A DNA stretch of 43,866 bases, taken from contig PUMQ01000015.1 in NCBI GenBank assembly GCA_003551435.1, positions 1 to 43,866 on the forward strand. Direction: 5' to 3'. How positions within the stretch are numbered: position 1 is the stretch's first letter; every line of letters begins with the position of its first letter. This document shows positions 1-43,866 of this stretch, one piece after another. This DNA is from Candidatus Nealsoniibacteriota bacterium (GTDB taxonomy: Bacteria > Patescibacteriota > Minisyncoccia > Minisyncoccales > PWPS01). The notes below the pieces were generated by a model that made no database searches, had not been told where the DNA came from, and saw only the letters and a list, made by a program, of their open reading frames with translations. A program made the translations under genes and the position numbers.

Positions 1-1786
1 AACAGTAAATGGTTTCTTCTGTTTCTGGATCCTCGAACTGGTCTATTTCGACCATACCCAAGTCCTCACAGGGTTCAGTGCTTTCTTGGTCAGTTTCTTC
101 CGGACACTCTTCTATCTCTTCTTCGGGACAGCAAATACACATCCACCCCGAAGGACGATCGCCTTCACATAAACCGGTGGGTGCGCGTATACATGGGTCT
201 TCAGGAAAAGACAAAGACCAAAAACAACCCCATCCCTCAGGCGGATCAGTCAGCTCCAGTTCTTCTTTCGGCTCTTCTATCGCTCTCTTGCAACAAACAG
301 TTCCATGTGTCGCAATTTGCCAGCACAAAAGCCTCGCTCTATCTCCTAGCGAATCACATTCCCAATAACTGGTTTTAGTCCATCCAGAAGGACAATTTAA
401 ATTCCATTTCGGCATACAGAAGCGCCTATATTCATAATCAGCGCCACTAGAGCCATAAGCTTCTCCGATAAAGGGATTAAAGAGAAAAGCGGAAGATAGG
501 CTTATTGTATATAGTCTCGGGTCTTCACAGTTTAAATTATCTCTATCAATAAATCCGTCAAAAGGATCTACCGCGGCTCCCATTGATAGCCTTACATCTC
601 CTCCTCTAATACTATCAACTTCTCCTTGAGAAAGCTCTCTTACCTCGTAATGGAGGTGAGAGCCGGTTGAATTTTCCGTACTACCCGTACTACCTTCCTT
701 GCCTATTCCGGTGCCACTCGGAATTCCTTCTCCTTCTCTGACGGAAAATGAAGAAAGGTGCTGGTAAAGCATAAGATAACTCTTTCCGCTTTCTTCATCC
801 GTGTGCAAAATAGCAACTGTTTTTCCGCGGGTATCAGGATAGTTTCTGACTTGGACTACTTCTCCTCCATGTGTTGCGTGTATGGGAGTTCCAAGGCCTG
901 CCGAAATATCAACTCCCTGGTGATAATCGTACGGAGGATTATTCCATGGCCTGTGATGACCGAAGTATCCATTTGTATCATTTATTGAGTAATTTGTTCC
1001 TGGAGGATAAAGGCAACCCTCTTCCCCGGGAAAATCGATGTCCTGTACCGGCAAGGGATCGGGAGGATCGGGTTCCCACGCTTCTATTACGGGACGTTCG
1101 TCCGGGATTTCTTTTTGAGAAGGTATGCTTATCCGCGGAGCGTCAATTGGTCCTTCCTCGCAACACGGCTCTCCGTCGGGACACTCTTCTATAATTTCCA
1201 AAAGCTGTTTGCTTCCTTCTTCTATTCCGTCGGCGGAGTGCTCTGCCGCGTAGGTTGCATCTAAAACATCGTAAAGCTTTTTTTTTGCCGTGTCATTTAA
1301 AATAGCGTCCTCTATTAAAAGACCGAAAGGAATTTGGTAATAAACATTTTTTATTTCCCATGTAAGGTCAATTCTGTCCACTCTATCGGGGTCGTCCAAA
1401 TCTCTTTGTTGGAAAAGGACAAGCTGAGAATCCAGGGTAAAAAGAAGAGAGTAGGAGGCAAATACAATAAGCCCTCCTTGTAGAGCGCTTACCATCCAGC
1501 TTTTTGCGTTTTTTCTCCTATCTGGATCTCCCGAAGATAAAATATGGAGAAGACCGCCGTAAAGGATGATAACGATCACCACTATACCGGAGACAAAAAG
1601 CATGAGGTGGAAAAGGTAGGTGACAAACAAAGGAAGAATTTCTTCCTGGGACTCTACCTCTCTGAGGAACTCTTGAGGAGCGGCTACCCCCGGCACGCGC
1701 GGATAAACAACTTCTGTTTCCGAAGAGACTACAAAAGGAACTACGAGGAGTAGTACGAGGGCGGATACTAGTATAAGTTTTTTCAT
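1..1786 (-). CDS. M23 (LytM-type) metallopeptidase with N-terminal signal/TM segments resembling TrbC/VirB2-type TM pairs; 3' end cut by window edge
   Basis: Own minus-strand translation from ATG at 1786 (not in ORF track because it runs off the edge): MKKLILVSALVLLLVVPFVV... two TM helices ..., then YHQGVDIS...GTPIHATHGGEVVQV and GSHLHYEV, the M23 HxxxD and HxH zinc motifs. Confidence 0.8.
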   Translation of the reverse strand, partial: MKKLILVSALVLLLVVPFVVSSETEVVYPRVPGVAAPQEFLREVESQEEILPLFVTYLFHLMLFVSGIVVIVIILYGGLLHILSSGDPDRRKNAKSWMVSALQGGLIVFASYSLLFTLDSQLVLFQQRDLDDPDRVDRIDLTWEIKNVYYQIPFGLLIEDAILNDTAKKKLYDVLDATYAAEHSADGIEEGSKQLLEIIEECPDGEPCCEEGPIDAPRISIPSQKEIPDERPVIEAWEPDPPDPLPVQDIDFPGEEGCLYPPGTNYSINDTNGYFGHHRPWNNPPYDYHQGVDISAGLGTPIHATHGGEVVQVRNYPDTRGKTVAILHTDEESGKSYLMLYQHLSSFSVREGEGIPSGTGIGKEGSTGSTENSTGSHLHYEVRELSQGEVDSIRGGDVRLSMGAAVDPFDGFIDRDNLNCEDPRLYTISLSSAFLFNPFIGEAYGSSGADYEYRRFCMPKWNLNCPSGWTKTSYWECDSLGDRARLLCWQIATHGTVCCKRAIEEPKEELELTDPPEGWGCFWSLSFPEDPCIRAPTGLCEGDRPSGWMCICCPEEEIEECPEETDQESTEPCEDLGMVEIDQFEDPETEETIYC

Positions 1787-1848
1787 AAAAAGTATGGTTA
1801 GGCGATTATTCTTGGATTATAAAACATAAGGGGAAAAAAGCAATAAAA

Positions 1849-3642
1849 TTAGAATTTCGCTTTTGATTTTTTCATCTTTTCAATCTCTTCCGGAGAAGAG
1901 GTAATAATCTGATCTTCGGTGTAAGAAGCGGTTATTTTAATAGCTACGTGCTTTTGTCCGGCAAAGAAAATGCCTTCTCCCACTTCTCCTTCAAGGAGGA
2001 TGAACTTCTCTTCCTCTGTCAGGTTAAATACTTGCTGGATCATGTCAATTACCGCCGAGGATTGCTTGAGAAGTATTTTAAGAGCGGAGTTAGTGACAAT
2101 CGGTTTTCCGTAATTTGACTGCATAAAGTCGGAAACGTCTTGGGTAATGGTGGTCACTCCCAGCCAGTATTTTCTCGCCCTTTTAACGAGTCCGAAAAGG
2201 AAAGATGCCCCGTCTTCGTTTTGCATCATCCACCACGCCTCGTCAATAACAAAAAGCCTCTTTTTTGCAGAGGAAGTTATTATCTTCCATATGTAACGCA
2301 TGATAATAAACATGGCTATCGGTCTCATCTCTTCTTCCAAATCCCTTATTCCAAAGACGGTAAGTTTGCTTGTTACGGAAATATTGGTGTGTTTATTAAA
2401 GAAGTTGGAATATGTTCCGCGAGTAAACCTTCTTAATCGCAAGATAAGAGGCCTTGTGCCTTCCATTGATTCTAACACCTGCTCTAAATCGGAAAGCAAA
2501 GGAACTTTCTCTTCCCAGGTATTCGGATCGCTTTCCGGAGTAATGTCTCTTGCGGCATAGGTTTCCGTCACTGCCTGGTCTATAAGGGCGTCTTCTTCCG
2601 GAGAAAGACCGCCGAGCATAATACGCAAAAGGCCGACGAGATTGATGGTATTTGTTCTTAAAACCTCTTCCGCCGTTTCATCTTCTCCGGGAATAGGAAC
2701 ATCAAAAGGGTTAATCTGATGGGTTGAGCCCAGCGATATGCTGTAAAAAGATCCGTCTACGGACTCGCTGAGAGTTTTGTACTCGTTTTCCGGATCAACG
2801 ATAATTACATCCACCCCGGTCATTAGAGACCTTAAAACATCAAGCTTCACAAGGTATGACTTTCCTGCCCCGGATGTTCCAAACACCACCGCGTTTGCGT
2901 TTTCCAGTGTAAACCGATCAAAAAGAACTAGGGACCGATTATGTTTGTTTATCCCGTAGAGAATTCCGTCCGAGGAAGTAAGATCAAAGGAGATAAAGGG
3001 GAAAATGCTTGAAAGAGGCTCTGTGTTTAAAGGAGTGTGGGTTTGCAAGAGGTCCATCCCGTAAGGAGAGGTGCTTGTAAAACCGGATGCCTGCTGAAAG
3101 AGAGCCGGCCTGATGTAGATTACTTTCGCTTCGAAAATGGATCGCAGTATATTTTCTGTTTCTTCCAGCTCTTTTTCCGAATCGCCGTAGACGGTAACAT
3201 AAAGGCCGAAGTAAAACATTCTTTCCTGGGCAGACTGCAGGCGGTCGCGCAACTCCTCCATATCTCTATAGGCGGTTTCCAAAACAGGGTTCCTTACGAG
3301 TCCTTTTTCTTCGTTGTCCATTATTTCTGCCTGGACTTCGGTGAGTCGCTTGCGCAACTTTTTTAAAACATCTTCCGTGTTTGCCGGATGAATGAAAAAA
3401 GAGATATCCAGCTGGACGTTGAGATTGATTACCGGAGAAACCCAGCCGGCGGTAATGTAGTGGGGGTAAGAGAAAACAAAAAAGGAACGGGAAAACTTTT
3501 CCTCAATTTTTATCTGTCCTTGAAGTTCTTGAATAGAAGAAGGGGCGATTACGTCAACCAACTTCAACACTCCCGCTTTTTCTTTTTCGGGAGACTTCTT
3601 CTCCATTCCCGCCAATTTTTTAAAATCTTCCAGTAAACCCAT
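1849..3642 (-). CDS. VirB4/TraC-like type IV secretion ATPase
   Basis: Walker A VVFGTSGAGKSYLVKLD, Walker B-like RLFVIDEAWWMMQ; overall VirB4 layout. Confidence 0.9.
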   Translation of the reverse strand: MGLLEDFKKLAGMEKKSPEKEKAGVLKLVDVIAPSSIQELQGQIKIEEKFSRSFFVFSYPHYITAGWVSPVINLNVQLDISFFIHPANTEDVLKKLRKRLTEVQAEIMDNEEKGLVRNPVLETAYRDMEELRDRLQSAQERMFYFGLYVTVYGDSEKELEETENILRSIFEAKVIYIRPALFQQASGFTSTSPYGMDLLQTHTPLNTEPLSSIFPFISFDLTSSDGILYGINKHNRSLVLFDRFTLENANAVVFGTSGAGKSYLVKLDVLRSLMTGVDVIIVDPENEYKTLSESVDGSFYSISLGSTHQINPFDVPIPGEDETAEEVLRTNTINLVGLLRIMLGGLSPEEDALIDQAVTETYAARDITPESDPNTWEEKVPLLSDLEQVLESMEGTRPLILRLRRFTRGTYSNFFNKHTNISVTSKLTVFGIRDLEEEMRPIAMFIIMRYIWKIITSSAKKRLFVIDEAWWMMQNEDGASFLFGLVKRARKYWLGVTTITQDVSDFMQSNYGKPIVTNSALKILLKQSSAVIDMIQQVFNLTEEEKFILLEGEVGEGIFFAGQKHVAIKITASYTEDQIITSSPEEIEKMKKSKAKF

Positions 3643-3653
3643 TTTATTATTTT

Positions 3654-4277
3654 TTAGGTGGTAAGTTCTTCCGGAAATTCCGGATAGTAACCACTCTCTG
3701 CACTTTTAGGATGGAATAGCGACCAAAAAAGCTCGATAATCTCAATAGTGGTAAGGGGAGCACAGTGCAAACCGCATCTTCGCAGCCCCAAAGCTACAAA
3801 TTCCATTCTTTGGTACAGCTGTCTTTTGCCCCTCTGAAAGGAGTCTTCTGTTATCTCTGTTGTTCCTTTTGATTTTTTGGTATCTCCGACAGCCGTCGGA
3901 CTGTAGGGGACAACCACAAAGAAGCTTTTGGAATAAATTGACTCTTTATTAACGAAATCTTCCAAAAATTCTCTATATCCTGTCGTTTGCTGTTTTAGAA
4001 GGGGATTTGGCTGCTCTTCTTCCATCTTTTTTATTTTTTCGATATAGCCGGTAATGTTTGTTTTTCTTGACTGAACCACTATCTGGCAGGAAAAATCAAG
4101 AGAGTTCAAAAAAGACTGGAACTGGTAAAGAACCGCTTCCTGTTCTTCCTTTGATTTTAAAGCAATGTTAATGGAAGATACCATCAATACCCCTCGCATT
4201 CCCCTGTTTTTTAGGAGAATTATTCCTTCTCTTACCTGTTTTATGGGAATAAAGTCTTGTGCGGTTTTTGCGGCCAT
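3654..4277 (-). CDS. T4SS-associated protein, TraC-like N-terminal domain type
   Basis: 207 aa directly upstream of VirB4; IKQVREGIILLKNRGMRGVLMVSSINIALKSKEEQEAVLYQFQSFLNSLDF. Confidence 0.6.
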   Translation of the reverse strand: MAAKTAQDFIPIKQVREGIILLKNRGMRGVLMVSSINIALKSKEEQEAVLYQFQSFLNSLDFSCQIVVQSRKTNITGYIEKIKKMEEEQPNPLLKQQTTGYREFLEDFVNKESIYSKSFFVVVPYSPTAVGDTKKSKGTTEITEDSFQRGKRQLYQRMEFVALGLRRCGLHCAPLTTIEIIELFWSLFHPKSAESGYYPEFPEELTT

Positions 4278-4280
4278 AAG

Positions 4281-4706
4281 TTAAAAGGTTTCTATTTTAC
4301 TTGAAATGTCGTCGAGACGGCCTCCTTTTTTGCTTGAAGGAGCCTTTTCCTCTTTTTCGCTTTCTTCTTCCTCTGTCGTTGTTTTCGTTTTTATTCTTTT
4401 AGGAATGGTTGTTTCCATGGGAGCTGTTTTTTTCTCCCAGATATACTCCCTTGAGGAGATACTAAAAAGAATCATTTTTTTTATATACTCGGAAAGCGGT
4501 TGCCCTGCTACTTGCAAAAAGGCAAGCGCTACTCCTCCTCCCCCGATCATTATCGCAAGGATGTAAAACAAAGGAGAAGTGCCTATTATAAAGTAAAGGA
4601 AAAGGACGACAAGACCCGCTGCTCCTATATAAAGAAGCTGGGAAAAGGTGGCCGGACCCAGTATTTTTGCTTTGTATTCTACGTGGCGCGGAACTTTATA
4701 ACGCAT
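4281..4706 (-). CDS. PrgI family protein
   Basis: MRYKVPRHVEYKAKILGPATFSQLLYIG... two TM helices, adjacent to VirB4. Confidence 0.8.
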   Translation of the reverse strand: MRYKVPRHVEYKAKILGPATFSQLLYIGAAGLVVLFLYFIIGTSPLFYILAIMIGGGGVALAFLQVAGQPLSEYIKKMILFSISSREYIWEKKTAPMETTIPKRIKTKTTTEEEESEKEEKAPSSKKGGRLDDISSKIETF

Positions 4707-4713
4707 TTTTTTA

Positions 4714-4779
4714 ACTTATGATCTACACCTTTCTTTATTACCGGTCATTGGTCATATGTCATCGGTCATTTGTCATTCA
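4714..4779 (-). repeat. Composite heptamer intergenic element, copy 1
   Basis: Minus strand: TGACAAATGACCGATGACATATGACCAATGACCGGTAATAAAGAAAGGTGTAGATCATAAG. Confidence 0.75.
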
Positions 4780-5195
4780 ATAGGTTCTCTGTAGACATCT
4801 TTAGCATCCTGTTTTGGCGGTTCTTCGGGAGGTTTTTCGGGCTTTTTCTCTTCTTTTTCTACTACTGGCTTTTCAGAGGATGTGCCGGGAATGCTGGAAA
4901 GAATAATCTCGTCTATTCCTTTGGCAATTTTTTCTGCCGTTTCGCTGTCAATATCCAAGCCTTCCTGGATAGTTAATTTTAAATTTTCCTTGGGAAGTTT
5001 TCCGAAAATAGCGTAGGTTGTCCGGAAAGCTACCCCTTCTACCTTTTCCCGGTCGGTGATCCTGTTTTCTATGCAGATACTGGCTATTTTTTGAGCTGTT
5101 TTTTCACTGAGCGCAAAAGCAATAAGTTCCTCGGAATAAGTTTTAAAAAAGCCGGGGTATTTTTCTTTTAATTTGGAAATGCTTTCTTTATTCAT
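4773..5195 (-). CDS. Small T4SS-locus protein with C-terminal DVYREPIE
   Basis: 140 aa ORF; shares tail with 6781..7209. Confidence 0.7.
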   Translation of the reverse strand: MNKESISKLKEKYPGFFKTYSEELIAFALSEKTAQKIASICIENRITDREKVEGVAFRTTYAIFGKLPKENLKLTIQEGLDIDSETAEKIAKGIDEIILSSIPGTSSEKPVVEKEEKKPEKPPEEPPKQDAKDVYREPIE

Positions 5196-5198
5196 ATA

Positions 5199-6737
5199 TT
5201 ATTCGGACCTTTTTTCTTGAAGAATATTTTTTCTACACAGAGGACAAAGAGAAGTATCTTTACCGACGGTAGCGCCGCACCCTTTACACTGTGTCTCTTC
5301 TTTTTTTCTTTCCGGGTCAGCCGCCTTTACTCCGGCTGAGGGTTGGATTTTTCCTTCTTTATCTACACTTTCGCTCATTTTAGCGATATTTTCGGCAATA
5401 TCTTTTGTTGCCGACTCGCTTCCTCCCGACGCAAAGGAAGCCACTTGCCCTACCGAGCGAGGAGTTTCTTCTCCCATCTTCCGCTCTCTGCCGACACTTT
5501 CTCTTCTTAAGAATCCTCTTCGGGAGCTCTTTTTTTCTCCTTCTCCGGACGGTGCTTCTCCGGAAGGTGTCGACGGGACAGATGCTGCAGGCCCTGGACT
5601 AAAGGCACTCCTGACCGATGCTGATGCCGCTTGAGTTTTTTCTTTAAAAGTGGAGCCGGGCAGGCGAGCAGAGGTCTTTTTGGCCGCTCCGGAGGCGCTT
5701 TGGAATCCTTCAATAACACCTACCGCCCCGGAAGAAGAGATGGACAAGGTCGCAAAAAAACCAAAGAGAATAAAGAAAAGGGGAATCATCAGAGGAAATA
5801 CCTGAATAAACATTCCTATCTCCATCCCTTGGTGCTCTGTGGAAGGGGGTATTAAACCGGTGTGGTCAATAAACTGGAACATTATTTCTCCCATATAAAG
5901 AAAGAAGGCGGCGGATACTCCCGCAATACACCACCAGATGAATAACTTCCACCATTTTTTAAAGAAAGGCTGAGTTCCCGGAAGAATGTAGCAGAAGAAG
6001 CCGAAAGGAGAAATTATTACAAGGAGCCATATTACTACGTACCGCAAGGCGAAAATACCTCCGTAAAGGGCGTAAACAATGCCCGTGAGAGTATTAAAAA
6101 TGGTAAAAATTACCGTCATTGCCACCGGAGTTATAATCGCCCCGGTAAAAGAAGTCCATGGCGCATCAGCTAGGTTTGAAGCCATTATGTCAAAAAGAGC
6201 GCGCATGCGCATAACAAAAACCGACTCTTCTGCCAGGGAGGACACGAAGTAATTCATCATAATATTGGTGGCATCTATAAAAACTCCCAGCACTACCGGA
6301 GTGAAGTTAATGAGGAGAGCTACTGCAACGAGACGAGGAAGAGTTTTCTGCCATCGGTAAGTCTCAATCTGGAGAGCGGTTGATAAACCAATAATTATCA
6401 GAATTATGATAAAAAACATGTTGACAAAATCCCTGACTACTCCCCAGCCGTACATAACAAATTGATTTCCGGTGGTATAAGGAATGCCTATAAATTCCGG
6501 GCTGAGCGATATTCTTAAAAACCAGTCGGTAAAGGTGGAAAAAACTAAAGATACCGTAGAGATGGTAAGCAGAAAAACGCCGGCAAGAGCGCTTGCCGTG
6601 TGAGCAGCGATGGTAGCCGCTAAACCGTCAACAAAAGCAAGAGGGATTACTACCCCTAGCATAACAAGAGGAAGAATAAGAAGTGCGCGTTTTTGAAAAA
6701 CAGCGGAAAGAACCCTCCTTTTTATTTTTTTAGCCAT
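5199..6737 (-). CDS. VirB6/TrbL-like multi-TM protein with C-terminal zinc ribbon
   Basis: Multiple TM helices; C-terminal CKGCGATVGKDTSLCPLCRKN. Confidence 0.7.
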   Translation of the reverse strand: MAKKIKRRVLSAVFQKRALLILPLVMLGVVIPLAFVDGLAATIAAHTASALAGVFLLTISTVSLVFSTFTDWFLRISLSPEFIGIPYTTGNQFVMYGWGVVRDFVNMFFIIILIIIGLSTALQIETYRWQKTLPRLVAVALLINFTPVVLGVFIDATNIMMNYFVSSLAEESVFVMRMRALFDIMASNLADAPWTSFTGAIITPVAMTVIFTIFNTLTGIVYALYGGIFALRYVVIWLLVIISPFGFFCYILPGTQPFFKKWWKLFIWWCIAGVSAAFFLYMGEIMFQFIDHTGLIPPSTEHQGMEIGMFIQVFPLMIPLFFILFGFFATLSISSSGAVGVIEGFQSASGAAKKTSARLPGSTFKEKTQAASASVRSAFSPGPAASVPSTPSGEAPSGEGEKKSSRRGFLRRESVGRERKMGEETPRSVGQVASFASGGSESATKDIAENIAKMSESVDKEGKIQPSAGVKAADPERKKEETQCKGCGATVGKDTSLCPLCRKNILQEKRSE

Positions 6738-6743
6738 TTTCTA

Positions 6744-6773
6744 ATTGTATTGCTTTAATACCCTTATTGTCAA
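6744..6773 (-). promoter_or_regulatory. Sigma70-like promoter, leaderless configuration
   Basis: TTGACA-18-TACAAT, then 6 nt, then ATG at 6737. Confidence 0.6.
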
Positions 6774-6780
6774 GGAAAAT

Positions 6781-7209
6781 TTACTCTATCGGCTCTCTGT
6801 AAATATCTCCGAATTCGCTTGGCTTCTTTTCTTCTTTTTCCTCTTTCTCGCTAATAGGCTTTATTCCTGCCTCCTTGAAATCCTCTTCCGTGTATATTTC
6901 TCTTAACAAATGTTGCATGGGGTAGATTATAGAACGCTTGAATTCGTTGCTCAGTGCTTTGCTTTTATCCTCGTCAAAAGCTACCTCCTTTTTTATGACT
7001 GAGTCTATTTGGGAAGGAGGAAGAACCCCGAGGAGAAGGTGAGTGGTTATTTGCGTGACTTTACTCATCTTTTCCGAATCAAGATTGTGTCTTTCGGCCA
7101 TATTTTCAATGCGATTGGAAATATCGTCTTCCCAAAAAGTTTTCTTGATTTTTTCGGGAAGCTCTTCGTATAATTTCCAGTACTCCTCGTTGGTATATTT
7201 TTTTAACAT
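6781..7209 (-). CDS. Small T4SS-locus protein with C-terminal DIYREPIE
   Basis: 142 aa; same C-terminal octapeptide pattern as 4773..5195. Confidence 0.7.
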   Translation of the reverse strand: MLKKYTNEEYWKLYEELPEKIKKTFWEDDISNRIENMAERHNLDSEKMSKVTQITTHLLLGVLPPSQIDSVIKKEVAFDEDKSKALSNEFKRSIIYPMQHLLREIYTEEDFKEAGIKPISEKEEKEEKKPSEFGDIYREPIE

Positions 7210-7259
7210 ATTTGCTTATTGGTTAAAACTCTGAATCTGGATCTTGATCGGTATTTCCG

Positions 7260-9365
7260 CTACCACCCCCCTTCTCTTTCAGGGAGAGAACTGCTAGAAG
7301 GTCTATTACCTCCACCGGAAGAGCCGAATTTTACCCGGTTGGCCAATCCCATGTATAATCCGGGATTTCTCTCGATATCTCTTCTAGCTAAGTGATTAAA
7401 GTCTTTTAATAACACTTCTCCCATTCTCTTCATATCGGCTTCGCTAGTCGTGTTTGGATCAACTCCGGCTTTGTCGGCAAGCATATTTACGATTACGTCG
7501 CTTCCCTTTCCTCCCTCTCCTTTTTCGATTAGCTTTTTCATAAATGATGTTTGCTTTATTATTTCTTTTACCAAAGCTTGGGCTGTGGGATCACTCTTTT
7601 CTGCACCGGAGATAATCTGGTGGGCAGTTCCTTCATCGAGCTTGTCTCCTTTAAGGTTTTTCTGCATGAATTCCGCTATATTCTTTTCTCTTTCTCTTTC
7701 ATCTGTCACGTTTCTATTTATTTGTGCAAGGGCGTGCACTGGGAGAGCTCTCTGAATATCTCCCTTTTTGCCCAACTTCTCTGCTTTTGCTTCCATTTTC
7801 GCGTATGCTTGTTGATCTATGCTGTCTTTCACTTTTTCAGAGAAGTCATCGTAACGCTTTCCTTTTTTAGCTCCAAGAATAGAGGTTAACATTTCTCTTT
7901 CGTCGCCGCTATCTATAGCGGTTTTGAATCTACTTACTTGCTCTTCGAAAGTAGCGTCTTTTATTTTATCCGCCTCTTCATCTATTTCTTTAGCTTGTCT
8001 TTCATAAGGCTTTGAGGAAATACCTATTCCCGCTCTTCTTACGGCGGAAAAGGCAGGGCCTGTTAATTTTCTGAAAACATCTCCTCTGTGCGAAGCAGGC
8101 TCCCAAGAAGCCATTGCTTCTCCCGCTTTCTGGGCGGCCGAGCTCTCTGCTAGTCTGTCATCCTGATATTTTTTACCACCTTCCCTAATCGCTCCGATAT
8201 AAGGGGAGGCTGCTATTACGGCTGATTTTGCTTGGGCAATAGCTGCGCTTGCCAGAGCGGGAACAAACTTGCGAACTATAAAAAAGATGACCAAAAAGTA
8301 AACGAGGAGAGTGAAGTAAGAAACCAGCGTTCCTGTCCACCAGTCTACAAGGAAAAATCCTGCACCGGGAACTTCTTGGGTAAGAGGGTCGCCAAGGTCC
8401 ATGGCGAGAGGAGCGAGGGCAATGCCAATGTACATAAAAAATATAAAAGCTACTCCTACAAAGAGCCACTGGACAAGGTGTTGTAACCACATGTCCCACC
8501 ACTTTTTGGTGCTGGGAAATATTAGACAGAAAAAGGCGATGGGGGCGATAATTGCCAATACTTGTATGATAAAAATACGCATCAAAAGAATGGCAGCAAA
8601 AAGCAAAAAAATCGCAGACATCATCAATGAAATAAGGCCAATAACAACAAACTGGATTATGACGGGAGTAAGAAAAGGAAAGGCAACAAGCTGTACGGCC
8701 GCTGCAACGACTCCTTTTATGGGGATGAGAGCAGTTCCTGCATATACTGCTAGTGCACCAAAAAAGCCTCCAATCGTAATTACAGACAGATTAAAAAGGG
8801 GCTCCACAGCTTGCCATAAAATATTTCCTTCTTCCAAAGAAAATTGGTTGGCAATGGAGTTAAAAAGAAAATTGGAGATATCAATTCCTATCCCCACAAA
8901 GAGGAGAGAAAAATTCATTAGAAGAGCGACAATAATGAGCTTTGGAAGAGCTTTTTTAAGGCCCAAGCTTTCGGTGCCCACAATAATGGAAATAGCAATA
9001 GCCACAAAAGCGACAATAAGAAGCATATTAGCTATGCCGACGGTGAATCCCCATCCGGCGTGTACCACTTCCGCCGCTTCTCCCCCCATGACAGTCAACG
9101 CTTCGGGAGTGACGTTGATAACCCACTGGAGAATAGAACTAGAAATAAAAAGACTAATAGCTCCGGCGGCCAAAATAATAAAAGCAATTACGTAGGCTCC
9201 CAATACCGGACCGAGAAAAGCGGTAATTTTGCTGATGGTGTGGTTTAAAAAGTCAAAAGCGGGCACTCCTTTCCCTTCAGCAATAAGAGGGACAATCAAA
9301 AAAAGCAGAACTATCACGGTAGCGGAAAGTACAATTTTTATTTTCTTCTTTTTTTCAATTCTCAT
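7260..9365 (-). CDS. VirB6/TrbL-like multi-TM protein with long charged cytoplasmic tail
   Basis: 701 aa with about 7-8 hydrophobic segments then an alpha-helical hydrophilic tail. Confidence 0.75.
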   Translation of the reverse strand: MRIEKKKKIKIVLSATVIVLLFLIVPLIAEGKGVPAFDFLNHTISKITAFLGPVLGAYVIAFIILAAGAISLFISSSILQWVINVTPEALTVMGGEAAEVVHAGWGFTVGIANMLLIVAFVAIAISIIVGTESLGLKKALPKLIIVALLMNFSLLFVGIGIDISNFLFNSIANQFSLEEGNILWQAVEPLFNLSVITIGGFFGALAVYAGTALIPIKGVVAAAVQLVAFPFLTPVIIQFVVIGLISLMMSAIFLLFAAILLMRIFIIQVLAIIAPIAFFCLIFPSTKKWWDMWLQHLVQWLFVGVAFIFFMYIGIALAPLAMDLGDPLTQEVPGAGFFLVDWWTGTLVSYFTLLVYFLVIFFIVRKFVPALASAAIAQAKSAVIAASPYIGAIREGGKKYQDDRLAESSAAQKAGEAMASWEPASHRGDVFRKLTGPAFSAVRRAGIGISSKPYERQAKEIDEEADKIKDATFEEQVSRFKTAIDSGDEREMLTSILGAKKGKRYDDFSEKVKDSIDQQAYAKMEAKAEKLGKKGDIQRALPVHALAQINRNVTDEREREKNIAEFMQKNLKGDKLDEGTAHQIISGAEKSDPTAQALVKEIIKQTSFMKKLIEKGEGGKGSDVIVNMLADKAGVDPNTTSEADMKRMGEVLLKDFNHLARRDIERNPGLYMGLANRVKFGSSGGGNRPSSSSLPEREGGW

Positions 9366-9373
9366 TTTTGAGC

Positions 9374-10195
9374 TTAAATTTCGCCTACGCTTCCGTCTTC
9401 AATCTCGTAAGAAGATACCTCTTGCTCTTCACCAAACACTCCGAAGAAGTTGTCATTGGGAAGAGGGATACCGGCTAGCTCTCTCTCTTCTTTGTCCCAA
9501 AAAGGACCGGGCTGGTGAAAGACGATTAAAATACAAGAGCCGGTGCTCGCAAAATAATTATTATCAATAATCATTCCCTTGTAAGCAAAGGAAGTGTCTC
9601 CCTGCTCAAGCATTCTTCTTTCTCTTTCCGTAATTTTGGCAAAGCCCATCCCTGACTCGTAATCAAGGCTTGTAGAATACCTTCCCGGGGTTACTCTGCT
9701 GGGAGATCCCCCAAAATTTCTTTCGGGATAAAGATAAGTGAATTCGCAAGGAGGAACATTGGCGAAGTATTCTTCGGGAACGTCCATTTCAGAGAACATA
9801 TCATCTTCCCAGAGGGAAGGAAGAGGAGTTAATCTTGTCAATTGAGGATTGATCGTGTTTAGTATTAAAAAAGTGGAAAGAAGGAGAACAAGCCCCAAAA
9901 CGGCGGAATATATTCTGCTTAAAGCTCTTTGTTTCTGCTTGGGGTTATCAAGAGAGGTCATCCACTCTACTCCGGCGATAACGACCATGATAAAAACTAG
10001 CAGTCCTCCTATTCCGATTCCCCACCCGTAAAGATAGGAGGCAAAGTCGTGAAATTCGGAGTCAGAACCAAGCGTTATTCCCGTCAGAGGAGAAGTGGGC
10101 CAGTTGACTTCCGTGGCAAAAGCATATCCTCCCGCAGAAACAAGAAAAGCAAGACAAAATAAAGAGAATAAAACTGTTTTTTGTTTTAGGCTCAT
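9374..10195 (-). CDS. TrbC/VirB2-like TM-pair protein
   Basis: Signal peptide, YLYGWGIGIGGLLVFIMVVIAGVEWMTSL and a second TM helix. Confidence 0.65.
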   Translation of the reverse strand: MSLKQKTVLFSLFCLAFLVSAGGYAFATEVNWPTSPLTGITLGSDSEFHDFASYLYGWGIGIGGLLVFIMVVIAGVEWMTSLDNPKQKQRALSRIYSAVLGLVLLLSTFLILNTINPQLTRLTPLPSLWEDDMFSEMDVPEEYFANVPPCEFTYLYPERNFGGSPSRVTPGRYSTSLDYESGMGFAKITERERRMLEQGDTSFAYKGMIIDNNYFASTGSCILIVFHQPGPFWDKEERELAGIPLPNDNFFGVFGEEQEVSSYEIEDGSVGEI

Positions 10196-10217
10196 AACTT
10201 ACCCCATTCTAGCATAT

Positions 10218-10892
10218 TTATTCTATTATTTGAACAGAGGAAATAATACGGTTAATTGTCGGGACTTCAAGGGGCATTTCTTTGTAAAAAGCGAGGAGCA
10301 GTGTGTAAAAGATATCATCCAAAAAAAACATCTTTCCCTCTATTTGGCCGGTGACCCCCTCTTGATATTCATGCGTAATTTGCACAGAGTATTCTTTGTC
10401 GTTGTTCTCTTCTTTTGTCGATATGTTGATTTTTTCTGCACCGTCTTCTTTGAGGAGTTTTTTGATTATCTCCACTGCCTTGTCTTTCTCTTCTTCTTTT
10501 ATTTTAAGAACCACCACTCCTGCAGGAGTGGTAATTTTTTGTGAAGAAGCGGCAAAAAGAGTTTCTACATTTTCTGCTTCTTCTTCTATGGATGTGTCCA
10601 GCACTTTCCAAGAGGAAGGGTATTCAAAACTTAATCTTCCCTCTATTTCTTTTAGGGTAAAATTAACCTCTTCTTCATTAAAAAAACCCGTTCCTTCTAT
10701 AATTTTTGAGAGACCCTCTTCGGAAAACAAATTTTCAAGAGAGGGGATGTCGCTTTCTTCAAAAGAAGGAACAGAAAGAGAAATATTAGAAAAATCGAGA
10801 TTTCTCATCTGAAAAAAAGAAACAAGGAATAAAAGAGCAATCATGGCGATGCTTATATAAAGTGTTTTCTTGTCTTCTTTTTTGATTTCCAT
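10218..10892 (-). CDS. Membrane-anchored PsbP-like hypothetical protein
   Basis: N-terminal TM; GRLSFEYPSSWKVLD... fold-like pattern. Confidence 0.5.
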   Translation of the reverse strand: MEIKKEDKKTLYISIAMIALLFLVSFFQMRNLDFSNISLSVPSFEESDIPSLENLFSEEGLSKIIEGTGFFNEEEVNFTLKEIEGRLSFEYPSSWKVLDTSIEEEAENVETLFAASSQKITTPAGVVVLKIKEEEKDKAVEIIKKLLKEDGAEKINISTKEENNDKEYSVQITHEYQEGVTGQIEGKMFFLDDIFYTLLLAFYKEMPLEVPTINRIISSVQIIE

Positions 10893-10909
10893 AAATATTG
10901 ATCTATAAC

Positions 10910-10950
10910 TACCTTATCAACGGCCATTGGTCATGAGCCATTGGTCAAAT
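10910..10950 (-). repeat. Composite heptamer intergenic element, copy 2 (short, degenerate)
   Basis: Minus strand: TTGACCAATGGCTCATGACCAATGGCCGTTGATAAGG. Confidence 0.55.
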
Positions 10951-11776
10951 TTATCCACTCTTCCACACTTAAAGTTTCGGCTCTTCTTTGCGGATTGATA
11001 GATAGTTCTTTCATTCTATCTAGAACCGCTTGTGAACTTAATCTTATGTCTTTATCAGCTGTCTTGTCAAGCAAAGAAAGGTTTTTCCCAACCTGCTTTC
11101 TTGGGTGAGCAAATCCAGTTTTAACTATTTTAAAAAACCTTTCTCTGAATTTTTTGTTTTTTCGTTGATAATTAAGAACGATTCTCATTACAGCACTCTC
11201 CACACCGGGAGGAGGAAAGAAAGAGTTTTTAGAAACAAAAGAAACAATTTCCGGGACGCCGTAAAACTGTACCGAGACGGCAAGAAGGTTCATGTTTGGG
11301 GGTTTGGCAATTATTCTTTCTGCTACTTCTCTTTGGATTGTTAAAACAAGCTCTGCCGGAGGAGTGTCTTCTTCTAAAAATTTTCTAATAATGGGAGAGG
11401 TTATGTAATAGGGGACGTTTCCCACTATTTTGTATTTACATCTTCCGAGGTGGAACCTCGGAGAATAAGAGAGGATATCTTTATTTACTATTTTTACGTT
11501 AGAACGTTTTTTAAGGACTTCTTGTAAAATGGGAATGAGTTTTTTATCTTTTTCTATGGCGATTATTTTTTTTGCTCTCTTTGAGAGCTCTGTGGTTAGT
11601 GTTCCCGCTCCGGCGCCTATTTCAATAACGGTGTCTTTTTCCGACAGACTGGCGATACTGGTTATCTTCTCCAAAATTTTTTTGTCCACAAGAAAGTTTT
11701 GTCCCCACGACTTTCGGGGAATAAAATCATGCTTTAGAAAAACATTTTTCAGTGTTTTTACGTCTGTTAGATCCAT
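10931..11776 (-). CDS. rsmA: 16S rRNA (adenine1518/1519-N6)-dimethyltransferase RsmA/KsgA
   Basis: SWGQNFLVDKKILEKI, VIEIGAGAGTLT, NVPYYITSPI. Confidence 0.93.
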   Translation of the reverse strand: MDLTDVKTLKNVFLKHDFIPRKSWGQNFLVDKKILEKITSIASLSEKDTVIEIGAGAGTLTTELSKRAKKIIAIEKDKKLIPILQEVLKKRSNVKIVNKDILSYSPRFHLGRCKYKIVGNVPYYITSPIIRKFLEEDTPPAELVLTIQREVAERIIAKPPNMNLLAVSVQFYGVPEIVSFVSKNSFFPPPGVESAVMRIVLNYQRKNKKFRERFFKIVKTGFAHPRKQVGKNLSLLDKTADKDIRLSSQAVLDRMKELSINPQRRAETLSVEEWINLTNGS

Positions 11777-11782
11777 AACTTA

Positions 11783-11791
11783 ATTCTAGCA
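11783..11791 (-). promoter_or_regulatory. Extended -10 (TGCTAGAAT), leaderless configuration for rsmA
   Basis: TGCTAGAAT, then 6 nt, then ATG at 11776. Confidence 0.5.
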
Positions 11792-11792
11792 T

Positions 11793-11823
11793 AAAAATTA
11801 AAAAATCCTCCAAATGAGGAGGG
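11793..11823 (-). terminator. Rho-independent terminator after the DsbA-like gene
   Basis: Minus strand CCTCC-TCATTT-GGAGG followed by ATTTTTTAATTTTT. Confidence 0.6.
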
Positions 11824-11849
11824 ATTGAGGCAAAAGCGGTTTGATTCTT

Positions 11850-12542
11850 TCAGAAAGAGGGCAGAATAAGGTTCTTGGCATCTGTAATAGGAAGGCGGTT
11901 GCCGTCTAAGAAAAATTCCGGAGCGTTTAGAATGCCGAAAGAAAGGGCGGATTCAAGATTTTTCTCTATTTTTTCGCTGTGTCTTGTCAACTCAAGGCAC
12001 TGGTGAAACTCTTCCGGATCTAACCCCAAAGCATCAATTATTTCGGTCGGGCCCATAGAACCTGTCTCAGGCCAGCCTTCAAAAGCAAGGGAGGCGTATT
12101 CCCAAAATCTTCCTTGTTCTCCCGCACACTCTCCTTTCACAGCCAAAAGCATATCTTCTTCACTTTCGGGGAAGTGGCGCCAAACTATTCTGATGCTTCC
12201 CCGGGTAACGTAGCCCGAAAGTATGTCTTGGAAGATTTTGCCGCAGGACAGACAATTAAAGTTTGCGAAAAAAACAAGAGTGCGAGGGGCGTGGAAAGAG
12301 CCCAGCACATGGTCGCCGTCTCTTATTTGCAGTATTTCTTGGGCATCCGTGTCAGGATCTTCTTCTGCAGGATCTCCTTCTAACACAGGCTCGTCTGTTG
12401 CTTGAGGAGGATCGGCCAGTTGGGCGGTTAGGGACGTTTCCATCATCTCCTGGCCCGTCGAGAAGAGAATAGAAACAGCTATTACTGCGCAGAAAACAAC
12501 GATAAGTGAAAAAGGATTTTTTTCTTCTCTTTTTTTATTCAT
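11850..12542 (-). CDS. DsbA-like thioredoxin-fold protein
   Basis: Start moved to MNKKREEKN; VFFANFNCLSCGKIFQDIL, VWRHFPESEEDM, EFFLDG. Confidence 0.75.
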   Translation of the reverse strand: MNKKREEKNPFSLIVVFCAVIAVSILFSTGQEMMETSLTAQLADPPQATDEPVLEGDPAEEDPDTDAQEILQIRDGDHVLGSFHAPRTLVFFANFNCLSCGKIFQDILSGYVTRGSIRIVWRHFPESEEDMLLAVKGECAGEQGRFWEYASLAFEGWPETGSMGPTEIIDALGLDPEEFHQCLELTRHSEKIEKNLESALSFGILNAPEFFLDGNRLPITDAKNLILPSF

Positions 12543-12568
12543 TTTTATATAAGTAGTGGCAGCGGCTT

Positions 12569-14257
12569 TTATAATCCTAATCGCGCCTTGACAGCATCCC
12601 ACCGGGTGTCAATCGATTTTCCTTGGCTTATTAAGTCTTCACAATGCTCGGCAAAAAGAGCGATATTCTCTTCTACGAGAGAGCTGTCATAAACGCTTTC
12701 TCTGGCCAGATCAAACTCTTCTAGTGCTCTCCGGCAGTGGCGTTGATACATCAAATAAATTCCTTTTTTAAAGTGATAGTAGTAATCTCCCGGGGGGAAG
12801 CGGAAAGAAACATCTTCAAATTCTTTTACCAAATCTATTGGTATGGCGTACAGAGAACCATCTCCGGTTTTCCGAGCGGGGACAGAGCTTGTTATACCGA
12901 TTACTTCTCCCTTTTTGTTTAATACGGGGCTGCCGCTGAACTCTGGTGTTGTTTCCAGATTGGCCTCAATAAGGTTGAATGTTTGGTCGCGGCTCTCTCT
13001 AAGAGCAATTATGTTTCCTGAAAAAAAAGAAGGACTGAAATAATCCAAAGCTACCCTTGTATCCGGAGCGGCGCGATGGGGAACAAACTTTTTATCTGTC
13101 TCTTTGCCCGAAAAGCTGAAAGTGTAAGCGGCGTCTCCCGGTCCCGTTTCTCCGGAATCTCCAAGAGGAACTGCCGGCAGGCGGTCCGGCTGCACCTTTA
13201 CTATAGCAATATCTTTTTGGTCGTAACTAAAGCTCTCATTTGCCGATACTACTTCAAAATCAAAGCTTTCTTCCATTGCCTCGGCCAATTCTGTCTTATC
13301 CGAAGCGGGATTAAAAACCACCGTCTTTTCTTCAACATCAAGAGATACTCCGCGAAAAAGAGTCTCCCTGTTTTCTTTTCTTCTTTCCATGTCTTCCGTG
13401 CTTCCCGATTTTTCTTCAAGGTCTTTCATTACTTCCAGGAAGGCTTTCATTCTTTCTTGGTCTCCGGTCATTTCTAGCTCGAAAAATTTCTCAGCAAGCT
13501 GATATGTTAGCAAGTGGGAAAAAATTTCTTCTCTTAAAGCCGCGGTGGTGGCTGTATGGGCGCTGGTTAGAATAAAGCCGTCCGGGTCTATAACAAAGCC
13601 CGCGCCTTCCCAATAAATACCGTGCAAGGGGATTGTCGCCGGTTCTTCAACAGGGTTTTGTTTGATTTTGAAAGTATCGAAATCTATAGTAAAAGAAGGC
13701 ACAGTGGCTTCCCCGTCCAAAGTATAACCGATTTTTACAACCGCCGGCTCGCTGATTTCAGCGATCTCCGCAGGTTTTAATTCAAATTTTGCCAGCTCTT
13801 CGCTAGATATCTCCGCAACCAAAGGAGCTCTCAAGAAGAAAAAAAGAAAAGTGGCGGCAAAAAAAAGCACCGCAAGGGCAGTTATGGGGAAAACTAGCTT
13901 TTTGCCTTTTTCCGGATTAAAAAGAGATGTTTTGCTTTTTTGTACAGTACTAGAGTCCGAGCCGGTATTTAAAAAAGGAGAAGATTCGGCCTCTGAAGGA
14001 GGAAACGGAGAAGAAGGGTGAGTATCGAAAGACTTTTTTTCAAAAGAAGAGGAGCTTTGTTCCGGAGCGTTCTGTTTTATTATTTCTTCCAGAATATGAG
14101 TAGCGGTAGCGCCCCTCTCTTCGGCTTTCTTGAAGAACATCTCCTTTTCCGGGTTTTGTTTTTTGACCTCTGCCAGAATGGATTCATCGCTCACGTTTTT
14201 CTCTCTCGCTTTTCGGATTGACTCTGTTATTTTTGCCGCTTTATTTTCCGTGGACAT
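12569..14257 (-). CDS. Membrane-anchored HtrA/trypsin-like serine protease with N-terminal KAREK module
   Basis: Start moved to MSTENK; FILTSAHT (His), KDIAIVKV (Asp), TTPEFSGSPVLNKKGEVIGITS (Ser); one TM. Confidence 0.75.
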   Translation of the reverse strand: MSTENKAAKITESIRKAREKNVSDESILAEVKKQNPEKEMFFKKAEERGATATHILEEIIKQNAPEQSSSSFEKKSFDTHPSSPFPPSEAESSPFLNTGSDSSTVQKSKTSLFNPEKGKKLVFPITALAVLFFAATFLFFFLRAPLVAEISSEELAKFELKPAEIAEISEPAVVKIGYTLDGEATVPSFTIDFDTFKIKQNPVEEPATIPLHGIYWEGAGFVIDPDGFILTSAHTATTAALREEIFSHLLTYQLAEKFFELEMTGDQERMKAFLEVMKDLEEKSGSTEDMERRKENRETLFRGVSLDVEEKTVVFNPASDKTELAEAMEESFDFEVVSANESFSYDQKDIAIVKVQPDRLPAVPLGDSGETGPGDAAYTFSFSGKETDKKFVPHRAAPDTRVALDYFSPSFFSGNIIALRESRDQTFNLIEANLETTPEFSGSPVLNKKGEVIGITSSVPARKTGDGSLYAIPIDLVKEFEDVSFRFPPGDYYYHFKKGIYLMYQRHCRRALEEFDLARESVYDSSLVEENIALFAEHCEDLISQGKSIDTRWDAVKARLGL

Positions 14258-14358
14258 TGTGGTAAATCCTACTTTATTAGGTAGATATTTTTTAAATTTA
14301 TCACAAGAAAGAGAGAAAAGCAATTAATTTTTTAAATGGGCAAAAAAGGCTAAAAATA

Positions 14359-14387
14359 TTGACTTTTGGTCTTTTTGCTAGTACTAT
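14359..14387 (+). promoter_or_regulatory. Sigma70-like promoter upstream of LysM-M23 gene
   Basis: TTGACT-17-TACTAT. Confidence 0.65.
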
Positions 14388-14433
14388 TACCGTACGGTCA
14401 TTACAGATTTAGAAACCCTTTTTAGTTCCCTTT

Positions 14434-15519
14434 TTGGCGGACGGAAGGAAAGATATTCATATACCGATAAAAAAAGATTTTCCGGAACGTTGGCGGAAGT
14501 GGAAAAGCGGTAGAGAAAACAAAAAAGAAGGAAGCCTCCTTCTTCTTTTTGTTGCCTTTTGCATTGTGGCCTCGGTCTATTTTACGCTTACAAAGACAGA
14601 TTCGCCAAAAAAGGAAGAAAAAGAAGTAAAGATTGGTTTAAACGGAAGCTTGTTTCTCGCTTGCACGGAAAATACGGTTGTCGGAACAGGGAATATTGTT
14701 TTTGCAAACGGCAACTCACTTCTTGCTGAATCTTCCCCCTATTTTGCGGACGTTCAGGTTTTAGGAGCGCGAGGAATTGAAAGAAGAGAGAACATAATCG
14801 CCTACCGGGTGAAGAAAGGAGACACTCTCTCTTCTATAGCGGATGATTTTAATATCAGCACCGATACCATTAAGTGGGCAAACAGCATTAAGCAAAGAGA
14901 GGTCAGGGAAGGGGACGAGCTTCTTATTCTTCCGGTAACGGGGGTATTGTATTATGTAAGAAGAGGAGACACCCCAGGACAGATCGCCGAGAGGCACAAA
15001 GCGGATCTTAAAGACATCATGTCTTTTAACAACATTAAAAGTGAAACAGAAATCAGGCCCGGAGATCAGATTATTATTCCAAACGGTATAAAGCCGCCCG
15101 AACCTGCTCCTCCCCAGAGAATATCTCCCGGACGTTCTTATGCGGGATTTGTTCCGGTGACTCGCGGTACGGTAACCCAGACGGTTCACGCTCCCGGCCA
15201 TGCCAATGCCGTTGATATAGCCAATGCTTGCGGAACTCCTATTTATGCTACCGCCGCGGGAACGGTTGAAAGGACCGGCTATGACGGAATGGCCGGATAC
15301 TTTATAGTAATAAATCACGGAAGCGTTAGAGCACTCTACGCTCACCTGGGAAGAGGAGGAGTGTATGTTTCTCCGGGACAAAGGGTGTCCGCCGGACAGC
15401 AGATAGGTCTTATGGGGAACACGGGGTATACACTGGGAGCGACCGGGTGTCACCTTCACTTTGAAGCAATCGGAGGAAGGAATCCGTTCTCTCACCTGAG
15501 AAGAGGAGACCCGATGTAA
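14434..15519 (+). CDS. LysM-LysM-M23 peptidoglycan endopeptidase, TM-anchored (TTG start in the ORF track)
   Basis: YRVKKGDTLSSIADDFNISTDTIKWAN (LysM), second LysM, HANAVDIANACGTPIYATAAG and GCHLHFEA (M23). Confidence 0.9.
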   Translation: MADGRKDIHIPIKKDFPERWRKWKSGRENKKEGSLLLLFVAFCIVASVYFTLTKTDSPKKEEKEVKIGLNGSLFLACTENTVVGTGNIVFANGNSLLAESSPYFADVQVLGARGIERRENIIAYRVKKGDTLSSIADDFNISTDTIKWANSIKQREVREGDELLILPVTGVLYYVRRGDTPGQIAERHKADLKDIMSFNNIKSETEIRPGDQIIIPNGIKPPEPAPPQRISPGRSYAGFVPVTRGTVTQTVHAPGHANAVDIANACGTPIYATAAGTVERTGYDGMAGYFIVINHGSVRALYAHLGRGGVYVSPGQRVSAGQQIGLMGNTGYTLGATGCHLHFEAIGGRNPFSHLRRGDPM

Positions 15520-15541
15520 AAGGACAAGGGAAAGGAATAAT

Positions 15542-15571
15542 AAAAACGCAAGGAGTGACTTGCGCTTTTTA
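15542..15571. terminator. Bidirectional terminator between convergent genes
   Basis: AAAAA-CGCAAG-GAGTGA-CTTGCG-CTTTTT. Confidence 0.65.
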
Positions 15572-15588
15572 TTGCCAATAAGAATTTC

Positions 15589-15942
15589 TTATACGCAGTT
15601 TTTGCACTTTTTTGTCTCGGGTGTAATCAGCAGTTTTTTGTGGGATATCTCTTTGCCGCATTTTTCACACTTCCCGTAGGTGCCTTTTTTTATTTTCTCC
15701 AAGGCGTCATTAATGTTCTTGAGCTTTATTTCCAAAGCGTGCTCTACGGGTAAAAGGGTAGAGTATTCTTCTACTTCGTCTGCTTTTTCTTCCATATTAC
15801 TTCCCTCCACTTTGGGAAAAACCGTTTCCCAATCTCCTTCGGGAACGTTGTCTTTTTTGGCAAAACTGCCAAGCGCCTTTTCCAAAGAAGCTTTGTTTTC
15901 TTCCAGTTTCTTTTTTAATTCTTCAATTTGTTTCTTATTCAT
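15589..15942 (-). CDS. TraR/DksA-type zinc finger protein
   Basis: YGKCEKCGKEISHKKLLITPETKKCKNC at the C-terminus after a coiled coil. Confidence 0.8.
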   Translation of the reverse strand: MNKKQIEELKKKLEENKASLEKALGSFAKKDNVPEGDWETVFPKVEGSNMEEKADEVEEYSTLLPVEHALEIKLKNINDALEKIKKGTYGKCEKCGKEISHKKLLITPETKKCKNCV

Positions 15943-15947
15943 TTGTT

Positions 15948-16946
15948 TTATTTTACAAGTTCGTAATATCTGTCTATAAGTGTTTGGATGGCTTGCAGAG
16001 AGGTGGCAAAAATCAAACGGTCGTCGGTTATTGTGTAATAGAGACCGATATTTCTTTCTCCCTCGCGATAACGGATAGAAACGGGCCTTGGCATATCTCC
16101 TTGGTAAGAGGTGCTTAAAAGGTCATCTTCGGTCACCGGAATTTCCACGTCAAAAAAGGAAAAAAGGCTGCGGAACGACTTTTCAATTTCTTTTTCCCAA
16201 GTAAGGCGCATGATGGTTTCTACGTCTTCGCGGTTTTCTCTGTCAAAAGGAACGACAAATCCGAGACGGCTTTCTGCTTCTCCCGTATAAACATAAAGGT
16301 CAAAATCCTTATTTATTTTTTCAAAAAGGCGCTCCGGGTAATCAACTCCAAAAACGCCAAAAAAATCTTCAAGGTCGGTAATCCTGGGTGTTCTTACCTC
16401 CTCTCTTTGGTCTTCCGCAATAATTCTTATAATCTCTCCTTCTCTCTCCTCACGGAGAATTCTTCTAAGATGGAGAAGGTATTCTTCGTCGACCGTAATG
16501 GCAAATCTTTGAATATCATCTATTTCCGGGAAAAGCTTTATTAGAGGATAATTTATATCAGGGATGCGTGTTTCCCGAACAATTACCTGAGGGCTTATCG
16601 GTTCCAGTCTGGGAACAAAAAAAGCGCGGTAAAGGACGGTAAAAGAGAAAGCGGCAATAGCCGACAAGCCGATAGTAACAAAAACCCGCATCCAAATTTT
16701 GGACTCTTCAGTCGGTTTTTCAGGAAGACGATTCTTAAAAGATTCTGGCGGTTCTACATCGGGAACTTCCTTTTTTTTGTCTTGCTTTATGGTTTCGTTA
16801 AGGATATCGGTGGAAGACATTCCTCTTTCTTGCGCTTTTAAAAAAGCGGCCTCCTTGTCGGGGTTTTGTTTTTTTATTGCTTCCAGTATTTCTTCGTCGG
16901 TCAGCCCCTGTTCTCTTGCTTTATTGATGGCATCGGCGATGTTCAT
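15948..16946 (-). CDS. Single-TM protein with N-terminal KAREQ module
   Basis: Start moved to MNIADAINKAREQGLTDEEILEAIKKQNPDKEAAF; TM then extracytoplasmic domain. Confidence 0.7.
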   Translation of the reverse strand: MNIADAINKAREQGLTDEEILEAIKKQNPDKEAAFLKAQERGMSSTDILNETIKQDKKKEVPDVEPPESFKNRLPEKPTEESKIWMRVFVTIGLSAIAAFSFTVLYRAFFVPRLEPISPQVIVRETRIPDINYPLIKLFPEIDDIQRFAITVDEEYLLHLRRILREEREGEIIRIIAEDQREEVRTPRITDLEDFFGVFGVDYPERLFEKINKDFDLYVYTGEAESRLGFVVPFDRENREDVETIMRLTWEKEIEKSFRSLFSFFDVEIPVTEDDLLSTSYQGDMPRPVSIRYREGERNIGLYYTITDDRLIFATSLQAIQTLIDRYYELVK

Positions 16947-16950
16947 GGTT

Positions 16951-17562
16951 TTATAAAAAAGTAAAGAGGAAAAAAGCGGCGGCGGCAAGGACAAGAATTC
17001 CCGCGCCTATTATAATTATTTTTGAAAAATTTGTTTTGACGGGCTCTTCGGTGTTTGTCATTTCTTTACCGCTATTTTCTTCGGCTTTGTCCGGAGAAAA
17101 GCTTTCTGTGGAAAAGAAACCTTCTCCTCCCACGTCTTCTCCTTTCTCTTTTGCCTCTATTCTTTTTAAAAACTGCTGTCTCATTTCTTCTTCTTTTTCT
17201 TGGGTTTCCTTGGTAAGGAGTGTTTTTCCCTCGGAGGATTTTTCACTTTTTCCTTTTAAAAAAGAAGGTTTTTTCTGGGGCGGTTTGCTTTCTTCTTCCG
17301 GGGAAGGGGGCGCTTTCTTAAAAGGAGAAGGTTCTTTTACCGGGGAAGGGGGCTGGCTAGGAGAAGAAGCAGGGGATTGCTTTTCTTTTTGAGGAGTGTT
17401 TTGCTTTATTATCTCGTCTAAAATTTTTGTCGGATCGGCGCCTCTTTCCTGTGCTTTCTTGAAAAAAGTTTCTTTTTCCGGATTTTGTTTTCTTATTTCC
17501 TGTAAAATCTCCGCATCGCTCACGCCTTTTTCTCTTGCTTTTTTTATGGATTCTACAACCAT
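16951..17562 (-). CDS. Tail-anchored protein with N-terminal KAREK module and Pro/Glu-rich linker
   Basis: MVVESIKKAREKGVSDAEILQEIRKQNPEKETFF...; C-terminal TM FSKIIIIGAGILVLAAAAFFLFTFL. Confidence 0.7.
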   Translation of the reverse strand: MVVESIKKAREKGVSDAEILQEIRKQNPEKETFFKKAQERGADPTKILDEIIKQNTPQKEKQSPASSPSQPPSPVKEPSPFKKAPPSPEEESKPPQKKPSFLKGKSEKSSEGKTLLTKETQEKEEEMRQQFLKRIEAKEKGEDVGGEGFFSTESFSPDKAEENSGKEMTNTEEPVKTNFSKIIIIGAGILVLAAAAFFLFTFL

Positions 17563-17582
17563 TTTTATTTGCGGGTTGGTTA

Positions 17583-20500
17583 TTAAAACTTAAAATCAAG
17601 ATCGGACAGGTCTTTTTCTTCTTTGTCTTCTTCTTTGTCTTCTTTTTCTTCTTCTCTTGGAGAAGGAGTTTTTTCTTGAGCGGGGGGAGCTGGGCTTTTC
17701 TTTTCTTCTTTTGCGGGTATGGAAAAAGAGATGCCCGAAAGGTCACTGCCGGCCTCTTCTTCCTTTTCTTTTTCCGGCTCGCTTTCGGGAAAAGAAAAAT
17801 CAAGATCGGATAGATCTTTCTTTTCCTCTTTTCTTTCTGTCTCAGGAGAAGGCTTCTCTTCTTCAGGGGAAGGGGGCTTTGAATAAACGTCGTCTTTTTC
17901 TTCTTGCGGAGGTTCTTCTTGCGGAGGCTCTTTTTTCTTTTCCGGCTTTTGCGAAGAAGGAGAGTCTTTTTTAAGAGTAGGGCGGTATGTTTCTCTCGGC
18001 TCTTTTTCTTCTTCCGCCTCTGTTCCCTTCTCAAGAGTAAAGTTTATTTCATCCAGTTCTTTTATGATGTTTTCTTCTCTTTCTACTATAAGGTCTATCT
18101 CTTTTTCCTCTTTTTCAATTTCCCTTAATCTTTCTTCTATTTCCCACCTTTCTTTTTCCAGGAGGCGTCTTTCTCCTTCCGCTTCCCACCGCTTCTTTTC
18201 TATTTCTTTTTTCTCATTGTGGGATTCAACGAGGTCCTCTTCTTCCTCCAGTTTTCTTTCCGCTTCTTTTGCTTCTTTTTCCTTGTTTTTTACCTCTTCC
18301 AGGCTGCTTTGTTCTTTTTCTTTTCTTTTCGCCAACTCCTCTCTCTTGTATTCCAAAGAATCTTTTATTGCCTGCACTCTGTTTAGTTCTTTTTCCTTTT
18401 CCTTTTTAATCTGCCTCAAGCCGATGGTTTTTCTCTTGTCTTTGAGTTGACGGTCTTTTCTGTTTAGCTTTTCTTCTTCGTTTAGCAGTTGTTGGAAGTG
18501 AAGTTCAACACGGCTCATTTTTTTTCTGACCCTGTCCATTTTTTCTTGGACCTCCCACCTCTCCTTTTCTATCTCTCTTCTTTTTTCTTCGGCCTTCCAG
18601 TGTTCTTTCCCTATTTCCCGGCTTTCTTCCGGGGTTTCTGCCGCTTCTTTTTTTCTTTCTATCTCTTTTTCAAACTCTTCAATCTCCTTTTCTTTTGAGA
18701 CAATAAGGTCTAGTTTTTCTTGGATATGCCTTTCTTTCTCCTTTATGCGGGCTCTCTTCAACGACAAATCTTTCTTTTCTTTTTCCAAAAAGTACCTCCT
18801 CAGCCTTATTCTGTCTCGTTCTTCGTCAATTCTTATCTTCTCTTCTTTGCGGGAAAGACTTTCCTCTTTGTTGCGGATATCTTCTTCTCTGCCTGTCAGG
18901 CGGCGGTGCTTCATTTCCAGCTCTCTTCTTTTCGCTTGTGGCTTATTTAGTTTATCTTTTACCGCCCACGCCTCTTTTTCCAACTTCTTTTTTTCTTCTT
19001 CAAGCTCCCATCTTCTTTTTTCTATACTTTCTTTCTCCTCGGGTTCGTAGGATATTTTCTCTCTTGCTTCTATATTTTCTTTTTTCTCTTTTACCTCTTC
19101 TTCTCTTCGTTTTACCGCCTCAAGCTCTTTTTCTATATACTCTTCTTCTCTTTTGTATTTTTTTATTTCAAGCTCAAGGGACTTCTTTTTTTCAAGAATT
19201 TGGAAAAGCCTGTCATCCAGTTTTTCTTTGATGAGATTTATTTTTTCCAGCCGAAGGTGTCTTTTTTTTCTCGCCTCTTCTATCCTTTCTTCTTCCGACT
19301 TAATTTCTTCTTCTTTGAGCTTTTCTTTTTTTTCTTTTTCTCTTTGCTCCGCCTCTCTGATTTCCCCTTCTTTCTTTTTTCTTTCTTCCTCTTTTAGCGT
19401 GCTTTTTTCTTTTTCCGACAGCTCTTTCTCTCTCCTGTCAATCTCTTCTTCTTCTTTTTCCAGCTTTTTTATCTTTTCGTCAATGGCACTCAGCTCCCTT
19501 TCCAGAGGCCATCTTTTTTCTTCTACTTTTCTTCTTTCTTCTTCGGCCTGCCATCCTGCCTCTATCAGTTCTTTCTCTTTGTCCGTGTCTTTGGCAAGCT
19601 CTTTCTCTTTTTCTATCTCCCGACTCTTTTTTTCAGCGTCACTTTCTTTTTTAAGGACAACTTCCAAGTTATCCGACAGCTGTGATTTTTCGGAAAGAAG
19701 CTTTTCCTTCTCCGCAGAAAGAGCTTCTTTTTTCTCAATCAGCGTTTCTTTTAAATCCTCCGCCGGGGGAGCGTCTTCTGTCTTTTTTTCTTGAGGAATC
19801 TCTTCTTCTTTCGGGCTTTCTTCTAGCTCTTCTTCCTCTGTTTCTTCGGTAGATTCTTGAAGATCGTCCACTTCCGCTCGTACTCTTTTTATTTTCTCTT
19901 TCTCTTCATTAATTTTTTTGTCGAGCTTCTCGATAAGTTCTTCTATTTCCCACCGCTTCTGTTCTACTTCCTTCCTCTCATCTCCCGCCTTCCATCTTCT
20001 TTTTTTAATATCTCTCTGCTTTGGATCCTCGCTGGAAAACAGCTCCTCTTCTTCTTCCAGCTCTCTCTCCTCCCTTTCTATGTCTTTTTCTTTGGAAATT
20101 ATTTTTTCCAATTCTTCTTCTTCCTTGAGCTTGCGCGCTTCCAAAAGCTTTTTGTTCTTAAGCGCTATTTCCGCTTCCTCTTTTTTACCCTTAATTTCTT
20201 GCTCACGAAACTCTCTCTCTTTCTCCTCCTTTTCTTCTTTTATTTCTTCCAGTTTTTTTTCAATCTCTTTTTTTCTTTCGGCCAGAGAATTTCTTTCTTT
20301 CTCAGGGGCGTCTGATTTTCCTTTGATCTTTTCCGCTTCTTCTTCCCATTTCCAAAGCTCTTTCTCAATATCCTTTCTTTTATCTTCAATAAGCCATCTT
20401 CTTTGTCCGAGTTCTTTTTGCTTTTCTACGCTTTCTTCTTTGCTTCCCTCCTCTTGCATTCTTTTTTCTTCTTCATCCAGCTTTTTCCTTTTTTCCTGCA

Positions 20501-20663
20501 GAGAATTTATACTTTCCTTTATCTGGTTTTCTTTTTCCGTTACTTTTGCAATCTCAACATCAAACTCCCCGATCTTTTTCTCGATTTCTTCTTTTTCTCT
20601 TTCAAGCCGCTCTATTTCTTCTTCCACGCTTCGGAGAGTTGATTTAAGGTCGGATTCCTCCAT
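17583..20663 (-). CDS. Giant charged coiled-coil protein (1026 aa) with recurrent RRW...RW motif
   Basis: Continuous heptad-rich ORF; six copies of the two-Trp motif; acidic Pro-rich tail with DLSDLDFSF repeats. Confidence 0.85.
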   Translation of the reverse strand: MEESDLKSTLRSVEEEIERLEREKEEIEKKIGEFDVEIAKVTEKENQIKESINSLQEKRKKLDEEEKRMQEEGSKEESVEKQKELGQRRWLIEDKRKDIEKELWKWEEEAEKIKGKSDAPEKERNSLAERKKEIEKKLEEIKEEKEEKEREFREQEIKGKKEEAEIALKNKKLLEARKLKEEEELEKIISKEKDIEREERELEEEEELFSSEDPKQRDIKKRRWKAGDERKEVEQKRWEIEELIEKLDKKINEEKEKIKRVRAEVDDLQESTEETEEEELEESPKEEEIPQEKKTEDAPPAEDLKETLIEKKEALSAEKEKLLSEKSQLSDNLEVVLKKESDAEKKSREIEKEKELAKDTDKEKELIEAGWQAEEERRKVEEKRWPLERELSAIDEKIKKLEKEEEEIDRREKELSEKEKSTLKEEERKKKEGEIREAEQREKEKKEKLKEEEIKSEEERIEEARKKRHLRLEKINLIKEKLDDRLFQILEKKKSLELEIKKYKREEEYIEKELEAVKRREEEVKEKKENIEAREKISYEPEEKESIEKRRWELEEEKKKLEKEAWAVKDKLNKPQAKRRELEMKHRRLTGREEDIRNKEESLSRKEEKIRIDEERDRIRLRRYFLEKEKKDLSLKRARIKEKERHIQEKLDLIVSKEKEIEEFEKEIERKKEAAETPEESREIGKEHWKAEEKRREIEKERWEVQEKMDRVRKKMSRVELHFQQLLNEEEKLNRKDRQLKDKRKTIGLRQIKKEKEKELNRVQAIKDSLEYKREELAKRKEKEQSSLEEVKNKEKEAKEAERKLEEEEDLVESHNEKKEIEKKRWEAEGERRLLEKERWEIEERLREIEKEEKEIDLIVEREENIIKELDEINFTLEKGTEAEEEKEPRETYRPTLKKDSPSSQKPEKKKEPPQEEPPQEEKDDVYSKPPSPEEEKPSPETERKEEKKDLSDLDFSFPESEPEKEKEEEAGSDLSGISFSIPAKEEKKSPAPPAQEKTPSPREEEKEDKEEDKEEKDLSDLDFKF

Positions 20664-20671
20664 ATTTCTTC

Positions 20672-20700
20672 ATTGTATTTTTATTTCTTAAATAATGCAA
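20672..20700 (-). promoter_or_regulatory. Possible promoter, near-leaderless
   Basis: TTGCAT-17-TACAAT, then 8 nt, then ATG at 20663. Confidence 0.4.
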
Positions 20701-20716
20701 ATAAAAAGGGATAATT

Positions 20717-23700
20717 TTAGAAAGATGTTTTTTGAAGGGGAGACAGTCCGGCTTGGCGCGCCAGGTGTCTTGCTTCCTCCTTTTTCGCTTCTTCAAGCTT
20801 TTTTTGAATCATCATAATTTCTGTTTCCTTGTTTTTCAATTCTTCTTGAACTCTCCATTTTTTCTCCTCAACTCTTCTCCTTTCTTCTTCCGTGTCCCAC
20901 CTCCTTTTCTCGATAACTTTCTTTCTTTCAGGATGGATCTCCTTTTGCTTTTTCAGTTTTTCTATCTCTTCGATAAATATTTCCTCTTCGCTTACAACAA
21001 TATCCAGCTCTTCAATAATCTTCTCTTTCTCTTTTTTTAATCTTTCCAGCGCCCTTTCCATCTTTTTTCGAAGAGGAGGAAGCTCTCTTGCCCGATGGTC
21101 TGCGGAAAGAGTGTTTTTTCTTTCCTCCAAAGATTTTATTTTTTCCCTTTCTTTCCTTTCTTCTTCTTTAAGGCGCTCTATATTTTCTTCAATATTCCAC
21201 TTTTTCTTTTCAAGCAACCTTTTTTCTTCTTCCGTTTGCCATCTTCTCTTTTTTATCTCCATTCTTTTCTTGAAGTTTTTCTGTTTTCCGGCCGCTGTTT
21301 CAAGCTTTATCTTTTTTTCTTCCAGCACTTTTTCATGAGCATCAAGCATTCTTTTTCTCTCTTGGAAAAGATTTATTTTTTTTCTATAACTTCCCGCTTT
21401 TTTACTGCTTGCTTCTATTTGGCTTTTCAGCTCCATTATTTCTTTTTCCAGTCTTAGTTTTGCTTTTTCCGAGGAAAGAAACTCTTTTTCCGCCACCAGC
21501 TTTCTTTTGTTTTCCAAAAACTTTTTTACCTCCTTTTTGAGGTTTTCTTTTTCCAACGAAATTCTTCTTATTTTACCAAGAAGGGGAGAGAGCTGTTTTT
21601 TCCGGTAGAGAATATCTTTTTCCTTTTCCCTTCTCTCTTCTTCAAGCTCCCATCTTCTTTTTTCTGCTGCCGATCTTTCTTCGGGGGTGCTTGCGGAAAG
21701 CTTTTCTTCCTCTGCTGTTACTTCTTGCTCTTTCAACTCTTTTACCTCTTGGTCTGTTTTCTCAAGCTTCTTTCCAATCTCTTTTCTTTTCTGATTGAGT
21801 TTTTTCTCTTCCGCTGTAATCTTTTCCCTCTTTTCTCTCAGCCGGCCGAAATCTTCTTTTATTTTTTGGCTCTTTTCTCTTATGGAAGACTCCATTTCCG
21901 CGCACCTTTCTCTTTTTTCTTCCATAGTAAGAAGCGCCTCTCTGTTTTTAGCTGATTGCAGTTTTTCTAATACGCTTCCCAAGTCCCTCTTGGTGCTTAC
22001 GATTGATTTTTCGACTTCCCATCTTCTTTCTTCAACCCTTCTTCTTTCTTCTTTTATATCCCAGTAGGAAGACGGCAGGTCTCTTTTTTCTTTTGCGGCC
22101 CTCTCCTCAATGCTTTTTTCTCTCTTTTCAATTTCCTCTTCTTTTGCGGAAATTTCCTCCAGTTTCATTCTCAATTCCCGCTCTCTTGCCGTGAGAGCCG
22201 CTCTTTTGTCCAGAAGGGCTTCTTTTTCTTTTCTTGTTTTGTCTATGCTTTCGTCCGTTGCTTCGTATATTTTTTCTGAGATAAACGTTTCCTTTTCTCC
22301 CAGAATCTCGGAGAGCTTTTTTATTTTTCTTTTTAGATCGTTTTCTTTTTTTAGAAAAGAAGAAGCGTAGTCTTTTTTTTCGGAGACGGCTTTTATTCTT
22401 TCTTCCGTTACCCACCTTTTCTTTTCGCAAAGCCTTCTTTTATCTTCAAGATCCCACCTTTTTTTCTTTAAGGCCTCTTCTTTTTCCGGTGAGCCTTCCG
22501 CTTTTTCCCTGGCAAGCAGTTTTTCTATTTTTCCCTTAATGTATTCTTCTTTCTTAAAAATGAGCTCGGCTTTGTTCTGCAGAAACTTTTCTTTCTCGCT
22601 TAGAGCTTTTATTTCCGCAAGAAGAGCCGGCTTTTCTTCAGCAAGAAAGGCGTTCAGCTCTCTTTTTTTCAGCTCTCGCTCTTCTTCCACCCGCTCTCTT
22701 TTTTCTTTCTTTTTTTGCTCTTCTCGCTCTTTCTCTTCTTTCCTTTTTCGCTCTTCTTCTCTTTTTTTCCTTTCCCTTTCTCTTTGTCGCCTTTCTTTCT
22801 CTTCCCTTTTCCTTTTCTTTTCCATCACCAAACGCCTGTGTTCTTCCTTCTTTCTTCTTTCCTCCTCTTCTTTCCTCCTTCTTTCCTCCTCTTCTTTCCT
22901 CCTTCTTTCAAACTCTTTTTTCTGGCGGTTTGTCATCTTCTCTCTTTCTGTTATTTCCGTCTCCTTTTCCCGCAGTTCGCTTTCCATTTTGGAAATTTTA
23001 TCGGAAAAAAGGGTAATTTTTTGCTTGTTTTCTTCAATCAAAGATTGCGTTTCTTCCAATCTTTCTTCCCACTCTCTTTTCTCTTCCTCGGCGTGCTTCC
23101 TTCTTTCTTCTATCTGCCATCTTTCTTTTTCCAATCCCCTTATCTCGAAAGATTCTTTGGCGTGTTTTCTTCTCTCTTCTATGTCTCTTTCTCTTTCTTC
23201 TATTATTGATTTTACCTTGGAAAGCGTTTCCAGTTTCTCGCTTATTCTTTTTACCCGGGCGTTTAGCTGGCCGGCTATTTTAAGGGACAACTCTTTTTCT
23301 TCTTCCAGAATATCAATTTCTTGCCGAATGCCGAGAGCATTAAGTCGCAAGGAGAGTGTTTGCTCTTCTCTTTCGAGTATTTCCAGTTTTTCTTTCTCTC
23401 TCTTTTCTTCTTCTTGAGCAAGAAAGTAATCTTTGGCAAGCCGGCGGTCTTCCTTTTTTTCTTCGGCTATTTTTTTCTCCCAGCCCCATCTTTCCTTTTC
23501 TATTCTCTTCCTTTCTTCTTCTATCTGCCATCTTTTTTCCTCCAAGAGTTTTTGTTTTTCCGGATTTTTTGTCGCTCTCTGTACCTGTTGAATTTTCAGC
23601 TCTTTCTTTTCTACTTCTTCTTCTCTTCTTATCGCACCGGCGCGGTTTTCTTCCAGTCCGGCAATTTTCTTCCGGATGCGATTTCTTTTAACTTCAATAC

Positions 23701-25345
23701 TGTTCTTGTGTTCCCCCGTTTTTCTGAGCGCTTGTTCTACCTCTTTTTTGTGTGCCCGCTTGCTTTCAAGCTCTTTTTTCTTTGTTTCTTTAACTTCCCC
23801 CAGTTCGGACTTAACTTCTTCTTTTCTTTTTTCGGTTTCCTCTTTCCACCTTTCTTCCAGTTTTTCTTCCTCTTTCTTCTTTTCTTCCTCTTCTTCTTTT
23901 CTTTCTCTTCTCTTCTCCTCCTCTTCTTTTTTCTCTTTATCGGCTACTGTTCTTGCTCTTTCTTCGTCTCGAACAGCTTCTCTTTTCCTTCTTATTTCCG
24001 AGAGCTGCCTCTCTATTTCTTCTTGCACGCTTTCAAATGAAGACTCTTTTTGCTTTACTTGTGTTTCTTTTTCTTTTCTTTTCTCCGCCAACTCTTCTTT
24101 TTTTACAGACACTGCCTTTTCTTTTTCTTCTATTTCACCTTCTAATTTTTGGGCACTCTCTCTGAAAGAAGCAATTTCTGTGCGGAAAGACTGGAGCGAT
24201 TTTTTAATGCTTTCTATTTCTCCTTCCGTTTCAGAAATTTTCTTTTGCCTTCTTTCTTTTTCCGCCTTAAGGTAGGCGAGGGTTTTTCCGTCTTTGCTTT
24301 CCCCAAGCTTTTCTTCCTGAGAAGAAATGTTGTCTATCTCCGCTTCCAATCTTGATTTGCGCAAAGAGAGCTCCTCCTTTTTTCTTTCCATAACAGCGAT
24401 CTCTCTTTCTAAGAGTTTTTCTTTGTAGTGAGGATCCAGGAGAGACAATTTGAGGGAAACAATCTCTTCTCTCTCTTTTGCTAAATTCAACTCTTCTCTT
24501 AAAAGAGTTTCTTCTCTTTCTAGCTTGAAAAGAAGCAAGGAAAGGCGCTCTTTCTCTTCTTTTGTTTGCAAAAACTCCTCTTCTTTATTAAAGAAGGCCT
24601 CCATCTCCGCGAAGCTTGCTTCTTTTTCGTTAAGAGATTCTGAATGTTCTTTCTCCATTGAGGCGAGTTTTCCTTCTGCTTGCTCTTTCCCGGTTTCCGC
24701 TTCTTTCTTTTTTTCCAAAAAGTCAATAAGAGACTCTTCAAGCTTTCTTTTTTCGGCCCTCACCGTTTCCAACTCCCCTTGAAGGCTTTTCCTCTCTCCT
24801 TCTTTTCTTTCATCCTCCTCTTTTTTTTCTTTTTCAAGGTCTTCTTCCAGTTTTTTTATTCTCTCTTCTTCCGCTTGCCCCTCTTTTCTTCCGTCTTCTA
24901 TAAGTTTTTTTAAGCCTTCTTCAAGTATTACTTCTTTGTCCGGAGCCTCGTCGGGAACATCTTCTATTGGTTTTTCCCGGACATCGTCGGGCGGCTCGGC
25001 AAAAGGTTCTTTGAAAGACTTTTCTTTTTCAGCTGCCCTCTCTCTGGCTTCTTCTATTTCCTTACGAGCACGCTCTTTTGCCTTTTCTCTGATTTCTTCC
25101 ACAACCTTCCTATCTTCTACTGTTTCTTTCTGCTTTCTTATGGCGGCAGCTACTTCTTCTTTTTGGTGTTTTTGTGCTCCAAGGGAAACACCGTGACCTG
25201 TTGGCTCACCTAATGGAATACTTTTTAGTTTTTGGAGCAAGGGCTCTGCCGTGAGTTTGCGTTTCGGTTTCGGCTCGCCCCTTTGGATGCGGGCAAGATC
25301 TCCCCTCATTGTCCGTATCCCTCCTTGTTGTTGTTTTTCGGACAT
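20717..25345 (-). CDS. Giant charged coiled-coil protein (1542 aa) with recurrent RRW...RW motif and an ER/K single-alpha-helix segment
   Basis: Continuous ORF; seven copies of the two-Trp motif; RRRKEEEERRRKEEEERRKKEE segment. Confidence 0.85.
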   Translation of the reverse strand: MSEKQQQGGIRTMRGDLARIQRGEPKPKRKLTAEPLLQKLKSIPLGEPTGHGVSLGAQKHQKEEVAAAIRKQKETVEDRKVVEEIREKAKERARKEIEEARERAAEKEKSFKEPFAEPPDDVREKPIEDVPDEAPDKEVILEEGLKKLIEDGRKEGQAEEERIKKLEEDLEKEKKEEDERKEGERKSLQGELETVRAEKRKLEESLIDFLEKKKEAETGKEQAEGKLASMEKEHSESLNEKEASFAEMEAFFNKEEEFLQTKEEKERLSLLLFKLEREETLLREELNLAKEREEIVSLKLSLLDPHYKEKLLEREIAVMERKKEELSLRKSRLEAEIDNISSQEEKLGESKDGKTLAYLKAEKERRQKKISETEGEIESIKKSLQSFRTEIASFRESAQKLEGEIEEKEKAVSVKKEELAEKRKEKETQVKQKESSFESVQEEIERQLSEIRRKREAVRDEERARTVADKEKKEEEEKRRERKEEEEEKKKEEEKLEERWKEETEKRKEEVKSELGEVKETKKKELESKRAHKKEVEQALRKTGEHKNSIEVKRNRIRKKIAGLEENRAGAIRREEEVEKKELKIQQVQRATKNPEKQKLLEEKRWQIEEERKRIEKERWGWEKKIAEEKKEDRRLAKDYFLAQEEEKREKEKLEILEREEQTLSLRLNALGIRQEIDILEEEKELSLKIAGQLNARVKRISEKLETLSKVKSIIEERERDIEERRKHAKESFEIRGLEKERWQIEERRKHAEEEKREWEERLEETQSLIEENKQKITLFSDKISKMESELREKETEITEREKMTNRQKKEFERRRKEEEERRRKEEEERRKKEEHRRLVMEKKRKREEKERRQRERERKKREEERKRKEEKEREEQKKKEKRERVEEERELKKRELNAFLAEEKPALLAEIKALSEKEKFLQNKAELIFKKEEYIKGKIEKLLAREKAEGSPEKEEALKKKRWDLEDKRRLCEKKRWVTEERIKAVSEKKDYASSFLKKENDLKRKIKKLSEILGEKETFISEKIYEATDESIDKTRKEKEALLDKRAALTARERELRMKLEEISAKEEEIEKREKSIEERAAKEKRDLPSSYWDIKEERRRVEERRWEVEKSIVSTKRDLGSVLEKLQSAKNREALLTMEEKRERCAEMESSIREKSQKIKEDFGRLREKREKITAEEKKLNQKRKEIGKKLEKTDQEVKELKEQEVTAEEEKLSASTPEERSAAEKRRWELEEERREKEKDILYRKKQLSPLLGKIRRISLEKENLKKEVKKFLENKRKLVAEKEFLSSEKAKLRLEKEIMELKSQIEASSKKAGSYRKKINLFQERKRMLDAHEKVLEEKKIKLETAAGKQKNFKKRMEIKKRRWQTEEEKRLLEKKKWNIEENIERLKEEERKEREKIKSLEERKNTLSADHRARELPPLRKKMERALERLKKEKEKIIEELDIVVSEEEIFIEEIEKLKKQKEIHPERKKVIEKRRWDTEEERRRVEEKKWRVQEELKNKETEIMMIQKKLEEAKKEEARHLARQAGLSPLQKTSF
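22861..22908. repeat. Perfect 2 x 24-bp tandem repeat inside the 1542-aa gene
   Basis: cctcctcttctttcctccttcttt twice in tandem; encodes an 8-residue RRRKEEEE period. Confidence 0.85.
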
Positions 25346-25390
25346 ATCGTACGTTTAGCTCGAGTAAAAATTTCCCGGCAACGTATTGGT

Positions 25391-25419
25391 ATTATAGGGT
25401 AAAATTTGCAAAAAGCCAA
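25391..25419 (-). promoter_or_regulatory. Sigma70-like promoter of the 1542-aa coiled-coil gene
   Basis: TTGGCT-17-TATAAT on the minus strand. Confidence 0.6.
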
Positions 25420-25477
25420 TGCTTTTCGGGAAAGAGCATACGAAAAAAGCAGAGAAGCAATTTTTTACGGAAATTTC

Positions 25478-27601
25478 CTACTTGTTTTCGGTTTTCTCTT
25501 TTGCTCTTCTTATCGACAAACTTATCTTTCCGCTGTCCTCAACCTTAATTACTTTTACGGGCACTATCTCTCCGGGCTTTAGCTCGTCTTCCACGCTTTT
25601 TACTCTTCTGTCGGCAATTTCCGAAATATGGACCAGTCCTTCCTGCCCGGGAACGATTTCCACTACCGCTCCGAAGCCGAAAAGCTTTACCACCTTTCCT
25701 TGGAAAATTTCTCCTTCTTTTATCTCCCGAGTGATATTTTTAATCCAGCTGACCGCTTTTTCGATTGACTCGTCGTTTTCCGAAGTGATGGAGATAAGCC
25801 CTGAGTCGTCAATATCGATAGCCACGTTTGTCCCGTCTATTATTTCGTTTATTGTTTTCCCCCGGGGACCTATTACATCGCCTATTTTCTCCGGATCAAT
25901 CTTCAAAGTGACGATGCGCGGAGCAAACGGAGAGAGGCTCTCTCTTGGTTTTTCAATAACTTTTTTCATCTCTCCGAGTAGGTAGAGGCGGGTTTTTCTT
26001 GCTCTTTCCAAAGAGTCTTCAATCATTTTTTTGGTAAGTCCGTCTATTTTTACGTCCATTTGGATGACGGTGATTCCTTTTTCCGTTCCGGCCACTTTAA
26101 AATCCATATCTCCGTAATGGTCTTCCGTTCCTTGAATGTCGGTAAGGAGTTTGTATTTCCCGCTTTCTTTGTCGGTTACAAGACCGATGGAAATTCCCGC
26201 TACCGGTCTTTTGATGGGAATGCCGGCGTCCATGAAGGCGAGAGAGGCACTGCACACCGAGGCCATGGAAGTGGACCCGTTTGAAGAGACTATTTCAGAG
26301 ACACTGCGAATGGTGTAAGGGAAATCATCCGGGTCGGGAAGAAGGGGAAGAAGGCTGTTTTCTCCCAGCATACCGTGGCCTATCTCCCTTCTCCCGGGGC
26401 TTCTTATCGGTCTTACTTCCCCTACAGAGTAAGGGGGAAAGTTGTAGTGGTGCATGAACCGTTTTTTGTCGGAAACCTCCATTTCTTCCATTAGTTGCTG
26501 TTCTCCGGGCGCACCCAAAGTAATTACGGAAAGAGCTTTTGTTTGTCCGCGGGAAAAGAGAGCCGAGCCGTGAGTTCGGGGGAGAAGACCTACTGAACAA
26601 TTTATTTCTCTAACTTCATCTATTTTTCTCCCGTCTATCCGATCTTCTTTTTCCAAAATATTTCTCCTTATTTCTTCTTCTATTATCTTCTCTAGACAAG
26701 CGAAAGCGAAAGAAACTTTCTTTTCTTCCTCGTACTTTTCCTTTATGAAATCGGAAACTTTCTTTTTTAGCTCTTTTAACTTTTTTTCCCGGTTGTCTTT
26801 TAGAGAGAAGATGTTTTTCATCTCTTCTCTTGCTTCTTTTTCAACGGCTTTTTTTACTTCCCCATCTTCAAAAGGGTCGGGGAGCTTTACTTTTTCTTTT
26901 CCCTCCGCTTTTCTTATCTTTTCTTGAAATGCGCAAATTTCTTTTATCGGATTTTCGGCGAGCCCGATCGCCTTTGCTACCGCCTTTTCACTTTCTTCTT
27001 TGAAAGAACCCTCTATCATATTGACGGTAAACTCGTTTTCTTTAAAAAAACCGCTTACCACCATCTCCATTTTTCCGTTTTCTTTTTTTTGCTCGTAACT
27101 TGGATTGATTACGCAACCCCCTTCTTCTAGAAGGCCGATTTGAACCGCTCCGAGAGGGCCTTCCCAGGGGATGTCCGAAAGGTGGAGAGCAAGAGAGGAG
27201 GCTATCAATCCGGCTACCGAAGGATCGTTTTTTTCGTCCCATGAAAGACAGGTTACGATAACCTGGACCTCGTTTTTTAAGTCTTTTGTAAAGCGGGGGC
27301 GGATAGCCCGGTCTATCATTCGAGAGACGAGCGTTGCTCTATCGGACGGCCTTCCTTCCCTTCTGGTATAGCGCGGACCGCTTATCTTTCCTGCGGCGTA
27401 AAACTTTTCTTCGTAGTTTACGGAAAGAGGAAAAAAATCCTTACTTGACTCTTCTTCGGACATGGTAGCTACGGCAAAAACAACCGTATCTCCGCAGCGA
27501 ACCAATGCTTCTCCGTTGACCCTTTCGGCCAAACCGCTCAAAGTAACGGTCATCTCTTTTCCTTCAATATTTAAACTAAACTTTTTCGTTTTATTATTCA
27601 T
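25478..27601 (-). CDS. pnp: Polyribonucleotide nucleotidyltransferase
   Basis: Two RNase PH domains, KH (GDVIGPRGKTINEII) and S1 (GEIFQGKVVKLFGFGAVVEIVPGQEGLVHISE). Confidence 0.96.
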   Translation of the reverse strand: MNNKTKKFSLNIEGKEMTVTLSGLAERVNGEALVRCGDTVVFAVATMSEEESSKDFFPLSVNYEEKFYAAGKISGPRYTRREGRPSDRATLVSRMIDRAIRPRFTKDLKNEVQVIVTCLSWDEKNDPSVAGLIASSLALHLSDIPWEGPLGAVQIGLLEEGGCVINPSYEQKKENGKMEMVVSGFFKENEFTVNMIEGSFKEESEKAVAKAIGLAENPIKEICAFQEKIRKAEGKEKVKLPDPFEDGEVKKAVEKEAREEMKNIFSLKDNREKKLKELKKKVSDFIKEKYEEEKKVSFAFACLEKIIEEEIRRNILEKEDRIDGRKIDEVREINCSVGLLPRTHGSALFSRGQTKALSVITLGAPGEQQLMEEMEVSDKKRFMHHYNFPPYSVGEVRPIRSPGRREIGHGMLGENSLLPLLPDPDDFPYTIRSVSEIVSSNGSTSMASVCSASLAFMDAGIPIKRPVAGISIGLVTDKESGKYKLLTDIQGTEDHYGDMDFKVAGTEKGITVIQMDVKIDGLTKKMIEDSLERARKTRLYLLGEMKKVIEKPRESLSPFAPRIVTLKIDPEKIGDVIGPRGKTINEIIDGTNVAIDIDDSGLISITSENDESIEKAVSWIKNITREIKEGEIFQGKVVKLFGFGAVVEIVPGQEGLVHISEIADRRVKSVEDELKPGEIVPVKVIKVEDSGKISLSIRRAKEKTENK

Positions 27602-27603
27602 TT

Positions 27604-28158
27604 TTAAGTTTCTTCGTTATTTTTCTTTACAGCTTTTTTGCCTTTTTGAACTCTTGAGGGGGAAACGAGAAGAAATCTTCTGGTTTTTTCTTCCAGGTTT
27701 ACGAATTCGTCTGCCGCTTCTTTCAGCTTTAAAGATGCGGATCTTTCAAAGGCGATTACTTCTACTTTCTTTCCTCTGCTTTTTAAAAACTCTACCAGAG
27801 GAACGAAATCGCCGTCCCCGGTAACAAGAACCACAACATCCACTCCCGGAGCCATGCGAACGGCATCTATGGCTATTCCCACGTCCCAGTCGCCTTTCTT
27901 AAGGCCTCCATGAAACTCTTGCAGGTCTTTAACCCTTATCTCTATTCCCAAGTTGGTAAGCGCCTCGAAAAAGGATTTTTCTTCCCCGGTTTTTGTTTTT
28001 ATTACATAGGCGAAGGCGCGGATAAGAGTTCTTTTGCCTACGGCCGTTTCCACTACATTGCTAAAATTAACGCGTGCGTTGTACAAATTTTTTGCCGAGT
28101 GGTAAAGATTTTGTACGTCAAGAAAAATCGCTACGCGCTGTCCTTTATGCTTTATCAT
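27604..28158 (-). CDS. NYN-domain (LabA/DUF88-like) putative ribonuclease
   Basis: IFLDVQNLYHSAK, WDVGIAIDAVRM, VVLVTGDGDFVPLVEFLKSRGKKVEVIAF. Confidence 0.88.
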   Translation of the reverse strand: MIKHKGQRVAIFLDVQNLYHSAKNLYNARVNFSNVVETAVGKRTLIRAFAYVIKTKTGEEKSFFEALTNLGIEIRVKDLQEFHGGLKKGDWDVGIAIDAVRMAPGVDVVVLVTGDGDFVPLVEFLKSRGKKVEVIAFERSASLKLKEAADEFVNLEEKTRRFLLVSPSRVQKGKKAVKKNNEET

Positions 28159-28418
28159 TTATTTTGTTTTTTAAGGCCTATTTTGGGAAGAAGCTCTTTA
28201 TACCTCTTTTCGTCTTTCCTTTTAAGGTAATTGAGAAGCTTTTTCCTTTTATTGACCATACCGAGAAGGCCTCGCTTGGAATGAAGGTCTTTCGGGCTTT
28301 TTTTCAGGTGGGCAAACAGTCTCTCTATCTGTTTGGAGAGCAGAACAACTTGCGCCTCCGCACTGCCGGTATTTTTTTCTTCTTTTAACGCTTCCTGTTT
28401 CTCTTCTTTTGTTAACAT
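28155..28418 (-). CDS. rpsO: 30S ribosomal protein S15
   Basis: NTGSAEAQVVLLSKQIERLFAHLKKSPKDLHSKRGLLGMVNKRKKLLNYLKR. Confidence 0.95.
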   Translation of the reverse strand: MLTKEEKQEALKEEKNTGSAEAQVVLLSKQIERLFAHLKKSPKDLHSKRGLLGMVNKRKKLLNYLKRKDEKRYKELLPKIGLKKQNK

Positions 28419-28426
28419 AATTTTCT

Positions 28427-28604
28427 GACTTATGACTTATGACCTATGACTTATGACCTATGACTTATGACTTATGACCTATGACTTATGACTTATGACC
28501 TATGACTTATGACCTATGACTTATGACCTATGACTTATGACCTATGACTTATGACTTCTTTATTACCGGTTATTGGTCATTTGTCATTGGTCAATAGTCA
28601 ATTT
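28427..28604 (-). repeat. Composite heptamer intergenic element, copy 3, with an 18-unit 7-bp array
   Basis: 28427-28552 is 18 tandem units of gacttat/gacctat; then cttctttattaccggttattggtcatttgtcattggtcaatagtca. Confidence 0.9.
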
Positions 28605-28605
28605 G

Positions 28606-28678
28606 TGCCCCGCGTAGGGTTCGAACCTACGACCTTATCCTTAAGAGGGATCTGCTCTTCCAGCTGAGCTAGCGGGGC
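28606..28678 (-). tRNA. tRNA-Lys(CUU)
   Basis: GCCCCGC...CTCTTAA loop...GTAGGTTCGAACCCTACGCGGGGCA cloverleaf. Confidence 0.93.
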
Positions 28679-28738
28679 TGTGTAAAAAGGCGGAGTTAGC
28701 CAGAGAGGATCCGGATTTTTTTCAGACTCTCTGGGAGC

Positions 28739-29125
28739 TTAACATATGATTATGTCCGGCCACTGTACGTCCACCACTCCGAGCGCTCCGAGAATCATGG
28801 AAACAAGGTAATGGGCGGTGTAGATAATAACAATTCCTACCACTACGCTTGTCAGTATTTTTTTTCCTTTGGCAATCTTATCCGCATCTCCCATAGCGGT
28901 GTAAAAAGTCACTCCTCCGAAAATAAAAAAGAGGGTGGCTACCGGTGGAACGAGGACAACAAGAATAAACCGTACCAGGTTGGCGATAAGTTGGAAAAGA
29001 TCGCAAAGCTCGCAAACGGGCTTTCCCGTTCCGGGTCCGCAAGGAACAAGCCCGCCTTGTTGCGCACCTGCCACAAGGGGAACTGCTAAAAAAAGAAAAA
29101 AAACAAAAGGAAATATCTTTCTCAT
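28739..29125 (-). CDS. TrbC/VirB2-like pilin-type protein
   Basis: Signal peptide, short mature protein with two TM helices (LVRFILVVLVPPVATLFFIFGGVTFY; ILTSVVVGIVIIYTAHYLVSMIL). Confidence 0.65.
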   Translation of the reverse strand: MRKIFPFVFFLFLAVPLVAGAQQGGLVPCGPGTGKPVCELCDLFQLIANLVRFILVVLVPPVATLFFIFGGVTFYTAMGDADKIAKGKKILTSVVVGIVIIYTAHYLVSMILGALGVVDVQWPDIIIC

Positions 29126-29171
29126 TGCTTGTTATTATAACTTTTTTTTAAAAAAATAAAAGGTGTGAAAG

Positions 29172-29243
29172 TGCCCCCCAGAGGATTTGAACCCCTAACC
29201 TCGGGTCCGAAGCCCGATGTGATATCCGTTTCACCAAGGGGGC
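29172..29243 (-). tRNA. tRNA-Arg(UCG)
   Basis: GCCCCCT...TCGGG-CTTCGGA-CCCGA...AGGGGTTCAAATCCTCTGGGGGGCA. Confidence 0.9.
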
Positions 29244-29383
29244 GTAGTTTCAGCAAGCAGGAGCCGGGCGGCCGTCGGTTGGATGGAAAAGACGGACGGA
29301 GTATATTGTACCATATTTTCCGCGAAAAAAAACCCGTCAATCTTCCGGAAAACATCTAAAGCGTATAAGGGATTGGAAAATAA

Positions 29384-29412
29384 TTGAAAAGAAGGGCGAG
29401 ATAAGGTACAAT
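29384..29412 (+). promoter_or_regulatory. Promoter of cca, very short predicted leader
   Basis: TTGAAA-17-TACAAT, 9 nt before ATG. Confidence 0.55.
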
Positions 29413-29421
29413 TAACACGCG

Positions 29422-30879
29422 ATGACGGTTCCAAAAGAGATAATCAAAATTATTAAAACCCTTGGAGAGAAGGGTTTTGAGGGATATGTGGTCGGAGGGT
29501 GTGTGAGAGATATGCTAAGAGGCAAAGAGCCGGAAGATTTTGATGTGGCAACAAACGCCAAGCCTGAAGAAGTTGGTAAAATATTTAAAAAAAGCTTTTC
29601 GGACAACAAGTTCGGAACAGTAACTGTTTTTACCGGCTCTAAAAAAGAAAACCTGAAGGAAGTGCAGATTACCACTTACCGGGTGGAGGAAAACTATAAA
29701 GACAAAAGGCATCCCGAGAGAGTGTTTTTTGTAAGGCAGATAGAAGAGGATTTAAAAAGAAGAGATTTTACCATTAATGCTATGGCTATCGGCCCGAAGG
29801 ACCGGGATTTTGAAATTATTGATCTTTTCGGCGGTCAAGACGACTTGAAAAACAGGATTATAAGGGCGGTAGGAAACCCGGAGGAAAGGTTTTCCGAAGA
29901 CGCCCTGCGTATGATGCGGGCAGTGAGACTTTCCTCTTCTCTTGAGTTTTCTATTGAAGAGAAGACAAAGGAAGCGATTAAAAAAAACGCCCCTCTTTTA
30001 AAGAAAATATCGGGTGAGAGAATAAGAGATGAGTTTGTAAAGACAATTATGACAAAAAAAGCGGCCGATGGAGTGGAGTCTTTGCGGGAACTCAATCTGC
30101 TAGAGCAGTTTCTTCCGGAGGTGGTAGAAGGACACAATGTTCCCCAAGCGAAACACCATATTTACGACTGCTATGAGCACGCGGTACGGTCTTTAAAGTA
30201 TGCGGCGGAAAAAGGATTTGACATGCAAGTGAGAATGGCGGCCTTTCTTCATGACGTGGGTAAGCCGAGAGTAAAAAAAGGAGAAGGGGAAGAAGCCACT
30301 TTCTATAATCACGAAGTGGTGGGAGCGAAAATGGTAAAAAATATTTTACGCCGGCTCAAGTTTAAAAAAGAAGAGGTGGAGAAAATAACTCTTCTTACCC
30401 GTTATCACCTCTTCTATTATAATGTAGGGGAAGTTTCGGAAAGTTCGGTAAGGAGGCTTTTAAGAAAAGTGGGAAGAGAAAATATAGAGGCACTTTTGCA
30501 AGTGAGAATGGCCGACAGAATAGGCTCCGGAGTACCCAAGGCGGAGCCCTACAGATTGCGGCACTTGCGGTATTTGATAGACAAAGTTTCTCTGGATCCG
30601 ATAAGCGTGAATATGCTAAAAATAGACGGAAACGAAGTAATGGAGATAATGGGGATCTCTCCCGGGCCGGCAGTGGGAGATGTGTTGCATATTTTGCTTT
30701 TGGAAGTTATAAACAACCCGCAACTTAACAAGAAAGAAATTTTACAAGAGAAAGTAAAGGAGATGGCAAGCTGGAAGAGCGAGGACATTCGTAAAGAGGC
30801 GAAAAAAGCGAAAAAAGAAATAGAAAAAACGGAAACCAAGCGTGACGAGATGACAAAAAAGAAGTACTGGGTAACCTAA
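29422..30879 (+). CDS. cca: CCA tRNA nucleotidyltransferase with HD domain
   Basis: GYVVGGCVRDMLRGKEPEDFDVATNA, RRDFTINAMA, AAFLHDVGKP. Confidence 0.9.
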   Translation: MTVPKEIIKIIKTLGEKGFEGYVVGGCVRDMLRGKEPEDFDVATNAKPEEVGKIFKKSFSDNKFGTVTVFTGSKKENLKEVQITTYRVEENYKDKRHPERVFFVRQIEEDLKRRDFTINAMAIGPKDRDFEIIDLFGGQDDLKNRIIRAVGNPEERFSEDALRMMRAVRLSSSLEFSIEEKTKEAIKKNAPLLKKISGERIRDEFVKTIMTKKAADGVESLRELNLLEQFLPEVVEGHNVPQAKHHIYDCYEHAVRSLKYAAEKGFDMQVRMAAFLHDVGKPRVKKGEGEEATFYNHEVVGAKMVKNILRRLKFKKEEVEKITLLTRYHLFYYNVGEVSESSVRRLLRKVGRENIEALLQVRMADRIGSGVPKAEPYRLRHLRYLIDKVSLDPISVNMLKIDGNEVMEIMGISPGPAVGDVLHILLLEVINNPQLNKKEILQEKVKEMASWKSEDIRKEAKKAKKEIEKTETKRDEMTKKKYWVT

Positions 30880-30880
30880 T

Positions 30881-30953
30881 CGGGCCGTGGTGTAATGGCT
30901 AACATGCGCGATTCGGGTTCGCGTGATTCCGGGTTCGAGTCCCGGCGGCCCGA
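30881..30953 (+). tRNA. tRNA-Pro(CGG)
   Basis: CGGGCCG...CGCGA-TTCGGGT-TCGCG...CCGGGTTCGAGTCCCGGCGGCCCGA. Confidence 0.88.
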
Positions 30954-30969
30954 CAAAAATTATAAAGAA

Positions 30970-31043
30970 GGGCCCATAGCTCAGTTGGCTAGAGCGCGCG
31001 CTTCGCATGCGCGAGGTCGCCGGTTCAAATCCGGCTGGGTCCA
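30970..31043 (+). tRNA. tRNA-Ala(CGC)
   Basis: GGGCCCA...CGCGC-TTCGCAT-GCGCG...TGGGTCCA with G3:U70. Confidence 0.92.
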
Positions 31044-31087
31044 CTCTCTACTCTCTTCCTTTTTCGAGAACGCATATGGGGAAGGAA

Positions 31088-31116
31088 TTGAGTAAAAAAC
31101 CCGGTTGTAGTATTAT
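31088..31116 (+). promoter_or_regulatory. Promoter of tyrS, leaderless configuration
   Basis: TTGAGT-17-TATTAT, then 6 nt, then ATG at 31123. Confidence 0.6.
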
Positions 31117-31122
31117 AAAAAC

Positions 31123-32298
31123 ATGAAAGAAGAAAGTAGAAAAATAAAAGAGATATTGGAAAGAGGGGTGGAAGAGGCGATAGATAAAAAAACCCTGGAA
31201 AAAAAGCTTAAAGGCGGGAAAAAGTTGCGCGTCAAGCTCGGCATTGACCCGACAAGTCCCAATATTCACCTGGGAAGGTCTATCCCCTTATTAAAACTGA
31301 GGGACTTTCAAGAGATGGGGCACCAAGTGGTGTTTATTATCGGTGATTTTACCGGGGTTATCGGAGACACTTCGGACAAAGAGAGCGAGAGGCCGATGCT
31401 CTCTGAAGAAAAAGTAAAGGAAAACCTTAAGGCCTACAAAGAGCAAGCCGGGAAAATAATTAATCTGGAGGAGTCGGAAATCCGTTACAACAGCGAGTGG
31501 CTCGGATCTCTTGATTATATGGAAATAAGCAAGCAGGCAAACATCTTTTCTCTCAACGAGTTTATCTCCCGGGAAAACATTAAAAAGAGGCTTAAAGAAG
31601 GGAAAAGAATTTCTTTAAGGGAAGTACTGTACCCTCTTATGCAAGGGTACGACTCGGTGATGATAAAAGCGGACGTGGAGGTGGGAGGTACCGACCAAAG
31701 ATTTAACCTTTTAACAGGAAGAGAAATGCAGAGGTTTTATGGGCAAGAACCCCAGGATATTATTACCAATCCTTTGATTGAAGGTACGGACGGGAAAAAG
31801 ATGAGCTCCAGCGCGGGAAATACGATCAATCTTTTTGACTCTCCAAGCGATATGTTCGGAAAAGTGATGTCTCTTGAAGATAATCTTATCACAAGATACT
31901 TTACGCTTCTGACAAGAGTAAGCACAGAGGAGATAGAGTCGTACGAAGAAGAGTTAGAGAAGGGGTCCAATCCCCGGGATATAAAAATAAAGCTTGCTCG
32001 TGAGATTGTAAAAATCTACCACTCAGGAAAAGAAGCTGAAAAAGCGGAAGAGTATTTTGTAAAAACTTTTTCCAAAAGAGAAACTCCCGAAGAGATGCCC
32101 GAGATCAAGCCATCCGACTACAATATAGTGGCGGTTCTTGTGCAGGGAAGGCTCGTTTCTTCAAACGCCGAGGCCAAAAGAGTTCTCAAACAGAAAGGGG
32201 TAAGAGTGGACGGAGAAGTTGTTGAAGATCCCGGCCACACGGTGAAAAAGAATTCTGTTATAAGAAAAGGAAAGATTAAATTTCTTAAAGTTCTTTAA
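31123..32298 (+). CDS. tyrS: Tyrosyl-tRNA synthetase
   Basis: LGIDPTSPNIHLGRSIPL, VGGTDQRFNLLTGR, DGKKMSSSAGN, C-terminal S4 domain. Confidence 0.95.
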   Translation: MKEESRKIKEILERGVEEAIDKKTLEKKLKGGKKLRVKLGIDPTSPNIHLGRSIPLLKLRDFQEMGHQVVFIIGDFTGVIGDTSDKESERPMLSEEKVKENLKAYKEQAGKIINLEESEIRYNSEWLGSLDYMEISKQANIFSLNEFISRENIKKRLKEGKRISLREVLYPLMQGYDSVMIKADVEVGGTDQRFNLLTGREMQRFYGQEPQDIITNPLIEGTDGKKMSSSAGNTINLFDSPSDMFGKVMSLEDNLITRYFTLLTRVSTEEIESYEEELEKGSNPRDIKIKLAREIVKIYHSGKEAEKAEEYFVKTFSKRETPEEMPEIKPSDYNIVAVLVQGRLVSSNAEAKRVLKQKGVRVDGEVVEDPGHTVKKNSVIRKGKIKFLKVL

Positions 32299-32329
32299 TT
32301 TGACTCCCACGCTTGGCATAAGTAAGAGT

Positions 32330-32357
32330 TTGACAAAATGCTGTATTTTGTTATCAT
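32330..32357 (+). promoter_or_regulatory. Promoter of nusA
   Basis: TTGACA-16-TATCAT. Confidence 0.6.
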
Positions 32358-32391
32358 TTCCTTGGAACAAAGAGAAGATAGGTTGTTGACG

Positions 32392-32424
32392 TGTCCGTAA
32401 AGAAAACGGACATTAATTTTTATT
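32392..32424 (+). promoter_or_regulatory. Leader hairpin with U-rich tail in the nusA 5' region
   Basis: TGTCCGT-AAAGAAA-ACGGACA followed by TTAATTTTTATT. Confidence 0.55.
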
Positions 32425-32454
32425 AAAAGCGGAAAAATTGTAAATGCAAAGAGT

Positions 32455-33651
32455 ATGGATATAAGAGAATTTACCTCGGCAATCTCTCAAATTGCAACAG
32501 AAAAAGAAATACCACAGGAAAAGGTGGTGGAGATTATCGAGCAGGCGGTGGCTACCGCTTACAAAAAAGAATACAGAGAAAAAGGGGAAGTTGTAAAAGC
32601 GAAAGTTGATCCTAAAACCGGAGAAGCTGAGTTTTGGCTGGTAAAAACAGTAGTAGATGAGACAACGGCCATTTTCCAGGAGGATGAGGAGGGGGACGAA
32701 GAGTTTACGGAGAGAAATGAAGAAGAGGAAGAGGGAAAGGTAAGATACAACCCCAAAAAACATATCACTCTCAAAGAGGCAAAAAAGATAAAAAAAGACG
32801 CTAAGTTAGGAGACGAGATAGAAACTCTTCTTGAAAAGAAGCAAGATTTCGGAAGAATAGCCGCTCAGACTGCAAAGCAGGTCATTCTTCAAAAAATAAA
32901 GGAAACTGAGAGAAATCTTGTTTTCAGCGAGTACAAAGACAAGGAAAACGAGGTGATCTCCGGAATTGTCCAGCGAGTGGAGGGGAAAAATGTCCTTATG
33001 GATATCGGAAAAATTCTCGGGATAATGCACAAGGAGGAACAGATTCCGGGAGAGATCTACCGCCCCGGACAAAGATACAAGGCTTACGTTTTGAGTGTGG
33101 AAGACAGTCCGAAAGGGCCGGCGGTGATGCTTTCTCGCGCTTTTCCGAAATTCGTTTCCAAGCTTTTTGAGTTGGAAGTGCCGGAGATTTCCGCCGGTAC
33201 GGTAGAGATAAAATCCATTGCCAGAGAGCCCGGTTCGAGGACCAAAATTGCCGTTCACTCTAAGGAAGAGGGAATAGATCCGGTGGGAACTGCCGTAGGA
33301 CAGCGAGGAACCAGGGTGGGAGCTATTATTTCGGAACTTGGAGGAGAGAAGATAGATATTGTAGAGTATCCGGAAAAACCTGAGGATTTTATAAAAAACG
33401 CTCTTGCTCCAGCAAAAGTTTCCGAGGTGGATATTAAGGAAAACAGAGCGGTAGTCACTGTTCCCGAAGACCAGCTTTCTCTTGCCATCGGAAGAGAAGG
33501 ACAGAACGTCCGTCTGGCGGCCAAGCTTACCGGATGGAGAATTGACGTTAAGGCCATCGGGAAAGATAAAATTGAAGAAACGGCGGAAGCCGAAGAAATT
33601 GACGAAAAGAATGAAGACGTGGAAGAAGAGCAAATTAAAAACGACCAATAA
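32455..33651 (+). CDS. nusA: Transcription termination/antitermination factor NusA
   Basis: NusA N-terminal, S1 and two KH domains (DPVGTAVGQRGTRVGAII; LAIGREGQNVRLAAKLTGWRIDV). Confidence 0.94.
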   Translation: MDIREFTSAISQIATEKEIPQEKVVEIIEQAVATAYKKEYREKGEVVKAKVDPKTGEAEFWLVKTVVDETTAIFQEDEEGDEEFTERNEEEEEGKVRYNPKKHITLKEAKKIKKDAKLGDEIETLLEKKQDFGRIAAQTAKQVILQKIKETERNLVFSEYKDKENEVISGIVQRVEGKNVLMDIGKILGIMHKEEQIPGEIYRPGQRYKAYVLSVEDSPKGPAVMLSRAFPKFVSKLFELEVPEISAGTVEIKSIAREPGSRTKIAVHSKEEGIDPVGTAVGQRGTRVGAIISELGGEKIDIVEYPEKPEDFIKNALAPAKVSEVDIKENRAVVTVPEDQLSLAIGREGQNVRLAAKLTGWRIDVKAIGKDKIEETAEAEEIDEKNEDVEEEQIKNDQ

Positions 33652-33720
33652 CAAATAACCAATGGCTAATGACCGGCAATAAAGAGAGTCATGGGTCATA
33701 AGTCATAGGTCATAAGTCAT
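33643..33720 (+). repeat. Composite heptamer intergenic element, copy 4
   Basis: GACCAATAACAAATAACCAATGGCTAATGACCGGCAATAAAGAGAGTCATGGGTCATAAGTCATAGGTCATAAGTCAT. Confidence 0.8.
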
Positions 33721-34311
33721 ATGAACCTCATACCAACAGTAGTCGAAAAAACGCAATACGGGGAGAGGGCGTACGATATATACTCCCGGTTGCTCAAGGA
33801 AAGAATTATTTTCTTGGGGACTCCCGTCAACGATGCCGTAGCAAATGCAATTATTGCCCAGATGCTCTTTTTGGCCAGCCAGAGCGCTCAGAAGGACATC
33901 AGGATTTATATAAACAGCCCGGGAGGATCGGTTACCGCCGGAATGGCTATTTACGATACCATGCAATATGTAAAGTGTGATGTTTCCACTGTGTGTGTGG
34001 GAATGGCCGGCTCTATGGCGGCAGTTCTTCTTGCCTCGGGAACTTCCGGAAAAAGATTTGCCCTTCCCAATTCGGAAATACTCCTTCATCAGGTAATGGG
34101 AGGAGCTCAAGGAGAAGCGTCACAAATAGAGATTACCGCTCGGCAGATACTCAAAATTAAAGAGAGGCTAAACAAAATTATTGCCTCTCATACCAAGCAA
34201 CCTTTGAAGAAAATTCAGAAAGACACCGACAGAGATTTTTATCTTTCCGCGGATGATGCGAAGAAATACGGAATTATTGACGAGGTTATCAAGGAAAAAA
34301 AGAAAATTTAA
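33721..34311 (+). CDS. clpP: ATP-dependent Clp protease proteolytic subunit
   Basis: [43 protein letters not shown]. Confidence 0.95.
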
Positions 34312-34316
34312 GGATT

Positions 34317-34345
34317 TTGACAAAATATTTGTTTTTTGATAATAT
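34317..34345 (+). promoter_or_regulatory. Promoter of rny
   Basis: TTGACA-17-TAATAT. Confidence 0.65.
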
Positions 34346-34616
34346 TCCGGTATTACAATAAATAACCGGTCTTTGGACTTGAAACCGCAAACATCTTATG
34401 TCCGAAAAGAAAGGAATATGCGCTTTTAAAGCGAATTACAGCAACAGTTATTTGGTGAAAGAAACATCTAACACTAAAACAAAACCAATATATCTCCTTT
34501 TAACGCCAACGGCTCTCTTGAGGGCGTCGGGCGGCTCAAACCCCCGTTTCTAACGGGAAATATTGCGCGAATCGGGCAGGGAACTTGCGGTAGTAAAGCT
34601 TCCGGACTTTTTGAAC

Positions 34617-36146
34617 ATGGAATATGTAATTTTACTTTTAACAGGTTCGGTCTGCCTTATTATCGGAGCCGGACTCGGGTATCTTGCCCGCCAGTCAATT
34701 GCCAAAAGGGACCACCGCGCTTTGGAAACAAAGGTACAAAAAAGAATTGACTATGCGAAAAAAAGGAGTAAGGAGATTGTGGTGGAGGCAAAAAAGAAGT
34801 ATGCGGAGATGATAGAAACGGCAAGAAAGGAAACAGAGGAGAAAAACGAAGAACTCTTCAAGAGGGAAAAATTTCTGCTAAAGAGGGAAAACACCTTAGA
34901 CCAGAAATTTTCCGAATACGAAAAAAAGGAGAAAGTTTTCAACCAGAAAGTGAAAAGGCTCAAGGAGATCAAGGAGGAGATTGACGAGATGAAAACAAAG
35001 GCGGAAGAAGAGCTTGTGCAGATTGCCGGCCTTTCGAAAGAAGAAGCAAAAGAAGAGCTTTACAAAGCACTGGAAAGAGAATATGAAACGGATGTTTTAG
35101 AGAAAATAAATAAGTTGGAAAAAGAGGGTGAAGAAAGGTATCTAAACAGGGCAAAAGAGATACTCTCTTCGGTAATTCAGAAATACTCCGCTTCCCAAGT
35201 TCAGGATCTTACTACCACCAACGTTGCTCTTCCGGATGACGACATAAAGGGAAGGATTATAGGGAAAGAAGGAAGAAATATAAAAACGTTGGAAAAGCTG
35301 ACCGGCGTTGAGGTTGTGGTTGACGATACTCCGGGAGTAGTTATTATCTCCAGCTTTGATCCCGTAAGAAGACAGATTGCAAAAACGGCACTAGAGCGCC
35401 TCATTTTTGACGGAAGAATTCAGCCGGCGAAGATTGAAGAGATGGTGGAAAAAGCGGAAGAGGAAGTGGCCGAACAGATAAAAAAAGCGGGAGAAGGAGC
35501 CGTTTACGAGACAGGGATTATAGATCTGGATCCGAAAATTGTAAGTCTCTTGGGGCGTCTGCACTTCCGTTCCAGCTACGGGCAAAATGTGCTGAGCCAC
35601 TCTTTGGAGGTAAGCTTTTTAGCGGAAGCGCTTGCCGACGAGATAGGAGTGAATTCTTCTGTTTGCAAAAAAGCGGGCCTTTTGCACGATATCGGGAAAG
35701 CTCTCGATCATCAAGTAGAAGGATCTCACGTAGATATCGGAATGCGAGTCTTGCAGAAGTTTGAAGTAGAAGAAAGCGTCATAGAAGCGATGAAGTCTCA
35801 CCACGAAGAGTATCCTTACGAGAGTATTGAGTCGGTTATCGTACAGACGGCCGATGCTATCTCGGGAGGAAGGCCCGGAGCGAGAAAAGACACGTTGGAA
35901 AACTATCTGAAGCGCCTCGGCGAACTTGAGGAAGTGGCAAACTCTTTTTCCGGAGTGGAAAAAGCGTATGCCATACAGGCAGGAAGGGAGATAAGAGTTT
36001 TTGTAACACCCGACGAGATTAACGATCTGGAAGCAAAGAAGATGGCTCGCCAAATAGCGACGAGAATCCAAGAAGAGCTTCGGTATCCGGGAGAGATAAA
36101 GGTAACCCTTATAAGAGAAAAGAGGATAGTGGACTACGCTAAGTAA
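34617..36146 (+). CDS. rny: Ribonuclease Y
   Basis: N-terminal TM, long coiled coil, KH (GRIIGKEGRNIKTLEKLTGVEV), HD (KKAGLLHDIGKALDHQVEGSHVDIG). Confidence 0.94.
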   Translation: MEYVILLLTGSVCLIIGAGLGYLARQSIAKRDHRALETKVQKRIDYAKKRSKEIVVEAKKKYAEMIETARKETEEKNEELFKREKFLLKRENTLDQKFSEYEKKEKVFNQKVKRLKEIKEEIDEMKTKAEEELVQIAGLSKEEAKEELYKALEREYETDVLEKINKLEKEGEERYLNRAKEILSSVIQKYSASQVQDLTTTNVALPDDDIKGRIIGKEGRNIKTLEKLTGVEVVVDDTPGVVIISSFDPVRRQIAKTALERLIFDGRIQPAKIEEMVEKAEEEVAEQIKKAGEGAVYETGIIDLDPKIVSLLGRLHFRSSYGQNVLSHSLEVSFLAEALADEIGVNSSVCKKAGLLHDIGKALDHQVEGSHVDIGMRVLQKFEVEESVIEAMKSHHEEYPYESIESVIVQTADAISGGRPGARKDTLENYLKRLGELEEVANSFSGVEKAYAIQAGREIRVFVTPDEINDLEAKKMARQIATRIQEELRYPGEIKVTLIREKRIVDYAK

Positions 36147-36176
36147 CGGTTTTTACAGAAGTTTCTTAAAATAAAG

Positions 36177-36204
36177 CCCGGAGGTCGGACCCCCGGGTTT
36201 TTTT
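36177..36204 (+). terminator. Rho-independent terminator after rny
   Basis: CCCGGAGGT-CGG-ACCCCCGGG followed by TTTTTTT. Confidence 0.8.
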
Positions 36205-36205
36205 G

Positions 36206-36303
36206 TATGCGAAGCGAGTGAAGGGTTTGGTGCAAGGTAAAAAATCAAACGTGGAGCGGGTGAAGGGCCCCATACCATTCGGTACGGGGTAAAAATCGAA
36301 CAT
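36206..36303 (-). repeat. Two degenerate tRNA-Gly 3'-end fragments downstream of tRNA-Gly
   Basis: Minus strand GTTCGATT[...hairpin...]CCCTTCACCCGCTCCA and GTTTGATT[...]CCCTTCACTCGCTTCGCA. Confidence 0.65.
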
Positions 36304-36378
36304 TGGAGCGAGCGATGGGAATCGAACCCACATCACGACCTTGGAAGGGTCGGGTAATAGCCATTATACGACGCTCGC
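36304..36378 (-). tRNA. tRNA-Gly(UCC), 3' CCA encoded
   Basis: GCGAGCG...CGACC-CTTCCAA-GGTCG...GTGGGTTCGATTCCCATCGCTCGCTCCA. Confidence 0.93.
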
Positions 36379-36413
36379 AAACATATTTTCAAAACATCAT
36401 TTTCCGACGGAGG

Positions 36414-36487
36414 TGGTCGGGGCGCCGAGATTTGAACTCGAGCTACATCCTCCCAAAGGATGCGTGCTACCGTTACACCACGCCCCG
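36414..36487 (-). tRNA. tRNA-Pro(UGG), 3' CCA encoded
   Basis: CGGGGCG...CATCC-TTTGGGA-GGATG...CGAGTTCAAATCTCGGCGCCCCGACCA. Confidence 0.92.
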
Positions 36488-36537
36488 ATTAAGCGAAAAA
36501 AGCATAGCATATTTTTTGTTTAATTTAAAGTGTGTGA

Positions 36538-36543
36538 TATAGT
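36538..36543 (+). promoter_or_regulatory. -10 element of exonuclease gene, leaderless configuration
   Basis: TATAGT, then 6 nt, then ATG at 36550; weak -35 TTGTTT 16 bp upstream. Confidence 0.45.
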
Positions 36544-36549
36544 TTACAT

Positions 36550-37485
36550 ATGAAAAAAGAAAAACTTTTGCTTTTTGATGCCAACTCAATTATTCACCGT
36601 GCTTTTCACGCTCTCCCCCCGCTCAAAGACAAGAAAGGAGAGCCGTCCGGTGCGGTTTACGGATCTCTTCTTGTTTTTTTTAAGATGATTTCGGAAATTA
36701 ATCCCCGGTATCTGGCAGTTGCTTTCGATTCGCCGGGAAAAACATTCCGTCACGAAAAGTACAAAGAGTACAAAGCAAACAGACCGAAGGCTCCCGACGA
36801 GTTGGTGTCCCAAATTAAAAAAACAAAAGAGGTGTTTGAGAAAATGGGAGCGGCCACCCTCGCCAAAGAAGGGCTTGAAGCGGATGATATTGTGGGAGCG
36901 GTTTCTTCTTGCGCTCCGGAAGGAGTGGAGACAGTGATTGTTACCGGAGACGCAGACATTCTTCAACTTGTAAACGGAAAAACAAAAGTATATACTCTCA
37001 AGAGAGGCGTTAAAGAAAGTGTTCTTTACGATAGAAAGAAAGTGGAAGAAAAGTACGGAGGTGTGCCGCCGGAAAGAGTGGTTGATATAAAAGCCCTCCA
37101 GGGGGACCCTTCGGACAACATTCCGGGAGTGGAAGGAGTGGGAGAAAAGACTGCCATTAAGCTTGTAAAAAAGTTCGGAAGATTGGAAGACCTGTATTCA
37201 AGTCTGAAGAAAGAGTCTCCCGAAGAGGTGAGTAAAAAGGTTTACGAAAAACTCAAAAAGCAGAAGAAAGAAGCGTTTTTAAGCAGGGACTTGGCGACGA
37301 TAGACAGAAAGTGCCTTTCCGGAATTGATTTTGGAAGGTTTAGTTTTCAACAAGACAAGGAAAAGACGGGAAAAGTTTTGCAAGACCTTGGGTTTTTAAG
37401 CATGGCGAACCGTTTTTTAGGAGAGAAAAAGGAGAATAAAAAACCCTCAAAAGAAGGAAGAAATCTAAAGCTTAATTTCAATTAG
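36550..37485 (+). CDS. Stand-alone 5'-3' exonuclease (PolA N-terminal type)
   Basis: LLLFDANSIIHRAFHALPPL, AVYGSLLVFFKMI, EADDIVGAV, GDPSDNIPGVEGVGEKTAIKLV; no polymerase domain. Confidence 0.9.
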   Translation: MKKEKLLLFDANSIIHRAFHALPPLKDKKGEPSGAVYGSLLVFFKMISEINPRYLAVAFDSPGKTFRHEKYKEYKANRPKAPDELVSQIKKTKEVFEKMGAATLAKEGLEADDIVGAVSSCAPEGVETVIVTGDADILQLVNGKTKVYTLKRGVKESVLYDRKKVEEKYGGVPPERVVDIKALQGDPSDNIPGVEGVGEKTAIKLVKKFGRLEDLYSSLKKESPEEVSKKVYEKLKKQKKEAFLSRDLATIDRKCLSGIDFGRFSFQQDKEKTGKVLQDLGFLSMANRFLGEKKENKKPSKEGRNLKLNFN

Positions 37486-37489
37486 CGGA

Positions 37490-38089
37490 ATGTACTACAA
37501 TGTGACAAAAGAAGCGATAGATGAAATGCTAAACAGCCCGGGAGAAGTCCGCGGAAAAGTGATTAGAGCGGACGAATCTTTTATTCTTGAAAAAGGGGGA
37601 GAAGAAAAGTTAGAACAAGTGCAAAAGGAACTCGAAGACATGAGTTCCCCTTTTTCCTATAGAGAGGTTAAAAATGAAAAGTTTTATCCGTGCGGGAAAA
37701 AAGTCTTATCTCTTCTTGCAATAAGCAGGGTTTTTAACATGGATAAAAGAAAAGTAAAAGAGATGGGGGAGTTTTCTTTTGTAAGACCGCCCCTCTTTTA
37801 CCTTTTTGTAAAACTCTTCGGTGTAAAAAGCGTTTTAAAAAAGATACTAAAAAAGTGGAGGCGGAATTACACCATCGGAAGACTGGAGATTGAGGGAATA
37901 AACGAAAGAAAAAGGGAAGTGATTTTCAGGTTGTATAACTTCAATCTCCATCCTGTTTTTTGCGACTATATGTGCGGATATCTGGAGGGGGTTGGTAAAG
38001 CAATGGGGAAAAATGAAGCCAGTTGCCGGGAAACGGAGTGTTACTTTAAAGGAGAAAGCTTTTTCCATCAATTTGTACTAAAATGGTAA
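37490..38089 (+). CDS. Hypothetical protein, possible V4R/ligand-binding-like input domain
   Basis: C-terminal GYLEGVGKAMGKNEASCRETECYFKGESFFHQF; translationally overlapped with PAS gene. Confidence 0.4.
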   Translation: MYYNVTKEAIDEMLNSPGEVRGKVIRADESFILEKGGEEKLEQVQKELEDMSSPFSYREVKNEKFYPCGKKVLSLLAISRVFNMDKRKVKEMGEFSFVRPPLFYLFVKLFGVKSVLKKILKKWRRNYTIGRLEIEGINERKREVIFRLYNFNLHPVFCDYMCGYLEGVGKAMGKNEASCRETECYFKGESFFHQFVLKW

Positions 38090-38652
38090 ATACAGAAGAC
38101 AAAGAAAATAAAATAAAAACTCTGTCGGAGGATATCGCTTTGCTGGAAAGCTATATCGAAGATCTCTTTTCTTTCACCCCTCTTCCTTTGTGCTTTGTAA
38201 ACTCCAAAGGGCTGGTTTTGGAAGTGAACCCCGCCTTTATTAAAAAAACCGGATACGACGAGTACGACGTTGTCGGAGAAAGCTTTTTTTCTTTCTTGGA
38301 AAAAAAAGAAGCGGAAAATATGCTAAGAGAAGTAATGGAAAAAGGAGCGATAGAAGGCAAAGAAGCGACGGTAAAAACAAAAGAAGGAGCGGAAATACAG
38401 GTTACTGTATCGGCAAGAACCCGGAAAGTAAAGGGAGGAGAGATAAGCGGTGCCTTTTTTTCTTTTTTTGATATGACGGAAATTAAAAAAAAGGAAGATG
38501 AAATAAAGGAGACCAACAAAAAGCTCCAGGAGAAAATAGAAGAAGCAGAAAGAATAAATCGGCTTACAATAGGAAGAGAGCTGAAAATGGTGGAATTGAA
38601 AGAGGAAATAGAGAAGTTAAAAGAAGAGTTAAAGAAGCACAAAGGAACCTAA
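38083..38652 (+). CDS. PAS-domain protein without catalytic domain
   Basis: PLCFVNSKGLVLEVNPAFIKKTGYDEYDVVGESFFSFL... FSFFDMTEIKKKEDEI then coiled coil. Confidence 0.75.
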   Translation: MVNTEDKENKIKTLSEDIALLESYIEDLFSFTPLPLCFVNSKGLVLEVNPAFIKKTGYDEYDVVGESFFSFLEKKEAENMLREVMEKGAIEGKEATVKTKEGAEIQVTVSARTRKVKGGEISGAFFSFFDMTEIKKKEDEIKETNKKLQEKIEEAERINRLTIGRELKMVELKEEIEKLKEELKKHKGT

Positions 38653-38654
38653 TT

Positions 38655-40394
38655 ATGGAAGAGGAAAGAGCAGATGAAATAACAGAAGACGAGAGCGGAG
38701 AATTGGAAGATCTTCGCCGCTATATAGAGGATTTTACCTCTTTTCTTCCCCTTGCCTTTTGCATGGTAAATCCCTTGGACTATGTCTTGGACAGCAATGA
38801 TGCTTTCCAGGAAATTTCCGGATACGAAAAGATGGAGGTAGTGGGGAAGAATATAAACTTTTTGTTTAAAAACAGGGGGAAGCTGGAAAGCTTTATTGCC
38901 CGAGTGGCCAGCAAAAAATCCGTAGTGGAAGAAGAGATGACACTGGTAACCAAGGAAAAAAAGGAAATTCCCGTAAAAGTTTCCGCTCTTTCCAGAAGAG
39001 ATGAAAAAGAAGCCTTTTCCGGATACTTTATTACCGTAAGTGATATTACGGAAACCAAAAGATTTGAGGAAGACCTGGAAAGAAAGATAAAAGAAAGAAC
39101 TGAGGAACTTGAAAAAGCGAAAGAGAGGCTTGAAGAATCCGAAAAAGTGTTGGAAATAAAAATTGCCGCCCGGACAAGAGCGCTTGAAGAACTTAACGAA
39201 CAACTTGAAGAAAAGGTAAAAGAGAGGACCAAGGAAATTGAAGATAAGGCGGCGGAATTAGAACAAAAAGCAGAAGAGATGAGAGAGACGCAAACGGCGC
39301 TTCTAAATTTGGCCGAAGATACAGACAAGGCCTCCCGGGAAGCGGAGGAAGAAAAAGAAAAGACACTGGCCATCATCAACAACTTTACCGACGGGCTGCT
39401 CGTTTTTGATGCGGAGAACGTGCTTTCACTTATAAACCCGCGGGCGGAAGTATTTCTTAATGTAAGGGGCGGAGATTTTGTGGGGAAAAGATTGGCGGAG
39501 CTGGGCAGTTTTTCAAGGCTTGAGCCTCTGGTTAGTATCCTAAAGAAAGAGAGAAAAGCGGTTCTCAAAGAAGAATTAGAAGTAAGGGAAGATCTGGTTT
39601 TGGAGGTGTCCAGTGTGCCGGTAGTGATGAAAAAGAAAAATATCGGCATGCTTGTTATTCTGCACGATATTACGAGGGAAAAAGCAATTGAAAGAATAAA
39701 GAGCGAATTTGTTTCGGTAGCGGCCCATCAGTTGCGCACTCCTCTTGCCGGGATAAAGTGGACGTTGCAATCCATACTAGAGGAAGAAGAAGAGGCAAAA
39801 ATTCCCGAAGAAGTTGTTGAGTTTATAAAAAGGGCCTATGAAGCGAACGATCGGATGATAAATCTGGTAAACGATCTTCTAAACGTAACCCGGATAGAGG
39901 AAGGAAGGTACGTTTATGAGCCAAAGAAGATGGAGGTTAAAGAAGTTATGGAACCGGTAATAGAGGCTTACGAAGACGCCATAAAAGCGAAAGGATTGGA
40001 GTTTAAAATAGAAGAGCCTGAAGAAAAGCTTCCTTTGGTCAAAGTGGATGAAGAAAAAATAAGGCTGGTCTTGCAAAACTTTCTTGATAACGCTATGAAA
40101 TATACTTCCAAAGGAAGAGTAACTCTCTCCTTGGAGGCTTCAGATGACGGGGAGGAAGTTAAGTTTACGGTATCGGATACGGGAGTGGGTATACCGGAAG
40201 ATCAGCAAAAGAGGTTGTTTAACAAGTTTTTCAGAGCGGCTAATGTACAGCGGATGGACACGGAAGGATCTGGGTTGGGCCTCTTTATTGCCAAAAACAT
40301 TGTTGAGGCGCATGGAGGAGAAGTGGGGTTCTCTTCTAAGGCGGGCGAAGGAAGCGTTTTCTTTTTTACTCTTCCCGCCTTGCAAGAAAGGTGA
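38655..40394 (+). CDS. Soluble PAS-PAS histidine kinase
   Basis: Two PAS, FVSVAAHQLRTPLAGIKW (H-box), NFLDNAMKYTSKG (N), DTGVGIPEDQ, GSGLGLFIAKNIVEAHGG. Confidence 0.92.
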   Translation: MEEERADEITEDESGELEDLRRYIEDFTSFLPLAFCMVNPLDYVLDSNDAFQEISGYEKMEVVGKNINFLFKNRGKLESFIARVASKKSVVEEEMTLVTKEKKEIPVKVSALSRRDEKEAFSGYFITVSDITETKRFEEDLERKIKERTEELEKAKERLEESEKVLEIKIAARTRALEELNEQLEEKVKERTKEIEDKAAELEQKAEEMRETQTALLNLAEDTDKASREAEEEKEKTLAIINNFTDGLLVFDAENVLSLINPRAEVFLNVRGGDFVGKRLAELGSFSRLEPLVSILKKERKAVLKEELEVREDLVLEVSSVPVVMKKKNIGMLVILHDITREKAIERIKSEFVSVAAHQLRTPLAGIKWTLQSILEEEEEAKIPEEVVEFIKRAYEANDRMINLVNDLLNVTRIEEGRYVYEPKKMEVKEVMEPVIEAYEDAIKAKGLEFKIEEPEEKLPLVKVDEEKIRLVLQNFLDNAMKYTSKGRVTLSLEASDDGEEVKFTVSDTGVGIPEDQQKRLFNKFFRAANVQRMDTEGSGLGLFIAKNIVEAHGGEVGFSSKAGEGSVFFFTLPALQER

Positions 40395-40414
40395 GGATTG
40401 GGCCGTGAAAATAT

Positions 40415-40443
40415 TTGACATTATTTTTTAATGAGGATAAGAT
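40415..40443 (+). promoter_or_regulatory. Promoter between kinase and first response regulator
   Basis: TTGACA-17-TAAGAT. Confidence 0.55.
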
Positions 40444-40553
40444 GAAAAAACGCAAAGGTCAGACCGGCTCTGCCAAGAGTTCAAATACTTTTTAGAGAAG
40501 TTTTCGGCAAAGTCAGTCCTATTACAAATATCAACAACAGTAACTTTGTTATT

Positions 40554-41018
40554 ATGAAAAAAATTGTCGTTATAGAAGATGAAGAAGCTCTTCGCAACCT
40601 TTTACAAAAAAAACTTACCGAAGAGGGCTACAGCGTGGAGGTTACCGAAAACGGAGAAGAGGGATTAAAAAAGGTAAGAGAGGTAAAGCCGGACCTTATT
40701 CTGCTTGACATTATCATGCCTAAAATGGGAGGCTTTGAAGTACTCGAAGAGATGAGAAAAGATGAGAGCATTTCCTCTATCCCTGTGATAGTGGTTTCTA
40801 ACTCGGGCCAACCTGTCGAGATTGACCGTGCTCGGGAGCTGGGAGCCAGCGATTGGCTGGTTAAAACGGAGTTTGACCCTCAAGAGGTGATTGACAAAGT
40901 GATAGCACAAATCGGAAAAGGAGAAGGAGGAGAAGCAAGCGATAGTTTTGAAAAAAAAGAAGAGGAGACGGGAGAAGAAAAAGAAGGGGGAGTTGAAGAG
41001 GAGGTCAGGGAAGAGTAA
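40554..41018 (+). CDS. Response regulator (receiver only) with acidic tail
   Basis: VVIEDEEALRNLL, LILLDIIMPKMGG, VIVVSNSG, WLVKTEF; E/G-rich C-terminus. Confidence 0.9.
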   Translation: MKKIVVIEDEEALRNLLQKKLTEEGYSVEVTENGEEGLKKVREVKPDLILLDIIMPKMGGFEVLEEMRKDESISSIPVIVVSNSGQPVEIDRARELGASDWLVKTEFDPQEVIDKVIAQIGKGEGGEASDSFEKKEEETGEEKEGGVEEEVREE

Positions 41019-41034
41019 AAAGATTAATATAACT

Positions 41035-41063
41035 TTGCTGCTTATTAACTAAATTTTTAATAC
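41035..41063 (+). promoter_or_regulatory. Promoter of second response regulator, near-leaderless
   Basis: TTGCTG-17-TAATAC, 5 nt before ATG at 41069. Confidence 0.4.
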
Positions 41064-41068
41064 TCGAC

Positions 41069-41431
41069 ATGGCTAAAATATTGGTTATTGAGGATGATAA
41101 GTTTCTTCGGGAGATGATTTCCCGCAAACTGGATAAGGAAGGGTATGAAGTTGTCCAAGCCGTTGACGGAGAGAAAGGGGAAGCGAAAGTCAAGGAAGAA
41201 AAGCCTGACCTTATTCTGCTTGACCTCATTTTGCCGGGGATTGATGGATTTGATGTGCTAGAAAGGGTAAAAAAAGATCCGGAAGTGGCCGATATTCCTG
41301 TTATCATTCTTTCCAATCTCGGTCAGAAAAGCGAGGTGGAGAGAGGGCTTAATTTGGGAGCGGTAGACTTTCTCATAAAAGCGCACTTCACTCCTCCGGA
41401 GATTGTGAAAAAAATCAGGGAGATTATCTAA
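41069..41431 (+). CDS. Response regulator (receiver only)
   Basis: LVIEDDKFLREMI, LILLDLILPGIDG, VIILSNLG, FLIKAHF. Confidence 0.92.
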   Translation: MAKILVIEDDKFLREMISRKLDKEGYEVVQAVDGEKGEAKVKEEKPDLILLDLILPGIDGFDVLERVKKDPEVADIPVIILSNLGQKSEVERGLNLGAVDFLIKAHFTPPEIVKKIREII

Positions 41432-41465
41432 TAAAACCAAGAAAGCTGTGGCGTAGTTTCGGATT

Positions 41466-42314
41466 ATGCCGGAGTTACCCGAGGTTGAAACTACCGTTTC
41501 TTCGCTTAAAAACAAGGTCTTAAACAGGACCTTTGTTTGTGTATGGGCGGAAGAAAAGAGTACGGAACTGGAAAAAATAAAAGGCAAAAAAATTCGGGAC
41601 GTAAAGAGGTTTGGCAAAGGGATTTTTATCTCTCTTAGCAGTGGCGACACTCTTTTTGTACATCTTAAAATGACGGGGCATCTTTTATTGGGAAACTGGA
41701 AGTTGGTCAAAGACCCTTTGGACGGAAAAAAAATATGGAAAGCGGAAAACAAAACGATGAGAGAAAAAGTTAATGGATTTTTGCGATACGTTTTTTTTCT
41801 GGACAATGGGGAAAAGCTCGCGCTTTCCGACTTGAGAAAATTTGCCCGAGTATCTGTTTTTTCTAAAAAAGAGGCTGAAAATTACATAAAAAAACTCGGA
41901 CCTGATCCGCTCCTGATAGGCAAAAAAGAATTTAAAAAACTTTTTGCAAAAAAGAAAAAAGAGATAAAACCTCTTCTTATGGATCAAAACTTCATTGCCG
42001 GAATTGGAAATATTTATGCCTCGGAAATTCTTTTTAAGACGGGTACAGATCCGCGGAAAAAAGCAAGCAATCTAACCGATAAAGAACTGGAAAAAATATA
42101 TCATGCGACAAAAATTTTGCTTAAAAAAGGGATCAGGCTCAAAGGAGATAGTACCAGTGACTACCGTCTTTTGGACGGAAAGAAAGGAGGATACCAAAAT
42201 CATCACCTCGTTTACAAAAGACAAGGGCTTTCTTGTTTTAATTGTAAAAAAAAGATAGAAAGAATTAAGGTCGGAGGAAGAGGAACATATTTCTGTCCCC
42301 AATGCCAAAGATGA
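41466..42314 (+). CDS. mutM: Formamidopyrimidine-DNA glycosylase
   Basis: MPELPEVETT, LLMDQNFIAGIGNIYASEILF, C-terminal zinc finger CFNCKKKIERIKVGGRGTYFCPQCQR. Confidence 0.94.
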   Translation: MPELPEVETTVSSLKNKVLNRTFVCVWAEEKSTELEKIKGKKIRDVKRFGKGIFISLSSGDTLFVHLKMTGHLLLGNWKLVKDPLDGKKIWKAENKTMREKVNGFLRYVFFLDNGEKLALSDLRKFARVSVFSKKEAENYIKKLGPDPLLIGKKEFKKLFAKKKKEIKPLLMDQNFIAGIGNIYASEILFKTGTDPRKKASNLTDKELEKIYHATKILLKKGIRLKGDSTSDYRLLDGKKGGYQNHHLVYKRQGLSCFNCKKKIERIKVGGRGTYFCPQCQR

Positions 42315-42446
42315 CCAATGACCAATGACTAATGACAAATGACAATTTAATTAATGGTCAAATGTCAAATGTTAAATGTCGTTATAGTCATAAGTTATAG
42401 GTCATAAGTTATAAGTCATAGGTCATAAGTCATAGGTCATAGGTCA
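42312..42446 (+). repeat. Composite heptamer intergenic element, copy 5
   Basis: TGACCAATGACCAATGACTAATGACAAATGACAATTTAATTAATGGTCAAATGTCAAATG...GTCATAAGTTATAGGTCATAAGTTATAAGTCATAGGTCATAAGTCATAGGTCATAGGTC. Confidence 0.85.
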
Positions 42447-42450
42447 ATTT

Positions 42451-43389
42451 ATGATTATATTGCTCTACGGAAAAGACACTTACCGCTCCCGGGAAAAGCT
42501 AGAGAAGATTGTTAAAGAGTACAAAGAGAAACACGAGAGCGGACTTAATCTCAATTTTTTTGAAGGAGATTTTCTTGATGATTTTCATTACTATGAAGGA
42601 CAGGTCTCCATGTTTGGGGAAAAACGCCTCACCGTTATAAAAAACGTCTTTTCTTCCGGAAAGGCAAAAAGCAGGCTTCTGGAAAACTTGAAAAAAATTG
42701 TCCTTTCTGATGATCTGTTTGTCATCCATGAGGACGGAGAGATAAAAAAAGGAGACGAACTCTTCAAAGCTCTTGAAAAAGAGAAAAAAGGTGTTATGTC
42801 CCAGGAGTTCCGGCCTCTTTCCGGAAAGAAACTTTCTTTATGGATAAAAAAAGAATTTGAGAAAAATAAAGCAGAGGCAGATAAAGAAGTCGTGTTCCAT
42901 CTTGAAAAGGAAGGAGGAGAAGACTTGTGGAAGATAAAAAACGAAATAGATAAACTCTCTCTCTATGCCGGTTCCGGGAAGATAAAAAAAGAGGACATAA
43001 ACCTTATAGCAAACTCGGAGATAGAAACAAACATTTTTAAAACAATAGACGCTATAGCGGAGAAAGACAAAGAAAAAGCTTTTCTTCTTCTCTACGACCA
43101 CCTGGAAAAGGGAGAAAATCATCTCTATCTTCTTTCGATGATCGGATACCAGTTCAGGAATTTAATTGTGGTGAGTGATCTTGAAAAAAGAGGGTTTTCC
43201 TATGAAGAGATGAAAAAAAAGAGCGGCCTTCATCCCTTTGTTTTCAAAAAGAGTTTCTATCAGGCAAAGAAGTTTTCTTTTGACGAGCTCAAAGAGATAA
43301 TCAACCTTCTTTTTCAAATCGACCTGAAAGCAAAAACGGGACAGACAGATCCCGTGTTAGCCATTCATCTTTTTTTATTCGGAATTTAA
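42451..43389 (+). CDS. holA: DNA polymerase III delta subunit
   Basis: MIILLYGKDTYRSREKLEKI..., WIKKEFEKNKAEADKEVVFHLEKEGGEDLWKIKNEIDKL; HolA-like. Confidence 0.85.
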   Translation: MIILLYGKDTYRSREKLEKIVKEYKEKHESGLNLNFFEGDFLDDFHYYEGQVSMFGEKRLTVIKNVFSSGKAKSRLLENLKKIVLSDDLFVIHEDGEIKKGDELFKALEKEKKGVMSQEFRPLSGKKLSLWIKKEFEKNKAEADKEVVFHLEKEGGEDLWKIKNEIDKLSLYAGSGKIKKEDINLIANSEIETNIFKTIDAIAEKDKEKAFLLLYDHLEKGENHLYLLSMIGYQFRNLIVVSDLEKRGFSYEEMKKKSGLHPFVFKKSFYQAKKFSFDELKEIINLLFQIDLKAKTGQTDPVLAIHLFLFGI

Positions 43390-43640
43390 GAAACCGCTCT
43401 TGTTAGTTGTGATTTTTTTCGAGAAGCGGTGTTTTCCTTTATCACTCCTTTTTTAGCGGCCTTATCTATCGCTTTGTAAGCTTCAGGAAGAAGTTTTTTC
43501 GCTTCGCCTTTCTTTCCCTCTTTAGCAAGATCATTTATCTCTTTGACAACCTTTTTCATCTTACGCTTGTAGCTCAAATTAAGAAGGCGCCTCTTCTTGT
43601 CCTGTTTTAATCTTTTTTTCGCTGATTTGGTAATAGGCAT
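43386..43640 (-). CDS. rpsT: 30S ribosomal protein S20 (start moved to MPITKSAKKRLKQ)
   Basis: MPITKSAKKRLKQDKKRRLLNLSYKRKMKKVVKEI...IDKAAKKGVIKENTASRKKSQLTRAV. Confidence 0.92.
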   Translation of the reverse strand: MPITKSAKKRLKQDKKRRLLNLSYKRKMKKVVKEINDLAKEGKKGEAKKLLPEAYKAIDKAAKKGVIKENTASRKKSQLTRAVS

Positions 43641-43698
43641 GTTTTCGTGATTTAACGCTCCTTGTATATCATTTTTTCCCTTTTTGGTCAACCACTGG

Positions 43699-43740
43699 CA
43701 AAGGTCCGACCTCTGTAAATTTGCAGAGGCCGGACCTTTG
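43699..43740 (-). repeat. Long hairpin in rpsT upstream region
   Basis: 17-bp arms CAAAGGTCCGRCCTCTG with 8-nt loop; the only mismatch is G:U on the minus-strand RNA. Confidence 0.8.
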
Positions 43741-43750
43741 TCATTCTGTA

Positions 43751-43805
43751 TAGTTAACACCATGGGGTGACACCTGGTATACTGAAGGGTAACAGGTGTT
43801 AACTA
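43751..43805. promoter_or_regulatory. Operator-like inverted repeat bracketing a promoter
   Basis: TAGTTAACACC (43751-43761) and GGTGTTAACTA (43795-43805); TTAACA-18-TATACT with extended TGG lies between/overlapping. Confidence 0.55.
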
Positions 43806-43812
43806 ATAAAAT

Positions 43813-43866
43813 ATGCATATGCCAAGCCCCATTAAGTATGATCGTCAACAAAGAGCAAGGTGGTAT
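43813..43866 (+). CDS. Start of an ORF truncated by the window edge (unknown product)
   Basis: ATG CAT ATG CCA ... MHMPSPIKYDRQQRARWY; promoter-like sequence upstream. Confidence 0.4.
   Translation, partial: MHMPSPIKYDRQQRARWY

Follow-up and report, generated by a model that had tools for sequence, protein, structure and literature searches.

The closest described counterparts of the system reported here are the SLiM-bHD docking pairs of PKS/NRPS (PMC9113145), in which genes are collinear, the upstream protein ends in a short C-terminal motif, and the downstream protein begins with a small N-terminal domain; such pairs are used at splits, and a single protein with the motif can serve several partners that carry the domain (PMC9113145). 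A second counterpart is the cellulosome, in which a scaffold with repeated sites collects enzymes that bear a small, internally duplicated helical module (cohesin-dockerin). The module-peptide pair described below shares with PKS/NRPS docking its gene order, the placement of motif and domain, and its use at splits. It differs in that no megasynthase is involved (the carriers are TM-ECD, PilM, HtrA-like, deacetylase and TSP1 proteins), in that the motif is also repeated inside the tail of its coiled-coil protein, and in that the module is internally duplicated and predicted to be all-helical, unlike the beta-hairpin of SLiM-bHD. The PKS/NRPS docking families in Pfam show no sequence match to the module. 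Like cohesin-dockerin, the system combines a scaffold of repeated sites with a small duplicated helical module on enzymes, but the module is N-terminal and, by inference, cytoplasmic, and its putative partner is a peptide rather than a folded domain; no dockerin match was found in Pfam for 23 module members, and their sequences contain no Ca-binding DxDxD loops. By analogy, we propose that the pair works like PKS/NRPS docking domains without being a member of them; binding is inferred, and its only support in this respect is indirect, from pLDDT values.

The window analyzed, a stretch of 43,866 nucleotides, is contig 15 of a 599-kb genome that is 100% complete (Candidatus Nealsoniibacteriota bacterium, PUMQ01000015.1). 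A first-pass annotation had proposed that three adjacent membrane proteins share an N-terminal module. All three copies were confirmed, and a whole-genome search found no others:

17398..17559, minus strand: N-terminal module of the 203-aa protein (gene 16951-17562), with a Pro-rich linker behind it and a TM at the C-terminus
16779..16940, minus strand: N-terminal module of the 332-aa protein (gene 15948-16946, ATG at 16946)
14069..14230, minus strand: N-terminal module of the HtrA-like protease (gene 12569-14254), with a TM and then a Trypsin_2 domain beyond it
15951..16700, minus strand: TM of the 332-aa protein with its extracytoplasmic domain (ECD), a region that shares homology with the final part of the one-piece coil-TM-ECD proteins of sister families

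The three genes do not form an unbroken row: the HtrA gene is separated from the other two by a DksA-type gene and by an M23/LysM gene on the opposite strand. Pairwise identity among the three modules is 57-72% over 53-54 residues. The internal duplication claimed at the outset also held: the module is 54 residues long and consists of a two-unit repeat with an offset of 28, against the earlier estimate of about 27. Self-alignment gives a sole peak at that offset (score 1.36), with offsets 20-27 and 29-36 all negative, and the duplication is significant by permutation (P < 2e-4).

Profile searches show that the module is present in 13 of the 16 genomes of the window's family (f1), and in all four of its genera; one relative is PWKU01000013.1, Candidatus Nealsonbacteria. 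No convincing match was found outside f1 among some 800 genomes sampled across the order, class and phylum, so that, as far as profile search of sampled genomes can tell, the module is confined to one Patescibacteria family near Ca. Nealsonbacteria. Matches in G048 and G051, and weak ones within f1 (G009 and a second one in G003), proved to be pieces of enzymes, among them MurC-like and SecD-like ones, and all were rejected as chance. A partial match in G101 (3.7e-5) was neither accepted nor rejected. The 23 copies align over 54 columns with zero gaps, on unrelated carriers, and conserve basic residues at K7, R9, K24, K29 and R39. Searches of Pfam and NCBIfam with these 23 members, and of the PDB with their profile, returned chance-level matches only, those in the PDB being short stretches in designed or unrelated proteins, and a Foldseek search of the predicted fold against the PDB gave nothing significant. 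The first-pass annotation had held that a match to a known domain, or the absence of other occurrences, would refute its proposal; neither was found, since the module has no domain match and occurs many times, joined to other domains. It is a new family without a database match, probably used in a known way in a new setting.

The module is always N-terminal and on separate genes, with the single exception of a fused protein in G015. Its carriers are the TM and ECD protein, the tail-anchored 203-aa protein and its relatives, the HtrA-like protease, PilM in type IV pilus operons of genus g2, and, in G002, a polysaccharide deacetylase and a TSP1 (thrombospondin-repeat) protein. Because PilM is cytoplasmic and the other carriers place their TM after the module, the simplest reading is that the module itself is cytoplasmic, although this is inferred. 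Copy number varies: genus g1 has several modules per genome, and in seven genomes with good coverage there is just one copy or one type of carrier. In a tree of the modules, the PilM copies form one group (support 0.80) and those of the 203-aa proteins fall with two from HtrA proteins, but the module is too short for the tree to order its spread.

The 561-aa HtrA-like protein has a trypsin-like domain with the serine-protease signature (PF13365, E 1.8e-17; NF041521, E 4.5e-15), including TSAH, DIAIV and SGSP stretches; it scores far below the curated NCBIfam cut-off, and no Pfam match to a PDZ domain was found. The PilM carrier of L045 matches PF11104 (E 1.7e-31) and adjoins T2SSE and T2SSF genes, and that of L049 is followed by a prepilin gene. 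The ECD family (profile A3) was found in 61 of the 119 genomes of the order.

Some further features of the carriers were seen in passing. In G002 the module is present on HtrA, on an adjoining polysaccharide deacetylase and on a TSP1-repeat protein, all on one contig and far from the ECD locus (L046:15964-19052 and L047:17031-19043). G004 has three tandem module genes after the coil (L038:369-2159; ORFs of 111, 180 and 346 aa), which suggests that the module gene was duplicated recently. At the C-terminus of PilM and ECD proteins there is often a TM with an apparent bacterial SH3-type segment (GWxxIE..GWIH) behind it, as in the PilM ORFs of L166, L172 and L173 and in L123:5078-10030; such a PilM seems to be membrane-anchored with a part outside.

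The first-pass annotation had also suggested that the module is a shared cytoplasmic docking tag, with neighboring coiled-coil proteins as possible partners. Both suggestions are supported, and the evidence points to one such protein, CC1026, whose gene lies just outside the interval originally singled out (12569-17562), which thus left out the most informative partner:

17583..20663, minus strand: CC1026, a giant coiled-coil protein of 1026 aa with an acidic disordered tail, the proposed partner of the module
17586..17609, minus strand: LSDLDFKF, the C-terminal peptide of CC1026, the last copy of the proposed docking motif
17718..17741, minus strand: LSGISFSI, a degenerate internal motif copy in the CC1026 tail
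17790..17813, minus strand: LSDLDFSF, an internal motif copy in the CC1026 tail

The CC1026 gene is upstream of the 203-aa and 332-aa genes, and in genera g1, g3 and g4 every f1 genome whose contig extends far enough has a coil gene upstream of the module gene. The disordered tail cannot be aligned between genomes, save for its last eight residues. Across ten coils from ten genomes these residues are 78% identical on average, against 11-24% for the preceding blocks, and the consensus of the motif is [ND]LSDLDF[KSG]F. The conservation of this peptide is thus shown directly; that it is what the module binds is inferred. It ends the module-adjacent coil in two different operons: in genus g2 the gene directly upstream of module-PilM encodes another coil, with the C-termini NLDDLDFKL (L045) and NLSDLDFKF (L049). 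A DNA-level pattern of the peptide and its stop codon picks out the coils that adjoin module genes, and its remaining matches look like chance; no coil lacking an adjacent module gene carries the peptide among 196 genomes of the order. The other C-terminal DLDF patterns in the order belong to short non-coil ORFs or to a protein ending KKMDLDFKL, which is not a coil.

The number of motifs roughly follows the number of modules. Coil tails of genus g1 carry extra internal copies, and the motif:module numbers are 3:3 in G000, G004 and G006, 2:2 in G007, 1:1 in five genomes and 3:2 in G001. By our choice, these counts omit an internal ELDEINFxLE or similar match at the coil end of four g1 genomes, because it is located before the disordered tail; G002, with three modules, could not be counted, as its contigs end before the coil. 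Cis-fused coils have few regex matches to the motif, which lie within their TM or ECD parts, one of them (QVSFSL) just before the TM. As a separate observation, a KRRWxxEEERRxxEKxRWxxE signature recurs about every 100-250 residues in the coils, is common to the ECD and PilM types, and is present in both coils of the window (20717-25345 and 17583-20663).

What the pair might be for is suggested by comparison with sister families, using a conserved genomic slot and a second coil gene of the window:

25478..27601, minus strand: PNPase gene, the left-hand marker of the slot
20717..25345, minus strand: CC1542, a coiled-coil protein of 1542 aa, the proposed first piece of a split scaffold
15589..15942, minus strand: DksA/TraR-type zinc-finger gene, the right-hand marker of the slot

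In sister families, coil, TM and ECD are usually encoded by one ORF between PNPase and DksA, without a module. This one-piece protein opens with an RTMxxDhA signature at its N-terminus and continues with a charged region or with a long coil that contains KxRWxxEExRRxxExxRW repeats, after which come a linker, a TM and the ECD; in some sister families a short charged N-terminal region takes the place of the giant coil. In g1, g3 and g4, this slot is occupied by separate coil genes, the last of which encodes the C-terminal peptide; the module-TM-ECD gene comes next, except that in g1 the 203-aa gene lies between these two. CC1026 is collinear with residues 20-822 of a fused 1651-aa protein of G008, a relative within f1 (31% identity over 868 columns, E 2e-21). 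The N-terminal signature of CC1542, IRTMRGDLARIQ, is also found at the N-terminus of one-piece proteins, and its coil similarity to them is weaker than that of CC1026, and patchy.

The PilM locus shows the same alternation of architectures. Coil and PilM are fused in one ORF, without a module, in G000, G003, G006, G007, G012 and G014, and split into a coil with the motif and a module-PilM protein in G008 and G011. In genus g2 the ECD protein stays fused (G008, G014, G015), and G014, where both loci are fused, has no module anywhere. Among f1 loci with both ends visible, the module is present in 10 of 10 split loci and in 1 of 10 fused loci (P 1.2e-4), a value that is merely indicative because there are only two independent split events. 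The architecture, synteny and distribution are observed directly. The one fused locus with a module is that of G015, in which coil, module and PilM all lie within one ORF. In that protein (L050:1-2673) a Met stands just before the module, as if refusion had swallowed a former start codon, and the sequence SLEDEDFDM after the module resembles the motif.

We used AlphaFold2 to model a natural chain from G007, consisting of the coil tail, the stops read as Gly, and the 203-aa homolog (23 rows, alignment A6). The module is predicted as four helices and no strands with pLDDT > 90. With the module in the chain, the two ten-residue blocks of the peptide region reach a pLDDT of 80 and 71, compared with 53-54 for the linker; in the same chain without the module, the peptide blocks fall to 57 and 55. 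The two runs differ in total rows (23 vs 4), but the peptide columns share the same four rows. A rise in peptide confidence that is seen only when the module is present supports docking without proving it, since the coordinates were not seen.

Taken together, we consider it likely that the module serves as a docking domain at the N-terminus of its carriers, binds a linear motif at the C-terminus of the coil, and in this way restores a split scaffold and brings further membrane proteins to it, although no binding has been measured. In this view, an ancestral single polypeptide (coiled coil, linker, TM, ECD) was split within its linker in f1, and the cytoplasmic four-helix module would recognize the short linear motif at the extreme C-terminus of the coil, repeated in the disordered tail in g1. 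The pair would join the pieces non-covalently, replacing the lost covalent joint, and the same replacement would have taken place separately where coil and PilM meet in type IV pilus operons. The basic positions K7, R9, K24, K29 and R39 would be chemically complementary to the acidic-aromatic peptide DLDFxF. Extra motif copies would allow one coil to collect several different module-bearing membrane proteins: the tail-anchored 203-aa protein and the HtrA-like protease, and in a relative the deacetylase and the TSP1 surface protein. Physical binding, its stoichiometry and any benefit of recruiting a protease remain inferences. The original idea of a tag on effectors proved too narrow, because the core clients are the scaffold membrane protein and PilM, and the protease carrier is present in only 3 of the 16 f1 genomes. 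Against docking stand the G015 protein, with coil, module and PilM in one ORF, the three motifs for two modules in G001, the coil of G002 that lies beyond its contig ends, and the slot of sister family f3, which is split without the module. A titration of the module with the synthetic peptide EEKDLSDLDFKF is the next step.

The alternative that survives best, which we still regard as unlikely, is self-association: the module would make its carriers cluster with one another at the membrane, and the coil peptide would have some other role. Two-unit helical repeats often dimerize, and g1 genomes have several module copies each. However, seven well-covered genomes have only a single copy or a single carrier type, and self-association leaves the peptide, the split/fused pattern and the motif counts unexplained. 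Slightly less plausible still is a localization or sorting tag read by another factor, such as a secretion or pilus ATPase, with the adjacency of the coil merely reflecting shared pilus or secretion operons. The window locus does adjoin T4SS-type genes and PilM does lie in a pilus operon, but a tag does not predict the complete absence of the module from fused orthologs in the same operons, and the conserved coil peptide is again left unexplained. C-terminal hydrophobic peptides are common degrons, and the window encodes ClpP (33721-34311), but that the peptide is a degradation or quality-control signal rather than the ligand of the module is very unlikely, given that internal motif copies exist and follow module number and that, among 196 genomes of the order, the peptide is found solely on coils adjoining module genes.

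The hypothesis that every split needs this module is ruled out by sister family f3, which divides this slot among three genes and lacks the module there, so that a split does not require it (L200:3489-8134; L201:2-2278; L208:866-4608). The f3 upstream pieces end in a conserved NSSSPDxDLxKxKENxxFFxFIL, seen on both pieces in G017 and G795 and on the one visible in G808, and the downstream pieces begin MS(L/F)Y(K/S/E)xY. Homology between this C-terminal segment and the module was rejected, as hhalign detected no relation (probability 0.5%). It is possible, from three genomes only, that the f3 segments form an independent docking pair of opposite polarity. A bolder reading, towards which we lean by a narrow margin, is that Patescibacteria have repeatedly cut giant, membrane-anchored coiled-coil scaffolds in pilus and secretion loci and rejoined them by lineage-specific docking pairs. 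Two unrelated pairs would then be in hand, the module with LSDLDFKF and the f3 C-terminal FFxFIL segment with an N-terminal MSxYKxYL peptide, and the f1 tail would be a multivalent hub that collects surface enzymes.

The surroundings of the locus fit a described machine. The window cluster encodes VirB4/TraG (PF19044), PrgI (PF12666), T4SS VirB2-like pilins (PF18895) and an M23/LysM cell-wall hydrolase; Patescibacteria T4SS with these components have been described (PMC12102498), and the position of the coil-ECD locus beside the T4SS genes is in line with that work. The words 'coiled' and 'HtrA' are absent from the main text of that paper, and we found no module, coil split or peptide there; our literature search found no paper joining Nealsonbacteria and coiled coils, or PilM, coiled coils and Parcubacteria. 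The VirB4 of the window itself seems to be split on the minus strand into a 207-aa N-terminal domain (3654-4277; NF045975, TrsD-like) and a 597-aa ATPase part (1849-3642). Elsewhere in the window (38083-41431, plus strand), a PAS protein, a PAS-histidine kinase and two receiver-domain genes stand in a row, a sizeable two-component set for a 600-kb genome.

If the docking interpretation is correct, these bacteria, most of which cannot be cultured, would possess a docking-domain system outside the megasynthases of natural-product synthesis, and a protein module without a database match would have a named partner. The parts are short, cheap and testable: a 54-aa domain and an 8-aa peptide. The pair would tie the Patescibacteria type IV pilus, through PilM, and the membrane proteins of a secretion locus to giant cytoplasmic coiled coils, and membrane proteins, a protease among them, may join such a machine by gaining a small domain.

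Follow-up and report, generated by a model that had tools for sequence, protein, structure and literature searches.

The genome of this Candidatus Nealsoniibacteriota bacterium carries a family of intergenic elements that is a two-armed, core-bearing, stop-anchored and lineage-specific new variant of the heptameric intergenic repeats of bacteria. Read along the transcribed strand, the non-coding element consists of (TGACNAA)n, a short shared core and then (GTCATAR)n, the two arms being inverted. We favour, at a probability of roughly 0.6, a lineage-specific dispersed heptameric repeat that grew by slippage and is tolerated between cistrons where its neighbours stay translatable. The original prediction had described five copies with one common architecture, intergenic between co-directional genes, in the window, namely the whole 43,866-nucleotide stretch analysed here (contig C15). 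All five (4779->4714, 10950->10910, 28604->28427, 33643-33720 and 42312-42446) are present at these positions and on the corresponding strands, and a genome census bore out the architecture. The window contains 39 heptad triplets of TGACNNATGACNNATGAC with at most two mismatches, compared to 0.01 expected, and 31 GTCATAR triplets, compared to 0 expected.

Table 1. Arms and cores of the five window copies and their genic context.
Copy	Part	Positions	Strand	Context
1	Left arm (TGACNNA)5	4741..4775	-	Its first TGA ends the 140-aa ORF upstream (4773-5195)
1	Core ACCGGTAATAAAGA	4732..4745	-	
1	Right arm, degenerate (GGTGTAGATCATAAGTT)	4714..4731	-	Precedes PrgI-family gene (4281-4706); poor folding
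2	Left arm	10924..10947	-	Overlaps 3' end of RrnaAD-family gene (10931-11776)
2	B-type core GGCCGTTGATAAGGTAG	10909..10925	-	
2	Right arm, vestigial AGTTATAGATCA	10899..10910	-	
3	Left arm, 4 heptads	28573..28600	-	Immediately 3' of tRNA-Lys (28605-28678)
3	Core ACCGGTAATAAAGA	28557..28570	-	
3	Right arm, ~18 GTCATAA/GTCATAG heptads	28426..28556	-	Precedes rpsO (28155-28418)
4	Left arm	33643..33671	+	nusA stop TAA (gene end 33651) inside a heptad
4	Core ACCGGCAATAAAGA	33672..33685	+	
4	Right arm	33686..33720	+	Final GTCAT abuts clpP start codon (33721)
5	Left arm (TGACNAA)5	42312..42346	+	mutM/fpg ends on the first TGA, at its canonical stop position
5	Long core, nested TGTCAAA heptads	42347..42385	+	
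5	Right arm, ~9 GTCATAR heptads	42386..42446	+	Precedes holA (42451)

The genes flanking the window copies have no common function and are housekeeping or unrelated (rsmA-like RrnaAD, rpsO, nusA-clpP, mutM-holA and PrgI-family). The genome comprises 599,488 bases in 21 contigs and is scored 100% complete. The census of heptad chains, which covered all but ~6.7 kb of the genome in stretches, gave 30 chains that make up 21 elements, all of them intergenic or overlapping gene ends only. Genome-wide, heptad triplets matched 155 times, compared to none for the reversed control. The arms have 1-19 units each; copy number varies by locus across the 21 loci, and arm length differs between copies by whole heptads.

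The core, predicted to be conserved, is exact in copies 1, 3 and 4 and also present outside the window, as ACCGGYAATAAAGA occurs at four places in the genome, these three and C10:2914. Elsewhere it is a degenerate family (roughly TRACCGNTRATAARGAAGTCATAR) alignable in about 11-14 of the 21 elements, and is less conserved than claimed. Copy 2, correctly described as having a degenerate core, is a member of this family, whereas copy 5, thought to lack a core, has a different and longer one. This long core with its nested TGTCAAA heptad array recurs at C4:8598 and C8:53709, and in a degenerate or weak form at C6:49582. These common cores indicate that the copies are related by descent and spread by copying, and did not arise by independent slippage at every locus. 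In the right arms of elements, that of copy 3 included, 14- and 21-mer higher-order repeats point to slippage.

All 21 elements lie in co-directional gaps, tRNA genes included, compared to 214 of the 296 background gaps of at least 40 bp (72%; 0.723^21 = 0.001), with genes taken from longest-ORF calls made for this analysis and not from curated annotation. Arrays of any period-7 unit occupy 31/229 co-directional, 3/36 convergent and 1/61 divergent gaps (co-directional versus divergent, p = 0.005). Along transcription, the TGACNAA arm stands upstream and the GTCATAR arm downstream in 19 of the 21 elements (p = 2e-4). The claim that all copies are oriented with transcription is borne out by the five window copies, but two elements, C13:3174 (upstream of dnaK) and C16:8684, run against it; a family scattered at random in orientation and gene context was not what we observed. 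Among the 11 informative cases, in which the stop codon lies at or ahead of the first heptad, the left-arm heptads share the phase of the upstream stop codon in seven (1/7 expected; p = 2e-4, with all such p-values overstating independence because the copies are related to one another). This suggests that the upstream gene's stop codon is the point where arrays nucleate or are joined. The mutM stop has a constant position across genomes; the sisters use TAA or TAG there, and in this genome it coincides with the array's first TGA. In addition, the homologue of the 140-aa ORF upstream of copy 1 stops at the identical place in sister G001, with TAA.

The left heptads (n = 91) follow TGAC[A/C/T]AA, and position 6 is A in 77 of them. 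On the sense strand the right heptads (n = 115) follow TA[A/G]GTCA, and 98 of them have A at the corresponding position. The arms are complementary apart from this recurrent A-A mismatch, by which sense-strand stop codons are kept in both. A sense-strand stop is found in 87/91 left and 93/115 right units; antisense, only 12/91 left units have one. In the natural orientation, every one of the 21 elements has stops in all three frames, and start codons running into the next gene number 21, compared to 91 if the elements are flipped. Stop density is 12.5 per 100 nt in the elements versus 5.9 in other co-directional gaps. We infer that the natural orientation is kinder to translation of the neighbouring genes. 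At the level of single units, a stop-codon constraint was not seen in two other genomes (Fisher p = 0.67), and the G-to-A versus A-to-G ratio did not differ between the arms. Moreover, single arms of the TTGACNT dialect in sister G007 are split 13:13 with no orientation bias, and its right arm has no sense stops, so the argument from protection of translation is not general; given this split and the null unit-level tests, such protection is something that we infer.

Comparison with relatives places the family in this lineage. None of the family's 15 other members, of which seven belong to the same genus, has the composite pattern, and a class-wide sample of 387 genomes contains it in 3. Syntenic gaps that hold an array here have a median of 65-69 bp, compared to 17 bp in G007 and 32 bp in G001, and the orthologous short gaps compared in the sisters contain no arrays. 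The element at C19:29617 spans 65 bp where G007 has a 1-bp gap, and the gap at C19:12216 is 69 bp where a sister has a stop-start overlap. In side-by-side sequences these empty sites are clean, with the stop and start codons intact on either side. The family is lineage-specific. Conservation of the loci across species was rejected, since the heptad gaps of this genome and G007 do not coincide (Fisher p = 1). The nusA-clpP gap and the gap upstream of hisS do have arrays in both genomes, in differing dialects.

The marks of bacterial intergenic heptameric simple-sequence repeats are all found here: a tandem 7-bp unit, many intergenic loci and an excess of period 7, with 14 period-7 and 9 period-14 intergenic arrays outside the family and at most three of any other period. 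Cyanobacterial STRR heptamer repeats are likewise tandem intergenic heptanucleotides. The literal repeat strings returned no match in a literature search; the prediction that the element falls outside described repeat families nevertheless fails, as intergenic heptameric repeats have already been described (PMC4692102, PMC4679880). Many bacteria have an excess of heptameric repeats for which there is no accepted reason (PMC4692102). The GGGAATC repeats of Xanthomonas and GGGGA(T/C)T repeats of Nostoc resemble the element in being 7-bp, intergenic, mostly co-directional and variable in length, and X. campestris has ~70 convergent inverted pairs among its GGGAATC repeats; however, these heptamers are G-rich and form G-quadruplexes, neither a shared core nor a stop-codon phase is reported for them, and most GGGAATC repeats lie beside the same genes in two Xanthomonas species (PMC4692102). 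TAACTGA direct repeats, with a patchy distribution in Beggiatoaceae, Cyanobacteria and Bacteroidetes, resemble the element in that their 7-bp units bear stops, are intergenic and may overlap the upstream gene end, and relatives have shorter gaps free of arrays (PMC4679880). These arrays share the orientation of the downstream start codon, beside which they often end; unlike the element, they are direct repeats, with one inverted case in a Beggiatoaceae genome and no two-armed layout around a core (PMC4679880).

On the favoured reading, recent dispersal would have placed copies at operon junctions between genes that nearly abut in the sisters. The arms would then grow and shrink by replication slippage, as proposed for other bacterial heptameric repeats. 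Copies would persist mainly at cistron junctions, in the orientation that offers three-frame stops and few starts ahead of the next gene, so that both neighbours remain translatable. An imperfect intercistronic hairpin could form, and any regulatory effect would probably be weak or incidental.

Related genomes use other heptads. Most of the remaining intergenic tandem repeats in the own genome are further period-7 units (AAAGCGA/GCTTTTA, AATTTCA/TTTAAAA, TTGACCT/TGTCAAA and GTAGGTC). The dominant families of G007 are also two-armed, with units TTGACNT/GTCAAAT (87 matches vs 6 here) and AATTTTC/GAAAATT (29 vs 5), and sister G001 has zero period-7 arrays in 295 kb. Examples of the two-armed families of G007 lie at L236:1828-1860, L250:11694-11733 and L246:10403-10436, and some of these families are joined to a TGTCATTCTGAGCGAAGCGAAGAATC-like repeat that is itself dispersed. 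A second heptad family of the own genome is two-armed as well, with AAAGCGA/AAAGCTA on the left and GCTTTTA/GCTTTTCG on the right, at C6:54880-55100 (L185; 16 units), C4:9532-9565 and C13:8890-8923.

Several other intergenic features were noted. A block with CGCTTCGCGTG and ATTTGAAATTTAAA units is tandemly duplicated at ~60 bp spacing at C19:36421-36511 (L196). Palindromes of GCGAAGGTC/GACCTTCGC at C8:14967, C8:31465, C3:3660 and C16:32566 form another dispersed hairpin family and are perhaps terminators. Upstream of dnaK, sisters G003, G001 and G007 (L222, L224, L225) have a short hairpin, GGCAAATGAC-GAAAATATAA-GTCATTGGCC in G001 and GACAAATAAT-GAAAATATAA-GTTATTTGTC in G007, which is possibly a heat-shock operator or RNA element; the own reversed-polarity element C13:3174-3254 may have grown from it.

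A small number of distant Parcubacteria-like genomes (L095-L099 and the genomes they belong to) have two-armed arrays resembling TGACNAA/GTCATAA, among them Liptonbacteria, Paceibacter and Yanofskybacteria. With co-directional flanks, polarity in these other genomes is 25 sense versus 5 antisense. The genome of Yanofskybacteria RIFCSPHIGHO2_01_FULL_39_8b (L098; L156-L167) has dense CGACTAA/GTCGTAA arrays besides TGACTAA/GTCATAA, nearly all sense. In G248 (L149:1476-1533) and G597 (L138:1488-1562), two-armed elements with differing cores lie directly upstream of an rsmH-like start (M-x-H-x-P-V-L, recognised by eye from the translation). A Lentisphaerae match (L094) was dropped as chance-like, without heptad arrays.

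A more speculative proposal, which we regard as conceivable though somewhat unlikely, is that the arrays are intergenic DNA that propagates itself, in dialects particular to each species. Some process, such as a polymerase that switches templates or an enzyme not yet recognised, would prime on operon-junction stop codons, copy two-armed 7-bp arrays to many junctions and change the unit between sister species.

Sense orientation and the asymmetry at heptad position 6 would fit a functional RNA as well. Such an intercistronic module is unlikely in our judgement; its hairpin would separate cistrons, making the end of the upstream mRNA more stable or shielding the next gene's translation, and the sense heptads would be selected for this. 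It draws on the sense polarity (19/21 here, 25/30 in other genomes), the raised stop density, the hairpins in the relatives' orthologous dnaK-dnaJ gap and a fold stabler than dinucleotide shuffles (mean z -3.4); yet the antisense strand folds better still (-4.6), copies 1 and 2 with their weak right arms fold poorly (z -0.6 and -2.2), and copy 1, C9:2049 and C9:13543 show barely any folding. The variable arm lengths, the unseen unit-level stop constraint, the sisters' element-free orthologous gaps and the absence of locus coincidence with G007 also argue against it. Of the long hairpin originally predicted, the capacity of the arms to pair stands, but not a sense hairpin as the evident purpose; in these folding models such a hairpin could form, but it does not appear optimised.

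The cores in common, the short inverted ends (ATGAC...GTCAT, which are the repeat units themselves) and the empty sites in the sisters would also suit a miniature mobile element, MITE or REP-like, with heptad arrays as its inverted ends and a transposase acting in trans. BrickBuilt, a MITE of Porphyromonas gingivalis, is a precedent with a tandem array within inverted ends, ~19 intergenic copies and species specificity, but has a 23-bp unit, a separate leader and tail, and a single array in place of two inverted arms (PMC4596501). We consider this origin improbable: the ends differ in steps of a whole heptad, a variability that ordinary transposons would not tolerate, and no clear or consistent target duplication was seen at the sisters' empty sites compared by eye. 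A Y1/RAYT transposase (PF01797), the sole dispersal-enzyme family searched, was not found in the genome. Plasmids, phages and IMG/VR gave no match, although the low-complexity filter of BLAST may mask some, and a phage or plasmid origin was rejected on this basis. REP/RAYT repeats are similarly short, palindromic, intergenic and in many copies; identity with them was rejected, as the genome has no Y1 transposase and the element consists of heptad arrays that vary in length by whole heptads and end in heptads, not of a fixed-length hairpin with a tetranucleotide foot.

That the element belongs to a known family of intrinsic terminators, promoters or riboregulators, as the inverted repeat, the intergenic position and the similarity of TGACNA to a -35 box might suggest, is highly improbable and largely refuted: no G+C-rich stem with a T run was found on the transcribed strand at copies 3-5 (copies 1 and 2 were judged by eye), the best sigma-70 promoter scores equal those of control gaps, with strong promoter-like pairs in 0/21 elements versus 34/180 control gaps, and no copy matched an Rfam covariance model at gathering score, where only tRNAs matched.

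Altogether, one genus offers a natural comparison between a TGACNAA/GTCATAR genome, a TTGACNT/GTCAAAT and AATTTTC/GAAAATT genome, and one sampled genome without arrays, together with clean empty sites whose neighbouring genes are intact. Stop-codon phase and the repeated sense polarity provide concrete handles on how such arrays originate and what limits them.
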